From Prevotella melaninogenica (GTDB taxonomy: Bacteria > Bacteroidota > Bacteroidia > Bacteroidales > Bacteroidaceae): a DNA stretch of 64,000 bases. Shown in pieces: positions 1 to 64,000 of the stretch. The stretch lies in the NCBI RefSeq assembly GCF_018127925.1, contig NZ_CP072347.1, positions 250,501 through 314,500 on the forward strand, written 5' to 3'. Numbering within the stretch: the first letter of the stretch is position 1; each line of letters opens with the position of its first letter. Below the pieces are notes generated by a model that did not search any database, was not told the origin of the DNA, and saw only the letters and a program-made list of their open reading frames with translations. The position numbers and the translations under genes were made by a program.

Positions 1-1026
1 GCTGTTACCCACGACCGTTACTTCTTGGACGATGTGAGTGAGTGGATTCTTGAGCTCGACCGTGGTGAGGGTATTCCATGGAAGGGCAACTACTCTTCAT
101 GGCTCGATCAGAAGACAAAGCGCATGGAGCAGGAAGAGAAGTCGGCTTCTAAGCGTCGCAAGACCTTGGAGCGTGAGTTGGAGTGGGTGCGCATGGCACC
201 AAAGGCTCGTCAGGCAAAGGGTAAGGCGCGTCTGAATTCTTACGAGCAGATGCTCAACGAGGAGCAGAAACAGCGTGAGGAGAAGCTCGAAATCTTTATT
301 CCTAACGGTCCACGCTTGGGTAATAAGGTTATCGAAGCACAGCACGTAAAGAAGGCTTTCGGTGAGAAGGTACTCTTCAACGACCTCAACTTCATGTTGC
401 CTCCTAACGGCATCGTAGGTGTTATCGGTCCTAACGGTGCGGGTAAGACTACGCTCTTCCGCCTTATCATGGGCTTGGAGCAGGCTGATGGCGGTACGTT
501 CGAGGTAGGTGAGACCGTTAAACTTGCTTATGTTGACCAGCAGCACAAGGATATCGACCCTAACAAGACGGTATATGACGTAGTTTCACAAGGCAACGAG
601 ACGATTCGTATGGGTGGACGTGACATCAATTCACGTGCTTATCTCTCACGTTTCAACTTCTCAGGAACCGACCAGAGCAAGCTTTGTTCAGTACTCTCAG
701 GTGGTGAGCGCAACCGTCTTCAGTTGGCTATGGCATTGAAGCAGGAAGGTAATGTCCTTCTTCTCGATGAGCCTACCAACGATATCGACGTGAACACACT
801 CCGTGCATTGGAGGAAGGTCTTGAGGCATTTGCCGGTTGTGCTGTTGTCATCAGCCACGACCGTTGGGTCCTCGACCGCATCTGTACCCACATCCTTGCC
901 TTTGAGGGTAATGGTGAAGTTGTCTACTTCGAAGGTGGCTTCTCTGATTACGAAATCAATAAGGCACGCCGACTCGGCAATGAGGAGATTAAGAAGGGTA
1001 GGTATAGAAAGTTGATGGAGGAGTAA
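1..1026 (+). CDS. ettA: Energy-dependent translational throttle protein EttA (ABC-F ATPase), 5' end outside the window
   Basis: The reading frame is open from base 1, so the gene is cut by the window edge; about 341 codons of a protein usually near 555 residues remain. The visible part begins at the end of the first nucleotide-binding domain (VTHDRYFLDD), continues through the EttA linker (GEGIPWKGNYSSW, then an Arg/Lys-rich helix with KARQAKGKARL), and contains the full second ATPase domain: Walker A GPNGAGKT, signature LSGGERNR, Walker B LLLDEPTND and switch His in ISHDRW. ABC-F proteins of this subgroup bind the ribosomal E site and gate early elongation according to ATP/ADP level; they are cytoplasmic and have no membrane domain. 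The match to EttA rather than other ABC-F members rests on the linker and on FIPNGPRLGNKVIEA. No neighbour suggests an operon. A GC-rich palindrome follows directly after the stop and may end transcription. Confidence 0.93.
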   Translation, partial: AVTHDRYFLDDVSEWILELDRGEGIPWKGNYSSWLDQKTKRMEQEEKSASKRRKTLERELEWVRMAPKARQAKGKARLNSYEQMLNEEQKQREEKLEIFIPNGPRLGNKVIEAQHVKKAFGEKVLFNDLNFMLPPNGIVGVIGPNGAGKTTLFRLIMGLEQADGGTFEVGETVKLAYVDQQHKDIDPNKTVYDVVSQGNETIRMGGRDINSRAYLSRFNFSGTDQSKLCSVLSGGERNRLQLAMALKQEGNVLLLDEPTNDIDVNTLRALEEGLEAFAGCAVVISHDRWVLDRICTHILAFEGNGEVVYFEGGFSDYEINKARRLGNEEIKKGRYRKLMEE

Positions 1027-1028
1027 AA

Positions 1029-1371
1029 GCCCCACCCCTTCCCTCCCCGAAGGGGGAGGGGGAAAAAGCCTCACCCCCGACCCCTCTCCAAAAGGAGAGG
1101 GGGCGTGAAATGCGAGATATCCCTATGAGATTGAGGAATGACGGAAATGCCTTCCAAGCGGATTAGCTCAGGTAAATTAGTTCGGTTAAAGCTTTTTATC
1201 TCAAGTAAAATAGATTGAATAAGGTTTTTAACCTCAAACAAATTAAACCGAATAAGGATTCGTCCTCAAACAAGTTAAACCAAACAAGGCTTTCATCCTC
1301 AAGCGAATTGTTTCCAGCACTCCCCCTCTCCTTTCGGAGAGGGGGTTGGGGGGGTGAGGCCTCCTAAACAA
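1029..1371. repeat. GC-rich palindrome doublet (BIME-like) enclosing a degenerate 33-bp tandem repeat
   Basis: Two GC-rich imperfect palindromes of the form CCCCTCCCC...GGGGAGGGG lie at about 1029-1104 and 1316-1371. The spacer opens with a GAGATATCCCTAT motif and closes with AATTGTTTCCAGCACTCCCC. Related doublets with the same spacer ends occur near 19130-19320 and 50060-50275. Inside this copy, about four degenerate units of 32-33 bp (CTCAAACAAATTAAACCGAA) run from roughly 1166 to 1313. No gene is visible in this interval. Confidence 0.75.
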
Positions 1372-1379
1372 ATATTATT

Positions 1380-2264
1380 ATGAAAACATTACTTTGCAAA
1401 TCCAAGACAAAACCTATTTTGTTCGTACTTTTCTTCTTATGTTTTTCCCTTCATAGTAAGGCACAGACCGCACCAAAGAAGTTGATTGCACCTTCTCCAG
1501 AGCGTTTCCAAGCTATCAACGACTCTATCCTTGCAGAAGGAATGTTGTTATATACTTTTGAGAAACTGGCGTGGCAAGCTTCTGATTCTCTTATGAAGTA
1601 TAATGTCAATAGAGCGGAGATTAATTCCGCTACCGCTATTGAAGACGGAAACCTAACTTGGCGTTATATCTTTGCTAACCTTGATAAGGAACAGACCGTC
1701 TTTGAACTGACGCTCCACCTAAGTAACGACACGAGTTTCTATGTCAGTTCTGTCACCCCACGTAAACTCAAACCAAATGAGATTGAACTGCTCAAAGCAA
1801 AGCAGCTTGCGCCTCGTAAGGTTATAAAGGAGAAGGGAGATAGTATTTTCTTGGCTAACACTTCTGGCTTGAACTGGGACTTGCTCCCTTTGGAGAAAGG
1901 TGGTTATAGACTCTATCTCCTGCATGGAACAACAAAGCATGGGGTGATTCCTATTGGTGATGACTACGCTTTCGACTTTGATAAGGATATGAACATACTC
2001 AGTTGGCGCAGGTTTCATCGTAGTTTTCTTGAGCAGCCAATAACAATGAATGGTGAAGAGATAACAGAGGTAATACACTCACATACTCCAATGACACCTT
2101 ATTTCACAACGACAGATATCGCTAACTATATGCTTTATGGTTGCGACCTGTATGGGATAAAGAGGTTCTCCGTTCTCTCAACAGCCTTCGCAGATACTTC
2201 TTACCTCACTACGTTTGATGTCGAAAAGATGAAACTGACCTCGACTGTTTATACGGTAAAATAA
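1380..2264 (+). CDS. Exported protein of unknown function
   Basis: This is a 294-residue protein that I do not recognise. The first 29 residues form a clear Sec signal peptide with a Lys-rich start, a core containing ILFVLFFLCFSL, and a likely cleavage after SKA-Q. The mature part is mixed alpha/beta, with no lipobox, no further membrane segment and no catalytic motif I can name. The ATG follows an AT-rich stretch, which is usual for Bacteroidota, where Shine-Dalgarno sites are weak. The gene stands alone between a GC-rich repeat and an IS982-type element that begins 6 bp after its stop codon, so any native terminator has been displaced by the insertion. The signal peptide is secure and the location (periplasm or surface) is inferred. 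Confidence 0.8.
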   Translation: MKTLLCKSKTKPILFVLFFLCFSLHSKAQTAPKKLIAPSPERFQAINDSILAEGMLLYTFEKLAWQASDSLMKYNVNRAEINSATAIEDGNLTWRYIFANLDKEQTVFELTLHLSNDTSFYVSSVTPRKLKPNEIELLKAKQLAPRKVIKEKGDSIFLANTSGLNWDLLPLEKGGYRLYLLHGTTKHGVIPIGDDYAFDFDKDMNILSWRRFHRSFLEQPITMNGEEITEVIHSHTPMTPYFTTTDIANYMLYGCDLYGIKRFSVLSTAFADTSYLTTFDVEKMKLTSTVYTVK

Positions 2265-2326
2265 CTATTAACCTGAACTCGGGATAAGTATCATCCCACT
2301 CTTCTGTTTGGTTTAGTACAACGGCT

Positions 2327-2358
2327 CTTTAGACTCAATGTTTTGATTGGGTCTAAAG
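2327..2358 (-). terminator. Hairpin downstream of the IS982-type transposase
   Basis: The arms CTTTAGACTCAAT (2327-2339) and ATTGGGTCTAAAG (2346-2358) pair with one mismatch around a 6-base loop. It lies inside the element, 22 bp past the transposase stop, and could act as a terminator. There is no long T-run, so function is uncertain. Confidence 0.45.
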
Positions 2359-2379
2359 ATAATAATAAAACAGATTACT

Positions 2380-3297
2380 TTAGAATAATGTAAGCTGTCC
2401 CGAATGTTGCTCTATAGCAAAGTCTATGTTCACTGCTGGCTTTTTCTCAAAGAAGCAGTAGGCTGCAATAGCAGAGAGAACATTCATTGCGAAATTAAAT
2501 ATGCTTCTATGCCTTGAATGCACTAATTGAGCTACATTCTTTAGCTCATCATTGATAGTCTCTATTACAGATCTTTTCCTTAAAAGAAGTCTATCATAAA
2601 GTGGCATCAGTTTATCTTTCATGTTACTCCTAATGCCAGTAACTAAATTTATTCCATCATTGAACAATCGCTCAAATAATCCTTGAGAAATGTACCCTTT
2701 GTCTGCAAACAATTTACCAAACACATTGTCTGTCAACCTGTTAAATACATTTTCGTCTCGGTCATCAACATTTGCTTTAGTGAGCATAAAGTTTAGAATC
2801 TCACCTCTTTCATTACAGATAAGATGTAGTTTGAATCCAAAATACCATCCCATTGTACTCTTACCCCTTGTTGCATAATTTCTAAAAACCTTATTGCGAC
2901 AAATACGTTTATTATGGCAAACTGGAATACAAGTTGAGTCAATAAAACTAATACCAGTACACCTCCCAAAACAACATATCTGCAGGAACATCATCATCTC
3001 TACAGAGACTCTTGCCTCTAATTCAAGAAAACGATTATAAGACAATTGATTTGGAAATAAATCTGCTAAATGCTCTTTTACGAAAAAGGTATAATAGTGA
3101 CGAAAATTACGATAGGAATTAAAGTGAAAGCAAATTAAAATCGTTATGATTTCAGACTTACTCATACGCCACCTGCGATGGCGATGACATCCTTTATTCT
3201 TTTCTGAGAGACCTATTTTATCAGTTTCTAACTCAAATTCTTTGCAAAAGTCATCTGCAATACAGAAAATTTCAGTAATTTTGTCCTTGGTAATCAT
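2380..3297 (-). CDS. IS982-family transposase
   Basis: This is a DDE transposase of about 305 residues that catalyses movement of the surrounding element. Acidic catalytic candidates appear in order: Asp in FIDSTCIPVC, Asp in FADKGYIS, and Glu in KRSVIETINDELKN, followed by the HSRHRS segment typical of IS982 enzymes. I place the start at the ATG at 3297 (MITKDKITE). The frame is open upstream to 3363, but those 22 extra residues are hydrophobic and reach to 34 bp from the element end. The gene is intact and flanked by both terminal repeats, so the copy may still be active. Confidence 0.92.
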   Translation of the reverse strand: MITKDKITEIFCIADDFCKEFELETDKIGLSEKNKGCHRHRRWRMSKSEIITILICFHFNSYRNFRHYYTFFVKEHLADLFPNQLSYNRFLELEARVSVEMMMFLQICCFGRCTGISFIDSTCIPVCHNKRICRNKVFRNYATRGKSTMGWYFGFKLHLICNERGEILNFMLTKANVDDRDENVFNRLTDNVFGKLFADKGYISQGLFERLFNDGINLVTGIRSNMKDKLMPLYDRLLLRKRSVIETINDELKNVAQLVHSRHRSIFNFAMNVLSAIAAYCFFEKKPAVNIDFAIEQHSGQLTLF

Positions 3298-3403
3298 CGT
3301 TATATTTATTGTAATTGATTGATTTTCAACTGTAAAGTTACAAAAATATAATGAGATTACCAACTTTTTGCAGACTTTTCTTATCCCGAGTTCAGGTTAT
3401 TAC

Positions 3404-3608
3404 CTTTGAACTGTTAACTTTGAACTTTGAACTTTATGATCAGAACTACGAATGACACGAATCATTATTGTACTTTGAACTTTGAGGTTTGAACTTTGAA
3501 CTTTATGATTAGAACTACGAACGACTACGAATGACACGAATAGCACGAATTCTTTTGCTAAGTGATTAGTGCAATTCGCATAATTCGTAGTCCCCTGTGA
3601 ACTTTGAA
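3404..3608. repeat. Mixed 7-bp (TTTGAAC) and 9-bp (ACGAATnnC) repeat array
   Basis: Degenerate direct repeats of TTTGAAC/TTTGAAG alternate with ACGAATGACACGAATNNCAC units. The pattern GAACTTTATGATNAGAACTACGAA occurs twice. It ends in an inverted arrangement, where ACTACGAA units on one side face ATTCGTAGT on the other. The same mix recurs near 37755-38010, 39590-39835, 49055-49345 and 62108-62360. No gene lies here; the IS982-type element was inserted at its left edge. Confidence 0.7.
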
Positions 3609-3670
3609 GGCTACGAGAGAGTTGGGGAAGTCCTTTCGTAATTCCCCAAACTATTTGTTGCCAGCACTCT

Positions 3671-4321
3671 CTATCTCTTCTTCTGACGAATAGAGAGTTT
3701 CATCCACTTACCATGCTTCAAGACAAGGGCTTTACCATTCACAAAGCGGCGATAGTTAGCGATACTATCATACTCCAAAGGAATAACCTCGTTGCCTTGC
3801 TTATCGATGAATCCCCACTTGCCTCCTACAGTATATTCATGTTCTGGATCATCGGCTGGTCGCACCGTCTTACTCCCTACTGCCACAGCTGCCAAACCGT
3901 CATGATATGGAAAGATAGCATCATACTTCGGATTGACAATAACCTTGCCTTCCATATTCGCGACGCCCATCTTCTGTCCGCTCTCATCCAAGATTCTAAA
4001 GAGTCCATCAACGGGATAGTCATTGCCATTATCCACAGCGTAGACCCTAAACAGCTCCTCACCTTTATTATTGATAGCAATACAACCCACATTCGACTTC
4101 CACACAAAGCCAATAGTACGGATTGTGTCTGTATAACACTGCAAATAGCGGTTATATGGCACAACTGTCTCTCCTTTCTCATTAACATAAGAATATTGTT
4201 CGTACTTCTGTGTCGTATCAACCTGTAAAACCAAATATGAGTCCTTCACATCTGTAAATGACAAACAGGGCAGTGCCAAGCAACAAGCCAACATTGGAAC
4301 GATAAGCTGTAATCTCTTCAT
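3671..4321 (-). CDS. Exported WG-repeat protein
   Basis: This is a 216-residue protein with a signal peptide (about 21 residues, ending near ALPCLS). After it come beta-rich repeats of the WG (KWG) type: a partial unit around GVANMEGKVIVNPKYDAIFP and a clear unit around KWGFIDKQGNEVIPLEYDSI, plus a related final KHGKWMKL. WG repeats are short beta-hairpin units found in many exported Bacteroidota proteins; their biochemical role is generally unknown. Mature location is probably periplasmic or surface, since no lipobox is visible (the cysteines at 13-14 lie inside the signal core). The gene is monocistronic, with repeat DNA on both sides. Confidence 0.8.
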   Translation of the reverse strand: MKRLQLIVPMLACCLALPCLSFTDVKDSYLVLQVDTTQKYEQYSYVNEKGETVVPYNRYLQCYTDTIRTIGFVWKSNVGCIAINNKGEELFRVYAVDNGNDYPVDGLFRILDESGQKMGVANMEGKVIVNPKYDAIFPYHDGLAAVAVGSKTVRPADDPEHEYTVGGKWGFIDKQGNEVIPLEYDSIANYRRFVNGKALVLKHGKWMKLSIRQKKR

Positions 4322-4425
4322 CTTGATTCTTCGTTGTTTAGGTATTAATAATCTTCCGCTGTAAAGATACTAAAATAATAAACCAAAAGCAAGTGTGTTT
4401 GTAAAAAAGTGAACGAGTGGACAAG
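4322..4425. other. Upstream region of the WG-repeat gene
   Basis: An AT-rich stretch contains TATCTTTA on the minus strand (4362-4369), one base from the Bacteroidota -7 consensus TAnnTTTG and 41 bp before the WG-repeat start. No convincing -33 box is visible. The 8-bp repeat array begins right behind it. Confidence 0.3.
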
Positions 4426-4530
4426 TAAACGAGTAAACGAGTTATATGTTTCGCACGCAACTTGTTTACTTGTAAACTTGTCTACTTGTAAACTTGTAAA
4501 CTTGTAAACTCGTCCACTTGTAAACATCTA
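4409..4530. repeat. 8-bp TYGTNNAC / GTNNACRA array
   Basis: Units such as TTGTAAAC, TTGTCTAC and TCGTCCAC run head to tail with 8-bp spacing. The left part is in the opposite sense (GTGAACGAGTGGACAA). The core GTNNAC is itself palindromic. Equivalent arrays lie at 4776-4922, 5171-5310, 28743-29113, 39041-39356 and elsewhere. The array can be translated, but the resulting peptides are low-complexity artefacts. Confidence 0.85.
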
Positions 4531-4568
4531 AACCCGTAAACTTGCAACAAACTTTTTTCGAAAAATCC

Positions 4569-4599
4569 TTGGCGATAAAAAGAAAAACATCTATCTTTG
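4569..4599 (+). promoter_or_regulatory. Bacteroidota-type promoter in tandem-repeat copy 1
   Basis: A TTG at 4569-4571 is separated by 20 bp from TATCTTTG at 4592-4599, a full match to the TAnnTTTG -7 element. The identical promoter recurs 395 bp downstream (4964-4994). It would drive the leader described next. Confidence 0.6.
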
Positions 4600-4600
4600 T

Positions 4601-4701
4601 AGCATCAGTTCCCCCAAGCCTCTTCACAATGCTCAAATCGGGGGACGTTTTATTTTATAGCTATGGCAACACCTTTCATCATTACTAACAGACTATCCTA
4701 A
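4601..4701 (+). other. Leader with pseudoknot potential and 12-codon reading frame (copy 1)
   Basis: Downstream of the promoter, AGCAT (4601-4605) can pair with ATGCT (4629-4633), and TCCCCC in the enclosed loop (4610-4615) can pair with GGGGGA further on (4640-4645), the topology of an H-type pseudoknot. An ATG at 4663 then opens a frame of 12 codons (MATPFIITNRLS) ending at 4701. It may be the broken start of a longer gene, since another short open stretch follows in a different frame. An identical copy lies at 4996-5096. Similar ordering of stem, C-tract and G-tract is seen at 49498-49535. Confidence 0.4.
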
Positions 4702-5334
4702 TGTGGACATTCTTGCAATAGGATTCCCTACTAATTGGAAGAATGAACCACTCTGGAAAATTCTGCAATAAATATACGAGTGGAGAAGTGAACAAGTGAA
4801 CGAGTAGACAAGTTTACAAGTGAACGAGTAAACGAGTTATATGTTTCGCAAGCAACTTGTTTACTTGTAAACTTGTCTACTTGTAAACTTGTAAACTTGT
4901 AAACTCGTCCACTTGTAAACATCTAAACCCGTAAACTTGCAACAAACTTTTTTCGAAAAATCCTTGGCGATAAAAAGAAAAACATCTATCTTTGTAGCAT
5001 CAGTTCCCCCAAGCCTCTTCACAATGCTCAAATCGGGGGACGTTTTATTTTATAGCTATGGCAACACCTTTCATCATTACTAACAGACTATCCTAATGTG
5101 GACATTCTTGCAATAGGATTCCCTACTAATTGGAAGAATGAACCACTCTGGAAAATTCTGCAATAAATATACGAGTGGAGAAGTGAACAAGTGAACGAGT
5201 AGACAAGTTTACAAGTGAACGAGTAAACGAGTTATATGTTTCGCAAGCAACTTGTTTACTTGTAAACTTGTCTACTCGTTCACTTGTCCACTTGTCCACT
5301 TGTAAACATTTTTCCGTGTACTAAATTTCAATAC

Positions 5335-5500
5335 GTGCTCTCTTGGCTTTGAAAAGACGCCTAATAGGCTTGCAAAACATGCCCTTTTGAGGTCTTACTA
5401 ACGCCCTTTTGAACCCTTACCAAGCACCTTTTGAAATCCATACTCACAACTATCTGATAACAAAACACTTACAAGGGTAAGAAAATCGCTTATTTTTTGG
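5335..5500 (-). repeat. GGGCGTTA intergenic element, copy 1
   Basis: This is the reverse orientation of a dispersed element whose core reads AAAAGGTGCTTAATTGGACT, then AAAAGGGCGTTAGTAAG, then AAAGGGCACCTTTTGCAA, then AAAGGGCGTTAATT. Here the core occupies about 5351-5435, followed by the tail GATAACAAAACACTTACAA. Seven other copies are in this window. Confidence 0.75.
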
Positions 5501-5559
5501 CTCTATTTTAAGTCTTAATGTTTGAGGATTTGTAAAGCATTTTTGTATATCAACCTCCC

Positions 5560-5868
5560 CCTACCCCTCCAAAGGAGGGGAGTTGCCTGCAAATAAAGAT
5601 TTGAAGAGTAAGCCTATTGTATATTAGCTGATTTGGTTTTAAACTCCCACTCCGTTAGACACTCCCCTCCTTCGAAGGGCTGGAAAAGGTCCCTGCTCTT
5701 GTTTTAACTCTCACCCCATTAGGCACTCCCCTCCTTTGGAGGGGTTGGGAGAGGTCCCTACAAAAAAGACAAAGTAACAGTTTTGCTTGTTACTCTGTCT
5801 TTTTCCTTTGGGGTATCCCACATTTCACGCCCCTCTCCTTTCGGAGAGGGGTTGGGGGTGAGGCTTTT
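5560..5868. repeat. Cluster of GC-rich palindromes
   Basis: Several imperfect CCCCTCC/GGAGGGG palindromes lie at about 5563-5592, 5655-5690, 5725-5758 and 5826-5868; the last overlaps the 3' end of the M60 peptidase gene. The stretch GGTATCCCACATTTCACGCC precedes the last one and recurs at 33670 beside another palindrome. Confidence 0.7.
5763..5804 (-). terminator. Probable bidirectional intrinsic terminator of the M60 cluster
   Basis: A 17-bp stem with one mismatch is formed by AAAAAGACAAAGTAACA (5763-5779) and TGTTACTCTGTCTTTTT (5788-5804). The A-rich left and T-rich right arms give a U-tract in either direction. It lies 64 bp past the stop of the M60 gene. Confidence 0.7.
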
Positions 5869-8800
5869 TACTTACCCACTACCACCTTCTTACCACCAAC
5901 AACGTAAACGCCGTTAGGTAAGCCTTCGAGGGCTGTCTCTGCATTCACCTTACTGCGAACGAGGACACCATAGATGCTATAAACATCTACCTTACCACCG
6001 TTAGCCTGAGCCGAGAAGGTCTTGATACCTGTTGGAACAGTACCTGGGTCAACCTCAGAACCGTCTGAACCGCAAACCTTAACCTTGATATCGTTGTTAG
6101 CATCCTCCATCACCTTCTTAGGAATAGTGAAGGTCTTGGTGTTAGCAAAGTAGATAAGCTGACCCTTGCTGTTGTAAATCTTGAAACCTACCACGTGGCT
6201 GTTCTTAGCCTCCATAGTATAGGTGCGCTTACCATTAGCATCGCTCTGCGTCTTGATAATAGCATAACCCTGACCGAGGCTGTCTGGACAGAACTGATCC
6301 CATGAACCGAAATCACCCATTCTGCCTACGCGTACGGCACCATTAAAGTCTTCACGCATCTCACCAGCAGCATGACCAGGATATGTAGCAGGAGTACGAC
6401 GGATATGATCGTCAATGAAAATCATGTTGTTAGCAGGGCCCTTAGGATATTTCTGCATGAACTTCTTTGCCTCCATCCACTGTGCTCTTGTGGTATACAT
6501 GGTTGTGTTACTGTAGTCACCAATGACAGATCCGTTCACATCATAGAAATGTCCCCATGCCTCGAAGAAGCTTGAGAGGTCTTGCTGAGCTGCATAAGAA
6601 CATGCCTTAGCAAAGAGCAAGTAGTCGTTCTGACCCTGACAGTTGGCTGTTCCCTGACCTTCAAGACGGTGTGTGCGGAGATAATCAAGACACTTGTTCC
6701 AGAACTGATTATCAAGACCTGTTGAATGGAACATCATATAGAGCTTATAGTACATTTGCGTTGTGCCCCATGTGCCATATTCAAACCACTTCTTCTTGTT
6801 AGCAAAGCGATCAGCATAGGTTGAGACAGCACTCTCGCAAACACCATCATACTTCTTACCGTCAACATCTGTATAAGAACAGTTTTCTGAACGGCTGGTT
6901 ACGCGACCAGAAGTAAACATCACCATGTTAGAATACATATTGACAGAAATCTCCGTCATACCTGCCGTATTGAACAGCTGCTGATGGTTATGACCGAACT
7001 CGTGAGCAGGACCCCAGAGTGTACCATTACCCCACTTCATCTTGTCGTAGTTGAGCACATCGCCCAAAGTGTTGTAGTTATAGTAGGTACCACCGGTCGT
7101 AGCATACATATAACCATGGTCAACGGCAGTCGCATTGAGGACGTTGTTGCACTTATCCTTCTTAGAAGCACGGAATCCCATGAGGTCGTCCTCACGCTGT
7201 ACGATGCTGTTCCAGATTTCAACCAACTCCTTCATGTGAACAGGAGTATAGCGCTTGCAATCAGCACCAGGCATGTTCATAACAACCAATTCGCCCTTCA
7301 TATTGAACGCCTTAGCCCAAACAAGACCGTCTGACTGCATCTTCTGCCAGTCCTCATTGGTATTACCCTTAGTAAGATCGAAGTAACCATTCACCTTACC
7401 ACCCTCAATGTGGATGTTCATAGGCTTATAGTCTCTGAGGTACTTACCGTTGTTGAAGGTACGACCGATATAGTTAACAAACACGTTGTTCTCGCCCTGA
7501 TTGAGGATGATATTCAATCCCTTCTTCAAGTTATAGTACTTACCAGCACTGCGTGTACCCAATGGTACGAGTTCAATCTGCACGGTTGCATTCTGTGGAA
7601 TATCATCGCCAAGGAAGATGAAAAGGTCCTCGCCGTCTTGAGCCGTGATACCTGTTGGGTTCGTCATGCTACCATAATCGTAGCCGATACCCATTGAACG
7701 TGCCCAAGCACCATAGTTATTCTCGCTGTAAACCTTATAATCAGCGATACGGAAGAGCTTCTCCCAGTTGCGACCACTTGGATAAACGGTCCAGCTCTGG
7801 TTCTTAATCTTCAACACAACCTCCTGCAAACCCTGTGGCACACCCTCGGTAGTCATCTGCCCCTTCAAAGCCTCATCGGTCATCGCCTTAGTAGCAGCAG
7901 TAACCTCCGTAGCGGCACTGTTAGTGAAATACTTAGCCACCTTCTCAGCATAGACATCCACATTCTTGGTCAAGTCGACACGTGCCTTGTAAGCCTCCTG
8001 CTGCTCCTTGAGTTTAGCAGGGTTGAGTGTAGCCTCCTTGAAGACCCACTTATTTGCCTCGTTGTGCGTGTACCAGCCTACAGGATGGTATCCCTGACTC
8101 TCAGCACAATGGATACCAACATTATTGGCATCGACCATCTCGAAAGCCAACCCGTATGGATCGTCCGTGTTACGTTGGAGGTCAAAGCCTGTGCCCTTCC
8201 CCTCAGCTGTCGTATAAGAGCGACTTGTCTGCCCATTCTGAGGGACGATATACTTTCCTGTCACAGCATTCTGGAACACGTAGCGGCCGTTAGCCAACCT
8301 TTCTAACTTCCAATAATAAGAGTAATCACTGCTGTTAAAACCCGAGGTAGACAATTCGCCAACTATAAAGTCCTCACGCATCGACCTGCCATAGGTGTCA
8401 GAAACAATCTGATAGTACTTTGTGAGATCCTTTGTTGGGTCTACCACCTTGGTCAGCTGAGCCAGTCTGGCAAGCACCTGCTCGTTTGTAAGCGTCGTCA
8501 CAGGGTCGAAGCGGAACTCACTTGGGCCAACTGCTCTAATACCATTATCCATCAATGGTTTCCAACGAACGATATGCTTCTGAGCATCGATGTGCCAGCA
8601 CCAATCTTCAGCATTACTATTATAGATATTGAAGTAAGACTTACCTGTCCCACTTGACTCAGTCTGATAAATAATCCTGAACTTGTAAGCATCATTAGCC
8701 GTCTTATAGACCTCATTATTTTGACCCACACTCTGAACGTACTTAGCATTCTTCAGACTCTGAATGGTGTACCTGCCGTCCTTAGCACGTAGTAAGAAGA

Positions 8801-9059
8801 GATCAGAGAAGTCGGTAGATGGACTGCCATAATGCTGCCCATGTAAGGTGCCTTCATCATTGACAAAGACATGAAGATCAGTACCTTTTTGACGCTTGTC
8901 ATTAACAATGTAATAAACTCCCGGTTTGAGTTTCTGATTCTCTCCATCAGCAGTTGGCGCCGCAGAGAGCATCGAAGCTTTCGCAACACTTGGCACAGCA
9001 GCGGTCAAAGCCAGTGCTGCCATGAGTGTCTTCTTGCGTAAAAATCTTTCGAATAACAT
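5868..9059 (-). CDS. Secreted M60-family (enhancin-like) metallopeptidase with T9SS-like tail
   Basis: This is a 1063-residue gluzincin, the last gene of the first SusC/SusD cluster. A signal peptide (cleavage near AKA-S, residue 28) is followed by an N-terminal beta-rich region (about 35-210) reminiscent of ricin-type carbohydrate-binding modules, a second similar stretch (about 210-350), and the M60 domain. The zinc motif is HEFGH at 686-690 with a further Glu at 703, fitting the family pattern HExGHx(8-28)E. The last 55 residues (VDVYSIYGVLVRS...LPNGVYVVGGKKVVVGK) look like a type A T9SS sorting domain. Characterised M60 enzymes cleave mucin-type O-glycoproteins at glycosylated Ser/Thr, so a host-glycoprotein substrate is likely but inferred. 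It is separated by 214 bp from the upstream BACON lipoprotein gene, so it may have its own promoter. Confidence 0.9.
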   Translation of the reverse strand: MLFERFLRKKTLMAALALTAAVPSVAKASMLSAAPTADGENQKLKPGVYYIVNDKRQKGTDLHVFVNDEGTLHGQHYGSPSTDFSDLFLLRAKDGRYTIQSLKNAKYVQSVGQNNEVYKTANDAYKFRIIYQTESSGTGKSYFNIYNSNAEDWCWHIDAQKHIVRWKPLMDNGIRAVGPSEFRFDPVTTLTNEQVLARLAQLTKVVDPTKDLTKYYQIVSDTYGRSMREDFIVGELSTSGFNSSDYSYYWKLERLANGRYVFQNAVTGKYIVPQNGQTSRSYTTAEGKGTGFDLQRNTDDPYGLAFEMVDANNVGIHCAESQGYHPVGWYTHNEANKWVFKEATLNPAKLKEQQEAYKARVDLTKNVDVYAEKVAKYFTNSAATEVTAATKAMTDEALKGQMTTEGVPQGLQEVVLKIKNQSWTVYPSGRNWEKLFRIADYKVYSENNYGAWARSMGIGYDYGSMTNPTGITAQDGEDLFIFLGDDIPQNATVQIELVPLGTRSAGKYYNLKKGLNIILNQGENNVFVNYIGRTFNNGKYLRDYKPMNIHIEGGKVNGYFDLTKGNTNEDWQKMQSDGLVWAKAFNMKGELVVMNMPGADCKRYTPVHMKELVEIWNSIVQREDDLMGFRASKKDKCNNVLNATAVDHGYMYATTGGTYYNYNTLGDVLNYDKMKWGNGTLWGPAHEFGHNHQQLFNTAGMTEISVNMYSNMVMFTSGRVTSRSENCSYTDVDGKKYDGVCESAVSTYADRFANKKKWFEYGTWGTTQMYYKLYMMFHSTGLDNQFWNKCLDYLRTHRLEGQGTANCQGQNDYLLFAKACSYAAQQDLSSFFEAWGHFYDVNGSVIGDYSNTTMYTTRAQWMEAKKFMQKYPKGPANNMIFIDDHIRRTPATYPGHAAGEMREDFNGAVRVGRMGDFGSWDQFCPDSLGQGYAIIKTQSDANGKRTYTMEAKNSHVVGFKIYNSKGQLIYFANTKTFTIPKKVMEDANNDIKVKVCGSDGSEVDPGTVPTGIKTFSAQANGGKVDVYSIYGVLVRSKVNAETALEGLPNGVYVVGGKKVVVGK

Positions 9060-9184
9060 AGATGTATTTAATAAGTAGTTGTTTTTTAGGTTTCTCTTCG
9101 GTAAGTATCAAGTTTGCTTTCATCCCTTTTTAGGACAGTGCGGAGGCTACGCACCCGTGGTGTTCACGTCCCGCACCTTTCGTG

Positions 9185-9192
9185 CGAAGGTA
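9185..9192 (-). promoter_or_regulatory. Weak -7-like box upstream of the M60 gene
   Basis: TACCTTCG on the minus strand differs by one base from TAnnTTTG and lies about 126 bp before the M60 start. No TTTG is found at the expected -33 distance. It may provide separate expression of the peptidase within the cluster. Confidence 0.3.
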
Positions 9193-9273
9193 TAGCACAT
9201 CACCTGAATAGTATATTAACGAAGACAACCCACTGGCATAGGGGTACTATGCCAGTAGGTTGAGATATTGGGA

Positions 9274-11079
9274 TTAAAGACCTAACTGCTCTCTCTTCCA
9301 AGCCTCATCGTGGTAAACGTAGAGGTGGAGTTCAGCGAGATACCAGTATGAAGAACCGCCACCATTGTTGATGTTCGTACCGTTCTTGCGCTGTGTAGGC
9401 TCGAAGCGGATATGTGTGACAGTTACGCCATTTGTCTTAGTATATGAGAGCGGCTCGCTCACTGCATTTGCAGAACGGAAGTTCGTCTGTGTCAATGGTC
9501 TTGTAGTAGCAGTGATGACGTCAGAAGAAGCATAGATATTTGCCTTCTTAGGGTTACGGTCATTGCTTGTCACCTTATTCTCATCGAATGCAAGGTAGAA
9601 CGTACCATTGATACCCTCATTCAGTGTAATGTCAATGTGTGGACGTGGATCGCTTGTACTACCGTTACTCTTTGTCTGGAAGTAAGTTGTCTTGTTACCA
9701 TCAACCGCAGAGCCAATCTCATGACCAGGCTGCATTGAGTTAGAAGAAACCATAGCTGCAGTAAGAGGAATCTCAACAGACTCTGACCACTCATTAGCCT
9801 GAGCAGTAGCTGTTGCTGGAGCATCTGTGTTCTTACCTCTGAGACCCTGAGTTGTTACGGTGATAGTATAGTTGCCTGCAAAGTTGAATACATCATTGAG
9901 AACACAAGATGTCTCAGTTGCAGCAACCTCCTTCACTGACTCAGGAACACCAGGCATATTGCTCTTCGCTCTAACAATAACCTTCTCATAGTTCACCTCA
10001 TCTGGGGCCTTCCAAGATACATTGAACTGACCCTTACCAGGTGTTACGTTCAGTTCGCTCACACCAGTAGGAACAATATCCTGGAAAGCCTGCTGTGTCA
10101 CGTGGATAGTGAATGGCTGTGCGCTTCCGTTAGAAGGCTTGCAAACCACATCACATGAACGAGGACTGTCTGTTGTATTAAGCGTTGTTGTAAAGACAAC
10201 TTCAGAGCCTGCAATAAACTTCTTAGTAGTTGACAACCAATCTTTAGCATTGTCTGGAATAATAACTTCATAGTTACCATCAACAGCTGTACGCTGGAAT
10301 GGCACACGATAAGTACGGCCGAGGTCTATCATCTCAACAGAAGCCTGCTTAGTCTCTACTGGATAGATAGGACGAACCTTATAACCCTTTGCAGCCTGCT
10401 CAATAACATACTCAATAGAAGCATCCCAGTTATCAGAACTCTTCAGACGTACTGTACAATAGCGTTTCTCTGAAGTTGTGTTTGGATCCATATCGAAATG
10501 GAGCTTAACAATACCATTCTCTTTCACTGTCTTGCTTGCATCCAAACGAACGAAAGACACTGTATCAGGAACAATTATATGGTCGAGATTGAGGTTGGTT
10601 TCAACAGGAACGTCGATACTTGTCACCTTACTCTCGAGGAGAGAATAGAAAGTACCCTCACGATTGAAGAATGGATTCTGCTCAGGAATACGGAGTACAC
10701 TCTCAAAGCCCATCTGTGACACCTTAATTTCATAAGACGCACGCTCGCCATGAGAGATAGTAACCTTAGCCTCACGAGCCTTGAAACCATCGTAAGCTGG
10801 TGCCTTAACCGTCACACCCTTACCATCGGCATTCTTGGTAACAGTAAGCCAATCAGCATTGCTCTCAGCCTTCCACTCATCGAGCGCAACATTCGTCTCG
10901 ACAGCAATCTGCTGCTCGCCACCCTCCTTATTGAATGCAATCATTCGCTGAGAAGAATGAGGAACCTCAAGTTCCTTACCAGTAAAATCTGTGTCATAGT
11001 CAGTTGCACATGATGCGAGACCTAATGTTCCCACAAACAGCACTGACAATATGAATAGGAAATTAATCTTCAGTTTCAT
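9274..11079 (-). CDS. BACON-domain surface lipoprotein with discoidin-like C-terminus
   Basis: This 601-residue lipoprotein has a signal peptide and a lipobox with acylated Cys24 (LASC-ATDYD). A BACON-type beta-sandwich (about 48-128; typical ADWLTVT motif and alternating strands) is followed by a second BACON-like stretch (about 235-335), a fibronectin-III-like domain (about 340-430) and a C-terminal F5/8-type (discoidin-like) module (about 440-590). Such proteins sit on the outer surface in SusC/SusD clusters and bind glycans or glycoproteins; no catalytic residues are apparent. The gene follows the DUF1735/DUF4361-like gene by about 20 bp and is clearly in the same operon. A binding role for the substrate of the M60 peptidase is inferred from position. 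Confidence 0.82.
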   Translation of the reverse strand: MKLKINFLFILSVLFVGTLGLASCATDYDTDFTGKELEVPHSSQRMIAFNKEGGEQQIAVETNVALDEWKAESNADWLTVTKNADGKGVTVKAPAYDGFKAREAKVTISHGERASYEIKVSQMGFESVLRIPEQNPFFNREGTFYSLLESKVTSIDVPVETNLNLDHIIVPDTVSFVRLDASKTVKENGIVKLHFDMDPNTTSEKRYCTVRLKSSDNWDASIEYVIEQAAKGYKVRPIYPVETKQASVEMIDLGRTYRVPFQRTAVDGNYEVIIPDNAKDWLSTTKKFIAGSEVVFTTTLNTTDSPRSCDVVCKPSNGSAQPFTIHVTQQAFQDIVPTGVSELNVTPGKGQFNVSWKAPDEVNYEKVIVRAKSNMPGVPESVKEVAATETSCVLNDVFNFAGNYTITVTTQGLRGKNTDAPATATAQANEWSESVEIPLTAAMVSSNSMQPGHEIGSAVDGNKTTYFQTKSNGSTSDPRPHIDITLNEGINGTFYLAFDENKVTSNDRNPKKANIYASSDVITATTRPLTQTNFRSANAVSEPLSYTKTNGVTVTHIRFEPTQRKNGTNINNGGGSSYWYLAELHLYVYHDEAWKREQLGL

Positions 11080-11099
11080 TATTCGTAATTGTTTATACG

Positions 11100-12158
11100 T
11101 TAAAGTTTATCTGCTCTTGGATTATACTGATAGCGCAGCTTAGACAACACTTCCTTCCATGGACCAGCCTTCCATGTACCATCGTTCTGCTTAGCATTCT
11201 TCATCACGCGGTAACGATAGTGGAGGCGGAACTCCTTGAAATAGGTTGGATTGGTTGATGCACTACCACCTAACTCATTGAGCAAGAATGTATTGTTATA
11301 CTCACCAACTGGAGTAAGCATCTCTACCTCGAGAGAATCCTGTTTGTAAGGCTTCAGCGTTACGTTGTAAGCTGATGGATTAGTAACAGTCTTTGAGCCG
11401 ATAGTAGCAACGATACTCTTGACATTGATGTCATGGAGTGCCTTCTCGTAGTTATCCCACTTCTCATCACCAGCAAGGAAACGAACAGCGTTAGCCGCGA
11501 TAGGGAATGCACGAACAGTATTGGTTGGACGAGTAGTTGACTTTGTCTCAAGGTTAGTAACCTGTGAAGATACCAACTGATAGTTCCAGCCCTCAGCAGT
11601 AGAACCGTAAGCATTCTTCCATGTCACCTTAATCAAGACATGATCCAACTTAACACCTAACTTATTATTGTCAGTTGCGAGTGCACTTGCATCGTGGCTA
11701 ACAATCTTGTAGTTGAGGAAGTAAGTACTGTCTGGTGACAAGGTACCGAGGTTCTTCAACTTGATATCAAAGAGGCACTTGTTTGAACCTGATGGGATAG
11801 TACCCGCCATAGCAGGGTCCTCATAGCAGTTCTGTGGCAGAAGACGCGCAAACTTTGTGCTGTCAATATCGAAGTTAGATTTGTTATAAGCATTGAAGAG
11901 TGAGTCATCATGAGCAATCGTCACGTGATAGTCACGGTCAGCCAACTGCGAACCACTCAGATTTGCTACCAACTGTACAGAAGCCGTACCGTTCTCCACG
12001 GCAGAAAGTTCTACCGTGGTGCGGTCGTAGATACGGTTGGAACCTGCCATCAATCCTACCTTGTGAGGATAGAAGTTCTGCTCAAAGTCATAATTATTAC
12101 ATGATGACAATGCTACAGCAGCTAAGGCACATCCTAAAATATACTTGTATTTTTTCAT
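11100..12158 (-). CDS. DUF1735/DUF4361-like surface lipoprotein
   Basis: A 352-residue lipoprotein with its lipobox at Cys20 (ALSSC-NNYDF). Residues about 30-165 resemble the DUF1735 (BT_3987 N-terminal) beta-sandwich, with VELSAVENGTASVQLVANL and an AYNKSNFD segment. Residues about 185-340 resemble DUF4361, ending in a Tyr/Arg-rich region (FRLHYRYRV). Proteins of this build are usually the third gene after SusC and SusD and are thought to be surface glycan-binding proteins. It is 23 bp after the SusD gene and 20 bp before the BACON gene, so cotranscription is very likely. The DUF assignment comes from pattern memory, not a search. Confidence 0.7.
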   Translation of the reverse strand: MKKYKYILGCALAAVALSSCNNYDFEQNFYPHKVGLMAGSNRIYDRTTVELSAVENGTASVQLVANLSGSQLADRDYHVTIAHDDSLFNAYNKSNFDIDSTKFARLLPQNCYEDPAMAGTIPSGSNKCLFDIKLKNLGTLSPDSTYFLNYKIVSHDASALATDNNKLGVKLDHVLIKVTWKNAYGSTAEGWNYQLVSSQVTNLETKSTTRPTNTVRAFPIAANAVRFLAGDEKWDNYEKALHDINVKSIVATIGSKTVTNPSAYNVTLKPYKQDSLEVEMLTPVGEYNNTFLLNELGGSASTNPTYFKEFRLHYRYRVMKNAKQNDGTWKAGPWKEVLSKLRYQYNPRADKL

Positions 12159-12181
12159 AAATAGTTACAATATTAACGTTA

Positions 12182-14212
12182 TTAACGATCCCAACCTGGG
12201 TTCTGATCCATCTTAGGACTCTTCAACAACTCACGATGCATGAGTGGAAGGAATACCATACGTGGGAGAGCCTTACGGTCGCGGATATTCTGCTCGTTGA
12301 TGGTTACAAGGTTAAAGAATGGGCCATCATTGTTACCCTTCTTCTCGCTGTAAACATCAAGACCACGCCAATTAGAACTGTTGGCATCCTCTGTGAAGTA
12401 AGTACCCCAACGACGTGTGTCGAAGTAGCGATAACCCTCATTGAAGAGCTCAACCTGACGTTCGTTCTTGATAACCTCGTCGAAAGCATTCTCAGAGCTG
12501 AGTGTTGCAGCTTCAACACCTGGAAGACCAACACGATAACGAATCATATTGAAGTAACGTGCCATAGCAGCCTCATCACGAGTTACGGCAACATCAACAA
12601 GTCTACCATTTACATCCCATGTCTTCACAGTCTCTGAACCTTGAACATGGTTAGCTGCCTCACAGTACAGCAACAAGATTTCAGCATAACGGATGATTGG
12701 GAATGGCTTAGGAATAACAGAAGCACCATCCTTACCATGCCAAGAGTCATCTGGGTGGATGTACTTGAATGGCACGTAACCACTGATACAGTAGTCGTTA
12801 GGGTTGTTACCAGCCGCATTCTTACCAGCCTTAGAATCATCAATAGAGTACCAGAATGTCTGGTTGTTATAACTACCATCTGTGGTAGAGTTCATCTTCC
12901 AGATACGACCAGGGAAGCCGATACTTGCATAGAAACGAGCCGAACGATTTGTGTAAGCCAATGGTGTACCGTTTGCCATATCGCAATCACCGATAGACTT
13001 CTTCTGGTTCACGTGCTTGGTCAAGTCTGCCTCATAGAGTGGAGACTCTGCTGGCTTCTTACCATCCTTCATCAAGAAGCAGTCGATTACACGCTGTGGA
13101 ACTGACATACCACCCCATCCACCATAGTTCACTGGGAATGAGTGATGGGTATAGTTCATTACAGGACCTGAGTACTCGTCAGCCCAGATAAACTCTCTGT
13201 TTACCTTTGCTGTACCCTCACCATTGAACATATCAGCAAATGAGTGATATGGGTCGATACCACCAGCACCATCAGGGAACTTCGCTGTTGGAACAGATGC
13301 ATCAAGTGGATATGGATTATCCTTATCAGCATCAACAGTGTAGAGTGTATAGTAATTAAGGTCGATAACCTGCTTAGCAGCAGCTGCAGCAACAGCCCAA
13401 CGCTTTGCATCGTAAGTCTGGTTTACATAATACTTGCCATCGCTCTTACGCTTCCACTCACCAAAGCAACGCTTAGCATAAGTGCCGCCATTGAAGGTTG
13501 GTGAAGCCTGAATAAGACGAAGACGTGCGATAAGTGCGAGTGCTGTACCCCTTGTTGGACGACCGAAGTAAGCAGTAGACTGCTCGCTTGGACGCTTCAA
13601 ACCCGGTAGTGACTGTGCAAACTCATTACAGATATAGTCAATAGACTCATCCATTGTTGCACGCTCACGGTCATAGTAATCAGCCTTTTCACTGGTTGAG
13701 ATAACCTCATCATTCACAATCAGACAAGGACCCCAGTTCTGCAACAATACGTAGTAAGCATAACCACGGATGAAGTGAACCATTGCCTTATAGTCTGCCT
13801 TATCATTGTTAGACATATCACCAATCTTATCAACATTTGCCAACATACGGTTACAACGATTGATAATCTTATACATCTGGTACCAATAACCCCAGTTAGG
13901 AACGTTCTCTGCATTGACATTTCCTACTGTGAACTTTGCACCCCAGAACTCGTTAGTCTGCCAGCGTACACAAATCTCGTCTGACGCTGTCTCACCTGGA
14001 GTCCATGAGTTACCCCAGATGTTACCAGCTGATGGGAACATCGTTGGTGTAGCAAAGAGATAGCCATTTGCATTCTGGGCAGAGTGGAAGACAGAGTCCT
14101 CCTTGAAGATAGCATTAAAGTTGTCGTCCTGATCCAAGAAGTTACATGATGTGAATGTCATGCCTGAGAACAGAGCTGCAACCGCGCCCAAAGCTAAAAT
14201 ATGTTTTTTCAT
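12182..14212 (-). CDS. SusD/RagB-family nutrient-binding lipoprotein
   Basis: This is a 676-residue outer-membrane lipoprotein with acylated Cys23 (TFTSC-NFLDQ). It has the SusD architecture: an N-terminal helical TPR-like region beginning NFLDQDDN, a central loop-rich insertion, and the conserved SusD C-terminal segment IKNERQVELFNEGYRYFDTRRW followed by the typical ending KMDQNPGWDR. It forms the lid of a SusC/SusD pair that delivers glycans or peptides to the TonB-dependent channel. It directly follows the SusC gene (29-bp gap). The size, above the usual 500-600, reflects longer loops. The substrate cannot be read from sequence; the M60 gene in the cluster suggests glycoprotein fragments. 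Confidence 0.93.
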   Translation of the reverse strand: MKKHILALGAVAALFSGMTFTSCNFLDQDDNFNAIFKEDSVFHSAQNANGYLFATPTMFPSAGNIWGNSWTPGETASDEICVRWQTNEFWGAKFTVGNVNAENVPNWGYWYQMYKIINRCNRMLANVDKIGDMSNNDKADYKAMVHFIRGYAYYVLLQNWGPCLIVNDEVISTSEKADYYDRERATMDESIDYICNEFAQSLPGLKRPSEQSTAYFGRPTRGTALALIARLRLIQASPTFNGGTYAKRCFGEWKRKSDGKYYVNQTYDAKRWAVAAAAAKQVIDLNYYTLYTVDADKDNPYPLDASVPTAKFPDGAGGIDPYHSFADMFNGEGTAKVNREFIWADEYSGPVMNYTHHSFPVNYGGWGGMSVPQRVIDCFLMKDGKKPAESPLYEADLTKHVNQKKSIGDCDMANGTPLAYTNRSARFYASIGFPGRIWKMNSTTDGSYNNQTFWYSIDDSKAGKNAAGNNPNDYCISGYVPFKYIHPDDSWHGKDGASVIPKPFPIIRYAEILLLYCEAANHVQGSETVKTWDVNGRLVDVAVTRDEAAMARYFNMIRYRVGLPGVEAATLSSENAFDEVIKNERQVELFNEGYRYFDTRRWGTYFTEDANSSNWRGLDVYSEKKGNNDGPFFNLVTINEQNIRDRKALPRMVFLPLMHRELLKSPKMDQNPGWDR

Positions 14213-14241
14213 TATTACAATCTTAATTAAGAGGTGAAACC

Positions 14242-17200
14242 TTAGAATCTAAAGTACATCTGCAATGAATAGGTGGTTGGGATTGGATAAGCCGCACCAT
14301 TATACCAAGCCTGCTCTGGATCGAAGTACTTTGCGCTGTCGATAGTGAAGAGGTTGTTGATAACGAAGTCACACTCTAATGCACTAAGACCAGCTGCACG
14401 CAGCCACTTACGATGACGGAAGACGTAACGGAAGTTCAACTCCTGGAAACGGAGGAATGAACCATTCTGCTTCCAGAAGGTAGAAAGCTGTGAGTTGTTG
14501 GTATTTGAACCGTAAGAGAGACGTGGGAACATTGCGTTAGGATTCTCTGTTGATGGGTCACCAGAGTACCATGATGGAATCCAACGATTCTTTGGATTGT
14601 TTACCATCTTCAACACATTACCCATCTCACCATTGTAGAATGGAATCCAACCTGCATCGTGACCCATACCTACACGGTAGTAGTTAACACCTGTATTACC
14701 CTTGAAGAGCAAACTTACAGTGAAGTCCTTATAGTTGAACTCACCACCAAGACCGAACATTACACGAGGAACGTTGTTACCGTAAGACAATGGCACGCGG
14801 TCGTCCTTATTGATGACACCATCACCATTCACGTCACGATACTTGATATCACCGGGACGAACAACACCGAAGGCTGCTGTCTGGTCTGCGCTCTGACGAA
14901 TATCAGCCTCATCCTTGAAGAGACCCTCAGAGATGTATCCACGCAATACGCCGTAAGGCATACCTGTCACGCTCTGATAATCGTAAGCAAGCTTGTTCTC
15001 CTCGAAGTAGTCAACAATATTCTGTGACCATGTATAGTTGGCACGAACAGTAAAGTTCATATCCTTGTTAATCTTGTGGAAATAAGAGATGTTACCATCT
15101 GAACCAAATGAGTGCATACGACCCACGTTTGACTTAGGATAAGTAACCATACCAGCAAACTCTGGCAATGTAACACGGTCTTGGAAGATGTGGTCACGTG
15201 TATCACGGAACACATCAATAGTCAATTTGATAGCATCGTTGAAGAAGTTAGCATCGATACCGACGTTCAACTTCTTAGCAACCTCCCACTTCAAGTTGTC
15301 AGCACCCTGCTGCTTCTCAACAATACCCTGACCGGTATAACCCCATGTGGTACCAGCGTGGTTGTTGATAATTGTCAAGTATGGGAAACGAGAATCCTTA
15401 TCTGCAATCTGGTCGTTACCTGCAAGACCGTAAGAACCACGAATCTTGAAGAAGTTTACGAATGGAAGATGCTTCTGTACCCACTTGTATGAAGTTGGAG
15501 CCCAACCCACAGCGATTGATGGGAAGAAACCGAAACGCTCACCCTTAGGGAAGATGTCTGAACCAGTGTAACCGAAGTTAGCATCTACAAAGTAAGTTGA
15601 GTTATAACCCCATGACAAACGACCAGATACGTTCTGACGACGCTTAGGAATAGCTGCGATACCGAGGGCATCACCATTGCCCCATTTAGAACCCTTTGTA
15701 TCTTCCATATAATAGAAGAGGAGAGCACCGAGGTTGTGAGCACCGATACTTGTGTTATAGTCTAACTTAGCCTCCATGTAGTACTTTCTCCAAGATTCAT
15801 TGTTTGAAGAGTACGACATATCTTGCTGCTTAGAACGCAGTGTCTTGATAAGGTCACCTGTAGCGGTACGACCTGTAGCGCGATAGTAGTCTGGCTTAAC
15901 GAAACGACGCTCGCTGAAACCTGATGTGCGGTCATTAACAGCCTGAACAGAACCCACGAGTCCCTTGAGAATACCACCGAAGCGGTGTGTGAACTTCAAG
16001 GTAATCATGTTACGAGTGTTATCAGCTGAGTTGTAACCCTGATAGTTAAGCGCTGCAAATGGAGAGATAAGGTCGTTCTGACCATAAGTTGGCAATGTTC
16101 CGTCAGCATAGGTAACAGGGAACATCAATGGATTCAGCTGGAGTACATCCTCCCACACTTGGTTGGTATTCTTACCACCCGGAGTTGTGTAGTTAGTGAT
16201 GCTACCATCAACACCAAAGTAAAGCTCAGAACGCTTTGTAAGGTTCATGTTGATGTTTGCACGATAAGTCAACTGGTCGTAAGACAATGGACGGTGGAAC
16301 TGGTTCTCCTTCTGCTTATAGGCAGCACCTTCGTGACGATAACCTACAGAAACGAAGTACTGTGCAACATCACCACCACCACGCGCACTGGCATAGTAGT
16401 TCTCCTGCAAAGAGGCCTTCTTCATAATCTGGTCTATCCAGTTTACGTTAGGATAAAGCTCTGGGTCAAGATTGTTCTTGATGATATCCAACTGAATTGG
16501 TGTATAGAGGTCGGCTTCTCCTGACATTGCACGTGCCTCATTAGCAAGTCTTGCATAGTCGTAAGATGAGAGATACTCAGGCAGACGCTTGATCTGTGAC
16601 AACTTCACTGTCGCACGAGCTGTAACCTGAATCTTCTCCTTAGAACCGCGCTTGGTAGTAACCAATACAACACCGTTAGCACCACGCACACCGTAAACAG
16701 CTGTTGCGGCAGCATCCTTTAATACAGAAATGCTCTCAACGTCGTCTACATCAATATCGCTGAGGCGACCCTCAATACCATCGATGAGGACCAATGCACC
16801 AGCTCCAGCACCGAAGGTTGATACACCACGCACCCAGAAGTTTGAAAGGTTCTGTCCCGGCTCACCAGAAATCTGCATGGTGATAACACCCGGCATACGA
16901 CCACCAATCATGTTCACAAGTGAAGTACCCGGGGTACGCAACTCATCCATATTAATAGTAGACACAGCACCTACCACCGATACCTTTTTCTGAGAAACAA
17001 GACCTGTCACGACAACCTCGTCGATGGCATTTGTCTTGGCTACCTTGAACTTAACTGAAAGGGAAGGCTCGTCCTTAAGAATGGTGCGCTGTACGGTCTC
17101 CATACCGACGTACTCGAACAAGAGCGTAGCACCCGGCTTAACCTTAATCTCGAACTTACCATCAAGGTCGGAAACAGTTCCTACACCCGGCTCGTTCTTA

Positions 17201-17358
17201 ACACGAACGGTAGCACCAATACATGGCTCACCTGTATCATCGAGGATGACACCCGCTACCGAGAACTGCTTTGCAGTACCATTATCTTGTGAATAGGCGT
17301 AGCCTGCATGAGTCAGCAGAGCTACCATAAGACACAAGACATATAAAGTTCTTCTCAT
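14242..17358 (-). CDS. SusC/RagA-family TonB-dependent outer-membrane transporter
   Basis: This is a 1038-residue SusC-type porin. After the signal peptide (to about residue 23) comes a carboxypeptidase-regulatory-like domain (FSVAGVILDDTGEPCIGATV, about 32-110), a TonB-box-like region (IDEVVVTG), the plug domain with the SusC signature VESISVLKDAAATAVYG, and a long beta-barrel ending in an aromatic residue (LQMYFRF). It imports the ligand held by the following SusD protein using TonB energy. It is the second gene of the operon, 32 bp after the IPT/NHL lipoprotein gene. No sigma/anti-sigma or hybrid two-component regulator is in the neighbourhood. Confidence 0.95.
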   Translation of the reverse strand: MRRTLYVLCLMVALLTHAGYAYSQDNGTAKQFSVAGVILDDTGEPCIGATVRVKNEPGVGTVSDLDGKFEIKVKPGATLLFEYVGMETVQRTILKDEPSLSVKFKVAKTNAIDEVVVTGLVSQKKVSVVGAVSTINMDELRTPGTSLVNMIGGRMPGVITMQISGEPGQNLSNFWVRGVSTFGAGAGALVLIDGIEGRLSDIDVDDVESISVLKDAAATAVYGVRGANGVVLVTTKRGSKEKIQVTARATVKLSQIKRLPEYLSSYDYARLANEARAMSGEADLYTPIQLDIIKNNLDPELYPNVNWIDQIMKKASLQENYYASARGGGDVAQYFVSVGYRHEGAAYKQKENQFHRPLSYDQLTYRANINMNLTKRSELYFGVDGSITNYTTPGGKNTNQVWEDVLQLNPLMFPVTYADGTLPTYGQNDLISPFAALNYQGYNSADNTRNMITLKFTHRFGGILKGLVGSVQAVNDRTSGFSERRFVKPDYYRATGRTATGDLIKTLRSKQQDMSYSSNNESWRKYYMEAKLDYNTSIGAHNLGALLFYYMEDTKGSKWGNGDALGIAAIPKRRQNVSGRLSWGYNSTYFVDANFGYTGSDIFPKGERFGFFPSIAVGWAPTSYKWVQKHLPFVNFFKIRGSYGLAGNDQIADKDSRFPYLTIINNHAGTTWGYTGQGIVEKQQGADNLKWEVAKKLNVGIDANFFNDAIKLTIDVFRDTRDHIFQDRVTLPEFAGMVTYPKSNVGRMHSFGSDGNISYFHKINKDMNFTVRANYTWSQNIVDYFEENKLAYDYQSVTGMPYGVLRGYISEGLFKDEADIRQSADQTAAFGVVRPGDIKYRDVNGDGVINKDDRVPLSYGNNVPRVMFGLGGEFNYKDFTVSLLFKGNTGVNYYRVGMGHDAGWIPFYNGEMGNVLKMVNNPKNRWIPSWYSGDPSTENPNAMFPRLSYGSNTNNSQLSTFWKQNGSFLRFQELNFRYVFRHRKWLRAAGLSALECDFVINNLFTIDSAKYFDPEQAWYNGAAYPIPTTYSLQMYFRF

Positions 17359-17390
17359 AGATCTATGTTTGTAGTATTATTAGGCAATAG

Positions 17391-18890
17391 CTATTTAATT
17401 GATAACTCTCGTATCACCTGATTCTTTGAATCGGCGACATAAACCGTACTTCCGTCAGCACTCACGGCGACTCCCGTCGGCCAATTAAACTTGGCTAACT
17501 CGACACCACCATCGTGGAAACCTGCACTCTGTGGTACACCAATTGGTGTAGTAACGCGTGCGTTCTTACCTTGAGTGGTATCAATCATACGAATACAGTG
17601 GTTACCAGAGTCGGCAATATAAAGCTTACCGTCCTTGGTGAAGGTCATCTGACGTGGATAACAGAACTTAGCATTCTTCAACGCTCCGTCTTCCCATCCC
17701 TTACCTTCAGTTACGTTTACAGTACCGAAAGAAGAAATACCTGCGTATGGCTCACCTGCGTAAGTCAGAGAATCCTTGTCTGACAACTGGTCAACGTCAA
17801 CATACCAAATCTGGTGTGCATCGGTGAATGAGATGAACAGACGGTTAGGCTGTGTAGGGCTGAAAGTACAGAAAGCATCTGAACCACCGCTTCCCTTAGG
17901 ACCATCCTTACCAACACGCTTCAAGAGCAACTCTGCCTTACGTGTCTTAGGATTAATACGAATGAGCTGACCCTTAAACATCACAGAGTAAATCATCTGG
18001 TCGTTCTTGTTAATCACGAAGCAATACTTCCAGTTGCTTTCGTCAAGGTTTGCATAACCGTTAGGATTGATGAACTGCTGCTTGTGAACGGCATAACCCT
18101 GAGCCTTCAACAGACTATAATACTTACGTCCGTTATCGTCTGGTACATATACACCCTCATAACCATCAAGTGTTGAGTAGGCTGGCGCATTAATTTTCTC
18201 GTCTTTTTTACTATTCACCTGAAGAATTGAAATCTGATCTCTCTTCAAGTCAGCTTTTAACACCATACCTCCGACATTCTCATTCTTCTCATCACGGCAT
18301 TCGATAAAAGCATCACTTCCATTAGCTTTAAAACTATCATCAAATCTATGCTGTACGATAAAGATATTGTTATCATTGTCAACACAAAGATAACCCGGAG
18401 CTGAAAGATTTGATGTCAACAGCTTGTCTATCTTTGTAGCGTGCGCATCACTTGTCTGTGTTCCAACAATTGTTGTAACAGCAGTCTGTGTGATATACTT
18501 AAAGTCGCGGCTACCAGCGCCCTTAATGGTATCAGCACCGTTAGCACGTGTCACCTCAAGTTTGATGTTACGCTTGTAAGTCAAACCAGCTGGCACATAG
18601 CAATAAAGCTTTTCGCCATTAGATGATACAAGACCACCACGGTGGCGACCTCCATCTTCATCAACATACCAAAGTGCAAGACCTGTGGTATCAGTACCAA
18701 AGTTCTTACCAGTGATAATCATTGGGGTGGCAATACCACCACTGTCGGGATAAAAGTCACTAATGACAATTGGTTGTGATGGGTCAAAAGAAGTACCTGC
18801 TGTGCCTCCTACCTCTTTATCAGAGCAGGAAACCCATGCGAGCGAGCCCATCAAGACCATCCACAAATAAGATTTGAAAAGTCTCTTCAT
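17391..18890 (-). CDS. IPT/TIG and NHL-repeat surface lipoprotein
   Basis: A 499-residue lipoprotein with Cys22 as the probable acylated residue (AWVSC-SDKEV). An IPT/TIG immunoglobulin-like domain (about 40-125; VISDFYPDSGG and MIITGKNFG) is followed by a beta-propeller made of NHL-type repeats (about 150-495; LYIADSGNHCIRMID and VYVADSKNQVIRELS). It is the first gene of this cluster. IPT/NHL lipoproteins accompany SusC/SusD systems and are believed to bind substrate at the cell surface. No catalytic motif is visible. Confidence 0.85.
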   Translation of the reverse strand: MKRLFKSYLWMVLMGSLAWVSCSDKEVGGTAGTSFDPSQPIVISDFYPDSGGIATPMIITGKNFGTDTTGLALWYVDEDGGRHRGGLVSSNGEKLYCYVPAGLTYKRNIKLEVTRANGADTIKGAGSRDFKYITQTAVTTIVGTQTSDAHATKIDKLLTSNLSAPGYLCVDNDNNIFIVQHRFDDSFKANGSDAFIECRDEKNENVGGMVLKADLKRDQISILQVNSKKDEKINAPAYSTLDGYEGVYVPDDNGRKYYSLLKAQGYAVHKQQFINPNGYANLDESNWKYCFVINKNDQMIYSVMFKGQLIRINPKTRKAELLLKRVGKDGPKGSGGSDAFCTFSPTQPNRLFISFTDAHQIWYVDVDQLSDKDSLTYAGEPYAGISSFGTVNVTEGKGWEDGALKNAKFCYPRQMTFTKDGKLYIADSGNHCIRMIDTTQGKNARVTTPIGVPQSAGFHDGGVELAKFNWPTGVAVSADGSTVYVADSKNQVIRELSIK

Positions 18891-18975
18891 AGAAACGGTT
18901 TAGTTAAATTGATTATGGTTTTTAATTAAATTTTATTCTTTAGGTAAATGTCAGTACACCCTCTTAGGGGACTGA

Positions 18976-18983
18976 CAAATTTA
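18976..18983 (-). promoter_or_regulatory. Candidate -7 box of the M60/SusCD cluster
   Basis: TAAATTTG on the minus strand matches TAnnTTTG and lies about 86 bp before the first gene. The nearest TTG upstream is 24 bp away, longer than the usual 19-21, so the assignment is tentative. Confidence 0.4.
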
Positions 18984-19117
18984 GAAAATAATTTTATATT
19001 ATGTACTCAATACAATTATTTATTAACTATTTTTAAATGTTAAAATGTTAAATGCGCTGAAACTTGTAAAAGAAAGAGGATTTCAATAATAAAAAAACAT
19101 AAACGAAACAAACGGCC

Positions 19118-19320
19118 TCACCCCCCAACCCCCTCTCCTACAGAGAGGGGGAGCGGCCCCACCCCCGACCCCTCCCCCATAGGGAGGGGAGTAGAATGCG
19201 CAATATCCCTATTGATTAGGAAAGTTTTTAAGTTATCTCCAAGCAAATTGTTTCCTACACTCCCCTCCTTTGGAGGGGCTGGGGGAGGTTTCAGGGATAT
19301 CGCGCATTAAATCCCAATCG
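19118..19320. repeat. GC-rich palindrome doublet (BIME-like)
   Basis: GC-rich palindromes at about 19118-19205 and 19258-19300 flank a spacer running from GCGCAATATCCCTATTGATT to AGCAAATTGTTTCC. The spacer ends match those at 1104-1320 and 50157-50226. The right palindrome is followed by the inverted motif GGATATCGCGCATT. Confidence 0.75.
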
Positions 19321-19369
19321 CCCCTTGCAATAATAACATTTTGTCCGTTTTTTTCAATTCTCCCTTTTC

Positions 19370-19500
19370 AATCTACGCTCTTTACGGTTTGAAAAGGGCG
19401 TTAAATACATTTGAAAAGGGCGTTACTTGAAGGTGAAGTAACGCCCTTTTGAAGTCTAATTAAGCACCTTTTCTTGCACAATATTATAACAAACTGAACT
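19370..19500 (-). repeat. GGGCGTTA intergenic element, copy 2
   Basis: Three GGGCGTTA/TAACGCCC motifs lie within 75 bp (19396, 19419 and 19438), followed by TAATTAAGCACCTTTT. This copy is rearranged compared with the others. The stem CTTGAAGGTGAAG sits between opposed motifs GGGCGTTA and TAACGCCC and could fold. Confidence 0.65.
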
Positions 19501-19716
19501 ACTGATAGTTACAGAGGCGAAGAATAAAGGCTTTATTTGTGTTTTTAAAGGGCTGACAACAGAGAATCATGTAAAGATAATTCAGAATCTTAAAAATGAA
19601 GACAGCATCAAAATCTTACTTTATTATTATTTGATGAATACTTAGCCACAAACAAAACGGAATTATAATAAAAGTTAAAAACATACCCCTCTACACTTTT
19701 GTATTATAATTAATTG
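19501..19716. other. AT-rich region before the export cassette
   Basis: There is no gene and no repeat here. The stretch is strongly AT-rich and marks the change in composition between the GC-richer cluster on the left and the export cassette on the right. Confidence 0.4.
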
Positions 19717-19724
19717 TATATTTG
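19717..19724 (+). promoter_or_regulatory. Candidate -7 box of the export cassette
   Basis: TATATTTG matches TAnnTTTG and lies 28 bp before the TolC-type gene. A TTTTG sits at 19697-19701, only 15 bp away, so the -33 element is weak or absent and an activator could be needed. Confidence 0.45.
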
Positions 19725-19751
19725 CACATAATATAACTATACCTAAAAATC

Positions 19752-21227
19752 GTGAAACTTAAAATCTATATTTATCTAACTTTTCATCTACTGTTTTTAT
19801 GTAGCAATAGAGTGTCTTCACAGACGCCTATTGTGAAGGGGAGCCTGTCATATGTCATAGATACGCTTTCGCTTACTTCAAATAATGCCCAGATAGAAAA
19901 GCTTAAGTATAAAAACGAACTGTTACGTTATGAAAACTATAAAAAGAGCTACTTACCCTCTATTAGTTTTGCGTTGTCTCCTATTGGCTTTAATCGCTCA
20001 TTAAGGCTTATGCAGGATCCTACAACTGGTAGTTATACGTATGTAAAAGATTACTCTAACAGCAGTAGTGTCGGACTTACTATACATCAAAATGTACCAT
20101 TTACAGGAGGTCAACTACAAGTTGGAAGTAGTTTAAACTATCTGAACGAATTTTCTTATCATCGTAAGAGTTACAGTACCTCACCTTATTATATTAGTTA
20201 TTCGCAAAATCTATGGGGCGGAAGAAAGCGTTATCTGCTGGAAAAGAAAATAGAAGAATCGAAGAACATGATTGCTATCAACAAGTTTTGTTCTAATATT
20301 GCGCAGATACAACAAAACATCTTAAGTCAATATATGGATGTTTTAGCAGCGAAAATGAGACTTAATCTTTCAAAGCAAACCGTTCTTAACAATGACACAT
20401 TATTAGATATTGCACGAATAAAACTGGATAATGGTCGTATTACGGAATATGATTACAAGCAAATAGAGTTACAATCTTTACGAAGTAAATTAGACTCTGA
20501 AGATGCAATCCAAAACTATCAACAACTTTACCACCAGCTATTGACAAGTATTGGTACAACACAGGAGATAGCTATAGTTTCGCCAGAATTTGACCTTCCA
20601 TTATCCATTGACTCTGTAGCAATATGGTACTATGTACGTAAGAACAATTCTTTTTATCAGCAGCAGGAACTTGAGAAACTTGAAGCAGAGCAAAATCTTT
20701 TCCTTGTTAAACTGGAAAATCGTTTTAATGCCAGTATTAGTCTTGGCTATGGAACAAACCAGTATGCTGAGCATTTAGTAGAAGCATACCATCATCCGAA
20801 TACTCGGCAATCTATTCAGGTGGGTATTCAGATCCCTATTTTCCAATGGGGTATTAACAAGAATAAAGTCAAAATGGCGGAGAATATATTTCAGTCTAAC
20901 CGCCTTGAACGTGAAACGAGACTAAGAAATTTTGAAAATCAGATTACAGAAAGAATTAATACCTATCGGTCGGCTGTCAAACTCTGGATGACAGCTAAAC
21001 AATCCTACGAACTATCACAGGATCAATATAAACTTGCCTTGAAGAAATTCTCGTTAGGTAGAATTTCAGACTATGAACTATATATTGCCCAAAACAATCA
21101 ATTTACCTCATTATCACAATATGCTTCTGCTATCAGACAAGCATACACTAACTACTATATCATAAGGGGTATGACTTTATATGACTTCAAAAAAGAAAGA
21201 GACTTAATTGAGAGTCTCGTTAAATAA
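19752..21227 (+). CDS. TolC-family outer-membrane efflux protein
   Basis: This is a 491-residue protein with a signal peptide (cleaved near VSS-QTP) and the TolC pattern of two related halves rich in long helices: NIAQIQQNILSQYMDVLAAK, an AR.KLDNGRITEYDY-type segment, and a second repeat with IQVGIQIPIFQWG and KKFSLGRISDYELYIAQNN. It would form the outer-membrane exit duct of a type I secretion machine together with the HlyD and ABC proteins encoded downstream in the same cassette. The start is GTG at 19752, the first start in frame before the signal peptide. The peptidase-like cargo gene starts 24 bp after its stop. Base composition is clearly more AT-rich than the SusC/SusD genes to its left. 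Confidence 0.9.
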   Translation: MKLKIYIYLTFHLLFLCSNRVSSQTPIVKGSLSYVIDTLSLTSNNAQIEKLKYKNELLRYENYKKSYLPSISFALSPIGFNRSLRLMQDPTTGSYTYVKDYSNSSSVGLTIHQNVPFTGGQLQVGSSLNYLNEFSYHRKSYSTSPYYISYSQNLWGGRKRYLLEKKIEESKNMIAINKFCSNIAQIQQNILSQYMDVLAAKMRLNLSKQTVLNNDTLLDIARIKLDNGRITEYDYKQIELQSLRSKLDSEDAIQNYQQLYHQLLTSIGTTQEIAIVSPEFDLPLSIDSVAIWYYVRKNNSFYQQQELEKLEAEQNLFLVKLENRFNASISLGYGTNQYAEHLVEAYHHPNTRQSIQVGIQIPIFQWGINKNKVKMAENIFQSNRLERETRLRNFENQITERINTYRSAVKLWMTAKQSYELSQDQYKLALKKFSLGRISDYELYIAQNNQFTSLSQYASAIRQAYTNYYIIRGMTLYDFKKERDLIESLVK

Positions 21228-21251
21228 TTATTAATTAAAAACATTTTTATT

Positions 21252-22058
21252 ATGAGAAAGTTAACAAAAGCTAGTCTTTCTGAATTAGCAGAGTCAAAGG
21301 AAATCATTTCGTTTCTTGAACAAAAAAGTTATGTAGGTGGAGGAACAGGAGAAAGTGGTGACCCATTTTCTTATCAGGAGTTTTTATCTCTGATAAATTC
21401 TAATCAATGGGCAGGTGGTTATGTTCAAGGTGTAAGTGAAATTAACGGTCAAATTACTTACAACGGGGGTTCTCTTTCTTATATTGGTTCAGATCTTGCT
21501 AAATATGGAGGCGGAACCCAGATTCCTGAAGCTGAAGGGTATAGTGGTGGAACTATGTATGATGGTGGTTCACATATATATGATGAGCCTAAGAGAGACC
21601 CTCTTTCGTTTGGGAAAAATGCCAATAAAAGCACAGTTTCAAATTATACAAGAGACTGTTTGTATAGAGTAATGAAAGCAACTGGAAACGATAATCTTTT
21701 TGTCACCAGTACTATACGTTCTGCTCATGACCAAGCACGCGTAATGTATGAAAATATTCTAAGAAAGGGTGTTCAATATCAAAAAAATAAATACACTGAT
21801 ATTGGAGACCAAGTTATAGATGTCTATAATGCAAAAATGAGTAGAGAGCAGAATATAGCTGCTATGGAAAGTAAAATTAAAGAATTAGGTCCAGAAAGAG
21901 TGTCTCACCATTGTGGGGATCATACTAAAGTAAATGTTATGGATGTTGCTATAAGTTCTGTTAATAACAGAACCTCCTTTGAAAATGCTTTGAAAGCAAA
22001 TGGCATTAAATGTATTATAGAGAATGATTGCTACCACTTAGAAATAAAACAAAAATAA
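21252..22058 (+). CDS. Double-glycine-leader secreted protein with M15-type peptidase domain (candidate antibacterial toxin)
   Basis: This is a 268-residue protein with no Sec signal. The first 30 residues look like a double-glycine leader (MRKLTKASLSELAESKE, ending YVGG), to be cut after Gly30 by the C39 domain of the exporter encoded downstream. Residues 31-110 are Gly-rich and include DPFSYQEF and QWAGGYVQG, resembling a linker I associate with other Bacteroidota double-glycine cargo. Residues about 120-268 fit an M15 (VanX / L-Ala-D-Glu peptidase) fold: Arg156 in TSTIRSAHDQ, zinc ligands His224 and Asp231 spaced H-x6-D, and Asp259 plus His262 in a D-x-x-H motif near the end, the arrangement of phage T5-type endopeptidases. 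Cys136, 221, 254 and 260 could form disulfides. The inferred role is an exported peptidoglycan-cleaving toxin; the alternative is a self-directed wall enzyme. Confidence 0.78.
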   Translation: MRKLTKASLSELAESKEIISFLEQKSYVGGGTGESGDPFSYQEFLSLINSNQWAGGYVQGVSEINGQITYNGGSLSYIGSDLAKYGGGTQIPEAEGYSGGTMYDGGSHIYDEPKRDPLSFGKNANKSTVSNYTRDCLYRVMKATGNDNLFVTSTIRSAHDQARVMYENILRKGVQYQKNKYTDIGDQVIDVYNAKMSREQNIAAMESKIKELGPERVSHHCGDHTKVNVMDVAISSVNNRTSFENALKANGIKCIIENDCYHLEIKQK

Positions 22059-22064
22059 AATCTT

Positions 22065-22601
22065 ATGAAAAAAATTATATTTCTATTTTTTTTACTTTAT
22101 GGCTTAAATAGTTTTTCTCAAGATTTAAAAGGACTGTGTGGGGTTTATAAATATTCACACTCTGATAAATCCCAAAGTTCACTTGAAAATCAATACATAG
22201 TACTTGAAAAGAATGTAGATGGTAAGATTCATGGTAGATTTTATGCTACTACAGATGAATTTATTGATGCACGAGAAGGATACTCTCCAGGCTATTTTGT
22301 TACACCTATGGATAGTCTTCTCTTAATACATGATAGCATTATTTTCACTATAAATGTGTCATCTAAGGACCTTTTCAAGAAACCAATTCCACTCAAAATA
22401 AAAACTGCAAAAGATGCTCATAATCTTAAGTTTCCATTATGGAAAAGCGGATGGATAGGAGATATTTTACATCGTAAGTATGTAGGATATTTAGAAAATA
22501 ATATGATTTTATTTTATAACACATACCTTAAAAAGAAATTAAAATTTTTAAAATATAACACAACTCGTCACAAACCCTCAAAGATAAACCGACAATTTTA
22601 A
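22065..22601 (+). CDS. Small exported protein, candidate immunity factor
   Basis: A 178-residue protein I do not recognise. A Sec signal peptide (KKIIFLFFLLYGLNSFS, cleaved before QDLKG) sends it to the periplasm. The mature part is beta-rich with many Lys, Tyr and Phe residues and a basic C-terminus. Only 6 bp separate it from the stop of the M15-type peptidase gene, so the two are almost certainly translated from one message. A periplasmic partner encoded directly after a peptidoglycan-targeting toxin is the classical position of an immunity protein; this is inference from context. It could instead be a chaperone or an accessory effector. Confidence 0.6.
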   Translation: MKKIIFLFFLLYGLNSFSQDLKGLCGVYKYSHSDKSQSSLENQYIVLEKNVDGKIHGRFYATTDEFIDAREGYSPGYFVTPMDSLLLIHDSIIFTINVSSKDLFKKPIPLKIKTAKDAHNLKFPLWKSGWIGDILHRKYVGYLENNMILFYNTYLKKKLKFLKYNTTRHKPSKINRQF

Positions 22602-22673
22602 GTATAACTTAAAGTGTCAAAAGTATAATACTAATAGTTGTGGCATTGATGTCATTAGAGAAAATCTCTATTG

Positions 22674-22723
22674 GTACATTTTTACTAGACTAAGAATATT
22701 TCCTTAGTTTCAATTAAATGTAC
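22674..22723. other. Nested inverted repeat after the toxin/immunity pair
   Basis: GTACATTT (22674-22681) pairs with AAATGTAC (22716-22723), enclosing CTAAG (22690-22694) and CTTAG (22703-22707). With the stronger hairpin that follows, it separates the cargo pair from the transport genes. Confidence 0.4.
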
Positions 22724-22782
22724 AGATAACATATTGTAGAAAGGTAGAGCATATTGTCTACATCCTTTGCACTATAATCCTA

Positions 22783-22838
22783 AAAAATTATATGGAGATA
22801 TGGAAATAAAATAGGTTTCCATACTTCATATAATTTTT
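22783..22838 (+). terminator. Long AT-rich hairpin between cargo pair and glycosyltransferase gene
   Basis: AAAAATTATATG (22783-22794) pairs with CATATAATTTTT (22827-22838), and inside it TGGAAA pairs with TTTCCA. It ends in a T-run 29 bp before the glycosyltransferase ATG. It could attenuate read-through, giving more cargo and immunity message than transporter message, or act as a processing site. Confidence 0.5.
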
Positions 22839-22867
22839 GAATAACAATAAATAATTAATCATATTCA

Positions 22868-24628
22868 ATGAAAATAGCATTTCTCTCGAACAAAAATCCC
22901 AATGACTTTCACCTATGGTCTGGAACAACACGAAATATTTTCCAAGCCCTATCACTGCAGCATGAAGTGGTATGGATTGGAAGTAACTTGGTAGATGGTG
23001 GTGTTTGGCATCATCGTTTCAAAGGAAAGAGTGAAAGATATTACCCAGAGAATTATTCAAAGGATTTTGCAAGAATTCTGTCCACAGAAATTAAGAATGG
23101 TCGATTTGATGTGGTTGTAGCTTGTGATTACTATTTTGCATCTGACCTACAAATAAATATCCCTATCGTATATATCAGTGATGCGACGTTTGACCAATTC
23201 AAAGATTATCTTAATATTAAAGAAGGCTACTATCATGGTCTTGCAGAAGCAACAGAACAACGGTTGATAGACAATGTTGATGTTCTGTTATATTGTTCAG
23301 AATGGGTAAAAAACAATGCAATAGAGCATTATCATGCTGATGCACGTAAGATAAACGTCGTAGAATTCGGAGCTAACATCCCTGCACCCTTAAAGTATAA
23401 GATAGAGTCACCAACGGACGTTTGCCATCTGGTATTTATTGGGAGAAATTGGGAAAAGAAAGGAGGAGACAAAGCTCTTGCGGCTTACAGACACATGAAG
23501 GAAAAAGGATTTCCTTGTACGCTGACAATTATAGGCTCTACCCCACCTACAAAAATAGAAGAGGACGAAGGGCTCACCATCATTCCTTTTTTGGACAAAT
23601 CAAAGGAAGAAGACTTGAAAAAACTTGATGAAATACTGTATAATGCGCATTTCCTCATTTTGCCAACCACTTTTGATGCTTATGGAATTGTTTTCTGTGA
23701 AGCATCAGCTTATGGAGTACCAAGCATAGCTGCAAATGTGGGTGGTGTGAGTCAACCTGTGAGGGAAGGAAAGAATGGTTATTTACTTCCACCTTCTGCT
23801 TCTGGTAAGGATTATGCAGAGAAAATCATCTCTATTTTCAGTAATCAAAAACAATATACCGCACTGCGTAAATCAAGCAGAAAAGAATATGAAAAAAGAC
23901 TGAATTGGGATGTATGGAAAAGAAAAGTTGATATCATCTTTAGAAAAGCAATAAAACAAAAAAAGAGAGAAGTAGATTCCTCTACAGATTTTTATCTCCC
24001 TGTGTATGCCATCAACATGAAAAGTCGCCCTGACAGACGTAAGCACTTAGAGAAACAGTTCAGAGGGAAAAAAGAATTCGCTTTACATATCATTGATGCC
24101 GTTGAAGATACAAATGGAAGATTAGGACTATGGAAAAGCATGGTTAAGGTTGTAAAAACTGCTATAAGTAACGGTGATGATATTATGATTATCTGTGAGG
24201 ATGACCATACTTTTACGCAGGACTATTCCAGAGATTACTTGTTCGCCAATATTATTGAAGCAGAAGAACAACACGTAGAATTATTGTCAGGAGGTATTGG
24301 AGGATTTGGACATGCCGTACCTGTATCTGCCAATAGATATTGGGTAGACTGGTTTTGGTGCACACAGTTCATCGTTATTTTCAAACCTCTGTTTAATAAG
24401 ATCTTGGAATACGATTTTCAGGATAATGACACAGCAGATGGTGTACTATCTGTCATTGCTAAAAACAAGATGACTGTTTATCCTTTTCTGTCTATACAGA
24501 CTGATTTTGGCTATTCAGATGTAACAGCCAGTAATGATAGATTTAAGGGACTAATAAGTCAACATTTTAAAGAGACGGATAAAAGATTGGCAATGGTTCA
24601 TAACATATCACATCATTTTAACGACTGA
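22868..24628 (+). CDS. Two-domain glycosyltransferase (GT4 fused to a GT25-like domain)
   Basis: This 586-residue protein has no signal peptide or membrane span, so it acts in the cytoplasm. The N-terminal part (about 1-370) is a GT-B fold GT4 enzyme: CSEWVKNNAIEHY, LVFIGRNWEKKGGDKAL, and the nucleotide-sugar site FCEASAYGVPSIAANVGG. The C-terminal part (about 378-586) resembles GT25 enzymes: VYAINMKSRPDRRKHLEKQF at its start, then an acidic metal-site candidate IICEDDHTF. The pair could add two sugars in sequence. Its place between the cargo pair and the exporter genes, 8 bp before hlyD, suggests that it modifies the exported protein or a linked surface glycan; no acceptor can be read from sequence. 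The second Glu of the classical GT4 EX7E motif is not obvious. Confidence 0.8.
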   Translation: MKIAFLSNKNPNDFHLWSGTTRNIFQALSLQHEVVWIGSNLVDGGVWHHRFKGKSERYYPENYSKDFARILSTEIKNGRFDVVVACDYYFASDLQINIPIVYISDATFDQFKDYLNIKEGYYHGLAEATEQRLIDNVDVLLYCSEWVKNNAIEHYHADARKINVVEFGANIPAPLKYKIESPTDVCHLVFIGRNWEKKGGDKALAAYRHMKEKGFPCTLTIIGSTPPTKIEEDEGLTIIPFLDKSKEEDLKKLDEILYNAHFLILPTTFDAYGIVFCEASAYGVPSIAANVGGVSQPVREGKNGYLLPPSASGKDYAEKIISIFSNQKQYTALRKSSRKEYEKRLNWDVWKRKVDIIFRKAIKQKKREVDSSTDFYLPVYAINMKSRPDRRKHLEKQFRGKKEFALHIIDAVEDTNGRLGLWKSMVKVVKTAISNGDDIMIICEDDHTFTQDYSRDYLFANIIEAEEQHVELLSGGIGGFGHAVPVSANRYWVDWFWCTQFIVIFKPLFNKILEYDFQDNDTADGVLSVIAKNKMTVYPFLSIQTDFGYSDVTASNDRFKGLISQHFKETDKRLAMVHNISHHFND

Positions 24629-24636
24629 TATACAAT

Positions 24637-25947
24637 ATGGAAAAAGAAACAGTGCAAGAGCACACTGAATTAGAACAGAGATCAGAAGAAATACAGGCTA
24701 TCATCGACCGTATGCCTACTTATTGGACCAAATGGGTTGCGCTTTGTGTGAGCGTACTTATGGGTGTTGTTATTCTGTTAGGTTTTTTAATCAAATATCC
24801 AGACACAGTAGATGGAGAGATAACAGTTACAGCCTCCAATGCTCCTATACGATTAGTTTCTAAAGATAATGGTCGTATTATATTGTTACATTCCAGCCAT
24901 TCGAAAGTAAAAAGAGGAGAGGTTGTCGCCTATATAGATAATGGGGCTAACTATTGGCATTTATTACGTTTGGAGAAAATCATAGATAAAATGTCTAATA
25001 CTGCATTAACCTCTGTAGTCATGCCAGATACATTAGTACTTGGTGAGTTAAGTACTGCCTATAATTCCTTAAAACTTGCCCACTCACAGTATCAACGACT
25101 GTTAGCATCCGACCTTTATGCAACGATGCGCCAAAGTATTCAAGAGCAAATAGCCTCTGACAAGAAAGTTATTACTAATATAGATTCGGAAATAGAAATA
25201 AAGAAAGAGGTACTTGATAACTCTAAAACACAGTTGAAGAAAGACAGTATCTTACTTGCTGCTAAAGGAATGAGTGAGATAGAGTACCAGAACCAACATA
25301 CAAATCACCAAAATCTTCAAGCATCAAACATTGGGCTTCAGAGTAATCGGCAGATGAAGATGTCAGAAGTGAATAGGAACCAGACCGAAGTACAACGTAT
25401 AAAGTTGGAGGAGACAGAAACAAGGGAAAAACTTTATTCTGAGTTATTAACCAAAAAGAATGAGTTGGCAAATGCTATTCTGCTTTGGAAAGAACGCTAT
25501 CTAATAACTGCACCAATTGATGGAGAATTGGAATATTCTGGTTTTTGGCGTAATAATAATTTTGTGCAAGCTGGTCAAGAACTGTTCTCTGTTATTCCAC
25601 ATAAGAATAGCGTAATAGGAGAAGTTCAGATACCTTCCTTTGGTGCAGGAAAAGTAAAAGTAGGGCAACGCGCAAATGTAAAAATTAACAATTTCCCATA
25701 CGATGAGTATGGGTTGCTACGAGGAAAGGTAACATCTGTTTCGCGGATTACAAATAAATTAAAAACGAAGAATGGTGATATAGACGCCTACTCTGTTATT
25801 ATTTCTTTTCCAGAGGGGTTAATAACAAATTTTGGACAGCAACTGCCATTAGACTTTGAGTCGAAAGGAGTTGTGGAAATTATTACTAAACCTAAGAGGC
25901 TTATAGAAAGATTGTTTGATAATTTATATGCAAAAGGAGAAAAATAA
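24637..25947 (+). CDS. HlyD-family membrane fusion protein
   Basis: A 436-residue periplasmic adaptor of a type I secretion system. It has a short cytoplasmic N-terminus, one membrane span (about 31-52, WVALCVSVLMGVVILLGFLI), a lipoyl-like segment (GRIILLHSSHSKVKRGEVVAYI), a long coiled-coil hairpin (about 130-280), the second lipoyl half (LITAPIDGELEYSGFW) and a beta-barrel domain with GQRANVKINNFPYDEYG. It links the inner-membrane ABC exporter to the TolC-type duct. Its stop is 3 bp before the ABC gene start and its start 8 bp after the glycosyltransferase stop, so the three genes form one transcription unit. Confidence 0.92.
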   Translation: MEKETVQEHTELEQRSEEIQAIIDRMPTYWTKWVALCVSVLMGVVILLGFLIKYPDTVDGEITVTASNAPIRLVSKDNGRIILLHSSHSKVKRGEVVAYIDNGANYWHLLRLEKIIDKMSNTALTSVVMPDTLVLGELSTAYNSLKLAHSQYQRLLASDLYATMRQSIQEQIASDKKVITNIDSEIEIKKEVLDNSKTQLKKDSILLAAKGMSEIEYQNQHTNHQNLQASNIGLQSNRQMKMSEVNRNQTEVQRIKLEETETREKLYSELLTKKNELANAILLWKERYLITAPIDGELEYSGFWRNNNFVQAGQELFSVIPHKNSVIGEVQIPSFGAGKVKVGQRANVKINNFPYDEYGLLRGKVTSVSRITNKLKTKNGDIDAYSVIISFPEGLITNFGQQLPLDFESKGVVEIITKPKRLIERLFDNLYAKGEK

Positions 25948-25950
25948 AAT

Positions 25951-28143
25951 ATGTTGTTAAATAGATTTCCAGTAGAATACCAAATGGATTCACAAGACTG
26001 TGGTCCTGCATGTTTGAAAATTATTGCTAAACATTTTGGAAAGTTCTACTCTTTGCAGTCTCTCAGAGATAAATGCGGTATTACCAAAGAAGGCGTCTCA
26101 TTGTTAGACTTAAGTACAGGTGCAGAAAGCATAGGATTACGCACATTAGCAATAAAATGTACTATTGATGATGTGGTAAATAGCGTCCCTTTCCCTGCTA
26201 TTATTTTTTGGAAAGATAGCCATTTTGTAGTTGTATATCATGCTAACAAGAAATATATTTGGGTTTCTGATCCTGCAAAAGGTCGTATTAAGTATACTCA
26301 TGAAGAATTTAAGAAAGGTTGGTATCAAAAAGGAGCTAAGCAAGGTGTATTGTTGGCTATAGAACCCACTGCAGAATTTAAAGACAGTAAAGCAGAAAGA
26401 GAGCAAAGAAAGAATACTTTTTCGAGTATTCTAAAATATTTTACTCCTTATCAGCGTAACTTTACACTGATTTTTGTAATCATGCTCCTTGTAACAGCTT
26501 TACAAGGCATGTTGCCATTTATTTCTAAAGCAGTTATCGATGTAGGAATAAAGACCTCAGATGTAAATTTCATCAATATGGTCTTAATTGGAAACATATC
26601 TATCCTGCTTAGTGTGATGATATTCAATGTAATACGTGACTGGATATTGATGCATATTACAGCAAGAGTAAATATTGCACTTATTTCAGATTATCTTATT
26701 AAACTGATGAAGCTTCCTGTTACTTTCTTTGAGAACAAACTCCTAGGTGACATTCTTCAAAGAGCACAGGATCATGAGCGAATACGCAGCTTTATCATGA
26801 ATAATTCATTATCTTTGATATTTTCAATATTGACATTTGTTGTATTCTCTATCATCTTACTGATATACAATGCTATCATTTTCTATATCTTTATATCTGG
26901 CTCAATTTTGTATGCTGGTTGGGTATTGTTATTTCTCAATATTCGCAAAAAAATGGACTGGGAATATTTTGAGTTACTTTCTAAAAATCAGAGTTACTGG
27001 GTTGAGACGGTATCTTCCATCCAAGATATAAAAATTTATAATTATGAGAAACATAGACGCTGGAAATGGGAAGAGATACAAGCACGTTTGTATCATGTAA
27101 ACAAGCGCGTATTAGCTATTACAAATGCACAGAATCTTGGAGCACAATTCATTGAGAGTATTAAAAATATGGGTATTGTATTCTTCTGTGCCACAGCAGT
27201 AATTAAAGGAGAGATTACGTTTGGTGTGATGATTTCGACCCAATTCATAATAGGTATGCTCAATGGTCCCTTAGTTCAATTCATCAATTTTATTGTATCT
27301 GCACAATATGCAAAAATAAGTTTCCTCCGAATTAATGAGATCAAACAATTAGAAGATGAAGAAGAATTATTGTCAGTTGGTAGTACTACAATTCTGCCAG
27401 AGAACAAATCACTTATATTGGACAACGTAAATTTCCAGTATACAGCCAACTCACCATTAGTACTACATAATATTTATTTGCACATTCCAGAGAATAAAGT
27501 GACCGCTATTGTAGGAGGTAGTGGTAGTGGTAAATCAACCTTATTAAAACTTTTAGTCCGTTTATATAAACCTAGCTATGGAGATATAAAAATGGATAAA
27601 ATGAATGTAAATGCTATTAATCTACGACAATGGCGTAGTATGTGTGGTGTAGTAATGCAGGATGGAAAAATTTTCAGTGATACAATATTAAACAATATTG
27701 TCTTAGATGACGAACATATTGATTATGAACAACTACGGAAAGTTTGTAGAATAGCACAAATAGAAGATGAAATAAATGCAATGCCAAAGGGGTTTGAAAC
27801 CAATATCGGTGAGAATGGTCGAGGTTTAAGTGGAGGACAAAAGCAAAGACTTTTGATAGCTCGTGCTCTTTATCGTAATCCACAATACCTTTTTCTTGAT
27901 GAAGCCACAAATGCATTAGACACTATCAATGAAAAGAAGATAGTTGAAGCTTTAAATAATGCATTCCTTCAGCGTACTGTTATTGTTGTTGCACATAGAT
28001 TAAGCACGATTAGAAATGCTGACCAAATTGTGGTTTTAGACAAAGGGTATATTGTTGAAGTTGGTAATCATGATTCATTAATGGAAAGAAAAGGTCATTA
28101 TTTTCAAATGATTGCATCCCAAATGCCTTCATTGGATACATAA
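25951..28143 (+). CDS. Peptidase-containing ABC exporter (C39 domain, PCAT)
   Basis: This 730-residue half-transporter is both leader peptidase and pump. The N-terminal C39 domain (1-130) has the catalytic Cys17 in SQDCGPAC, His91 in SHFVVVY and Asp107 in VSDPAKG, with Gln11 or Gln15 available for the oxyanion hole; all catalytic residues are present, so it should cleave double-glycine leaders. A six-span membrane region (about 165-450) follows, then the ATPase: Walker A GGSGSGKST (522-530), signature LSGGQKQR (from 626), Walker B YLFLDEAT and switch His in AHRLST. The only double-glycine leader seen in the window is on the M15-type protein, which makes that protein the probable cargo. It is the last gene of the cassette, and no strong terminator follows directly. 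Confidence 0.94.
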   Translation: MLLNRFPVEYQMDSQDCGPACLKIIAKHFGKFYSLQSLRDKCGITKEGVSLLDLSTGAESIGLRTLAIKCTIDDVVNSVPFPAIIFWKDSHFVVVYHANKKYIWVSDPAKGRIKYTHEEFKKGWYQKGAKQGVLLAIEPTAEFKDSKAEREQRKNTFSSILKYFTPYQRNFTLIFVIMLLVTALQGMLPFISKAVIDVGIKTSDVNFINMVLIGNISILLSVMIFNVIRDWILMHITARVNIALISDYLIKLMKLPVTFFENKLLGDILQRAQDHERIRSFIMNNSLSLIFSILTFVVFSIILLIYNAIIFYIFISGSILYAGWVLLFLNIRKKMDWEYFELLSKNQSYWVETVSSIQDIKIYNYEKHRRWKWEEIQARLYHVNKRVLAITNAQNLGAQFIESIKNMGIVFFCATAVIKGEITFGVMISTQFIIGMLNGPLVQFINFIVSAQYAKISFLRINEIKQLEDEEELLSVGSTTILPENKSLILDNVNFQYTANSPLVLHNIYLHIPENKVTAIVGGSGSGKSTLLKLLVRLYKPSYGDIKMDKMNVNAINLRQWRSMCGVVMQDGKIFSDTILNNIVLDDEHIDYEQLRKVCRIAQIEDEINAMPKGFETNIGENGRGLSGGQKQRLLIARALYRNPQYLFLDEATNALDTINEKKIVEALNNAFLQRTVIVVAHRLSTIRNADQIVVLDKGYIVEVGNHDSLMERKGHYFQMIASQMPSLDT

Positions 28144-28247
28144 ACTTATTCCACATATAGGTTCCTAAGAGTAAAGTTCCTAAATGGACTGATAAATACA
28201 ATTGGGCTCTGGCATAAAAACACATACAGTGCTTTATCAATGCTCTT

Positions 28248-28306
28248 AAACCCAATTCGGTCATTAGAGCCTAAACATATTGTGGTCTAATGACCGATTT
28301 GAGTTT
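28248..28306. repeat. 19-bp inverted repeat after the export cassette
   Basis: AAACCCAATTCGGTCATTA (28248-28266) and TAATGACCGATTTGAGTTT (28288-28306) are complementary at 17 of 19 positions. A single arm, TAATGACCGATTAGGGTTT, recurs at 61829-61847, also preceded by TATTGTGGT. It could be a transcript end or a remnant of an element; no T-run follows. Confidence 0.55.
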
Positions 28307-28344
28307 ATATACAAAGCGTTTATCCCAGAGAATTATCAGGAATC

Positions 28345-28430
28345 TGTACGCTACACCTCCGTCGCTCTTTGTGCCGTCGGCACCTCCGTGATATAGCCTT
28401 AACCTCCGTCTCCTCCGTCCCTCCATGTGC
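28345..28430. repeat. GTGCCGTCGGCAC-centred repeat, copy 1
   Basis: The stretch combines CCTCCGTCGCTCTTTG, the near-palindrome GTGCCGTCGGCAC and CCTCCGT motifs. Its complement (CAGAGGTGCCGACGGCACAA, GCAGCGTACAGATTCCTAAT) appears at about 48460-48520, and a diverged copy lies at 48565-48665. Confidence 0.65.
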
Positions 28431-28511
28431 CTTATTATCTAACCATTTTAGTTTATCACTTCATATTTGGGAATAACCAATATCCTTTGATTCGCAAGCC
28501 CAAAAGCCGCT

Positions 28512-28740
28512 GCAAACCTTTGAAAAATCATTACATATCCTCATCCAAATCCCCTTCAAAATCACGAAAAAAGACATCTAAAAAGCGACTCTGTAACCAA
28601 CAGAGAATCAAGTGGTTATAAAGTAGCAAAGTAAAAGGTGCTTAATTGGACTTGAAAAGGGCGTTAGTAAGGGGCTTAAAGGGCACCTTTTGCAAACCAA
28701 AAGGGCGTTAATTGAAAGCCAATTAACGCCCTTCTGAATG
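28512..28740 (+). repeat. GGGCGTTA intergenic element, copy 3 (full length)
   Basis: This copy has both parts of the element: an upstream part (CACGAAAAAAGACATCTAAA, then AGCGACTCTGTAACCAACAG and GGTTATAAAGTAGCAAA) shared nearly base for base with the copy at 33258-33460, and the core with four GGGCGTTA/GGGCACC motifs. It ends in a perfect 14-bp stem, AAGGGCGTTAATTG / CAATTAACGCCCTT, around a 5-base loop, which could terminate transcription arriving from either side. Confidence 0.8.
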
Positions 28741-28742
28741 AT

Positions 28743-29113
28743 AGTGGACAAGTGGACAAGTTAGACAAGTAGACAAGTTAGACGAGTGGACAAGTTAGAC
28801 AAGTAGACAAGTAAACAAGTTGCTTGTTAACTCCTCTACTCGTCTAACTTGTTCACCCGTCAACTTACCATGTTACTTTGTCTTTCTTCGCAATCAACTT
28901 GTCTACTCGTCAACTTGTTCACCCGTCAACTTACCATGTTACTTTGTCTTTCTTCGCAATCAACTTGTCTACTCGTCAACTTGTTCACCCGTCAACTTAC
29001 CATGTTACTTTGTCTTTCTTCGCAATCAACTTGTCTACTCGCCAACTCGTTCACTCATCAACTTACCATACAAGCAACTTGTTTACTCGTCAACTTGTCT
29101 ACTTGTTAACTCC
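28743..29113. repeat. 8-bp TYGTNNAC array with 66-bp higher-order repeat
   Basis: Octamers in the GTNNACRA sense (28743-28825) turn into the opposite sense (28835-29113). Within the second half a 66-bp unit containing TGTTACTTTGTCTTTCTTCG repeats three times (that motif starts at 28871, 28937 and 29003). Because 66 is divisible by three, long open frames appear in it; they encode only repetitive peptides and are not genes. Confidence 0.85.
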
Positions 29114-29121
29114 TCTACCAC

Positions 29122-31428
29122 TCACTTCACGAGCATCTTCTTACCATTACGGATAACAACACCCTTATGACTCTTGCTAACTGTCTTGCCTGAGAGATCG
29201 TAAGTGGTAGCTGATTCATTCTGGAAGATAAGAGCGTTGATGCCAGTAGAAGTCTTCTTAACCTCTGTAGGAACGAAGGTAGAGCCAGCATCCTTACCAC
29301 CAGTCCAGTAAGCGAGGTTGCCGTCAGCACGATAGTTCAAGCCGAAGCCCTCTGGATTACAGATATAGAAACCTTCATCATCATTTGGGCTTATTGTCAC
29401 AGTCCAGTCGCTGGTGTACCCTGCAGGTAGGTTGTCAGCAGGCAGAAGGGTAGCGTAAGTGTTACCGCCAGCCTTAGCTGAACCCTTTGGAGAAGCCGAT
29501 GCGAGGACCATTGTAGGACCCATTGCCTTGTTGATGAGGCGGAAACCGCTGTAAGGATTACCTGTCAATGCCCAAAGAGCATAATCAGTAGTGATGTAAG
29601 TCTCGTCAATGAAGTAAACGTTAGGTGTATAGTTTCCTGACGAAACCCATCTTGGCTGGTTGCTCACCTTGAGGTTATACCAAGTAGTGTCGGCTGGTGT
29701 AGCCACCTTCATTGGGGCTGTCCATGTAGCGGTAATACGTACTGTAGCTGGCAGACTTGTGATGGTCTCCTTGTCAGCTGTCAGTTCAACATAGTCTCTG
29801 CTAAGTCCTTCAGGAATCGTCACAGCACCAGTCTTCGCACCATTGACAACGGTTGAATAGACAAATTCATTGTTGAAGTAAACCTCGTAGGTCAAAGCTG
29901 TCTTCGCATCAATGAAGATACCCTCAAGTGACACATCACCATCAATCATCTCAGCAGGGAGGGTGAAGGTTCCATCAGCATTGAAACGCTCACGTGGAAT
30001 CAGCTCGTCAACATACTGATAGGTGCCATGGCTGATACTATCGCCAGTGAGGTTGTAGCCGTGTCGCACCTTCAGACCGCTGAAGTTAAAGCCATGTTCA
30101 GGCTTCATCTTGATAGTGTAAGGCTTACCGAATGGGATAGAGATACCGTTCAGCTCAGTACCATCTTCTGCAACAACCTTACCATTGAGTGCACCTTGAT
30201 AAATCTTCACATTGTCTCCATGAACATTCAGGCGCACATCGATGGCACCACCACCATTGTTAAGGATGTGGTTGTTGTTCTCAATGCTACCTCCTGCGTC
30301 TGCAGAGTTCCAATCCACTTTGTAACGCATACGATAGAAACCGTGCTGAAGGTTGCTTGGAAGGGTAAATTCAGGCATAACGAGGGTGTTACGACCATTA
30401 CCAGAAATCTCTGTTCCTGCGCTGTTGAAGCCAGAATTCTCGTCCTCTCCACTGAGGAAAGAGTAAGCCAACAACTCGTTACCAGCGTTGGGAACAATCT
30501 GACCGCCCTCTACCTTTGGCTCAAAACGGCCGTTGTTGTTCAAGTCAAGATAAACATAGCTGTGCATCCAGATACCCTTGTACTGAACCGCTGGGTTGAG
30601 TGTCTCACCCGGTTTAGCCAAGAACGCCTGCTTGCTGAGGCAGGTGTAAGCTGGAGTTGATGTGGTAATGTCACCATAGACACTGAATGTCTGGTCGCCA
30701 AGGCTGATACCCTTGAGTCCACGGTCACTACGTGAGCATTTCGCATCCTTGCTATAATTCATCGGATAGTCCTCACGATTGGTTGTTGTGAAAGCCTCGT
30801 TGTTTACGACGATATTGTCGATATAAGCAAGGAAATCATCTTTCATACCGTTGGTGTCCTCACAATCGACAACAACAACAAGACTATGGATTTCAATGCC
30901 ACCTGCTCCCTTAACTGGGAAAACAGCATCTACCCACTTATTTGGCTCTATCTCTCTTGTTGAAAGCTCCCAGAACTGCTCTGTGTCTGTGCTCTGACCC
31001 TTACGATCCGTACGCTTTCCGAGTCCGATAAGCATCGTACGTCCTGCCTTTGGCTTGTGAATCATTACGTGTACGTACTTTGTTTCTTTGGTCAAAGCAA
31101 ATGGCTGCTTAAGGTCGATGCGCGCACCGAAAGTGTTTGAGCCAAAGCGTGAACGCTGGAAGCCCAACACATTGTCAGAAGCATTTGGTGTAGCCTTCAG
31201 TATCTCGTCGTAGTTTTTATCGATATTGCTTACTACTTGCACGTTTCCTTCCAGTGCAGCAGCTTGCTTGTTTTGGCTGCGGAAAGGCGACTTCAGCCAA
31301 GTATCGTAGACACCTAACGCCTTATAGTTCTGATTTTCAAAATCTATTCTAACCTCTTCTGTGGTCTGTGCATGAAGTAAAGAGGTGCAGAACAACAAAC
31401 CACAGGTAGCTAATATATTCTTTTTCAT
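29122..31428 (-). CDS. Large secreted protein of unknown function, T9SS-like tail, fucosidase-linked
   Basis: A protein of about 768 residues from the ATG at 31428 (MKKNILATCG); an upstream ATG at 31440 would add four residues. The signal peptide ends near LLHA-Q. The first domain (about 25-215) is a beta-sandwich resembling carbohydrate-binding modules; next comes a GEVED-like stretch (YVYLDLNNNGRFEPKVEGG) and further beta domains. The last residues (TYDLSGKTVSKSHKGVVIRNGKKMLVK region) match a short T9SS sorting tail. I recognise no catalytic motif. It follows the GH29 fucosidase gene by about 20 bp and is almost certainly co-transcribed, so a role in binding or processing fucosylated glycans is inferred. 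The stop lies at the border of the octamer array. Confidence 0.75.
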   Translation of the reverse strand: MKKNILATCGLLFCTSLLHAQTTEEVRIDFENQNYKALGVYDTWLKSPFRSQNKQAAALEGNVQVVSNIDKNYDEILKATPNASDNVLGFQRSRFGSNTFGARIDLKQPFALTKETKYVHVMIHKPKAGRTMLIGLGKRTDRKGQSTDTEQFWELSTREIEPNKWVDAVFPVKGAGGIEIHSLVVVVDCEDTNGMKDDFLAYIDNIVVNNEAFTTTNREDYPMNYSKDAKCSRSDRGLKGISLGDQTFSVYGDITTSTPAYTCLSKQAFLAKPGETLNPAVQYKGIWMHSYVYLDLNNNGRFEPKVEGGQIVPNAGNELLAYSFLSGEDENSGFNSAGTEISGNGRNTLVMPEFTLPSNLQHGFYRMRYKVDWNSADAGGSIENNNHILNNGGGAIDVRLNVHGDNVKIYQGALNGKVVAEDGTELNGISIPFGKPYTIKMKPEHGFNFSGLKVRHGYNLTGDSISHGTYQYVDELIPRERFNADGTFTLPAEMIDGDVSLEGIFIDAKTALTYEVYFNNEFVYSTVVNGAKTGAVTIPEGLSRDYVELTADKETITSLPATVRITATWTAPMKVATPADTTWYNLKVSNQPRWVSSGNYTPNVYFIDETYITTDYALWALTGNPYSGFRLINKAMGPTMVLASASPKGSAKAGGNTYATLLPADNLPAGYTSDWTVTISPNDDEGFYICNPEGFGLNYRADGNLAYWTGGKDAGSTFVPTEVKKTSTGINALIFQNESATTYDLSGKTVSKSHKGVVIRNGKKMLVK

Positions 31429-31449
31429 ATTGTTTCTCAAGTCAAACGA

Positions 31450-32976
31450 TTAATAAATTGCAATCTCACTCATTACAGGACAAGCCTTAGCATCCTTGAT
31501 ATGAATGCGGATAGCCTTAGCCTCATAGCCCGAACCATAGCTGTTTGCGGTACTTCCGTTGAGCGGAATGATACGTTTATAGCCGATAGTGGTTTGCTTT
31601 ACTTTGTTGGCAAGTGGCTTCCATGTGCTGCCATCGGTGGTATATTCGATTGAGAAACTCTTTACACGCTGTCCAAGTCTTACATACTCCTGCAAGGTTA
31701 CGTAGCGAACAGTCTGTGGGCTGTTCCATTTGAAAGTAAGGGTAACATCCTTTACATCGTCCTCTGCTGCCCAGTAAGTATCTGGATTCTCATCAATGAG
31801 GTTGTTAACAACATAGGTACGTGTCGCCCCATTGGCACGTGTACTGGTAGCTTCAACGGTAGCAGTCTTGGCAAGATTGGTCTTGAAACGGCTCTTCAAC
31901 ATAGTTCCGAATTCCTTCAGACGATTCACTTGGTTCTGTGGTATTCTTCCACTTCGGTCTGGAGGACAATTCAGAATGAGGGTTGCATTGCGACCAACGG
32001 TCTCTAAGTACATCTGGAACGTGCGTTCTGCCGACATTGGTTCACAACCAGGATGCCAGAACCAACCTTTGTCTGTAAACTTAGCATCGCTCTCGCCAGG
32101 GAGCCAGAACCAACCGTTCTCTGTGCCATACATACCATTGCGCTCAGGAGCATAGCCACGATTCTCATTACACCAGTTGGTCTCGCCTGCCCAACCGTCC
32201 TCATTACCAATCCAGCGTGCCTCACCACCGACACCCCAAAGGATGATATTTGGGCTGAGTTTATGGATAGAATCACGGAGGTTGGGTACGTCATAGTAGG
32301 TTGCACGGTCAATATTGATGGTCTTATTCTTACCACCATAGTAGCCATTCCCACCATTTGCACCGTCGAACCACATCTCAAACTGGTCTGAGCCATACTT
32401 TGCAAGCTCTGCACACTGCTTCAAAAAGACGTCCTTCACATAGCTGTCCGTACCGTAAAGACCACTGTTGCGGTCCCAAGGAGATACGTAGAAACCATAT
32501 TTCATATTCAACTCCTGTGCTGCTTTCGCAAAGAGATCAGCAATATTCACCTGCGCATTAGGGCTTGATGAGTTCATGCTTTTATGATCTGTTGTTTCTG
32601 TAGGCCACAGGCAGAAGCCATCATGATGCTTCACAACAGCAATACCGCCCTTCATTCCAGCCTCTTTTACAGCCTCTAACCACTGTCTTGGGTCTGGCTT
32701 TGCTGTCGGAGCAAAAGTATTTACATCTTCATCACCATTACCCCATTCCTTATTGGTATAGGTGTTCATGCCATAATGGAAGAAGGCATAGAACTCTGTT
32801 TGTTGCCATTTCCACTGGCGGTCAGTGGGTACAGGGAACACTGGGCGCGGCTCGTTCTCCGCATTGGGAGCGATTTGCGTCTTAAGGGTCATAACGGTAT
32901 TGGTCTGAGCAAAGCTCGTAGCCGATGCCGTTAGGGCAAGTGCAGTAAGCACACCGTGTAGAAATCGGTTATTCAT
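31450..32976 (-). CDS. GH29 alpha-L-fucosidase
   Basis: This is a 508-residue exported glycosidase. A signal peptide (to about residue 23, SFA-QTN) precedes a GH29 (beta/alpha)8 domain with the family hallmarks FFHYGMNTYTNKEWGNG, VVKHHDGFCLWPT (about 114-126) and the nucleophile Asp204 in EMWFDGANGG. The C-terminal part (about 365-508) is an F5/8-type, CBM32-like beta-sandwich (TYWAAEDDVKDVTLTFKW). Enzymes of this build release alpha-1,3/1,4-linked fucose from glycoproteins and milk or blood-group glycans; the GH29-B assignment is likely but not proven by eye. It is the first gene of a two-gene operon. The location is periplasm or surface; no lipobox is visible. Confidence 0.92.
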   Translation of the reverse strand: MNNRFLHGVLTALALTASATSFAQTNTVMTLKTQIAPNAENEPRPVFPVPTDRQWKWQQTEFYAFFHYGMNTYTNKEWGNGDEDVNTFAPTAKPDPRQWLEAVKEAGMKGGIAVVKHHDGFCLWPTETTDHKSMNSSSPNAQVNIADLFAKAAQELNMKYGFYVSPWDRNSGLYGTDSYVKDVFLKQCAELAKYGSDQFEMWFDGANGGNGYYGGKNKTINIDRATYYDVPNLRDSIHKLSPNIILWGVGGEARWIGNEDGWAGETNWCNENRGYAPERNGMYGTENGWFWLPGESDAKFTDKGWFWHPGCEPMSAERTFQMYLETVGRNATLILNCPPDRSGRIPQNQVNRLKEFGTMLKSRFKTNLAKTATVEATSTRANGATRTYVVNNLIDENPDTYWAAEDDVKDVTLTFKWNSPQTVRYVTLQEYVRLGQRVKSFSIEYTTDGSTWKPLANKVKQTTIGYKRIIPLNGSTANSYGSGYEAKAIRIHIKDAKACPVMSEIAIY

Positions 32977-33125
32977 ATTAGGTTTTTTAGTTCAGCAGCA
33001 CTTTAGACGTAGCATTTTATAAATATTTGATTGACAATGTTTAGTTTAGGTTTTTTGTCATTGCAAGCAACCTGTTTGCCTCTGTGCTGCTATATCAAGG
33101 CACCAAGTCGCTCAAAAGATAGTCG

Positions 33126-33133
33126 CAAATATA
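33126..33133 (-). promoter_or_regulatory. Candidate -7 box of the fucosidase operon
   Basis: TATATTTG on the minus strand matches TAnnTTTG and lies 150 bp before the GH29 start. There is no clear -33 element at 19-21 bp. Confidence 0.4.
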
Positions 33134-33257
33134 CGAATTAATTTGGGTATTCGTGTAACTTGGACTATAGTTTTTTTTTAGTGGGCGTAAAAACACGACG
33201 AATCATGAGTTGATTCTTCATGTTTTCTCTTATCATCCTGCCTGCTTATTACTACCA

Positions 33258-33460
33258 TAAGACTTCGAAAAATCACTACATATTTACCGTCTAAATCCCC
33301 CTTAAAATCACGAAAAAAGACATCTAAAAAGCGACTCTGTAACCAACAGGGAATCAAGTGGTTATAAAGTAGCAAACTAAAAGGTGCTTAATTGGACTCC
33401 TAAAGGGCGTTAGTAAGGGGCTTAAAGGGCGTCTTTAAGAAGCCAATTGGACGTTAATTT
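33258..33460 (+). repeat. GGGCGTTA intergenic element, copy 4 (full length)
   Basis: It is nearly identical to the copy at 28512-28740 over the upstream part and the first half of the core (AAAGGTGCTTAATTGGACTC, AAAGGGCGTTAGTAAGGGGC). The final stem has decayed to AATTGGACGTTAATTTGCCC. Confidence 0.8.
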
Positions 33461-33529
33461 GCCCCTTAATGAGCATCACTTGATTTTCAACTAAGTGAAA
33501 AAATCTGACAAAACAGAGCAGAGTAACAA

Positions 33530-33790
33530 GAGAACAAGTAAATAACGATAAGAGTTGACCAACTAAATAACGTTAAGAGCAGACCAACTTAATAACGTTA
33601 CGAGTAGACAAGATACTTGTAATTACACAAATAACTCCTCTACTCGTTCACTTGTTAACTAACCACAAGGGGTATCCCGCATTTCACGCCCCTCCCTTTG
33701 GGGGAGGGGTTGGGGGTGGGGCTGCTATCTCTCTCACACATTTCACTCCCCTCCCTTTGGGGGAGGGGTAAGGGGGAGGGGCTGGTTTAT
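33530..33790. repeat. Short octamer-like array followed by two GC-rich palindromes
   Basis: Degenerate units such as AATAACGTTAAGAGCAGACC and CTCGTTCACTTGTTAACT cover about 33530-33660. GC-rich palindromes follow at about 33676-33720 and 33745-33785, the second reaching almost to the stop of the GH31 gene. No coding signal is visible. Confidence 0.65.
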
Positions 33791-33810
33791 GGGCTGGTTT
33801 GTGGTTGGTT

Positions 33811-36800
33811 CTACTTTAACTCCACTTCCTCCAACTGCTTATCCACCAACAGGCCCTTGGCTGTTGTGTTCTTAACGGTGAATGGCTTGAGGGCTTTCAT
33901 ACGGATGACGAGGAGGTCGGCATCGCCATTGAACGTATGGTGGTCGCCCACATTCACGAAGGTTGGATAGAGAACCTGAGAACCATCGCTGTGATGACGG
34001 TCGTAGGTGAAGTTGCGCATTACCATTGATGGGTCGGTCTCAACCTTAACGAACTGCAATTCCTTCGGACTATATGGGAAGATAAGGTTGAAGGCATTGA
34101 CTGACTGCAGGTCCTTACCCTTCACCTTGATGATGACATCGTCGCCTGCAGCATAAGACTTACGGTTGTATTCATAATAAACCTTACCGCCAACAGGGGC
34201 TACGTCATCGTCGTTCCAACCATCCTCAAGGTGCATGGCAACATTAGAAATGTCGTAAGCATCAATGAGACCGTTGCCGTTGATGTCGCCACCAGAGATA
34301 TAACCGTCGAAGTCGGCATCGCCCTTCTTAAGTCCTGTATAGTTCATATAAGAGGTGAAATCGTTCTCGTCTACCTTACCATCGAGGTTGATATCGCCTG
34401 GCAGAATAGTCTTTGTGCCTGGCACTTTGAAGACATAGAACTCACGACCAGAGCCAAAGTTGCCGACAGCTTCCTTCACGCTCACCTTCACATAACGTGC
34501 CACTGGGTGGGTAGAGAGCGTCACTTCCTTCGTTCTACCATCTCGAGCCCACTGCTGTGGACCGATTTCTGTCCAGTTTCTACCGTCTTTGCTGACAGCG
34601 ATATCACACTTCGTAATCGTACCGTTACCGCCATTCGCACGTGGAACATACTGCAGTTTGTCGAGGGTGTTGGTGCTGTGGAGGTCGACAGTGAAGTCGA
34701 ATGGCACCGCCTTCGTATAATAATAGGTGTGCCAGATGTCGCCAGTCGTACTGAAATCAACGAGTCGGTGGATCTCGAAACCTTCCATATCACGGGCAGT
34801 AGAGGTTGCGGTAAGTCCTTGGATAGCATACTCCAATGGGTTGACAGCCGTCTTCACGTGTAGTGGCGTCCACTCACTTGCGCCCTCACTGTTCACTGCA
34901 CGCACCTTGAAATCATAGTCGGTGGCAGGCTGGAGGTCGTCGAAGAGGAGCGAGTTGTGGCGGATAGTGGTATAAGTCTGACCATTGAAGGCTATCTCAT
35001 AGTAGTCAGCATCCTGCACAGGCTTCCACTTTGGAGTGATACTATACGACTGGACATCAGCCTCAAGGAGTTCAGGAGCTGTCAAAGCACCCTTCTTTCG
35101 CAAGGTTTCATTCGACTTATTCAGACGTGTGAAGCCATCCACGCGGAGCATTACAGCCTCCTTTGTGATGTCGCAGGAAGCCAAACGTACGATGATTTGG
35201 GCATTTTTAGTTACCAGTAGGCGTTCCATCTCGCTGTTAGCGGTTGAGAAACGGTTGATATTCGAAGTCTGAACATACTGCCATGTGTTATCACCCTGCT
35301 CAGCCTCTGTGAGTCGAATCTTCTTCCCACCGATAACGGCTGTGATCTTCTTAGGCTTCGCATTGGTGTTCAGATAGAAGGTTGTTGACTGATTTTTCAC
35401 CATTCCATCGAACGTTCCTTCGGTCTTGTCGATACTTACGGTCAGCACCTGCTTATCGTTAAGATCGGAGGTGATGCGGGTTGTTGCCTTCTCATTAGAG
35501 AGATATTTCTGTGTTGTACCGTCGTCATCATAGAGTGTAAACTCGGTCTTGCCGTCTGGATAGAGTTCAAAGACACGACGGTTCTTGTCAATCTCAGAAG
35601 GGTTATTATTCGCGTTGACCATCGGAATGATAGCACCCGACTTCACCAAGACAGGCAACTTCCAGATGGGTGCGAAGTAATCGTTGAGTATGCAACCACC
35701 TTCGTAAGTAGCACCCGTGAAGTAATCGTACCATGTTCCCTTTGGTAGATAGATGCCATTGCGCACATCGTTGCCCTCCTTGTCGGCTGCCGTGTTCTGA
35801 TAGATAGGTGCAACGAGGAACGAAGGACCATACATATATTGATAGCGTGTAGCACTGCTGTGGGTGTAATCGTTGCTATCATCAAGGAACATCGCACGCA
35901 TGAGTGGCTTGCCAGTCACTGCCTCATAGGCACATGAGTAGGTGTAAGGCAGAAGCATTGACTTGAGTTTGAGGTAAGAACGGTTGATACTTGTGGCTGG
36001 TTCGCCCAAAGCTTGTGGATACTTAGGGTTGCTACCCCATCCATCCATATTCAACTGCATAGGTGTGAAGGTCTTCCATTGGAAATCACGGATGTTCACT
36101 GAGAGGTTCTTTCCACCAAAGATACCGTCCATATCGCTCGTAATATTACCCATTCCAGAGAGTCCAGAGCCGATATAAGTTGGGATGTGGAAACGAATAT
36201 ACTCCCACTCGCCACCGGTCTGATCGCCCGACCATACACCACCATAACGCTGTGTACCAGCCCAGCCGTCGAGGGTGATAATGAACGGACGCGCATCGCT
36301 GCCGTAGTAAGGCATGATATTAGCCACATCGGCAATACCATTGAGTCCAAAGGAATAGCCCGCACCGACCCATGCTACGTCGGTCTTCAACACACGTACG
36401 CCAGCATCACGCACCTCTTTCACGATGTCACGCTGCAAGAGAGCAGGGATGCTATCGACTGGGTGGAGGTTTGATTGTGTCCACAAACCAATCTCTACAC
36501 CGTTCTTACGCGCATAATCACCAAGGCTCTTGAGGTTGGCTATATTACCATCAAGGGTGGTAGTTTGCCCATATCCAGCTCCGTAACCATCGTTAGGGAG
36601 AATCCAACCCAATGGCATATCGTCTTTCTTATATCGATCGATAACGGCACGTGCAGAGAACTGATAGTTCTGCTTTTCGCCATTGAGGCTTTCCTTGATA
36701 CCGCCATTGTCCTTCTGACTTTCTACATATCGCTTGCCGTCTTCAAAGAGGATTCCCTTTCCGTCTTCGGTTGTCTCTTTCCAATAGTCGCGGTTGTAGG

Positions 36801-37608
36801 CATTTAGGTGACCCTCATAAAAAGCAAACTTTGGCAATAAGACGGGGTTACCGGTTAGCTGATAATAATCTTGAAGCAAAGAAACTGGGGTTGTGTCGAC
36901 CATCAGGAAGAGGTCGAGATAAGGCATATCGTGACTGATTGTCACCGTGTTCTTATCCGTACTTCCGAAGTCGTAGGCACCGGGAGCAAAGGTGTAAGGC
37001 ATGGCTGCATAGCCCCCTGTTGACCAATAGAACGGAGCTGGCGAAGCAACACCGCCATCGGTCCAGCTGTTGGTATTGACAATCTCAATGCGTTTGCCAC
37101 GATGTGAGAAGCGACCGTTTTGTACACCGCCACCATAGAAATACTCTCCTGCTGCATTGGCGAGGGTAACGGTGGTGCGATTCTTCTGGAAGTCGACTCC
37201 CTTCACCTCCTTAATAACCTCCTTACCATTGCGAAGGTCGGTGACAGTCATCAGCCCCGTGCTGCGGTCGAAGCGCACACGCACCTCAGCTGTTGCGACT
37301 GCTACGTCGGCATCGGTCTCATTAACGCTCAATCGTCCTGCGTTCTTACGTGGATTATCGAGGAGGATACGTGCTGGAGGATTACTAACTGGATCACAAA
37401 CGATACCACCCTTTGGGTCGCGAAAAAGGCGAAATACATTCTGACCATAGAAGTCTACTGTCATCACGCCACCGTCGCTATAAGTAATCTCTACCGTTGT
37501 TGGATTGATTTGTCGAATACCACTCACTGCCTTTCCGTCAGCGAACGCAGTCTCTCCCACTGCCAATAACAAGGCAGCAAGTAAAATCTTGGCTTTCTTC
37601 TTTTTCAT
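33811..37608 (-). CDS. Large GH31 glycosidase with Fn3, discoidin-like, dockerin-like and cohesin-like modules
   Basis: The ATG at 37608 (MKKKKAKILLAALLL) gives about 1265 residues; an upstream ATG at 37635 would add nine before the signal peptide. The order is: N-terminal beta-domain, GH31 barrel with nucleophile Asp in VLKTDVAW (residue 419 counted from the longer start) and acid/base Asp in VWSGDQTGG (471), C-terminal beta-domains, an Fn3-like domain (about 900-985), an F5/8-type domain (about 985-1110), a dockerin-like pair of calcium loops (GDINLDGKVDENDF and GDINGNGLIDAYD), and a final cohesin-like sandwich (about 1170-1270). GH31 enzymes act on alpha-glycosides. The QTGGEWEYIRF context and appended domains recall GH31 alpha-N-acetylgalactosaminidases acting on mucin, which would fit the neighbouring M60 and GH29 genes, but alpha-glucosidase cannot be excluded. 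Confidence 0.88.
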   Translation of the reverse strand: MKKKKAKILLAALLLAVGETAFADGKAVSGIRQINPTTVEITYSDGGVMTVDFYGQNVFRLFRDPKGGIVCDPVSNPPARILLDNPRKNAGRLSVNETDADVAVATAEVRVRFDRSTGLMTVTDLRNGKEVIKEVKGVDFQKNRTTVTLANAAGEYFYGGGVQNGRFSHRGKRIEIVNTNSWTDGGVASPAPFYWSTGGYAAMPYTFAPGAYDFGSTDKNTVTISHDMPYLDLFLMVDTTPVSLLQDYYQLTGNPVLLPKFAFYEGHLNAYNRDYWKETTEDGKGILFEDGKRYVESQKDNGGIKESLNGEKQNYQFSARAVIDRYKKDDMPLGWILPNDGYGAGYGQTTTLDGNIANLKSLGDYARKNGVEIGLWTQSNLHPVDSIPALLQRDIVKEVRDAGVRVLKTDVAWVGAGYSFGLNGIADVANIMPYYGSDARPFIITLDGWAGTQRYGGVWSGDQTGGEWEYIRFHIPTYIGSGLSGMGNITSDMDGIFGGKNLSVNIRDFQWKTFTPMQLNMDGWGSNPKYPQALGEPATSINRSYLKLKSMLLPYTYSCAYEAVTGKPLMRAMFLDDSNDYTHSSATRYQYMYGPSFLVAPIYQNTAADKEGNDVRNGIYLPKGTWYDYFTGATYEGGCILNDYFAPIWKLPVLVKSGAIIPMVNANNNPSEIDKNRRVFELYPDGKTEFTLYDDDGTTQKYLSNEKATTRITSDLNDKQVLTVSIDKTEGTFDGMVKNQSTTFYLNTNAKPKKITAVIGGKKIRLTEAEQGDNTWQYVQTSNINRFSTANSEMERLLVTKNAQIIVRLASCDITKEAVMLRVDGFTRLNKSNETLRKKGALTAPELLEADVQSYSITPKWKPVQDADYYEIAFNGQTYTTIRHNSLLFDDLQPATDYDFKVRAVNSEGASEWTPLHVKTAVNPLEYAIQGLTATSTARDMEGFEIHRLVDFSTTGDIWHTYYYTKAVPFDFTVDLHSTNTLDKLQYVPRANGGNGTITKCDIAVSKDGRNWTEIGPQQWARDGRTKEVTLSTHPVARYVKVSVKEAVGNFGSGREFYVFKVPGTKTILPGDINLDGKVDENDFTSYMNYTGLKKGDADFDGYISGGDINGNGLIDAYDISNVAMHLEDGWNDDDVAPVGGKVYYEYNRKSYAAGDDVIIKVKGKDLQSVNAFNLIFPYSPKELQFVKVETDPSMVMRNFTYDRHHSDGSQVLYPTFVNVGDHHTFNGDADLLVIRMKALKPFTVKNTTAKGLLVDKQLEEVELK

Positions 37609-37703
37609 TTTATAGATCTCGTCGCCCGTCCCCAAGCTTAGGTTTACTTGGTTTCCGAACTCCTTTTGGTTTTTAGCTAATAGTTGTTTTTGTTACTGAG
37701 TGG

Positions 37704-37734
37704 CAAAGATACACCATATTTTTATAAACTACAA
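37704..37734 (-). promoter_or_regulatory. Promoter of the GH31 gene
   Basis: On the minus strand TTG (37732-37734) is followed after 20 bp by TATCTTTG (37711-37704), a full match to the -7 consensus. The start of transcription would be near 37697, giving a leader of about 90 bases. Confidence 0.65.
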
Positions 37735-37754
37735 TTATTTAACTAAGATTTTTT

Positions 37755-38010
37755 TAACTAAAAACACGAAACTTGGAACTTTGAACTTGGAATTTTGAAC
37801 TTTATGATTTGAACTTTCAATGACTACGAATTTCGCTAATTACGCAAATCCTTATTACTATATAATTCGTGTCATTCGCATATTTCGTAGTTACCTCTTT
37901 TGATTGAAACTACGAATTTCGCTAATTACGCTAATACTTAATTGCTAAATAATTCGTATCATTCGCGTAATTCGTAGTCAACTTTTTGATTGAAACTTGG
38001 GGTTTGAGAC
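37755..38010. repeat. Mixed 7-bp and 9-bp repeat array
   Basis: Units like ACTTTGAACTTGGAATTTTG pass into ACTACGAATTTCGCTAATTA and the opposed ATTCGTGTCATTCGCATATT. The opposed halves form two long imperfect inverted repeats (about 37823-37895 and 37910-37980). No gene lies here. Confidence 0.7.
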
Positions 38011-38132
38011 ATCCTATTTGGGACTTGAAACACAGAGGTTTTTAGCTTTTTATGCGCTCTGTTATTACTATTCATTCATTAATTATTCGTTGTCTAAATA
38101 GGTCGCTTGGTATAAAAAAAGAACGATTAAAG

Positions 38133-38163
38133 TTGACAGACTCGGAAATAATTAATACCTTTG
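38133..38163 (+). promoter_or_regulatory. Promoter of the rubrerythrin gene
   Basis: TTG (38133-38135) and TACCTTTG (38156-38163) are separated by 20 bp, a good Bacteroidota promoter. The untranslated leader would be about 138 bases. Confidence 0.7.
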
Positions 38164-38307
38164 CACCCAGAAAGATTGTAATAATTACAGAACAAGAACA
38201 CAATAGATATCCAACTGATTGTCAGTGGGTATAAAAGCGATCCTATTCGTAATTCGTACACATATCATTATTATAATACAAGAACATTATACAAATACAA
38301 GAACATT

Positions 38308-38961
38308 ATGAAAAAGAAATTTATTTGCACCGTTTGTGGTTACATCCACGAGGGAACAGAGGCTCCAGCAGAGTGCCCAGTATGCCACGTTAAGGCTGAG
38401 AAGTTCAAGGAGTTCAACCCAGAGGCTTTGAAGGGTACTAAGACTGAGCAGAACCTTAAGAACGCTTTCGCAGGTGAGAGCCAGGCACACACAAAGTATC
38501 TCTACTATGCTTCAAAGGCAAAGAAGGACGGCTATGAGCAGATTGCTGGTTTCTTCGAGGAGACAGCACGCAACGAGAAAGAGCATGCTAAGATTTGGTT
38601 CAAGTTCCTCCATGAGGGTGATATCCCTACAACAACTCAGAATCTCGCTGACGCAGCAGCTGGTGAGAACTACGAGTGGACCGATATGTACGAGCAGATG
38701 GCAAAGGATGCTATGGAAGAAGGCTTCCCTGAGTTGGCAGTTAAGTTCCGCAGCGTTGGTAAGGTTGAGAAGCACCACGAGGAGCGTTACCGCAAGCTCT
38801 TGAAGAACATCGAGGATAGCGTAGTATTCTCTCGTGAGGGTGACTGCATCTGGCAGTGCCGCAACTGTGGTCACATCGTTATCGGCAAGAAGGCTCCAGC
38901 TGTTTGCCCTGTATGTAACCACCCACAGAGCTTCTTCCAGGTTGAGGAGTCAAACTACTAA
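38308..38961 (+). CDS. Rubrerythrin with rubredoxin-type domains at both ends
   Basis: This 217-residue cytoplasmic non-haem iron protein reduces hydrogen peroxide and protects anaerobes from oxidative stress. It has three parts: an N-terminal rubredoxin-like knuckle ([10 protein letters not shown]...ECPVCH, residues 7-27), a ferritin-like four-helix bundle carrying the diiron ligands ([33 protein letters not shown] and [10 protein letters not shown]), and a C-terminal rubredoxin domain ([20 protein letters not shown]). Classical rubrerythrins have only one rubredoxin domain, so this is the longer form with two. Codon use is that of a highly expressed gene. It is monocistronic, with its own promoter and a strong terminator. 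Confidence 0.95.
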
Positions 38962-38998
38962 ATCGACGCAATAATAATTCCACAGCGTTAGTCACATA

Positions 38999-39034
38999 CC
39001 GTGCCAAGGTCTTTGCGGACCTTAGCACGGTTTT
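38999..39034 (+). terminator. Intrinsic terminator of the rubrerythrin gene
   Basis: CCGTGCCAAGGTC (38999-39011) pairs with GACCTTAGCACGG (39018-39030), with one mismatch and a 6-base loop, followed by TTTT. It lies 38 bp past the stop. Confidence 0.88.
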
Positions 39035-39040
39035 GTTGTA

Positions 39041-39356
39041 AGTAGACAAGTGAACAAGTTGACGAATAAACAAGTTGCTTGAATCAAAGACAGAGTAACA
39101 TAGTAAGTGGACAAGTGAACGAGTAGACAAATGAACAAGTTGCTTGTATCAAAGACAGAGTAACATAGTAAGTGGACAAGTAAACAAGGTGATTGTTATA
39201 AAGGACAAACTCGTTCTCATGTTACCTTGTCTTTGATACAAGCAACTTGTTTACTCGTCTAACTTGTTCACTCGTCTACTTGTTAACCATGTTACTTTGT
39301 CTCTCTTCGCAAGCAACTTGTTTACTCGTCTACTTGTTCACTCGTCAACTATCGTA
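39041..39356. repeat. 8-bp TYGTNNAC array with a large inverted repeat
   Basis: Octamers in one sense (39041-39190) face octamers in the other (39238-39356). The unit CAAAGACAGAGTAACATAGT occurs twice, 65 bp apart. The arm AACAAGTTGCTTGTATCAAA (from 39135) is matched by its complement ending near 39250, giving roughly 32 of 35 paired positions, including part of the non-octamer module. Confidence 0.8.
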
Positions 39357-39372
39357 AACTTAATTCACAGAC

Positions 39373-39560
39373 TGAAAAACAGAAGGGCGTTAATGACATT
39401 CAAATTAACGCCCTTTTAGCTTGCTAAAGATACCCTTTAAGACCCTTACTAACGCCCTTTTGGAACCTTACTAAGCACCTTTAAAAACACATCATCACAA
39501 CTAATTGATAATAAAATACTTACAAAGACTCCGAAATGACACATTTTTAACCCTTTCCCC
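39373..39560 (-). repeat. GGGCGTTA intergenic element, copy 5
   Basis: The copy begins with a 12-bp stem AAGGGCGTTAAT / ATTAACGCCCTT, continues with CCTTACTAACGCCCTTTTGG and TACTAAGCACCTTT, and ends with the tail TGATAATAAAATACTTACAA. Confidence 0.78.
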
Positions 39561-39589
39561 TACCCTTTCATCAACTAAAATGTAAAAGA

Positions 39590-39985
39590 AATTCGAATAC
39601 ATATTACGAATTTCTCTAATCATTATTGCAAAGTAATACCAACTACGAATTTCACTAATTACGCTAATGTTTTTTATCCTTTGAACTTTGAGGTTTGAAC
39701 TCCTTTACCTTTGAGGTTTGAACATTGAACATTGAACTTTATGATATGTACTTTTAATGACTACGAATTTCTCTAATTGCACGAATTCTTATTGCATAGC
39801 AATTCGTGTCATTCGCGTAATTCGTAGTGCTTTATTGGGAGTTGACGAGTGGACTGGTTTACGAGTTGACAGGTTGTTTGCATCAATAAACCACAGTTAA
39901 CAGTAGTAATCATAATTATGAATTGTGAATTATGAATTATGAATTAATAAAGGATTATGAATTAATAAAGGATTATGTGAATTAA
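39590..39985. repeat. Mixed 7-bp/9-bp arrays and short direct repeats
   Basis: ACGAATTTCTCTAAT units, TTTGAGGTTTGAACATTGAAC units and a short octamer group (39840-39875) are followed by TATGAATTAATAAAGGATTA, which is directly repeated at 39935-39975. No gene is visible. Confidence 0.65.
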
Positions 39986-40021
39986 ACAAAAAGCCCCCGA
40001 AGTAAGGGATACTTCGGAGGC
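39986..40021 (-). terminator. Intrinsic terminator of the N-glycan-type cluster
   Basis: On the minus strand GCCTCCGAAGTA pairs with TACTTCGGGGGC (12-bp stem with one wobble, 5-base loop), followed by TTTTTGTTT. It is 39 bp past the last gene stop. Confidence 0.88.
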
Positions 40022-40059
40022 TGAGTAGTTTGCACTACTATGTGCACATAGGTTAAGGA

Positions 40060-41049
40060 TTATTCGTATGCGCCAATCTCGCTGATAGAGAAGAGAGGAT
40101 AGTCGCCTGTATCAAAGGTCTCGAGGTTGGAAAGTCTTACATACTGACACTTCACTGGAGAACTGAACACGATTGGGAATGGAGTATCATCATCGTATTG
40201 AGTTGATGTGGTGGCAGTACCCATGCTTGTCCATACCTTACCATCTAAGCTGGTTTCTACTGTGACCTTCTTAACGCCATATCCATAGCTTGTGAAGCTG
40301 CTAAGAATACCTACACCAGACAAGGTCCTAACACTCTTAAACTTAATGACGAACTGTGGGTTATAATACAAATATGAGTATATATAGGTATTAGGATCAC
40401 CATCATTCAACTTCTTAGCATTTGAACCTCTGAGTGAAGTCAACATATCGTAGTCGGTCAGAGCAATCTGCTTGTCGGTGTCGAGGGTGCCAGAAGCGTT
40501 GATATTGTTGAAAGAGAAGTTGGTTGCTACTGCTACCTTCGTGCTTGTCTTTGCTGTTTCAGCACCGTCAACACTCTTGATAACAACAGATGTAACGCCG
40601 TTCTTCAACATTGTCAGGTTCTTGAGTGCATCACCATTCACCAACTTAACGACGATTGGTTCAGATACCTGCTGACCCTTAGCGATCGTTACAGATGTCT
40701 TGCTAAGGCTGATAGCGTCAGTGCTCATCACCTCTTCGCTACTATTTGCCTCAACACCATCAGATGTAGCAGCCAATGTTACTGTAACATCCTTCTCTGC
40801 TGGAGAAGAAAGACGAACATAGAAATTTGCGCTATCGCCAGCCAAGGTAACAGCTGATGCAGACTTCTCACCAGCGAGCAACAACTTGTTGCCGTCACTG
40901 GTACCAGTATAGAGGTAAGCCTTCGCAGAGTAGTTCTCTTCTGCAGTTGGGTAGAGCGTGCTACCAACTTCTGGCTCGCTCTGACAAGATGCCAGTGTGG
41001 CAGCAACCAAAGAGGCTGCCAGCACTGACTTGAATACGTTTATTTTCAT
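40060..41049 (-). CDS. DUF1735-type lipoprotein with F5/8-type C-terminal domain
   Basis: This protein has about 329 residues from the ATG at 41049 (MKINVFKSVL); an upstream ATG at 41079 would overlap the preceding gene and add ten residues before the signal peptide. The lipobox Cys22 is in TLASC-QSEPE. Residues about 60-165 resemble DUF1735 (VTIAKGQQVSEPIVVKL), and residues about 195-328 form an F5/8-type discoidin sandwich (KLNDGDPNTYIYS, KVTVETSLDGKVWTSMG, YVRLSN). It is the last gene of the cluster, 19 bp after the LamG lipoprotein gene. Such proteins are surface glycan-binding partners of the SusC/SusD pair. Confidence 0.82.
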   Translation of the reverse strand: MKINVFKSVLAASLVAATLASCQSEPEVGSTLYPTAEENYSAKAYLYTGTSDGNKLLLAGEKSASAVTLAGDSANFYVRLSSPAEKDVTVTLAATSDGVEANSSEEVMSTDAISLSKTSVTIAKGQQVSEPIVVKLVNGDALKNLTMLKNGVTSVVIKSVDGAETAKTSTKVAVATNFSFNNINASGTLDTDKQIALTDYDMLTSLRGSNAKKLNDGDPNTYIYSYLYYNPQFVIKFKSVRTLSGVGILSSFTSYGYGVKKVTVETSLDGKVWTSMGTATTSTQYDDDTPFPIVFSSPVKCQYVRLSNLETFDTGDYPLFSISEIGAYE

Positions 41050-41068
41050 ATTTGAGTTTCCTTTTGAC

Positions 41069-42229
41069 TTATTTACCATCGATTCTTACGTTCTGCTCCC
41101 AAGTTGGAACAGCTACACACTTACCGGTGTTGCCGTGGTCTGTTGCATCCTTGAAGGTATCGCCCTGACCCTCGTTGAGCTTCCAGTAAGCCTCCAAGCC
41201 GGTGCTCTTAGCGTCACAAGCATACATATTGTTAGCAATCTGAGCCTGTGTACGAGCCACGGTCCAGAAGCGTAACTCGCTCACCTTCACGTCTGCCTTC
41301 AGGTAATCAGTGTTACCGAAGTTGAAGCGGTTGCTGAGGTTAGTAGCCTTACCAGGGAGGTCCATAGAGTTGTCAAGTGCACCATTTACATAGAGGTAGA
41401 GTTTTGTACCTGTGCAAACGCATGCGAGGTGATACCACTGGTTAGCGTTAAAGAGCTGCTTACTGTTCATCTGTGTTCCCTGAGTCTTAATCTGCAGACG
41501 GTTACCCTCGATAGGAGCATCACCGAAGCGAGTATAAATCTCACCACCATCGTTACCCCATGCACCGAAGAGTGTCTGGTTGTTAAGTTCGCCAAGTCCC
41601 TTACCAAGCTTGCTCATGTTCACGTTCATCTCGACAGTCCACTGTGAAAGGTCATAGGTCTGACGCATTGCGAAGTGGATGTTATGTGTAGCGTTAATGA
41701 TTGGCACAGCCTGATAAACAACCTGATCGAGGATGTAAACCATTGAACTACCAGAGTTCAGGACGTCATACTTGCCATCTTTACTCTTCAGACGGAGGGC
41801 AACAGCATACTTCTGACCGCTGTCCTTCAGTGCCTGTGTCAATGGGTTAATCGTCAGTGTCACATCAGAAGAAACCGACTTACCCTTCTCAATCTTCACC
41901 TCGTTAGAAGAGAGTGAGTAGAGACTTGCAGGCAGTGGCTTGTAAGAAGTCTCGTTACGCTGGTTGTATTCAGCGAGTGCCGTTGTATCACTTACCACCT
42001 CGAAGGTGTAGTCCTGTGTAGCAAGGTCAGAGAGACGCACGTTCACAGAAGAAGTGACAGCCGACGTACCGATAGTAATATTCTGACTTGAGTTACCATT
42101 AGTATTGGTTTGTGCGATATACGCCTGATTAGAAAGAGGCGAATATTCAGCATTCTCACAAGAAGCCAGCATTGTCAGAGAAGCCATAGCCACGGCTCCG
42201 ATGAAAAGCTTAGAAATATTGTATTTCAT
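41069..42229 (-). CDS. DUF1735-type lipoprotein with LamG/concanavalin-like domain
   Basis: A 386-residue lipoprotein with Cys24 in the lipobox (MLASC-ENAEY). The N-terminal part (about 30-165) fits DUF1735: STNVRLSDL-like strands, LAEYNQRNETSYKPLP and VKIEKGKSVSSDVTLTINPL. The C-terminal part (about 175-385) is a LamG/concanavalin-A-like sandwich (WTVEMNVNMSKLG, WYHLACVCTGTKLYLYVNG, VSELRFWTVARTQ, LEAYWKLNEGQGD). It is probably a glycan-binding protein on the cell surface. It follows the GH18 gene by 16 bp. The same domain pair accompanies GH18 enzymes in N-glycan utilisation loci of Bacteroides. Confidence 0.85.
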   Translation of the reverse strand: MKYNISKLFIGAVAMASLTMLASCENAEYSPLSNQAYIAQTNTNGNSSQNITIGTSAVTSSVNVRLSDLATQDYTFEVVSDTTALAEYNQRNETSYKPLPASLYSLSSNEVKIEKGKSVSSDVTLTINPLTQALKDSGQKYAVALRLKSKDGKYDVLNSGSSMVYILDQVVYQAVPIINATHNIHFAMRQTYDLSQWTVEMNVNMSKLGKGLGELNNQTLFGAWGNDGGEIYTRFGDAPIEGNRLQIKTQGTQMNSKQLFNANQWYHLACVCTGTKLYLYVNGALDNSMDLPGKATNLSNRFNFGNTDYLKADVKVSELRFWTVARTQAQIANNMYACDAKSTGLEAYWKLNEGQGDTFKDATDHGNTGKCVAVPTWEQNVRIDGK

Positions 42230-42245
42230 AATTTGAATGTCTTGA

Positions 42246-43337
42246 TTATTGGATTGATGGATTCATAATCTGGATAGCCTTGCGCAAGAAAGGATAGTTG
42301 CCTGTCTGTCCAGATACTGTATACTCGTACTCCATGTGATAGGTTCCTACACCACCCTTACGATAGGTTACGCCATTGTAAACAGGGTTCCAGTAAGCCA
42401 TACCTAAGAGAGAAGGGAGGGTCTGACCATTGTCTAAACGGAAACTTACACCACCCTTACCAGCATAGTTCTCAAAGTTTTCGCAGACGATAAGCTTCTT
42501 TGCTACCTGTTCAGCTGTAAGATGCTGCTTGAAATGGTCTGCCTGAGTAGCAAATCGACCGTTTAGGTCACTGTTACCAGAAGAGCTATAAGCCTGAAGG
42601 ATGAAGTAATTGAAGTATTCGCCATACTGAGCAGCCATAGCGTCAGGCTCACCATCGATAACGAACATCTTATCAGTACCAGACTTAGGACCGATGCGCT
42701 TACCCATAGTCTTTACGAATGCCTCCATCACCTTAGCGTTCTGCCAAAGCTCCTTATCGGTCTGGAAAGGCTGAGCATATGAAGGTTCAGCATCGAGGTC
42801 GAAACCATCATAACCATACTTAGCGATAGTGTCGCAGATAGCATTTGCATACTTCTCAGTAGCTGCAATCTGTGAAGCCTCATCGTTGCCCCATCCCCAG
42901 AACTTATGACGCCACTCTTTCCATGTGAGGTTTTTGTCTGTGTTTGTTGGAGTAATCTGGTCACCAATGTCAAATACAAGGCAGCTGATAAGCACCTTTG
43001 TACCCTTTGTCTTCTGAACAAAGCGGAGATCCTTGAGCATAGCCTCTGTTGGATTCTTCCAGTTTCCCCAAAGAGAAACGAAGTCAGTACTGTCAGGAAG
43101 ACCCGCCAAAGAGTTCTCATGGGTAACACCAGTACCCGTCCAGTTACCGAACCAACCGAAAGCTACAGAGTGGTCAGTCTTCTTATAGTCGCGAAGTTGA
43201 GCATAGTAAGCCTCAGACTTATTTGTGTGAGTAAGGTCAGCTCCGTCCTTTGCCTCTGTCTCAGTCCAGTCGCTGCAGGCAGTGAAAGCCGTTGCAGCGC
43301 AGGCTGAAAGCAAGAATATCTTTATTAAATTCTTCAT
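42246..43337 (-). CDS. GH18 endo-beta-N-acetylglucosaminidase-type lipoprotein
   Basis: This 363-residue protein has a lipobox at Cys21 (AFTAC-SDWTE), so it should sit on the outer membrane. The GH18 barrel shows the full catalytic motif D177-G-F-D180-L-D182-A-E184 (YDGFDLDAEP), with Glu184 as acid/base; the +1 strand VSLWGNW and the YNYFILQAYSS-type strand are also present. Size and motif resemble endoglycosidases (EndoF/BT_3987 type) that cut the chitobiose core of N-glycans rather than chitinases. The neighbourhood of SusC, SusD and two DUF1735 lipoproteins supports N-glycan release at the surface. Exact glycan preference (high-mannose, hybrid or complex) cannot be told from sequence alone. 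Confidence 0.88.
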   Translation of the reverse strand: MKNLIKIFLLSACAATAFTACSDWTETEAKDGADLTHTNKSEAYYAQLRDYKKTDHSVAFGWFGNWTGTGVTHENSLAGLPDSTDFVSLWGNWKNPTEAMLKDLRFVQKTKGTKVLISCLVFDIGDQITPTNTDKNLTWKEWRHKFWGWGNDEASQIAATEKYANAICDTIAKYGYDGFDLDAEPSYAQPFQTDKELWQNAKVMEAFVKTMGKRIGPKSGTDKMFVIDGEPDAMAAQYGEYFNYFILQAYSSSGNSDLNGRFATQADHFKQHLTAEQVAKKLIVCENFENYAGKGGVSFRLDNGQTLPSLLGMAYWNPVYNGVTYRKGGVGTYHMEYEYTVSGQTGNYPFLRKAIQIMNPSIQ

Positions 43338-43372
43338 TTTTTATCGAATGTTTATTGTATGATAGATATCGT

Positions 43373-44923
43373 TTAACGCTGCCACCACATCTTGGTTGCA
43401 TAGTCGTCATTACCCTTTAACAGCTGTACAGCCTTAATATAGTTTGCCTTGTTATTGGTAGCCTCATCAATATCAAATGGGATACGGTTAGCAACCTGGA
43501 TGCTATAGTCTGTTGACTGTGCCAGAGGGAACACCTTTGGATAGCCTGTACGACGGATTTCGCTCCAGCCTTCCTGTCCGTTAGGGAACATTGCAATCCA
43601 CTTCTGAGTAATCAGACGCTCCATCTTCTGCTCATCAGTAGCTGAGTCGTCCCACTTAATAGTGATATTGCTGACCGCACTAACATCTCCACCGTACTCG
43701 CTGATTGGGTCAACATAATTCTTCTCGGTTGATGTGTTATCAGCCAAGTAGGCTGTTGCAGAACCTGCACCCCACTGCTCGAAGGAGAGTTTCACACCTT
43801 CCTCATAGAGGTCCTTAGCGCTTCCGCCCATGTTACTCCAACCTGCCAACGCACCTTCTGCACGACAGAAAGCCATCTCAGAAGCAGTGAGCCATACGCC
43901 CTTGCTGTCTATCTTGATGTTTGCAGCTGAGTAAGCCTTACCTGCTGTGGTCTTATTACCAATCTTTGCAGCGGCACGACAGCCGATTACTGAACGAATA
44001 CCGCCCTCTACTGGGGTAAAGAACTTCGTCAGACGTGGGTCGTTGTAACCTGTGAGGAAGCTCTCAAGGTCGGCACAAGCACGGCTATCACCCCACTCTA
44101 CAGATGTCTTATACTGTCCGTTTGGTGTATAAGCAATAGCGCAGTTGTCTTCATTGCTTGTGATGACACCGTCCTGTACTGCCTGTTCGCCCAACTGCTT
44201 TGCCAATGTTGGCTCAACATAACGGATGCGGATAGCAATACGGAGCTTCAAAGAGTTCGCATACTTCAACCATTTAGCCATCTTACCCTGATAAACCTTG
44301 TCTAACTCTTCTGCAATAGTAACATTAGGGTTAGAAGCAACCAATGGTTTGATAACGTCTGTTGCCTTGTTGAGGTCAGCGATAATGCTCTTGTAAACAT
44401 CCTCTTGAGAAGAGTAAGCATTACCATCTGTTGCATCAGCACCGATAGGAAGTGGTCCGTACATATCTGAAAGACGCATGAATGACTGTGCACGGAGAAT
44501 CAATGCCCAAGCATAAACTGGTCCTTCGCCCTTTGTCACGTTGTCAATTGCCTTGAAAGCAGACACCGTCTTTGTCATAGAATCCTTAAACGGATAGCGT
44601 ACCCAACCATTAGGAGCATTGAGACGAGCAAAGTTCTTCTCAGCAAAACCATTGTTAGCATAGGTCATGTAACGGCCCAAGTAGTTACCAATAAGGTCTT
44701 CATTCATCTGGTAAGCATTCTCCTGCTCTGGGAAAGCCTCGTTCTCCATCTGTACGAGGAAAGAAGAGGTTTGATAGTTGTCGCGTGACAGGTCTTCGAG
44801 AGAAGCACCTGTACCTGGACGGTTTGCCTCCTGAAAACCATCTGTACAAGATGGCATTGAGATTAACACCGCACTTGCGAATGTGCAGGCAGTGATGGCT
44901 TTATATATATTAATCTTTTTCAT
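43373..44923 (-). CDS. SusD-family lipoprotein (SusD-like type 2) of the GH18 cluster
   Basis: A 516-residue SusD-type lipoprotein with Cys26 in the lipobox (ISMPSC-TDGFQ). It shows the SusD-2 pattern: an N-terminal helical region (YAWALILRAQSFMRLSDMYGPLPIG), KWLKYANSLKLRIAIRIRYV, and a C-terminal ERLITQKWIAMFPNGQEGWSEIRRTGYPKVFP. It binds the glycan for the SusC partner encoded 31 bp upstream and precedes the GH18 gene by 35 bp. It is more like the BT_3984 type than the SusD of the first cluster. Confidence 0.92.
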   Translation of the reverse strand: MKKINIYKAITACTFASAVLISMPSCTDGFQEANRPGTGASLEDLSRDNYQTSSFLVQMENEAFPEQENAYQMNEDLIGNYLGRYMTYANNGFAEKNFARLNAPNGWVRYPFKDSMTKTVSAFKAIDNVTKGEGPVYAWALILRAQSFMRLSDMYGPLPIGADATDGNAYSSQEDVYKSIIADLNKATDVIKPLVASNPNVTIAEELDKVYQGKMAKWLKYANSLKLRIAIRIRYVEPTLAKQLGEQAVQDGVITSNEDNCAIAYTPNGQYKTSVEWGDSRACADLESFLTGYNDPRLTKFFTPVEGGIRSVIGCRAAAKIGNKTTAGKAYSAANIKIDSKGVWLTASEMAFCRAEGALAGWSNMGGSAKDLYEEGVKLSFEQWGAGSATAYLADNTSTEKNYVDPISEYGGDVSAVSNITIKWDDSATDEQKMERLITQKWIAMFPNGQEGWSEIRRTGYPKVFPLAQSTDYSIQVANRIPFDIDEATNNKANYIKAVQLLKGNDDYATKMWWQR

Positions 44924-44954
44924 TTATATTTCGATTAAATGAGTGGAATTAGTT

Positions 44955-47900
44955 TTAGAATTTCAGCTTCACGTTGAAACCAAGTGTACGAAGGCTTGGC
45001 TGCATGAGGTAGTCGAAGCCCTGATAGTAGGTACCTGTTGATGCTGTTGCCTCTGGATCGAATGGTGCCTTGTTGTAAAGCATGAGGAGGTTGTTAGCTG
45101 TCAAACCGAGTGTCAGCTCCATACCGCCCAACATTCGACGTGGGAAGGTGTAAGCGAGGTGTGCTTCTTGGATACGTGCGTTGGTTGCACTGTAGATATA
45201 CTCTGACCAGATTGGGTTCTCACCACCTACTACAGCATAGTATTTCTCAGCTGATACCAAACCATTGTTTACTGCGATACCGCCCTTGTCGCGTGCATCA
45301 GCAGATGCCTTTGATACACCGTAAGCATCCATCAACGCCTGTGTCTGTGACATTACGATACCACCGAAACGTGCAGTTACAACGAAACCGAAGTTAAGAC
45401 CCTTCCAAGAGAAGTCGTTAGAGAAACCGATGTTACCCTTTGGAAGTACTGAACCACGATAAGATGGGTTGGTAAGGTTCACCTGTGATACGTTACCATC
45501 CTTGATAGCAATATTGCCTTCTGCGTCGCGCTTGAAGTCGCTGGTCATATAGAGGTCGCCCATCGTACCACCCTTCTTAAGGATGATGTTAGCACCATTC
45601 AAACCACCTTGGTTGATAACCTCGTTAGGATCGTTGAGCAACTCAACAATCTTGTTGCGGTTAGCACTGTAAGTGAAGCTGCTGCTCCATGCGAAATCGC
45701 CCCAACTGTGGTTGTAACCCAATGAAAGCTCAATACCACGGTTTCTTACGTTACCAGTCTGTACATACTCAGAAGAGAATCCCTGACTACCTGTGATAGG
45801 ACGAAGGAAGGTCTGGTTGCGGGTGTTAGACTGATAAACTGTAACATCCAAAGTAAGTGCATTATTGAAGAAACGAGATGTCAAACCTGCCTCCCAAGAG
45901 TTCGTACGCTCTGGACGGAAGTTTGATGGGAACTTATAAGTTACGGTGCTATAAGTACCTGACGCTGGGTTATACTGATAACGCCATGGTGAGGTGATGT
46001 TTGGAGAGATAGCTGAACCTACTGATGCCCATGAACCACGCACCTTCATGTAGCTAATCCATGATGGAAGTGTAGCCATCTGAGAGATAACTGCTGACAT
46101 ACCCACTGATGGATAGAAGAAGGATACATTGTCGGTACCGTCCAAAGCTGAGTCCCAATCGTTACGACCTGTTACAGTCATAAACAGCATACTGCGCCAG
46201 CCCAACTCTACGTTAGCGAAGAGTGAGTTAATCTTGTGTGCATGGTCTGTGAAGATTGGACGGTTGTCAGCGGTTGCTGAACCGTAATCGATCGCGTTTG
46301 GAGTAAACAAGTTAGATGGTGCCTTCAAACCACCTTGGAAACCTGTTACGTTATACTTGTTACGTGTGAACGAACCACCGAGGTTGGCTGATACTGAGAA
46401 GTCGTTCAATGTCTTGTTGATATTGAACATCAAGTCGCCATAGAGTGAACGGTCATTCACCTTGTCATAACCATAGAAACCATACTTTGAGTGAGCAAAG
46501 AGGTTGGTTGTTGAAGCGTAACGCTTGTCTTCCTGCTTTGTTCCTGCATCGTCCCAACGCAAACGACCCACAACGTCCATCCAGTCGAAGATCTTATACT
46601 TAAGACTTGCACTGATCATGTAACGGCTGCGGTTGTTTGAACGAACCATGCGGTTGGCTACCCAGTATGGGTTCTGCATACTCAACGCATCACCGAAGTT
46701 CCAGTTCTGAACATTGATACCTCTTGTCACATCGTAAAGCTCGTATGTACGAACAGCGTCGAAGCTCTCACCACGTGGGAAGAGATAAACAGCGGTCAAT
46801 GGGTTGAAGTACTGACCCTGAGCTGTCAAGTTCTTATCATGCTCCTTGATGTAATTGAAGTTGAAGTCGAAGGTCATCTTGTCGTGCAAGAACGTTGTTG
46901 TATTGCGGAATGCAAAGTTATAACGGTCGTAGCTGTTATTAGGAATGATACCCTTTGCATTCGTTGTACCTACTGAGATATAGGTCTGGTTCTTGTCTGT
47001 ACCTGCAGTCAGAGCTACGTTGTTCTGAACGTTCGTACCTGTATTGAAGAAGTTCTTTGGCTCATAGTTACCATAGACTGATGGAGTCTTTGCGCCCCAT
47101 GACTTCACTTCGCCAGCACGGTTTACGTAAGAGTTCTGGAACTCTGGCATGATGAATGGATTAGCAAACTGTGTACTGTTACTTACAGTCACACTTACCT
47201 TACCCTCCTTACCCTTCTTCGTGGTAATCATGATGACACCCTGTGCAGCAGCTGAACCATAGAGGGCAGCAGCAGCAGGACCACTGAGGACGCTGATTGA
47301 CTCGATATCCTCTGGGTTTATATCGGCAATACCTTCTGAACCTGGCTGTGAACTGAACGCACCACCTGAAATCTCACCCTGACTGGTGTTGTTGATTGGC
47401 ACACCGTCGATTACATACAAAGCCTGATTACTACGGGTAATAGACTTAGGACCACGCATCACAACGCGGGCTGCACCACCCATACCAGCAGAAGAAGCAT
47501 TGATGTTCACACCGGCTACCTTACCAGAGAGGGAATTCATAAAGTTAGGGTTCTTAACCGTTGTAAGGTTCTCGCCGCCTACCTTCTGAACGTTATAGCT
47601 CAACGCCTTCTCTGAACGCTTGATACCCAAAGCGGTTACCACAACTTCCTCAATCTGATGAGCCTCTGGCTTCAATGTGATACTCAATGGAGTATCACCT
47701 GCAATCTTCACCTCCTGAGTGTTCATACCGATATAGCTGACAATAAGCGTAGCACCCTTATGGGTCATAATCTCAAACTTACCATCGAGGTCGGTTGTCG
47801 TACCCTGCTGCGAATCCTTTACGCGGATAGTAGCACCAATAACTGGGTCGCCAGCATTGTCTACGATAGTTCCGGTAACCTTCACGTCACCACTTGATTG

Positions 47901-48056
47901 CTGTGTTCCCAATACCTTTGCGGTATTTGCCTTAGTTGCAGCAATGACTACGTTCTTACCAAAGTTGTCAGCCGAAGTGACATGACTGCTGGCAAAAGCG
48001 GTCAAAGAGCAGCAAGATAGGAAAACACTTACTGGTAGAATCTTTCCTTTTCTCAT
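44955..48056 (-). CDS. SusC/RagA-family TonB-dependent transporter of the GH18 cluster
   Basis: A 1033-residue outer-membrane transporter and the first gene of the second cluster. It has a signal peptide (to about residue 23, LTAFAS), a carboxypeptidase-regulatory-like domain (VKVTGTIVDNAGDPVIGATI, about 58-140), a TonB-box-like IEEVVVTALG, a plug with IESISVLSGPAAAALYG, and a beta-barrel ending FNVKLKF. It imports N-glycan fragments if the assignment of the GH18 enzyme is right. No regulator gene is adjacent, so control may be by a distant sigma/anti-sigma or hybrid system. Confidence 0.95.
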   Translation of the reverse strand: MRKGKILPVSVFLSCCSLTAFASSHVTSADNFGKNVVIAATKANTAKVLGTQQSSGDVKVTGTIVDNAGDPVIGATIRVKDSQQGTTTDLDGKFEIMTHKGATLIVSYIGMNTQEVKIAGDTPLSITLKPEAHQIEEVVVTALGIKRSEKALSYNVQKVGGENLTTVKNPNFMNSLSGKVAGVNINASSAGMGGAARVVMRGPKSITRSNQALYVIDGVPINNTSQGEISGGAFSSQPGSEGIADINPEDIESISVLSGPAAAALYGSAAAQGVIMITTKKGKEGKVSVTVSNSTQFANPFIMPEFQNSYVNRAGEVKSWGAKTPSVYGNYEPKNFFNTGTNVQNNVALTAGTDKNQTYISVGTTNAKGIIPNNSYDRYNFAFRNTTTFLHDKMTFDFNFNYIKEHDKNLTAQGQYFNPLTAVYLFPRGESFDAVRTYELYDVTRGINVQNWNFGDALSMQNPYWVANRMVRSNNRSRYMISASLKYKIFDWMDVVGRLRWDDAGTKQEDKRYASTTNLFAHSKYGFYGYDKVNDRSLYGDLMFNINKTLNDFSVSANLGGSFTRNKYNVTGFQGGLKAPSNLFTPNAIDYGSATADNRPIFTDHAHKINSLFANVELGWRSMLFMTVTGRNDWDSALDGTDNVSFFYPSVGMSAVISQMATLPSWISYMKVRGSWASVGSAISPNITSPWRYQYNPASGTYSTVTYKFPSNFRPERTNSWEAGLTSRFFNNALTLDVTVYQSNTRNQTFLRPITGSQGFSSEYVQTGNVRNRGIELSLGYNHSWGDFAWSSSFTYSANRNKIVELLNDPNEVINQGGLNGANIILKKGGTMGDLYMTSDFKRDAEGNIAIKDGNVSQVNLTNPSYRGSVLPKGNIGFSNDFSWKGLNFGFVVTARFGGIVMSQTQALMDAYGVSKASADARDKGGIAVNNGLVSAEKYYAVVGGENPIWSEYIYSATNARIQEAHLAYTFPRRMLGGMELTLGLTANNLLMLYNKAPFDPEATASTGTYYQGFDYLMQPSLRTLGFNVKLKF

Positions 48057-48261
48057 TAGTTATTTTATATTTGATAATAATCTTGTTCTGACTTAGGTCT
48101 GCACAAAAACAGATGTGGGGCAGCCTTATATATATAATAGGTGTGTCCTGTATGAAATGTAGGTCTCTATATTAAAAATGTAGTTCCCTATATTAAATAG
48201 GTGTTCAAAAGTTATCCATGCTTTCTCACATTCCCATCCGTTTTTTTGTAGGTTCTTAATA

Positions 48262-48269
48262 CAAAGATA
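48262..48269 (-). promoter_or_regulatory. Candidate -7 box of the GH18 cluster
   Basis: TATCTTTG on the minus strand is a perfect -7 element, about 206 bp before the SusC start. TTG-like triplets occur upstream but not at the best distance. A leader of about 200 bases would result. Confidence 0.5.
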
Positions 48270-48424
48270 ACATATTACACGCAAACAATACTTATCATAT
48301 ATCAAGTATTTAACAAAAATAAACACAAAAAAGATTACTTTTCACAAACGCTTTCGTCTATTAAGAACAAAGAAATAAGGTTTTTCCTAAAATGGATTGA
48401 TAAAATAAAACTCTTATATATAAG

Positions 48425-48665
48425 GCACACAGAGTCACGGAGAGGACGGAGCTAAAGCCAATATTACAGAGGTGCCGACGGCACAAAGAGCAACGGAGAT
48501 GCAGCGTACAGATTCCTAATAAGTTTTAAGTTAAATGCTCTGTGCATAATAACTCTAACAAAGTTTGCTAACAAGCTCCGTCACTCTATGCACCGACGGT
48601 GCCTCCGTAACTTCCATTGCTTTGTTTTAATAATCCTCCGTCCTCTCCGTGCCTCCGTATGACAT
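48425..48665. repeat. GTGCCGACGGCAC-centred repeat, copies 2 and 3
   Basis: The first half (about 48425-48520) holds GAGGTGCCGACGGCACAAAG, the complement of the copy at 28345-28430, including the flank CAGCGTACAGATTCCTAAT. The second half (about 48565-48665) is in opposite orientation and diverged (GCACCGACGGTGCCTCCGT). The two halves form a large imperfect inverted repeat. Confidence 0.65.
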
Positions 48666-48727
48666 TACATCAAACTCTAAACACAAGTGGCAAACCTTAT
48701 CACTCCAACATCCTGAAGCCCCATCCT

Positions 48728-48960
48728 TTTCATTTTAAGACATCGAAAATCTACAGATAAGGGTTAAAAAAAACATTACATTATCCCAAAGAAAACATCA
48801 ATAAATAACGGCAAAAAACATAGTAAAAGCAGGTTTGTAACCACAAGGAAATCAAATAGTTATAAAGTAGTAAAGTAAAAGGTGCTTAATAGGACTTCAA
48901 AAGGGCGTTAGTAAGCGCCTTAAAGGGCACCTTTTGCAAGCCAAAAAGCCGTTAATTCGC
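48728..48960 (+). repeat. GGGCGTTA intergenic element, copy 6
   Basis: The upstream part shows AAGACATCGAAAATCTACAG and GTTTGTAACCACAAGGAAAT, close to the complement of copy 7 at 54480-54735. The core AAAAGGTGCTTAATAGGACT then AAAAGGGCGTTAGTAAGCGC is well kept. Confidence 0.78.
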
Positions 48961-49023
48961 ACGCTATTTATGCCCGACTAACTTGCTGATTGTGAAAATC
49001 TTTGACAGACAGAATGAGATAAG

Positions 49024-49203
49024 AAGACAGAATGACATAGAGACATATACTTCAATGACATATTTTAGAACGAAGACAGAATCGACAAGACTACGAATGA
49101 CGAGAATTGCACGAAGACAGAATGACATAGAGACATATACTTCAATGACATATTTTTGCACGAAGACAGAATCGACAAGACTACGAATTACGCGAATGAC
49201 ACG
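49024..49203. repeat. 90-bp tandem duplication
   Basis: The sequence GACAGAATGACATAGAGACA begins near 49026 and again 90 bp downstream, with almost identical following bases up to ATCGACAAGACTACGAAT. The period is a multiple of three and makes opposing open frames of about 85 and 104 codons that are not genes. Confidence 0.8.
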
Positions 49204-49345
49204 AATCATTATCGCAAACATTATTCGAGAAATTCGTGCAATTCGTAGTGCATATCATAAAGTTCAATGTTCAAAGGTAAAAAGGTACATATCATAAAGT
49301 TCAAAGCTCAATGTTCAAAGGTAAAAGTATAAGGATTCGTAGTTT
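49204..49345. repeat. Mixed 9-bp and 7-bp repeat array
   Basis: ATTCGTGCAATTCGTAGTGC is followed by TTCAATGTTCAAAGG and TTCAAAGCTCAATG units with CATATCATAAAG, as in the other mixed arrays. Confidence 0.65.
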
Positions 49346-49476
49346 TTATAGATGAACCCTTAACTTTTAATGCGGCTCACCTATCTTATTCCTTCGAATC
49401 AGATTAGTGGTCATTTCGTTAGTTTTATTTAATGAAAAAATTTTTGGTATTGAACATATACTGCACTTTAGGATTT

Positions 49477-49484
49477 TACCTTTG
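49477..49484 (+). promoter_or_regulatory. -7 box upstream of the structured leader
   Basis: TACCTTTG is a perfect -7 element, 165 bp before the downstream coding start. No -33 TTTG lies at the standard distance (the nearest TTG is 24 bp away). Confidence 0.5.
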
Positions 49485-49497
49485 CAGCAACCTCACG

Positions 49498-49608
49498 AAA
49501 CAGTCTTCTCCCCAGTAGGCTGTTTCTATGGGGGACGATGCGAATGCCACCCGACGACTTCTCCTACTGACCTACACTGCGTCACGAATATATAAAGGTG
49601 GTAGATGA
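49498..49608 (+). other. Leader with pseudoknot potential and 26-codon upstream frame
   Basis: AAACAG (49498-49503) can pair with CTGTTT (49520-49525), and TCCCC (49509-49513), in the loop between the two arms, with GGGGA (49531-49535). The order equals that at 4601-4645. An ATG at 49528 inside the 3' part starts a 26-codon frame (MGDDANATRRLLLL at its start) ending at 49608, 40 bp before the next gene. Whether the peptide is made is unknown. Confidence 0.4.
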
Positions 49609-49648
49609 TTAAAAAACCATTATTCTATAACAAAAAACACTAAGAACA

Positions 49649-50059
49649 ATGATGAAGAAAGTTAACATAGTAATGAAGGCTAACCACCTCTGGACTCAAG
49701 AGGAGGAAGACCGACTGACGGCAAGGATTGTTGATAACTTCTGTGACCTAATCAATAGAAGCGAGAAGGAAGGATTGTATTGGACTGGCTTGAAGTGTGA
49801 CCTCATCGACTTGGCTCACATGGTTTGGGAGACAGGGCGACTGATGGATAAATGCGGTCGTCCAATGGACTTCCAAACCATCGTACATCATATCTGTAGG
49901 GTGCTTCATGTACGCGAACCGTGTAACCCCTCATCGGTCATCTCATCAGTCCGTGCCCGAAAGAATGTTAGGGTCGGTCCGCTCCGCGAACGCTACTTGC
50001 AACTGATCAGTAAGGCAAATATACAAGACCCGATGAGGTTGGAGATAAGGAGGAAATAA
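49649..50059 (+). CDS. Small cytoplasmic protein of unknown function
   Basis: A 136-residue protein without signal peptide or membrane span. It is rich in charged and aromatic residues: HLWTQEEEDRLTARIVDNFC near the start, YWTGLKCDLIDLAHMVWETG in the middle, and SSVRARKNVRVGPLRERYLQ towards the end. The Arg/Lys-rich second half and helical pattern would suit nucleic-acid binding, but I cannot name the family; it gives the impression of a conserved Bacteroidota protein. ATGs at 49649 and 49652 are both possible, and a third (MKANHLW) lies eight codons further. The leader of over 150 bases with possible structure suggests post-transcriptional control. It is followed by a GC-rich palindrome. Confidence 0.75.
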   Translation: MMKKVNIVMKANHLWTQEEEDRLTARIVDNFCDLINRSEKEGLYWTGLKCDLIDLAHMVWETGRLMDKCGRPMDFQTIVHHICRVLHVREPCNPSSVISSVRARKNVRVGPLRERYLQLISKANIQDPMRLEIRRK

Positions 50060-50275
50060 AAAGCCCCACCCCTTCCCTCCCCGAAGGGGGAGGGGGAAAA
50101 GCCCCAACAACCCCAACTGGCCCCACCCCCCTACCCCTCCCCCATAGGGAGGGGAGTAATCAGCGAGATACCCCTATTAGTTAGGGAGAACTTTTAGTCA
50201 TTCTTTAGCAAATTGTTGCCAGCACTCCCCCTCTCCTTTCGGAGAGGGGGCTGGGGGGTGAGGCTTTTGTGTGGG
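50060..50275. repeat. GC-rich palindrome doublet (BIME-like)
   Basis: Palindromes at about 50062-50096 and 50118-50155 and a third at about 50224-50262 enclose the spacer CAGCGAGATACCCCTATTAG to TAGCAAATTGTTGCCAGCAC, the same spacer as at 1104-1320 and 19193-19258. It lies between two convergent genes. Confidence 0.75.
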
Positions 50276-53200
50276 TTAGCCTTTTACATGCCCTGTCCTC
50301 TTCAGTACGCCCCATGTCTGCAGCTCACCCTTTATCGCCTTGAGGTAACTCTTAAAGAGGACGTAATACATTATCCAGCGATAGAAGAAACGTTGAGGGA
50401 TAACCCACAGAAGAACCCACAGACGCTCGCCCTCGAAGATATAAGCCATAATAGACACACTGGCATCAATCATAAGGAAGATGAGGTAATAGAAGAATAT
50501 CTGAAGGGCATTACCCGTAAAGAGTCCGATGAGCATTAGTACGTCGGCCAATGGTGAGAAGGTTGGGATGATATACTGGAAGATAAGCATATTAGGCATA
50601 GCCCATAGACCAAAACCTTTCTTAGAAGGTGCAAAGAGTGAGGAACGATGCTTCCAGAAGGCTTGCATCACACCAAAGCACCAACGGATACGTTGCTTCA
50701 CAAACTGACGGAGTGTCTCTGGCGCTTCGGTAAGTGCCACAGCATAGTTCTCGTTCTCGATGATATATCCATGCTCGTTGATACTCATCGTCAGGTCGCA
50801 GTCTTCTGCTAAGGTATCAGTTGTAAAGCCTCCCACGGCTTCAATCACCTCCTTGCGGAAAGCGCCAATAGCTCCAGGCACAACGGTGATAGCATTGATA
50901 TTAGAGTAAGCCATACGGTCAAAGTTCTGACTGCTCGTATATTCAATAGCCTGCCAGTAGGTAAGCATATTCCGCTGATTACCCACCTTCACGTTACCAG
51001 CCACCGCACCGACACGCTTCTCTGTGTCAGCGATGAAGTGTTTCATCAATCTACTTACCGCATCATTCTTCAACTGGGTGTCGGCATCAATACAAACGAC
51101 ATACTCTGAACGGCAGGCAGCAATACCATAGTTGAGGGCTGAAGCCTTTCCACCATTCTTCTTAGCAAGCACCGTAACCGTATCATCATTGTCGAATGCC
51201 TCATGTACACGTTCGAGTGTATGGTCCTTACTACCATCATCAACGAAGTAGATATGCAGGTTAGGATAGTCCTGTTGCTTAAGCGTAGTGATGGTACGCA
51301 CGATGTTTACTTCCTCGTTATAACCCGGTACGATGATAGAGACTGTTGGTGCTGTGGCAGCATCAATAGGAGCATAATGACGTCGGTTCTCCGCCCGCTT
51401 CTCTCTTATCATCAACACATACATAAATATCAGGCGCATCACTCCCAAGGCAAGGAAGACAAGGAAAAGAGCTGTGAGGAAGTCTGAGACATGATAGATC
51501 ATCTCTGCTAACCAAAGGTTGGTCTGCATCGCATAGTATGCCTTACCTTTATTAATCTCAGGCATCAGCGTTTGCTTGTCCATACCTAAGTATTGTTCGA
51601 GGGAGATGAACTGATAACCCTCATGCTGCAAGGTCTCTATGATACGAGGGAGCGCATCAAGGGTAGGCTTTCGAGAACTACCACCCGCATCATGCAACAA
51701 GATGATATGTCCGTCTTCATGGTGTACACCATCGATGACACGCTGATAAATCTGGTCGGCTGTAACGTTAGGCTGCCAGTCGTTAGGGTCGATAGCCTCT
51801 CCCACAAAGAGGTAATTCCTACGACTTGCCACAATCATTGGCCATATCTCTTCATGTTCCGTTGGGTCGGCATCAGCATTATAAGGCGCACGAAAGAGGA
51901 TAGTACTATGTCCTGTCACACTCTCTATCAACATTCTTGTCAACTTCAACTCTGCATAAGAGCGGCGGTCGGAGTTCTCAATCATGTTATGGTGGGTGAA
52001 GGTGTGGTTGCCAATGGTGTGTCCATCCTCATATACTTGCTTTACCAATGGCAGATTCTTCTCCATCTGCAGTCCCACCATGAAGAACGCTGCAGGGACA
52101 TTATACTTCTTCAGCGTACTTAATACGGTAGGAGTCCAACGGCTGTCTGGTCCGTCATCGAAGGTAATAACAAGCTGCTTGTCCTTACATTTACCTAATC
52201 GTTGGATGGTATAAGTAGAAGGCAGGGCACGATAATACTCTTCCGAGATAAGGCGATTGTCCTTATCTATCCTTATCGAGATGTCTCCAGGATGAGGTTC
52301 TGTTGTCACTTCGAGCACTTCACCAGAGCCAACAAAGTTGACATCATCGGTTCCGTTGAGTTGCATCAGCTTTGCAACAGACATCCTTGCCACATTCTCC
52401 CATGACATATCTTTGCCATAGAAACGCCAGATACGCTTGTCTTCAGTTCCCAAACGCCATAAGCCATAGCCTGCAAGATGATACTCTGCACCAAAACGCA
52501 TGATGTTAAAAGTGGTCGCAGCATCGGTGAAGAACACATGATGAACCTTTCCATCGTCGGTGTTCTGATAAGAGAAGTTCACGTTATAGGTGTCATCATC
52601 GAACTTTACCTTTGCATCTGCATCTTGTGCAATAGCCATTGTCTGGTCGAATGACACGGTCGTACCGCCTTCTCCGTTTGCCCAATCATATCCATAGGTA
52701 GCCATACCGAGGACAATCTTATCATTCGGAACATTCTTTGCAGCCCAGTCGGTAGCCTTTTCTACCCAACGTTGTGAGCTAACAGCTCCCGGTTGGCTTC
52801 CCATACTATGCTCATCATAAGCCATGAGGAAGAGATAGTCGTTATACTTCGCCAGTTCCTGCATGTTATAATCCTCATTGAAAGGGGCTACGGCTTGTGT
52901 TACATAAAGCCCATTCGCATGGAAAACACGTGAGAAGTCTTTGAGCAATTCGACAAGAAGGTCGTTGTCTTGAATATTAAGTTCCTCTAAGTCGAGGTTG
53001 ATTCCTGCAAATCCATAGCGCCGACACGTCCCAACTATCTCGTTGATGAGTACCATACGCTTCTTCTCGTCACGCATGATACGTCCTATCGCCTCTGGAT
53101 GGAAGTCGGAGTTGTAGTTATTGGTGAGCATAGGAAGAACCGGAATACCTGTTCGACGCATCAACCGCAGTGCTTGCTTATCAATCCGATACTCCACCTT

Positions 53201-53677
53201 GTCGGTCTTAGGATTGATAAAAAACCACTCTGGCAGAACCATATTCAAATGTTTGATATTGTTCTTCAGGGAGATATAAGCATGCTTATCCCAGTTTACA
53301 TACCATGCCGAACGCACACCGATTCGTGGGTCGTCCCACTCACGAAAGTATTTCTGTGTCAGACTATCTGCCTTTCCAATAAATCGTTGTTTCTTAATCG
53401 TAGCCTTCGCATAGTTATTGTGCATCTTCTTCTCCTTGAAGAAGTCGCGGAACGACTTATAAAGCTTTGCCGTCTTGTTATCCTTCGTATAAGGTGATGA
53501 CGCTGTTACTGCATTTCGATAATCGTGACGGAAAGGCATCTGAGGACTTCCTTCCAAGGCAAACATTGCCAAGAAAACGATTCCTAACAATGAGAGAATC
53601 GTAAGAACGACGCGTAAGGTCCACTTAAAATAACTCCAGCGCTGACGGGAGTCTGTCTGAAAAACTTGCTTGCTCAT
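50276..53677 (-). CDS. Trifunctional membrane protein: GH18 hydrolase, NodB polysaccharide deacetylase and GT2 glycosyltransferase
   Basis: This protein has about 1133 residues from the ATG at 53677 (MSKQVFQTD); an in-frame ATG at 53704 is less likely. The order is: membrane span (about 24-45); YaaH-like GH18 domain (about 110-430) with GINLDLEE keeping Asp229 and Glu231 but with Ala and Asn at the first two Asp positions; NodB domain (about 495-690) with TFDDGPD (Asp507, Asp508) and the metal His pair NHTFTHHN; a second span; GT2 domain (about 790-1030) with PGYNEE, VDDGS, DADT, EDCD and QRIRW; and further spans at the C-terminus. The parts match polymerising, de-N-acetylating and trimming a beta-linked GlcNAc polymer, which suggests a PNAG-like or chitooligosaccharide product. 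The gene is monocistronic. Confidence 0.88.
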   Translation of the reverse strand: MSKQVFQTDSRQRWSYFKWTLRVVLTILSLLGIVFLAMFALEGSPQMPFRHDYRNAVTASSPYTKDNKTAKLYKSFRDFFKEKKMHNNYAKATIKKQRFIGKADSLTQKYFREWDDPRIGVRSAWYVNWDKHAYISLKNNIKHLNMVLPEWFFINPKTDKVEYRIDKQALRLMRRTGIPVLPMLTNNYNSDFHPEAIGRIMRDEKKRMVLINEIVGTCRRYGFAGINLDLEELNIQDNDLLVELLKDFSRVFHANGLYVTQAVAPFNEDYNMQELAKYNDYLFLMAYDEHSMGSQPGAVSSQRWVEKATDWAAKNVPNDKIVLGMATYGYDWANGEGGTTVSFDQTMAIAQDADAKVKFDDDTYNVNFSYQNTDDGKVHHVFFTDAATTFNIMRFGAEYHLAGYGLWRLGTEDKRIWRFYGKDMSWENVARMSVAKLMQLNGTDDVNFVGSGEVLEVTTEPHPGDISIRIDKDNRLISEEYYRALPSTYTIQRLGKCKDKQLVITFDDGPDSRWTPTVLSTLKKYNVPAAFFMVGLQMEKNLPLVKQVYEDGHTIGNHTFTHHNMIENSDRRSYAELKLTRMLIESVTGHSTILFRAPYNADADPTEHEEIWPMIVASRRNYLFVGEAIDPNDWQPNVTADQIYQRVIDGVHHEDGHIILLHDAGGSSRKPTLDALPRIIETLQHEGYQFISLEQYLGMDKQTLMPEINKGKAYYAMQTNLWLAEMIYHVSDFLTALFLVFLALGVMRLIFMYVLMIREKRAENRRHYAPIDAATAPTVSIIVPGYNEEVNIVRTITTLKQQDYPNLHIYFVDDGSKDHTLERVHEAFDNDDTVTVLAKKNGGKASALNYGIAACRSEYVVCIDADTQLKNDAVSRLMKHFIADTEKRVGAVAGNVKVGNQRNMLTYWQAIEYTSSQNFDRMAYSNINAITVVPGAIGAFRKEVIEAVGGFTTDTLAEDCDLTMSINEHGYIIENENYAVALTEAPETLRQFVKQRIRWCFGVMQAFWKHRSSLFAPSKKGFGLWAMPNMLIFQYIIPTFSPLADVLMLIGLFTGNALQIFFYYLIFLMIDASVSIMAYIFEGERLWVLLWVIPQRFFYRWIMYYVLFKSYLKAIKGELQTWGVLKRTGHVKG

Positions 53678-54118
53678 TGTTTCTTTTCTATTAAATGAAA
53701 GCAATAATTATTATCTATAGACATTCTTCTATAGATGATTTCTGTATCTCTAATTCTTTTTTCGGGTATTGTCCCACTATCTTGTTCCTTAGATATAAAC
53801 GTGGGAAGTGATTTGTTACTTCCTATCATAATAAGCGGATGACTTCTTTCACCTATAAGAATATAAAGGTTCTACGCATAAAGTGACAATCCGTCGATTG
53901 TATCTAAGAACAAAAAATGTTATCCTTCTCGATCTTACTTCCTGTGTTTTAAGCCGTTTTTGTTTCCTACATAAATCCAAGGAATGCTCTGTAGTACTGT
54001 TCTTCAAAACGATTATGCTCCGCTTCGCAGCCTGCAAGCTCTCTCCAACCTGTCATAACAAAGTCCTAATACCTTTCAGGAAGATGGAAAGGGCAAAAGG
54101 ATTTGCCTATTACAAGTG
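53678..54118. other. Long leader region before the trifunctional gene
   Basis: If the promoter at 54119-54148 is used, the message carries about 435 untranslated bases. I see no known riboswitch. Short frames on both strands have no start context or coding bias. Confidence 0.35.
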
Positions 54119-54148
54119 CAAAAGTACAATATTTCTTATAAAGACAAA
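54119..54148 (-). promoter_or_regulatory. Candidate promoter of the trifunctional polysaccharide gene
   Basis: On the minus strand TTTG (54148-54145) is followed after 18 bp by TACTTTTG (54126-54119), which matches TAnnTTTG. The spacing is one base short of the usual range. Confidence 0.5.
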
Positions 54149-54399
54149 CATAATTATATGAAAATAATAAGCCGCTCCCATTAAATGCGTAGACAGGTTA
54201 ATAGAATGAGAATAATCCGCATACATGGTATGCTTTCATCCAATAAGATTGTTTTATAAAGACTCAACACCCAACAACCATCACCCAACACCGGTATAAT
54301 TACCTCCAATTAGATGGTTTTACAAAACGGGATAAACTATATGATAAATGTAATTAGGTGCGATGTCTGTCTTTCTTCTACAAACAATTTATTCCCTAT

Positions 54400-54442
54400 T
54401 AGCCTAATTAGGCTATTTGGTTCAATTGGGCTAATTAGGCTA
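54400..54442. repeat. TAGCCTAATTAG inverted repeat
   Basis: TAGCCTAATTAG (54400-54411) and CTAATTAGGCTA (54431-54442) are perfectly complementary with a 19-base loop. The left arm is part of a 14-bp perfect palindrome, AGCCTAATTAGGCT (54401-54414). No gene is adjacent. Between 54150 and 54390 I see nothing else. Confidence 0.6.
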
Positions 54443-54479
54443 ATAACTTATTATTCTGTCATAATTTTTCACATCATAA

Positions 54480-54735
54480 TTTTGAATACATGCTCTTTTG
54501 GCTTCGAAAAGACTCCTAATTGGCTTGCAAAAGGTACCCTTTAAGCCCCTTACTAACGCCCTTTTGATGTCCAATTAAGCACCTTTTACTTTACCACTTT
54601 ATAACTAATTGATTTCCTTATGGTTACAAACCTACTTTTTGTATGTGTTTTTGCCGTTATTTATAGATGTCTTGCTTGAAATTATATAATGATTTTTCAA
54701 GCCCCTGCCTATAGATTTTCGAAGTCTTAAAATGA
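54480..54735 (-). repeat. GGGCGTTA intergenic element, copy 7
   Basis: It reads CCTTACTAACGCCCTTTTGA, CAATTAAGCACCTTTTACTT, then TTATAACTAATTGATTTCCT and GGTTACAAACCTACTTTTTG, and ends in GATTTTCGAAGTCTTAAAAT. It aligns over about 230 bp with the complement of copy 6 at 48728-48960. From 54740 to 55070 no feature is recognised. Confidence 0.78.
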
Positions 54736-55075
54736 AAAGGGGTTCAATGTCATAGGATGATAAAAGAGTAAATAGTTGACTGTCTTGACTATGTTTTTAT
54801 TTAGTGACTAACTTTGCTTCTTCCATTAAATCAATACGGAAAGCGTCCACACATTTAACGGAAGAACCAACAATCAGCTTCCACTAACAAAGCCCCCTCG
54901 CATTTGCTTGCCTACCGCTCCGCCCTACTCTATTCACGAAAACAATAGGATTCTTGCGGTATTCAAGCACATTCCGTTAAGAAAACATACCCTCAAAAGG
55001 TCAACTTTACACTAATCATCGCCTTTGATATATATCAAGAAACAACCGATAGAATGATATTTTTCATCGTTTAAT

Positions 55076-55106
55076 TTTGATAATCTGAATATTATCCATA
55101 CCTTTG
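55076..55106 (+). promoter_or_regulatory. Consensus promoter of the candidate noncoding RNA
   Basis: TTTG (55076-55079), 19 bp, TACCTTTG (55099-55106). This is one of the two best matches to the Bacteroidota consensus in the window (the tRNA-Arg promoter is the other), with no gene following for 500 bp. Confidence 0.78.
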
Positions 55107-55112
55107 CATTGT

Positions 55113-55325
55113 AATTCAAGAGAAACATATCTGGTTACAAGGTTTTAGACTTTACAGGTATTCAAGATTGCTCAGGATTATTATTGAAAAAGAAGATTTG
55201 TTTAGGTTAGTAATAGATTTAGGTTTTTAGTTATATTTTAGGTAAAGATTGTAGAAATATTATCGTCGTGAGACGGTGGTTATTCGGAGATAACGGAAGA
55301 GCAATTGCTCTGCCGTTTCTTTTTA
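55113..55325 (+). ncRNA. Candidate noncoding RNA or orphan leader with intrinsic terminator
   Basis: This transcript of about 210 bases is defined by the consensus promoter and by a strong terminator at 55292-55325. It contains no frame of useful length. It is U/G-rich with recurring GGTT(A/T)AG motifs (TTTAGGTTAGTAATAGATTT and AGGTTTTTAGTTATATTTTA). A short hairpin, CGTC-GTGA-GACG, with a GNRA-type loop lies at 55264-55275. It might be a small RNA, or the leader of a gene since replaced by the insertion sequence 230 bp downstream; I have a weak impression of similarity to leaders of Bacteroidota RNA-binding-protein genes. It does not fit tRNA, tmRNA or 4.5S RNA. Confidence 0.5.
55292..55325 (+). 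terminator. Intrinsic terminator of the candidate noncoding RNA
   Basis: AACGG and CCGTT close a stem that continues into the palindrome AGAGCAATTGCTCT with one mismatch, followed by TTTCTTTTT. It is among the strongest terminators in the window. Confidence 0.85.
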
Positions 55326-55359
55326 TATATACCCCAACTATAATTCAGAATTCATAATT

Positions 55360-55557
55360 CACAATTTATAATTATGATTACTACTGTTAGCTGTGGTTTA
55401 TTGCCACAATTAACTCGTAAACTCGTAAACTTGTCAACTCGTCAACTCCAAATTATGATTACCGATGTTAGCTGTGGTTTATTGCTACAATTAACTCGTC
55501 AACCTGTCAACTCGTCAACTACCCATATCATAAAGTTCAATGTTCAAACCTCAAAGT
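55360..55557. repeat. Short octamer and direct repeats at the ISL3 target
   Basis: ATGATTACTACTGTTAGCTG and a variant (ATGATTACCGATGTTAGCTG) begin at 55373 and 55454, each followed by TYGTNNAC octamers. A TTCAAAG array starts at 55533 and is interrupted by the ISL3-type element. Confidence 0.65.
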
Positions 55558-55619
55558 GGCTCAGTAGAAAAAAGGTGGGGAAATTTTCTTAATTAATATA
55601 TTTTTCTTTCCTTTGTATC

Positions 55620-56006
55620 ATGGAAGAAAAATATCTATATCATTTAGCCGAATTCGTTTTACCCAGTGATGTATTACATTATTTCTCTATTGTTAAGATA
55701 GAGTCTGATACTTCATTGTTACGTATTTATCTTGATGAGAAGATGGAGAAAGAACTTTCCGATGATCTTCATTTTGAATCAAAAGGCTTTATGGAAGCTG
55801 TCGAGGTGACGGACTTTCCGATTCGTGACCATAAGGTTATTTTGGTTCTTCGTCGACGTCGCTGGATAGATATTCGTACAGGTAAGAGTTTCTCTCTTCC
55901 CTTGCAGATAGATATTACAGCCTCCGGCACTCGTTATTCCAAAGAGTTCGGAGCTTTTTTAAAAGAAACGTATGGAGACATCCCCAGTGACCTGCCGTAC
56001 GCTTGA
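55620..56006 (+). CDS. ISL3-type transposase, N-terminal protein
   Basis: This 128-residue protein corresponds to the separate N-terminal region seen in ISAon1-like members of the ISL3 group. It ends with FLKETYGDIPSDLPYA and overlaps the main transposase frame by 35 bp. It is basic in the middle (VILVLRRRRWIDIRTGKSF) and probably takes part in DNA binding. It starts 62 bp inside the element, behind an AT-rich stretch with CCTTTGTATC. I see no decay. Confidence 0.8.
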   Translation: MEEKYLYHLAEFVLPSDVLHYFSIVKIESDTSLLRIYLDEKMEKELSDDLHFESKGFMEAVEVTDFPIRDHKVILVLRRRRWIDIRTGKSFSLPLQIDITASGTRYSKEFGAFLKETYGDIPSDLPYA

Positions 56007-56964
56007 GGAATTCTATCATATCAATGGACGTAGTTTTGAGAAACAATACAAGGAAACATTAAGCGGTTACAGGTCCTGGGATCAGTTGTCTCATGCTCAG
56101 AAGTGGCTTCTCTTTGAGGATAATATTGGTAAGAACATAGCAATAGACGAGACATCCTTGTCCAATGGTGAACTCTATACGATTATCACTAATAGGGACA
56201 AACACGGCAAGCAAGGATGTCTTGTAGCCATTGTTGCTGGAACCAAATCCTTGGATGTCTGCAAGGTATTGGATAAGATAGATGAGAAGAAACGGGAAGC
56301 TGTAGAAGAGGTCACCTTGGACTTGTCCGATAGTATGCGTAAGATTGTAAGGCATTGTTTTCCAAAAGCTAAACGAGTGATTGATCGCTTTCATATACAG
56401 AAACTTGCAAGTGATGCCGTGCAACAGATGAGAATAGAGTATCGCTGGGCAGCTTTACAGCAAGCAAATGACGAGAAAGAGAATGCGAAGTTAGAAAAGA
56501 TAGCGTATCAACCACTGACTTTTGAAAATGGAGATACACGTAGTGAACTGCTGGTAAGAAGTAGGTACCTGTTGTTCAAATCATCAGAGAAATGGACTGA
56601 TGAACAGAAGCTAAGAGCCAAAATACTGTTCAGAGAATATCCTGACATTAAAAAGGCTTACGGTTTATCACATTCGCTAAGAATGATTTTTGCTAAGAAT
56701 ACTATCAAAGATGCAGCCAGACTATCATTGGCAAAATGGTATAATAACGTCGCAGAAGCTGGCTTTCATTCCTTTAATGTCATTGCTGCAACTTTCTACG
56801 AACATTACGAAGACATACTTAACTTTTATATTAACAGATCTACAAACGCTGCTGCGGAATCCTTCAATGCAAAAATAAAACTATTTAGGGCTAACTTAAG
56901 AGGAGTTGTAGATAAAAGTTTCTTTCTTTTTAGACTTGCCAAACTATATGCCTTTCCCCACTAA
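55972..56964 (+). CDS. ISL3-type DDE transposase
   Basis: A 330-residue catalytic protein. Acidic candidates follow the ISL3 order: Asp in NIAIDETSLSNGEL, Asp in RVIDRFHIQKLAS and Glu in NAAAESFNAKIKLFR near the C-terminus. The frame is shifted +1 relative to the upstream protein, with the ATG inside its last codons, so translation by coupling from the first frame is the simplest explanation. The stop is 14 bp from the right end of the element. All parts are intact. Confidence 0.88.
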   Translation: METSPVTCRTLEEFYHINGRSFEKQYKETLSGYRSWDQLSHAQKWLLFEDNIGKNIAIDETSLSNGELYTIITNRDKHGKQGCLVAIVAGTKSLDVCKVLDKIDEKKREAVEEVTLDLSDSMRKIVRHCFPKAKRVIDRFHIQKLASDAVQQMRIEYRWAALQQANDEKENAKLEKIAYQPLTFENGDTRSELLVRSRYLLFKSSEKWTDEQKLRAKILFREYPDIKKAYGLSHSLRMIFAKNTIKDAARLSLAKWYNNVAEAGFHSFNVIAATFYEHYEDILNFYINRSTNAAAESFNAKIKLFRANLRGVVDKSFFLFRLAKLYAFPH

Positions 56965-56978
56965 ATATCTACTGCCCC

Positions 56979-57003
56979 CTCAAAGTTCAAAGGTAAAAGT
57001 TCG
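56979..57003. repeat. Right part of the heptamer array interrupted by the ISL3-type element
   Basis: CTCAAAGTTCAAAGG continues the array left of the element; its first 8 bases are the target duplication. Confidence 0.7.
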
Positions 57004-57008
57004 GAAAA

Positions 57009-57042
57009 CAAAAAAAGGAATACTCTCCCGAGTATTCCTTTT
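57009..57042 (-). terminator. Intrinsic terminator of tRNA-Arg
   Basis: AAAAGGAATACTC and GAGTATTCCTTTT form a perfect 13-bp stem with a 4-base loop, and on the minus strand it is followed by a T-rich run. It starts one base after the tRNA end. Confidence 0.9.
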
Positions 57043-57043
57043 G

Positions 57044-57117
57044 TGATTCCGACAGGATTCAAACCTGTAACCTCTTGATCCGTAGTCAAGTGCTCTATTC
57101 AGTTGAGCTACGGAACC
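57044..57117 (-). tRNA. tRNA-Arg (anticodon ACG)
   Basis: The 74-base gene on the minus strand folds into a cloverleaf: acceptor GGTTCCG with CGGAATC (one G-U pair), a D-arm with AGCTCAACTGAATAGAGC, anticodon stem CTTGA/TCAAG around the loop CTACGGA (anticodon ACG, reading CGN after deamination of A34), and a T-arm with ACAGGTTTGAATCCTGT. The discriminator base is A. The CCA end is not encoded. Promoter and terminator are both present. Confidence 0.96.
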
Positions 57118-57171
57118 ATTATTATGGTCGCAACAGATAATAACTAAGTTGTCATTTCTGAATTGCGAGTG

Positions 57172-57203
57172 CAAAGGTATTGCTTTTTATTCGTTCCACC
57201 AAA
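57172..57203 (-). promoter_or_regulatory. Promoter of tRNA-Arg
   Basis: On the minus strand TTTG (57203-57200), 20 bp, TACCTTTG (57179-57172): a full consensus promoter 55 bp before the tRNA. Confidence 0.8.
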
Positions 57204-57222
57204 TGTTTAGCAATCTTTTTTA

Positions 57223-57867
57223 TTATTTTTTTTCGTCTTCATCTTGTAAAGTGGGGAGCGAGATGTGATAACCCACTGCAATAAAACGAATTAAACAGAT
57301 TGCAAGGAATGTCACAATAACTGTTATCGGAAGTGGTATTCCGAGCGAGAAGAGTGCCCAATAGATGAGTCCGCCACCCACACTTGCCACGGCGTAGATC
57401 TCTTTGTGGAAGATTACGGGGATATTGTTCAGCAATACGTCACGGATAACACCACCTGCCACACCAGTGATACAACCCATGATGATGGCTACCCAGAAGG
57501 GGTGTCCTAATGCGATTGTCTTCTGAATACCCGCAATAGTAAAGAGTGCCAAGCCGAGTGTATCGAAGACGAACCACGCATTGCTAAGGCGTTGAATCCA
57601 CCTACGCGACAAGATGACGAGGAAGAGCGCCAGACCTGTACAAAGAACGTACATGATGTTTGCCATCCAGAACGGGCGCACGCCTAACATAGTGTCACGA
57701 AGCGTACCGCCACCAATAGCGACGGCAAAGCCACAGACATAACCTCCGAACCAGTCGAAGTGTTTCTGTGCGGCATGGCGGATGCCCGATATGGCAAACG
57801 CAAACGTTCCGAGAAACTCCAGTATCACCTGAAGTGTACGGACAAGATGTGGATCAGTGTAGATCAT
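57223..57867 (-). CDS. TRIC/UPF0126-family membrane protein
   Basis: This protein has about 214 residues from the ATG at 57867 (MIYTDPHLVRTLQ). The open frame extends to 57939, but those codons come from the GC-rich palindrome (LPLRGGSGWGF). It has seven hydrophobic segments in two repeats, each with the UPF0126 signature of a Gly-rich loop: FAVAIGGGTLRDTMLG and GCITGVAGGVIRDVLLNNIP. The family includes the prokaryotic trimeric intracellular cation channels, which conduct K+ and related ions. The location is the inner membrane. The physiological role in Bacteroidota is not established. It is transcribed in the same direction as the tRNA but is probably a separate unit. Confidence 0.9.
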   Translation of the reverse strand: MIYTDPHLVRTLQVILEFLGTFAFAISGIRHAAQKHFDWFGGYVCGFAVAIGGGTLRDTMLGVRPFWMANIMYVLCTGLALFLVILSRRWIQRLSNAWFVFDTLGLALFTIAGIQKTIALGHPFWVAIIMGCITGVAGGVIRDVLLNNIPVIFHKEIYAVASVGGGLIYWALFSLGIPLPITVIVTFLAICLIRFIAVGYHISLPTLQDEDEKK

Positions 57868-57879
57868 ATTTGAATTAAA

Positions 57880-58160
57880 AAGGAAGCCCCACCCCGACCC
57901 TCCCCGAAGGGGGAGGGAGGCAAACAGGATAAGGTTCACTATACATTCTTCGTAAGTATTAAGTATATCTCCTCATTGTTGTGCAATAAAGAAATCTAAT
58001 TTACATATTATAATTACTTAACCCCTCCATGTAAGCTATGCTCATTAGCTGCATAAACTTAGAGTACTACCCATAACTATCTGCACTCCCCTCCTTTCGG
58101 AGGGGCTGGGGGAGGCTTTCTCCCTCCCCCTTCGGGGAGGGTCGGGGTGGGGCTTTACAC
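57880..58160. repeat. GC-rich palindromes between the channel and dehydrogenase genes
   Basis: A palindrome CCCGACCCTCCCCGAAGGGGGAGGG lies at about 57892-57919 (close to the start of the channel gene), and a larger one (CCCCTCC...GGAGGGG, CCCTCCCCCTTCGGGGAGGG) lies at 58087-58153, running into the stop of the dehydrogenase gene. The 160 bp between them are AT-rich and empty. Confidence 0.7.
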
Positions 58161-59105
58161 CACGTTCTGTGGTTCCCCTGCTATAAACTTCTTAATATTC
58201 TCAACGCAGATAGCCATTAGGCGCTCACGTGCCTCACGTGTTGCCCACGCAATATGTGGAGTGATGAAGGCATTAGGCTGACGGAATAGCGGATTGTCTG
58301 CACGAGGTGGCTCCTCAGTCATTACGTCGGCACAATAAGCACCGAGCTGACCACTCTCAAGGGCATCGGCAACAGCCTGATCGTCGACAAGTCCGCCACG
58401 TCCGGTATTGATAAGGATGGCACCACGACGTACCTTCTTCAGTGTCTCGGCATTGATCATACCAGCGTTCTCCGCTGTCAAAGGACAGTGCAAGGTGATG
58501 ACGTCAGACGTACTGAGCAAGCCTTCAAGGGTTGTCTTACGGATACATTCTGGTAGGTCGCTACTGTTCTTGCTGGTGCAAGCTGAGATATCCATACCCA
58601 GAGCATGTGCAATCATTGCCACCTTCTGACCGATGTTGCCCAAGCCAACGATACCGAGTGTCTTACCAGCGAGTTCCATGAGTGGTGTGTCCCAGTAGCA
58701 GAAGTCCTGCTGCTTGCTCCACTCGCCACGGCGTACAGCCTCAGCATAATGGTCGACATGTGTGGTAGCGTTCAAGAGAAGGGCGAAGACATGCTGTGCA
58801 ACGCTATCCGTACTATATGCAGGGATGTTGCATACGACGACGCCCCGCTCGCGTGCAGCCTCAACATCAATATTGTTATATCCTGTTGCTAACTCACCGA
58901 TATACTTCAATTGTGGCAGTTGGTCGAGTACTTCACGGGTGATATTAATCTTATTGATAAGAATACCGTCCGCATCCTTAGCTCGCTCAATAACTTGTTC
59001 CTGACTTGTGCGCTCATAGATAACGCACTCTGCTATTTCCTTTATCGGTTCCCATGAAAGGTCACCTGGGTTGACTGCATGGCAGTCGAGAATTACTATT
59101 TTCAT
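58155..59105 (-). CDS. D-2-hydroxyacid dehydrogenase (glycerate/hydroxypyruvate type)
   Basis: This 316-residue cytoplasmic NAD(P)-dependent oxidoreductase has a substrate-binding lobe around a Rossmann domain with GIVGLGNIGQKV (NAD motif), the conserved Arg in LINTGRGGLVDD, Glu in DVMTEEPP and the catalytic His in FITPHIAWAT. The overall pattern (ELATGYNNIDVEAARERGVVVCN, AYSTDSVAQHVFALLL) is close to glycerate dehydrogenase HprA, but related enzymes use other 2-oxoacids and the substrate is not certain. The gene is monocistronic; GC-rich palindromes lie on both sides. Confidence 0.9.
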   Translation of the reverse strand: MKIVILDCHAVNPGDLSWEPIKEIAECVIYERTSQEQVIERAKDADGILINKINITREVLDQLPQLKYIGELATGYNNIDVEAARERGVVVCNIPAYSTDSVAQHVFALLLNATTHVDHYAEAVRRGEWSKQQDFCYWDTPLMELAGKTLGIVGLGNIGQKVAMIAHALGMDISACTSKNSSDLPECIRKTTLEGLLSTSDVITLHCPLTAENAGMINAETLKKVRRGAILINTGRGGLVDDQAVADALESGQLGAYCADVMTEEPPRADNPLFRQPNAFITPHIAWATREARERLMAICVENIKKFIAGEPQNVV

Positions 59106-59123
59106 GTTTGTTGGGTGTTAGAA

Positions 59124-59330
59124 CCTCTCCCCCAACCCCTCCCCAAAAGGGAGGGGAGTGCCTAACGGGGTACAGTTTGGTTGGGTTTGAGGCACAATTT
59201 GATTGGGTTTAGGGTACAATTTAGTGAGCTTTCGCTACATATTATTACTATCATAAGGGGAGACATAGGGAGATAACACTCCGTTAGGTGCTCCCCTCCT
59301 TTGGAGGGGTTGGGGGAGGTACCAACTCAT
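59124..59330. repeat. GC-rich palindromes, one reaching into rarA
   Basis: Palindromes lie at about 59124-59163 (CCCCCAACCCCTCCCC...GGGAGGGGAG) and 59281-59325 (GCTCCCCTCCTTTGGAGGGG). Between them GGTTGGGTTTGAGGCACAATTTG-type units of about 26 bp repeat three times. The second palindrome encodes the last residues of RarA. Confidence 0.72.
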
Positions 59331-60498
59331 CCGGCATATACTGCTGCTCGACATAATGTCCGGGGTAATCGTGTGGATACTTATATCCATCGCTATAACC
59401 GAGGTCCTTCATTAGTTTTGTCGGTGCATTGCGAAGATGGAGAGGAACTGGGAGGTTACCTGTCTGGCGCACCAACTCTATCGCTTCGTTGATGGCTTTA
59501 TACGCGGAGTTATCCTTCTTCGAACGAGCTAAATAGACTACCGCCTCTGCTAATGGGATTCTACCTTCGGGCCAACCGATCTTCGTCACAGCGTCAAAGG
59601 CTGCATTCGCCAGCAATAGGGCGTTAGGATTGGCAAGTCCGATATCTTCTGCCGCACTGATAACGACACGACGCGCAATAAACTTCGGGTCTTCCCCAGC
59701 CTCTATCATACGTGCCATCCAGTAGAGTGCCGCATCTGGGTCGGAGCCACGAATCGACTTGATGAATGCCGAGATAATATCGTAATGCATCTCCCCATCC
59801 TTGTCATACGCCAACGGATTCTCTTGCAGTCGTTCCTCCACCATCTTATCCGTAATCACGACATCGTTGCCCGATTCGGCTGAGATAATCAAGTCGAGGA
59901 TATTCAGTAGCTTACGCGCATCGCCCCCACTGTAACGCAGGAGCGCCCCCGTCTCACGCAGTTCGATATTACGCTTCTTCAGTTCCACATCCTCCGTAAT
60001 GGCTCGATGCAACAGCTTCAGCAAATCGTCTTTCTCCAACGACTTCAGCGTATAGAGTTGACAACGAGAGAGCAACGGACGAATCACTTCGAACGATGGG
60101 TTCTCTGTTGTCGCACCAATAAGCGTCACCGTTCCTTTCTCTACCGCACCCAAGAGCGAATCTTGCTGCGACTTTGAGAAACGATGAATCTCATCGATAA
60201 AGAGAATTGGTGAGACCGAATTGAAGAAACGACCACTCTGTGCCCTTTCGATGACATCGCGCACATCCTTCACACCACTCGTCACGGCAGAAAGCGTATA
60301 GAACGGTGTTTCCAGACGATTAGCGATAATCTGTGCCAACGTAGTCTTGCCCACGCCCGGTGGTCCCCAAAGGATAAACGACGCAATGCGCCCCGAGTCA
60401 ATCATACGTCGGAGCACAGCCCCCTCACCAACGAGGTGTTCCTGTCCGATATAATCGTCGAGCGTGCGTGGTCGCAATCGTTCTGCCAATGGTTCCAT
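59284..60498 (-). CDS. rarA: Replication-associated recombination protein A (RarA/MgsA)
   Basis: A 404-residue AAA+ ATPase related to clamp-loader and RuvB proteins, acting at stalled replication forks. It has the N-terminal motif MEPLAERLRPRTLDDYIGQEH, Walker A GPPGVGKT (45-52), Walker B ILFIDEIHRF, sensor 1 GATTENPSFEV, and the C-terminal tetramerisation region (RSKKDNSAYKAINEAIE, GNLPVPLHLRNAPT, DYPGHYVEQQYMPDEL). The family usually ends shortly after the YLP/YMP motif. Here about 12 further residues (PPPTPPKEGST and neighbours) are encoded by a GC-rich palindromic repeat, so the repeat has replaced the native stop. This is unlikely to affect function. Confidence 0.95.
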   Translation of the reverse strand: MEPLAERLRPRTLDDYIGQEHLVGEGAVLRRMIDSGRIASFILWGPPGVGKTTLAQIIANRLETPFYTLSAVTSGVKDVRDVIERAQSGRFFNSVSPILFIDEIHRFSKSQQDSLLGAVEKGTVTLIGATTENPSFEVIRPLLSRCQLYTLKSLEKDDLLKLLHRAITEDVELKKRNIELRETGALLRYSGGDARKLLNILDLIISAESGNDVVITDKMVEERLQENPLAYDKDGEMHYDIISAFIKSIRGSDPDAALYWMARMIEAGEDPKFIARRVVISAAEDIGLANPNALLLANAAFDAVTKIGWPEGRIPLAEAVVYLARSKKDNSAYKAINEAIELVRQTGNLPVPLHLRNAPTKLMKDLGYSDGYKYPHDYPGHYVEQQYMPDELVPPPTPPKEGST

Positions 60499-60523
60499 AT
60501 CTCTTCCTCTTTTATTATTGTTA

Positions 60524-60555
60524 CAAAAGTACTGAATTTATCTCATAATAACAAA
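60524..60555 (-). promoter_or_regulatory. Promoter of rarA
   Basis: On the minus strand TTTG (60555-60552), 20 bp, TACTTTTG (60531-60524). The leader would be about 20 bases. Confidence 0.75.
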
Positions 60556-60678
60556 GAATGAAAGAAAGTTCTTCTGAATTATGGAGCGATAAAATAAGCC
60601 TACTACATGATAATTAACATTACAAAAATACAAGCCATAAGTTTGTATTTTGATAACACTACTGCTTTAATATCTTTC

Positions 60679-60736
60679 TTAACCCCAAATCTCTAAGTTT
60701 GCAAGATGAATTACAAACTTAGAGATTTGGGGTTAA
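60679..60736. repeat. Perfect 23-bp inverted repeat
   Basis: TTAACCCCAAATCTCTAAGTTTG (60679-60701) and its exact complement (60714-60736) enclose 12 bases. The hairpin is not followed by a T-run. It lies in a 568-bp gap between divergent genes that otherwise shows no repeat and no promoter match for the lipoprotein gene. Confidence 0.75.
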
Positions 60737-61066
60737 CTTTATAGATAAATTTATTAAAGAGAAAAGCAGGTTAATGAATCTGCAATTCTTAGTACAGAAG
60801 AAAAGGAATCTGTATCTTATGTACACATAAACCAAATGACTTTTTACGACATAAGATAGGAATTCTGATGACCAAATATCTTGAAGATTATCTGCTTCTA
60901 AAGCTAAAAACACACAGGAGATATGCAACTGCTTTCTTCTGTAAACTTAAAGCCACTGGGTAATAACCATTATCCGATAAGGCATTAGCACTGCTATCAG
61001 CGAAAACAAATAAACGTCTACACGAAATACCCCTTCCCTATCATTTATCAATTAGAAACACAAAAA

Positions 61067-61492
61067 ATGAAACATCCCAAATCAAAGTTGTTTATTGCGG
61101 TCGCATGTTTAGTCCTTCCACTTTTGTTTGCTTCATGTTCAAAAGATGAAGAAAGCGTAAACGACCACATACCCTTTGTTCCTATCGAACAAAATGATTT
61201 CACAGCTGATATCCTGCAACCTAATATTAATTATTCAATTCCTATCCAAGGAGACGACGCTAATCAATATTTCTTTAAGGCTGTAGGTACCTACGAGGGT
61301 ACGCTAACCGTTTATGACCCTAAGACCAAACAGGTAATTCCTTCTAATTTTGATAATCATGTAAGTGCCAAGTTCGAATTATACTTACATCAGTTTTACT
61401 TGACTCCTGTTCCCCATCCTTTTACATTATATGCCTTAAAGAAGGATCAATATGCTTATGACATACTATATAAAATTATTGCTGTCCGGTAA
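61067..61492 (+). CDS. Small lipoprotein of unknown function
   Basis: A 141-residue protein with a type II signal peptide and acylated Cys24 (LLFASC-SKDEE). The acidic residues after the cysteine agree with a surface-export signal of Bacteroidota lipoproteins. The mature part (about 115 residues) is beta-rich and Tyr/Phe-rich (YFFKAVGTYEGTLTVYDP, FELYLHQFYLTPVPHPF) and resembles no family I know. It is a monocistronic gene between a long hairpin on the left and repeat DNA on the right. Confidence 0.75.
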   Translation: MKHPKSKLFIAVACLVLPLLFASCSKDEESVNDHIPFVPIEQNDFTADILQPNINYSIPIQGDDANQYFFKAVGTYEGTLTVYDPKTKQVIPSNFDNHVSAKFELYLHQFYLTPVPHPFTLYALKKDQYAYDILYKIIAVR

Positions 61493-61691
61493 AAATAAAC
61501 TGAAAGCTCTGTATCTCTTTATCCATCGGTGTTACAGCCGTTTTACTTATCCATGGGCTTGGTTTTCAGTTTTAAACTGTAAGCATTATAAAATGTGCTT
61601 ATTTTGACAAGGAAAGCCCTATAATAACCAAATAAATTAATGAAATCATAAGTTTAAGTCTATTTTATCTAACACAGATAACCAAAAAAAG

Positions 61692-61770
61692 TTTTATCGG
61701 ACACCAATATACTCGAACTTGACGTAGCCCGCTACGTCTGCATTGCAAAGACGGACAAGATGCCGATAAG
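61692..61770. repeat. Short palindromic element, possible remnant of a mobile element
   Basis: TTATCGGACA (near 61695) faces TGCCGATAA (near 61762), and between them GACGTAGC (61721-61728) and GCTACGTC (61731-61738) form a hairpin. The half repeat TAATGACCGATTAGGGTTT follows at 61829-61847. There is no open frame. Confidence 0.4.
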
Positions 61771-61899
61771 AAAATAAAAGATGTTAGGAAACAATACAAT
61801 AGTAATAAGAACGATACGTATTGTGGTATAATGACCGATTAGGGTTTAAAATAAGGTGTATAGTCATATCTTCTTTTGTTAAATTATTTCATAACCTAA

Positions 61900-62055
61900 A
61901 AATCAAAAGGGCGTTAATTCCATTCGAATTAACGCCCTTTTGGCTTGCTAAAGATGCCCTTTAAGAACCTTAATAACGCCCTTTAAGAACCTTAGTAAGC
62001 ACCTTCAAAACCGCAACTTTACAAATAACTGATAACAAGATACTTACAAAGGTAA
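61900..62055 (-). repeat. GGGCGTTA intergenic element, copy 8
   Basis: It begins with the stem AAAGGGCGTTAATT / AATTAACGCCCTTT, continues with GGCTTGCTAAAGATGCCCTT and AGTAAGCACCTTCAAAAC, and ends with ACTGATAACAAGATACTTAC. The architecture is the same as copy 5. Confidence 0.78.
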
Positions 62056-62107
62056 CAAAAAAGCTGATTCTCGACTCTATTCCTCACCTTTTCCTGACCC
62101 GAAATGT

Positions 62108-62360
62108 AAAATAAATTCGAACTTTGAACATTGAACTTTGAACATTGAACTTTATGATATGTACCTTTTACCTTTGCACATTGAGGTTTGCAAGGATTCG
62201 CGCAATTCGCGCAATTTGTAGTTCATATCATAAAGTTCAAAGTTCAAACATCAAAGTTCAAAGAATACTATGGATTCGCGCAATTCGCGTAATTCGTAGT
62301 CATTAATGGTACATATCATAAAGTTCAAACCTCAAAGTTCAATGTTCAAAGGACAAAGGA
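62108..62360. repeat. Mixed 7-bp and 9-bp repeat array
   Basis: TTTGAACATTGAAC units, ATTCGCGCAATTCGCGCAAT units, and CATATCATAAAGTTCAAAG units occur three times. The array abuts the stop codon of the sulfatase gene. Confidence 0.72.
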
Positions 62361-63908
62361 CTAAAGTCCTTTGTTGCGTATTGGGTCATCATACTGCACT
62401 TGGAGCTGGAGGAGTTGTTTCTTAAGGTTCTTTGTAAGCTTCTCCGTACCAGGTTTACCATAGATATTATGCATTTGGTCAGGGTCTTTCTTTAGGTCGT
62501 AGAGTTCCCAAGCATTGATATCATTGTAGAAGTGCATGAGCGAATAACGCTTCGTACGAATACCATAGTGACGGCAAACAGAGTGCTCGGCAGGGTATTC
62601 GTAGTAGTGATAGTAGAGCGACTGACGCCAGTTGGCAGGCTTCTTACCCTCAAGGAGTGGGAGGAAAGAACGGCCCTGAATGTCAGAAGGCACCTTTGCA
62701 CCAGCTACATCGAGGAAGGTTGGGGCATAGTCGATGTTCTGTACCATCTCTTTGACAACCCCATGCTTACCGCCCGGATAGTAAACCAACAATGGTGTGC
62801 GGAATGACTCTTCATACATGAAACGCTTGTCGAACCATCCATGTTCGCCCATGTAGAAACCTTGATCAGAGGTATAGACAATCATCGTGTTGTCAAGAAG
62901 ACCGTGCTGGCGCAGATACTCGATGACACGACCGACGTTGCGATCAACAGAGTGAATCACACGCATATAGTCGTGCATATAACGTTGATACTTCCATTCA
63001 GCGAGTGCCTTACCAGAGAGTTTGTCTTCCTTAAACTTCTTGATGATTGGGTCATAGTAGCTATCCCACTGCGCCCGCTGCGAAGGTGTCATACGTTTGT
63101 AGTTGCCACGTCCCCACTGCTCAAGCCCTGTAGTGGTGTGAATCTCGTTCTCCTTATCTGCCATCTTATTGTCATAGACGAGGTCCATGTCCTTTATGAT
63201 ACTCATCTCCTGCTTCTGTGCAGCCAAACGACCAGCATAATCATCATAGAAAGTCTTTGGCAACGGATAGGTCACGTCGTCATAGAGGCGGAGGTCGCAG
63301 GTATCAGGATTCCACACACGGTGAGGCGCCTTGTTGTGCATCAACAGACAGAAAGGCTTGTTCTTGTCGCGTTTGTTCTCCATCCAGTCAATCGCCATGT
63401 CGGCAATGATGTTCGTCACATAGCCCGGACGGCGTATCTTCTTACCATTGCTAAGGAAGTCAGGGTTATAGTAGTCGCCCTGTCCGATAAGGATATCCCA
63501 ATAGTTGAAGCCTGTTGGCAGTGAAGTGAGGTGCCACTTACCAATCATAGCCGTTTGATAGCCCTGCTTCTGGAGCAACTTAGGGAAGGTCTGCTGACCA
63601 CCATCAAAGGTCTTAGAGTTGTCTGTGAAGCCATTGGCATGGCTATGCTTACCGGTCAGCATACAAGCACGTGACGGACCGCTGAGGGAGTTGGCAACGA
63701 AGCTCTCTTGGAACTTCACACCATTGTCAGCCAGCCAGTCGATGTTAGGTGTACTGATAAAACGCTTGTCGTAAGCGCTGATTGTCTGATACGAATGGTC
63801 ATCGCTCATGATGAAGACGATGTTCATCGGTTTCTTCTGCGCTTGGGCAGGAACGACTGCACCCATTGCAATCGCTCCTGTCAAGCCGTATAATACTTTC
63901 TTTTGCAT
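62361..63908 (-). CDS. S1-family sulfatase (Ser-type formylglycine site)
   Basis: This 515-residue exported sulfatase has a signal peptide (to about residue 23, AQA-QKK). The alkaline-phosphatase fold shows metal ligands Asp36 and Asp37 in IMSDDHSYQT, and the formylglycine motif Ser76-G-P-S-R80 (SLSGPSRACMLTGK). Because the modified residue is Ser, maturation requires an anaerobic sulfatase-maturating enzyme encoded elsewhere. YTSDQGFYMGEHGWFDKR carries further metal and substrate residues. The resemblance is to host-glycan sulfatases such as GlcNAc-6-O-sulfatases, but the subfamily is not certain. It follows a SusD-type gene by 24 bp and so belongs to a third glycan-use cluster that extends beyond the window. 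Confidence 0.9.
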   Translation of the reverse strand: MQKKVLYGLTGAIAMGAVVPAQAQKKPMNIVFIMSDDHSYQTISAYDKRFISTPNIDWLADNGVKFQESFVANSLSGPSRACMLTGKHSHANGFTDNSKTFDGGQQTFPKLLQKQGYQTAMIGKWHLTSLPTGFNYWDILIGQGDYYNPDFLSNGKKIRRPGYVTNIIADMAIDWMENKRDKNKPFCLLMHNKAPHRVWNPDTCDLRLYDDVTYPLPKTFYDDYAGRLAAQKQEMSIIKDMDLVYDNKMADKENEIHTTTGLEQWGRGNYKRMTPSQRAQWDSYYDPIIKKFKEDKLSGKALAEWKYQRYMHDYMRVIHSVDRNVGRVIEYLRQHGLLDNTMIVYTSDQGFYMGEHGWFDKRFMYEESFRTPLLVYYPGGKHGVVKEMVQNIDYAPTFLDVAGAKVPSDIQGRSFLPLLEGKKPANWRQSLYYHYYEYPAEHSVCRHYGIRTKRYSLMHFYNDINAWELYDLKKDPDQMHNIYGKPGTEKLTKNLKKQLLQLQVQYDDPIRNKGL

Positions 63909-63932
63909 ATATAATAAATTGGTTTATCGCAA

Positions 63933-64000
63933 TTATTTATCCCATCCAGGGTTCTGCTTCCACAGATTGTTGGTCAGTGTGAGCATACGAGTTTCGAACG
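63933..64000 (-). CDS. C-terminal end of a SusD-family lipoprotein gene
   Basis: The minus-strand frame entering from the right edge reads FETRMLTLTNNLWKQNPGWDK and stops at 63933. The ending QNPGWDK equals the conserved SusD C-terminus (the complete SusD at 12182-14212 ends QNPGWDR). Only 21 full codons are inside the window. It is co-directional with and 24 bp upstream of the sulfatase gene. Confidence 0.85.
   Translation of the reverse strand, partial: FETRMLTLTNNLWKQNPGWDK

What the first reader, a model, noticed from the sequence alone, without database searches (positions are those of the whole stretch)
19752..28143. Self-contained export cassette for a peptidoglycan-peptidase toxin
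Seen: TolC, a double-glycine-leader protein, a small exported protein, a double glycosyltransferase, HlyD and a C39-peptidase ABC exporter, all on the plus strand with small gaps except one hairpin-containing gap. Known: C39 exporters cut and export double-glycine peptides, usually small bacteriocins. Inference: here the cargo is a whole enzyme domain of the M15 wall-peptidase type, so this may be a contact-independent antibacterial weapon that joins bacteriocin export to an endolysin-like effector. The glycosyltransferase makes the layout unusual.
Basis: partly seen in the sequence, partly recalled or inferred. Interest (0 to 1): 0.88.

Follow-up and report, generated by a model that had tools for sequence, protein, structure and literature searches.

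The report
Bacteriocin-type exporter for cell-wall-cutting toxins
A Prevotella-type bacterium carries a self-contained gene cassette that appears to make, guard itself against and secrete a cell-wall-cutting protein toxin through an exporter normally linked to small antibacterial peptides, and relatives of the exporter occur with other toxins swapped in.

Summary
The six genes exist as described. The cargo (21252-22058) has a double-glycine leader and a C-terminal domain that no Pfam, NCBIfam or PHROGs model matches, but that is modelled at pLDDT 95-98 and carries M15-like motifs. (2) The cassette has relatives: this exporter and 13 others in Bacteroidales (64-85% identity) separate from six peptide exporters with full support; 13 of the 14 loci hold a leader-type cargo, but with other C-termini (C39_2, CHAP, JAB1, DUF6973, zincin-like, unknown). 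The M15-like domain behind this leader was seen only here. Glycosyltransferases lie in 12 of 14 loci, so they are typical, not odd. Best reading: a polymorphic-toxin system exported by a C39 type I machine, a route I did not find named in the Zhang 2012 compendium (text seen in part). Cleavage, secretion, activity, uptake and the glycosyltransferase's role are untested; the fold library could not be searched.

The parts
19752..21227 (+). TolC-family outer membrane channel
   Evidence: Pfam OEP 1.2e-32; 49% identical to the TolC of the G911 locus, whose exporter is the nearest
21252..22058 (+). Toxin: double-glycine leader + linker + M15-like C-terminal domain, 268 aa
21252..21341 (+). Double-glycine leader, aa 1-30; predicted C39 cut after Gly30
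   Evidence: Aligned with 20 other cargo leaders; leader model finds a cargo in 13 of 14 loci of this exporter group (most of those leaders trained the model)
21342..21587 (+). Post-leader module (DPFSYQEF...W-GGYV) and Gly-rich linker, aa 31-112; low-confidence fold
   Evidence: Shared by a subset of cargos; mean pLDDT 34-61 per block of ten, residues 31-110
21588..22055 (+). C-terminal toxin domain, aa 113-268; conserved R156, Q161, S218, H220, D231, H262, E264
   Evidence: 33-row alignment; pLDDT 95-98 from residue 121
22065..22601 (+). Probable immunity protein, 178 aa with Sec-type signal peptide (by eye)
   Evidence: Homologues downstream of the same toxin domain in L032, L034, L053 (E 1e-27, 1e-11, 3e-9), L013 weak (0.002); also L016 and L154, not beside that domain
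22602..22867 (.). 266-nt gap with inverted repeat 22783-22797 / 22824-22838
22868..24628 (+). Glycosyltransferase: GT4 domain fused to GT25-like domain, 586 aa
   Evidence: relatives of the whole or of its halves in other loci
24637..25947 (+). HlyD-type membrane fusion protein
   Evidence: 32-63% identical in the loci of this exporter group
25951..28143 (+). C39-peptidase ABC exporter
   Evidence: Pfam; 13 others at 64-85% identity, tree

Best explanation
The block is a polymorphic toxin-immunity cassette with its own type I (C39) export machine. Steps: (1) the toxin is made with an N-terminal double-glycine leader [shown: sequence]; (2) the C39 domain of the exporter cuts after Gly30 and the ABC-HlyD-TolC channel moves the protein across both membranes in one step [inferred from known C39 exporters]; (3) the C-terminal domain is an M15-like zinc peptidase that cuts peptidoglycan stem peptides in the periplasm of competing bacteria [inferred from conserved metal-ligand-like residues, element order in the model and fusion partners]; (4) the 178-aa Sec-exported protein neutralises the toxin in the producer's and kin's periplasm [inferred from co-occurrence]; (5) the glycosyltransferase modifies the cargo before export [weak inference]. 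In the Bacteroidales loci read, exporter and leader are kept while toxin and partner protein change, as in RHS, CDI and T6SS polymorphic toxins.
For: Intact exporter trio next to the leader-bearing cargo. The toxin domain occurs in 44 further loci of many phyla, on RHS-type proteins, near VgrG on two T6SS islands, and, of 24 carriers chosen, with SLT (4), LysM (2), glucosaminidase (1) or phage-lysozyme (1) domains, which points to peptidoglycan. A following ORF with a hydrophobic N-terminus in 28 of 40 toxin-domain genes examined (heuristic). Homologues of the immunity protein downstream of the same domain in other carriers. 14 exporters against 6 peptide exporters, split supported 100/100. 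13 of 14 loci hold a leader cargo; 0 of 7 peptide-exporter stretches do at E below 0.1. Of 17 other leader cargos scanned with Pfam, 6 match a family: NlpC/P60, CHAP, C39_2 twice, Toxin-JAB1, DUF6973. Beyond residue 90 three cargo pairs match each other. Model pLDDT 95-98 for the domain, with D231 and H262 on strands.
Against: No library recognises the domain as M15. hhalign against 16 Bacteroidota M15_4 proteins: 33 columns, E 0.0076; against 7 of them that I picked for the R..Q motif: 49 columns, E 5e-4; both cover only motif 1, a forced global alignment did not bring the later motifs together (E 0.14), and M15_3 gave 0.18, no better than a shuffle. The fold library could not be searched. 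The domain with this leader is seen only in the window. G278 has two leader toxins but no C39 domain. The G812 locus shows no cargo in the stretch fetched. The G894 cargo lacks the double glycine and G796 has Gly-Met. 11 of 17 leader cargos have no convincing Pfam family. The leader model was trained on most of the cargos it finds. 12 of 40 toxin-domain genes had no such following ORF, and the heuristic accepts doubtful ones. Glycosyltransferase and LanC-like genes also occur in peptide-exporter stretches (3 and 2 of 7). No secretion, killing or uptake data.
Confidence: 0.75

Rival explanations
1. Same cassette, but the C-terminal domain is not an M15-type peptidase: it is another zinc-dependent or non-enzymatic wall- or protein-targeting toxin.
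For: No family library hit; only motif 1 aligns to M15_4 profiles; spacing H220-D231 is 11, longer than the 7 I recall for M15; the acid shortly before the last His is missing in some rows.
Against: Order and invariance of R-x4-Q, S-x-H, D, H-x-E; fusion to SLT, LysM and glucosaminidase domains; strand-helix order in the model.
Confidence: 0.25
2. A housekeeping or self-directed wall enzyme (autolysin, growth or release factor) exported for the producer's own envelope.
For: Wall-directed domain; a Neisseria paper links C39-associated peptides to autolysis (PMC11798529, search listing only).
Against: Sporadic presence, low G+C, differing C-termini, linked immunity homologues and an apparent orphan immunity copy in G278 fit conflict, not housekeeping.
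Confidence: 0.07
3. A RiPP-like gene cluster in which the enzyme domain is incidental and the real product is a modified peptide from the post-leader region.
For: Glycosyltransferase in 12 of 14 and LanC-like genes in 8 of 14 loci; some peptide-exporter stretches have them too.
Against: Only one cut site is predicted; 19 of 21 leader cargos are 165-333 aa, six with a family match; no small precursor in the window cassette; LanC-like hits are below Pfam's cut-off.
Confidence: 0.07

Closest known systems
Polymorphic toxin systems (Zhang et al. 2012, PMC3482391; abstract, outline and passages seen)
   Same: Conserved N-terminal trafficking part, swapped C-terminal toxin domains, immunity gene next door
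   Different: The abstract names T2, T5, T6, T7, PVC, PrsW and MuF routes (at least eight in all); C39 appears in the passages seen only as a relative of a toxin domain. The end of the text is not held, and one 'double-glycine' counted in the full-text search was not in the part I could search
Type I export suggested for other conflict proteins: RTX-fused Lipocone toxins (PMC12419801) and an archaeal island with a C39 peptidase and many GG-leader proteins (PMC6393860); passages seen
   Same: Type I or C39 export proposed for toxin-like proteins; the archaeal island is the nearest precedent for several GG-leader proteins around a C39 peptidase
   Different: The former uses RTX repeats, not a GG leader; the latter is archaeal and left open between bacteriocin-like toxin and quorum sensing
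C39 (PCAT) exporters of bacteriocins and class II microcins such as colicin V
   Same: C39-ABC, HlyD and TolC; leader ending in GG; class IIb microcins also use a glycosyltransferase (recalled)
   Different: Cargo is a roughly 25-kDa enzyme-like protein with a Sec-exported partner, not a small peptide; exporter group is distinct from the six peptide exporters compared here
T6SS peptidoglycan effectors (Tae17, PMC11796386; WHIX effectors, a few M15-like, PMC12135965; passages seen)
   Same: Wall-cutting domains, some joined to transglycosylase or LysM parts; many WHIX neighbours have signal peptides; the toxin domain of the window is on T6SS islands here
   Different: Delivery by injection, no leader, no C39 exporter
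Bacteroidales RiPP clusters (PMC10352776; passages seen)
   Same: Exporter, fusion protein, outer membrane channel, GG leaders, glycosyltransferases, LanC-like genes
   Different: Precursor peptides as cargo (one cluster with long predicted cores but no transporter); no enzyme-toxin cargo or immunity protein in the passages seen

Membership tests
Polymorphic toxin system | Same trafficking part joined to many unrelated C-terminal domains | tested here: met
   21 leaders aligned; only three pairs alike beyond residue 90; families in 6 of 17 others scanned
Polymorphic toxin system | Same toxin domain on other delivery platforms | tested here: met
   RHS-type and T6SS carriers
Polymorphic toxin system | Immunity gene linked to the toxin domain across carriers | tested here: met
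   linkage only, no protection assay
Polymorphic toxin system | Toxicity neutralised by the immunity protein | not testable with these tools
   needs an experiment
C39 (PCAT) type I exporter | C39 peptidase with Cys-His-Asp, ABC domains, HlyD and TolC partners | tested here: met
C39 (PCAT) type I exporter | Cleaves the linked cargo after GG | not testable with these tools
   leader present; no assay
M15 peptidase | Match to M15 family models | tested here: not met
   0 of 33 rows; cargo
M15 peptidase | Fold and metal site of M15/LAS enzymes | tested here: inconclusive
   confident model with compatible element order; fold library not searchable; profile match to motif 1 only
Class II bacteriocin / microcin | Small (under about 10 kDa, recalled) peptide product | tested here: not met
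   268-aa cargo
RiPP | Post-translational modification of a core peptide | not testable with these tools
   GT present; no LanC-like hit among the six window genes

The most novel reading that the evidence does not exclude
A widespread export route for polymorphic toxins in Bacteroidales, not named in the sources I saw, in which the dedicated glycosyltransferases (and LanC-like proteins) decorate the post-leader module (DPYT-x-EF...W-GGYV) so that the secreted toxin carries a sugar tag that glycan importers (SusCD/TonB type) of kin take up: a sugar-baited, contact-free way for a whole wall-cutting enzyme to cross the target's outer membrane.
Probability: 0.12. Interest if true: 0.92.

Novelty: new variant of a known kind. 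Interest (0 to 1): 0.7.

Why it matters
If true, bacteriocin-type machines in Bacteroidales secrete a repertoire of enzyme toxins that can be found by their leader and exporter, adding a route to those named for polymorphic toxins. It raises a testable question, how a roughly 25-kDa enzyme crosses a Gram-negative target's outer membrane, and offers a role for the glycosyltransferases and LanC-like genes that often accompany these exporters. It also ties an immunity partner to a wall-toxin domain that no Pfam, NCBIfam or PHROGs model covered here and that is spread over several phyla.

Tried and rejected
Considered and rejected or weakened: (a) chance ORFs: no, strong domain matches and homologues. 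(b) M15 by library: not found; profile comparison with Bacteroidota M15_4 and M15_3 proteins gave a signal only for motif 1 of M15_4; reversed and shuffled controls E 0.12 or worse, five unrelated profiles 0.27 or worse; one weak M15_4 hit (L110) was left out of the 16. (c) PDB sequence search of the profile: translation factor and PapB chance hits, best E 0.061. (d) PADLOC: nothing credible. (e) Viral contigs: 3 pattern matches, none a relative; phage records: one weak hit, E 1e-5. (f) A Bacteroidetes-type promoter by consensus: none on the + strand at 17000-30000. (g) Three weak leader hits of the genus search are not cargos of this kind: G117 a broken leader remnant, G029 the post-leader module without leader, G186 an unrelated lipoprotein by eye. 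(h) Rows left out: A5 uses 32 of the 44 loci (without L029, L046, L050, L059, L062-L066, L068, L069, L071: near-identical, broken, cut off, or divergent); the following-gene count used 40 of 44 (without L050, L051, L064, L071). (i) Literature, open-access full text only: 9 searches; from titles and abstract starts I saw no C39-exported polymorphic enzyme toxin of Bacteroidales; passages of seven papers were read; PMC13289728 added nothing; a paper on a fifth B. fragilis toxin (PMC6436352) was not held, so prior art is not excluded.
Full report
What is there. Six ORFs on the + strand at 19752-28143 with gaps of 24, 6, 266, 8 and 3 nt: TolC, a 268-aa cargo, a 178-aa protein with a signal peptide (by eye), a 586-aa GT4+GT25 fusion, HlyD and a C39-ABC exporter. 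Their G+C is 28-37% against 44-46% in the 10-kb flanks. The genome has 3.36 Mb in 2 contigs. Genomes marked 'same genus' include contigs whose lengths equal those of Prevotella sp. oral taxon 299 and Segatella baroniae B14, so the host is a Prevotella in the broad sense; I have no species name or habitat.

The cargo. Residues 1-30 are a double-glycine leader (...EQKSYVGG|G). Residues 31-112 are a Gly-rich stretch with a short module (DPFSYQEF...W-GGYV) of low model confidence. Residues 113-268 are a compact domain. No library recognises it, and none of 33 rows hits an M15 model. The 33-row alignment has invariant Q161, M165, N168, Y181, G185, S218, H220, D231, F243, H262 and E264 and nearly invariant S153 and R156. 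The order R-x4-Q, S-x-H, D, H-x-E is that of M15 peptidases as I recall them. Profile comparison with M15_4 proteins of Bacteroidota aligned only the first motif: E 0.0076 for all 16 used, E 5e-4 for 7 picked for having that motif; reversed and shuffled controls gave 0.12 or worse, and forced global alignment did not bring the later motifs together. AlphaFold2 modelled the domain at pLDDT 95-98 from residue 121: strand 149-153 leads into the TSTIR motif, helix 158-172 carries Q161, strand 227-233 carries D231 and strand 260-266 carries H262. This is compatible with M15/LAS as I recall it, but the fold library could not be searched.

The domain is a toxin warhead. A scan of a collection of 84,980 species gave 44 loci; by record title they are from Bacteroidota, Acidobacteriota, Proteobacteria, Chloroflexi, Actinomycetota, Planctomycetota and others. 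In Prevotella it is the C-terminus of RHS/YD-type proteins followed by a small lipoprotein. In Scandinavium and Rahnella it lies near vgrG, with PAAR or TssA close by. Of 24 carriers chosen for a Pfam scan, 4 match SLT transglycosylase, 2 LysM, 1 glucosaminidase, 1 phage lysozyme and 1 RHS repeat. In 28 of 40 genes examined a following ORF has a hydrophobic N-terminus; this is a crude heuristic and includes doubtful ORFs.

The immunity protein. The 178-aa protein matches the protein downstream of the same toxin domain in L032 (Draconibacterium MAG, E 1e-27, 40% identity, 22 nt after), L034 (E 1e-11, 332 nt after) and L053 (E 3e-9), and weakly in L013 (0.002), out of 78 downstream ORFs compared (alignment). 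Further homologues, not beside that domain, are an apparent orphan at the end of the leader-toxin array of G278 (E 1.5e-23) and one in the exporter locus of G894 (E 3e-12). Carriers differ (an RHS-like fragment by eye, Gly-rich proteins, the double-glycine cargo), so toxin domain and this protein move together. Other branches of the domain have other partner families.

The cassette has relatives. The leader model matched 6 of 299 genomes of the genus (three with real cargos: G000, G102, G278) and 6 of 393 of the order, the own genome counted in both. The exporter at E below 1e-240 was found in 10 of 299 genomes of the family (11 exporters) and 4 of 284 of the order (two of them new). With G102 (79% identity) this makes 14 exporters: the window's and 13 at 64-85% identity to it. 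In a tree with 6 exporters linked to short peptides, the split between 14 and 6 has 100/100 support. A leader model finds a cargo in 13 of 14 loci, and in 0 of 7 peptide-exporter stretches at E below 0.1. Caveats: most of those leaders trained the model; one cargo (G894, not used in training, E 6e-5) lacks GG; one (G796) has GM; one (G608, L158) is a 56-aa edge fragment. Of 21 leader cargos aligned, 19 are 165-333 aa and two are 88 and 96 aa. Of 17 besides the window's scanned with Pfam, six match a family: NlpC/P60 (5e-11), C39_2 (two, one above and one below cut-off), CHAP (6e-5, below cut-off), Toxin-JAB1 (22 bits, cut-off 21) and DUF6973 (76 bits); 11 do not. Several show HExxH-like motifs by eye. 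Beyond residue 90 three pairs of cargos resemble each other. The NlpC/P60 cargo is in G278, which has no C39 exporter. Glycosyltransferase genes lie in 12 of 14 and LanC-like genes in 8 of 14 loci, against 3 and 2 of 7 peptide-exporter stretches. Relatives of the window's GT4+GT25 fusion occur nearly whole (G894, G871; cut off in G908), as two genes (G911) or as the GT4 half (G796), and beside a peptide exporter (L080).

Mechanism. I take the window to be a toxin-immunity pair with a dedicated C39 type I exporter: cut after Gly30, one-step export, an M15-like attack on the peptidoglycan of a competitor, and periplasmic self-protection. Shown: gene content, conservation, modularity, linkage. 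Inferred: cleavage, secretion, enzyme activity, target. Unknown: how the toxin enters a target, and what the glycosyltransferase modifies.

Against. The M15-like domain with this leader and exporter is seen only in the window. G278 has two leader toxins and no C39 domain although 99% complete. The exact gene order was not seen again. The M15 label fails the model test. Leader and exporter are rare and patchy, which suits mobile conflict genes but also means small samples. Prior art in subscription journals could not be checked.

Novelty. Zhang 2012 speaks of at least eight routes for polymorphic toxins; those named in the abstract and passages I saw do not include C39 type I, but the end of the text is not held and one use of 'double-glycine' was not seen. 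Nearest precedents: an archaeal island with a C39 peptidase and many GG-leader proteins and RTX-type type I export suggested for Lipocone toxins. The Bacteroidales RiPP survey reports exporters, glycosyltransferases and LanC-like genes but no enzyme cargos in the passages seen. I call it a new variant of a known kind.

Noticed in passing
G278, L016:7403-19120: Two double-glycine toxins (papain-like by eye, and NlpC/P60) with exported neighbours and an apparently orphan homologue of the window's immunity protein, in a genome where no C39 domain was found.
   Followed up: partly
L130 (G603):65-7233: Array of LanC-like, GT4, GT2, then three copies of the same leader, two with zincin-like C-termini (by eye) each followed by an exported protein, and GT2 fragments between: looks like toxin turnover by recombination.
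   Followed up: partly
L034:7563-8435 and L081:9971-10858: The NPYT-x-EEF...WPGGYV-x-MGYV module heads toxins with M15-like or papain-like C-termini but without a double-glycine leader: another trafficking variant.
   Followed up: partly
L135 (own genome, G000:C1:143000-162900): A second C39 exporter, of the peptide-exporter group, in the same genome, with a short HlyD and a truncated further C39 domain nearby.
   Followed up: partly
window 4421-5295: A 395-nt unit repeated 2.2 times (98%) that carries two abiF RNA matches of equal score (4610-4646, 5005-5041), with no obvious abi gene among the ORFs of 90 aa or more at 3500-6500.
   Followed up: partly
window 28835-29069: 66-nt tandem repeat (3.5 copies, 97%) just downstream of the cassette.
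   Followed up: no
L028, L029, L031, L033 (Acidobacteriota MAGs): Stand-alone copies of the toxin domain in open frames of 169-183 codons, without an evident signal peptide or exported neighbour.
   Followed up: no
window 5868-9059, - strand: Large secreted-looking protein with an HEFGH zinc motif, possibly an M60-like metallopeptidase (by eye).
   Followed up: no
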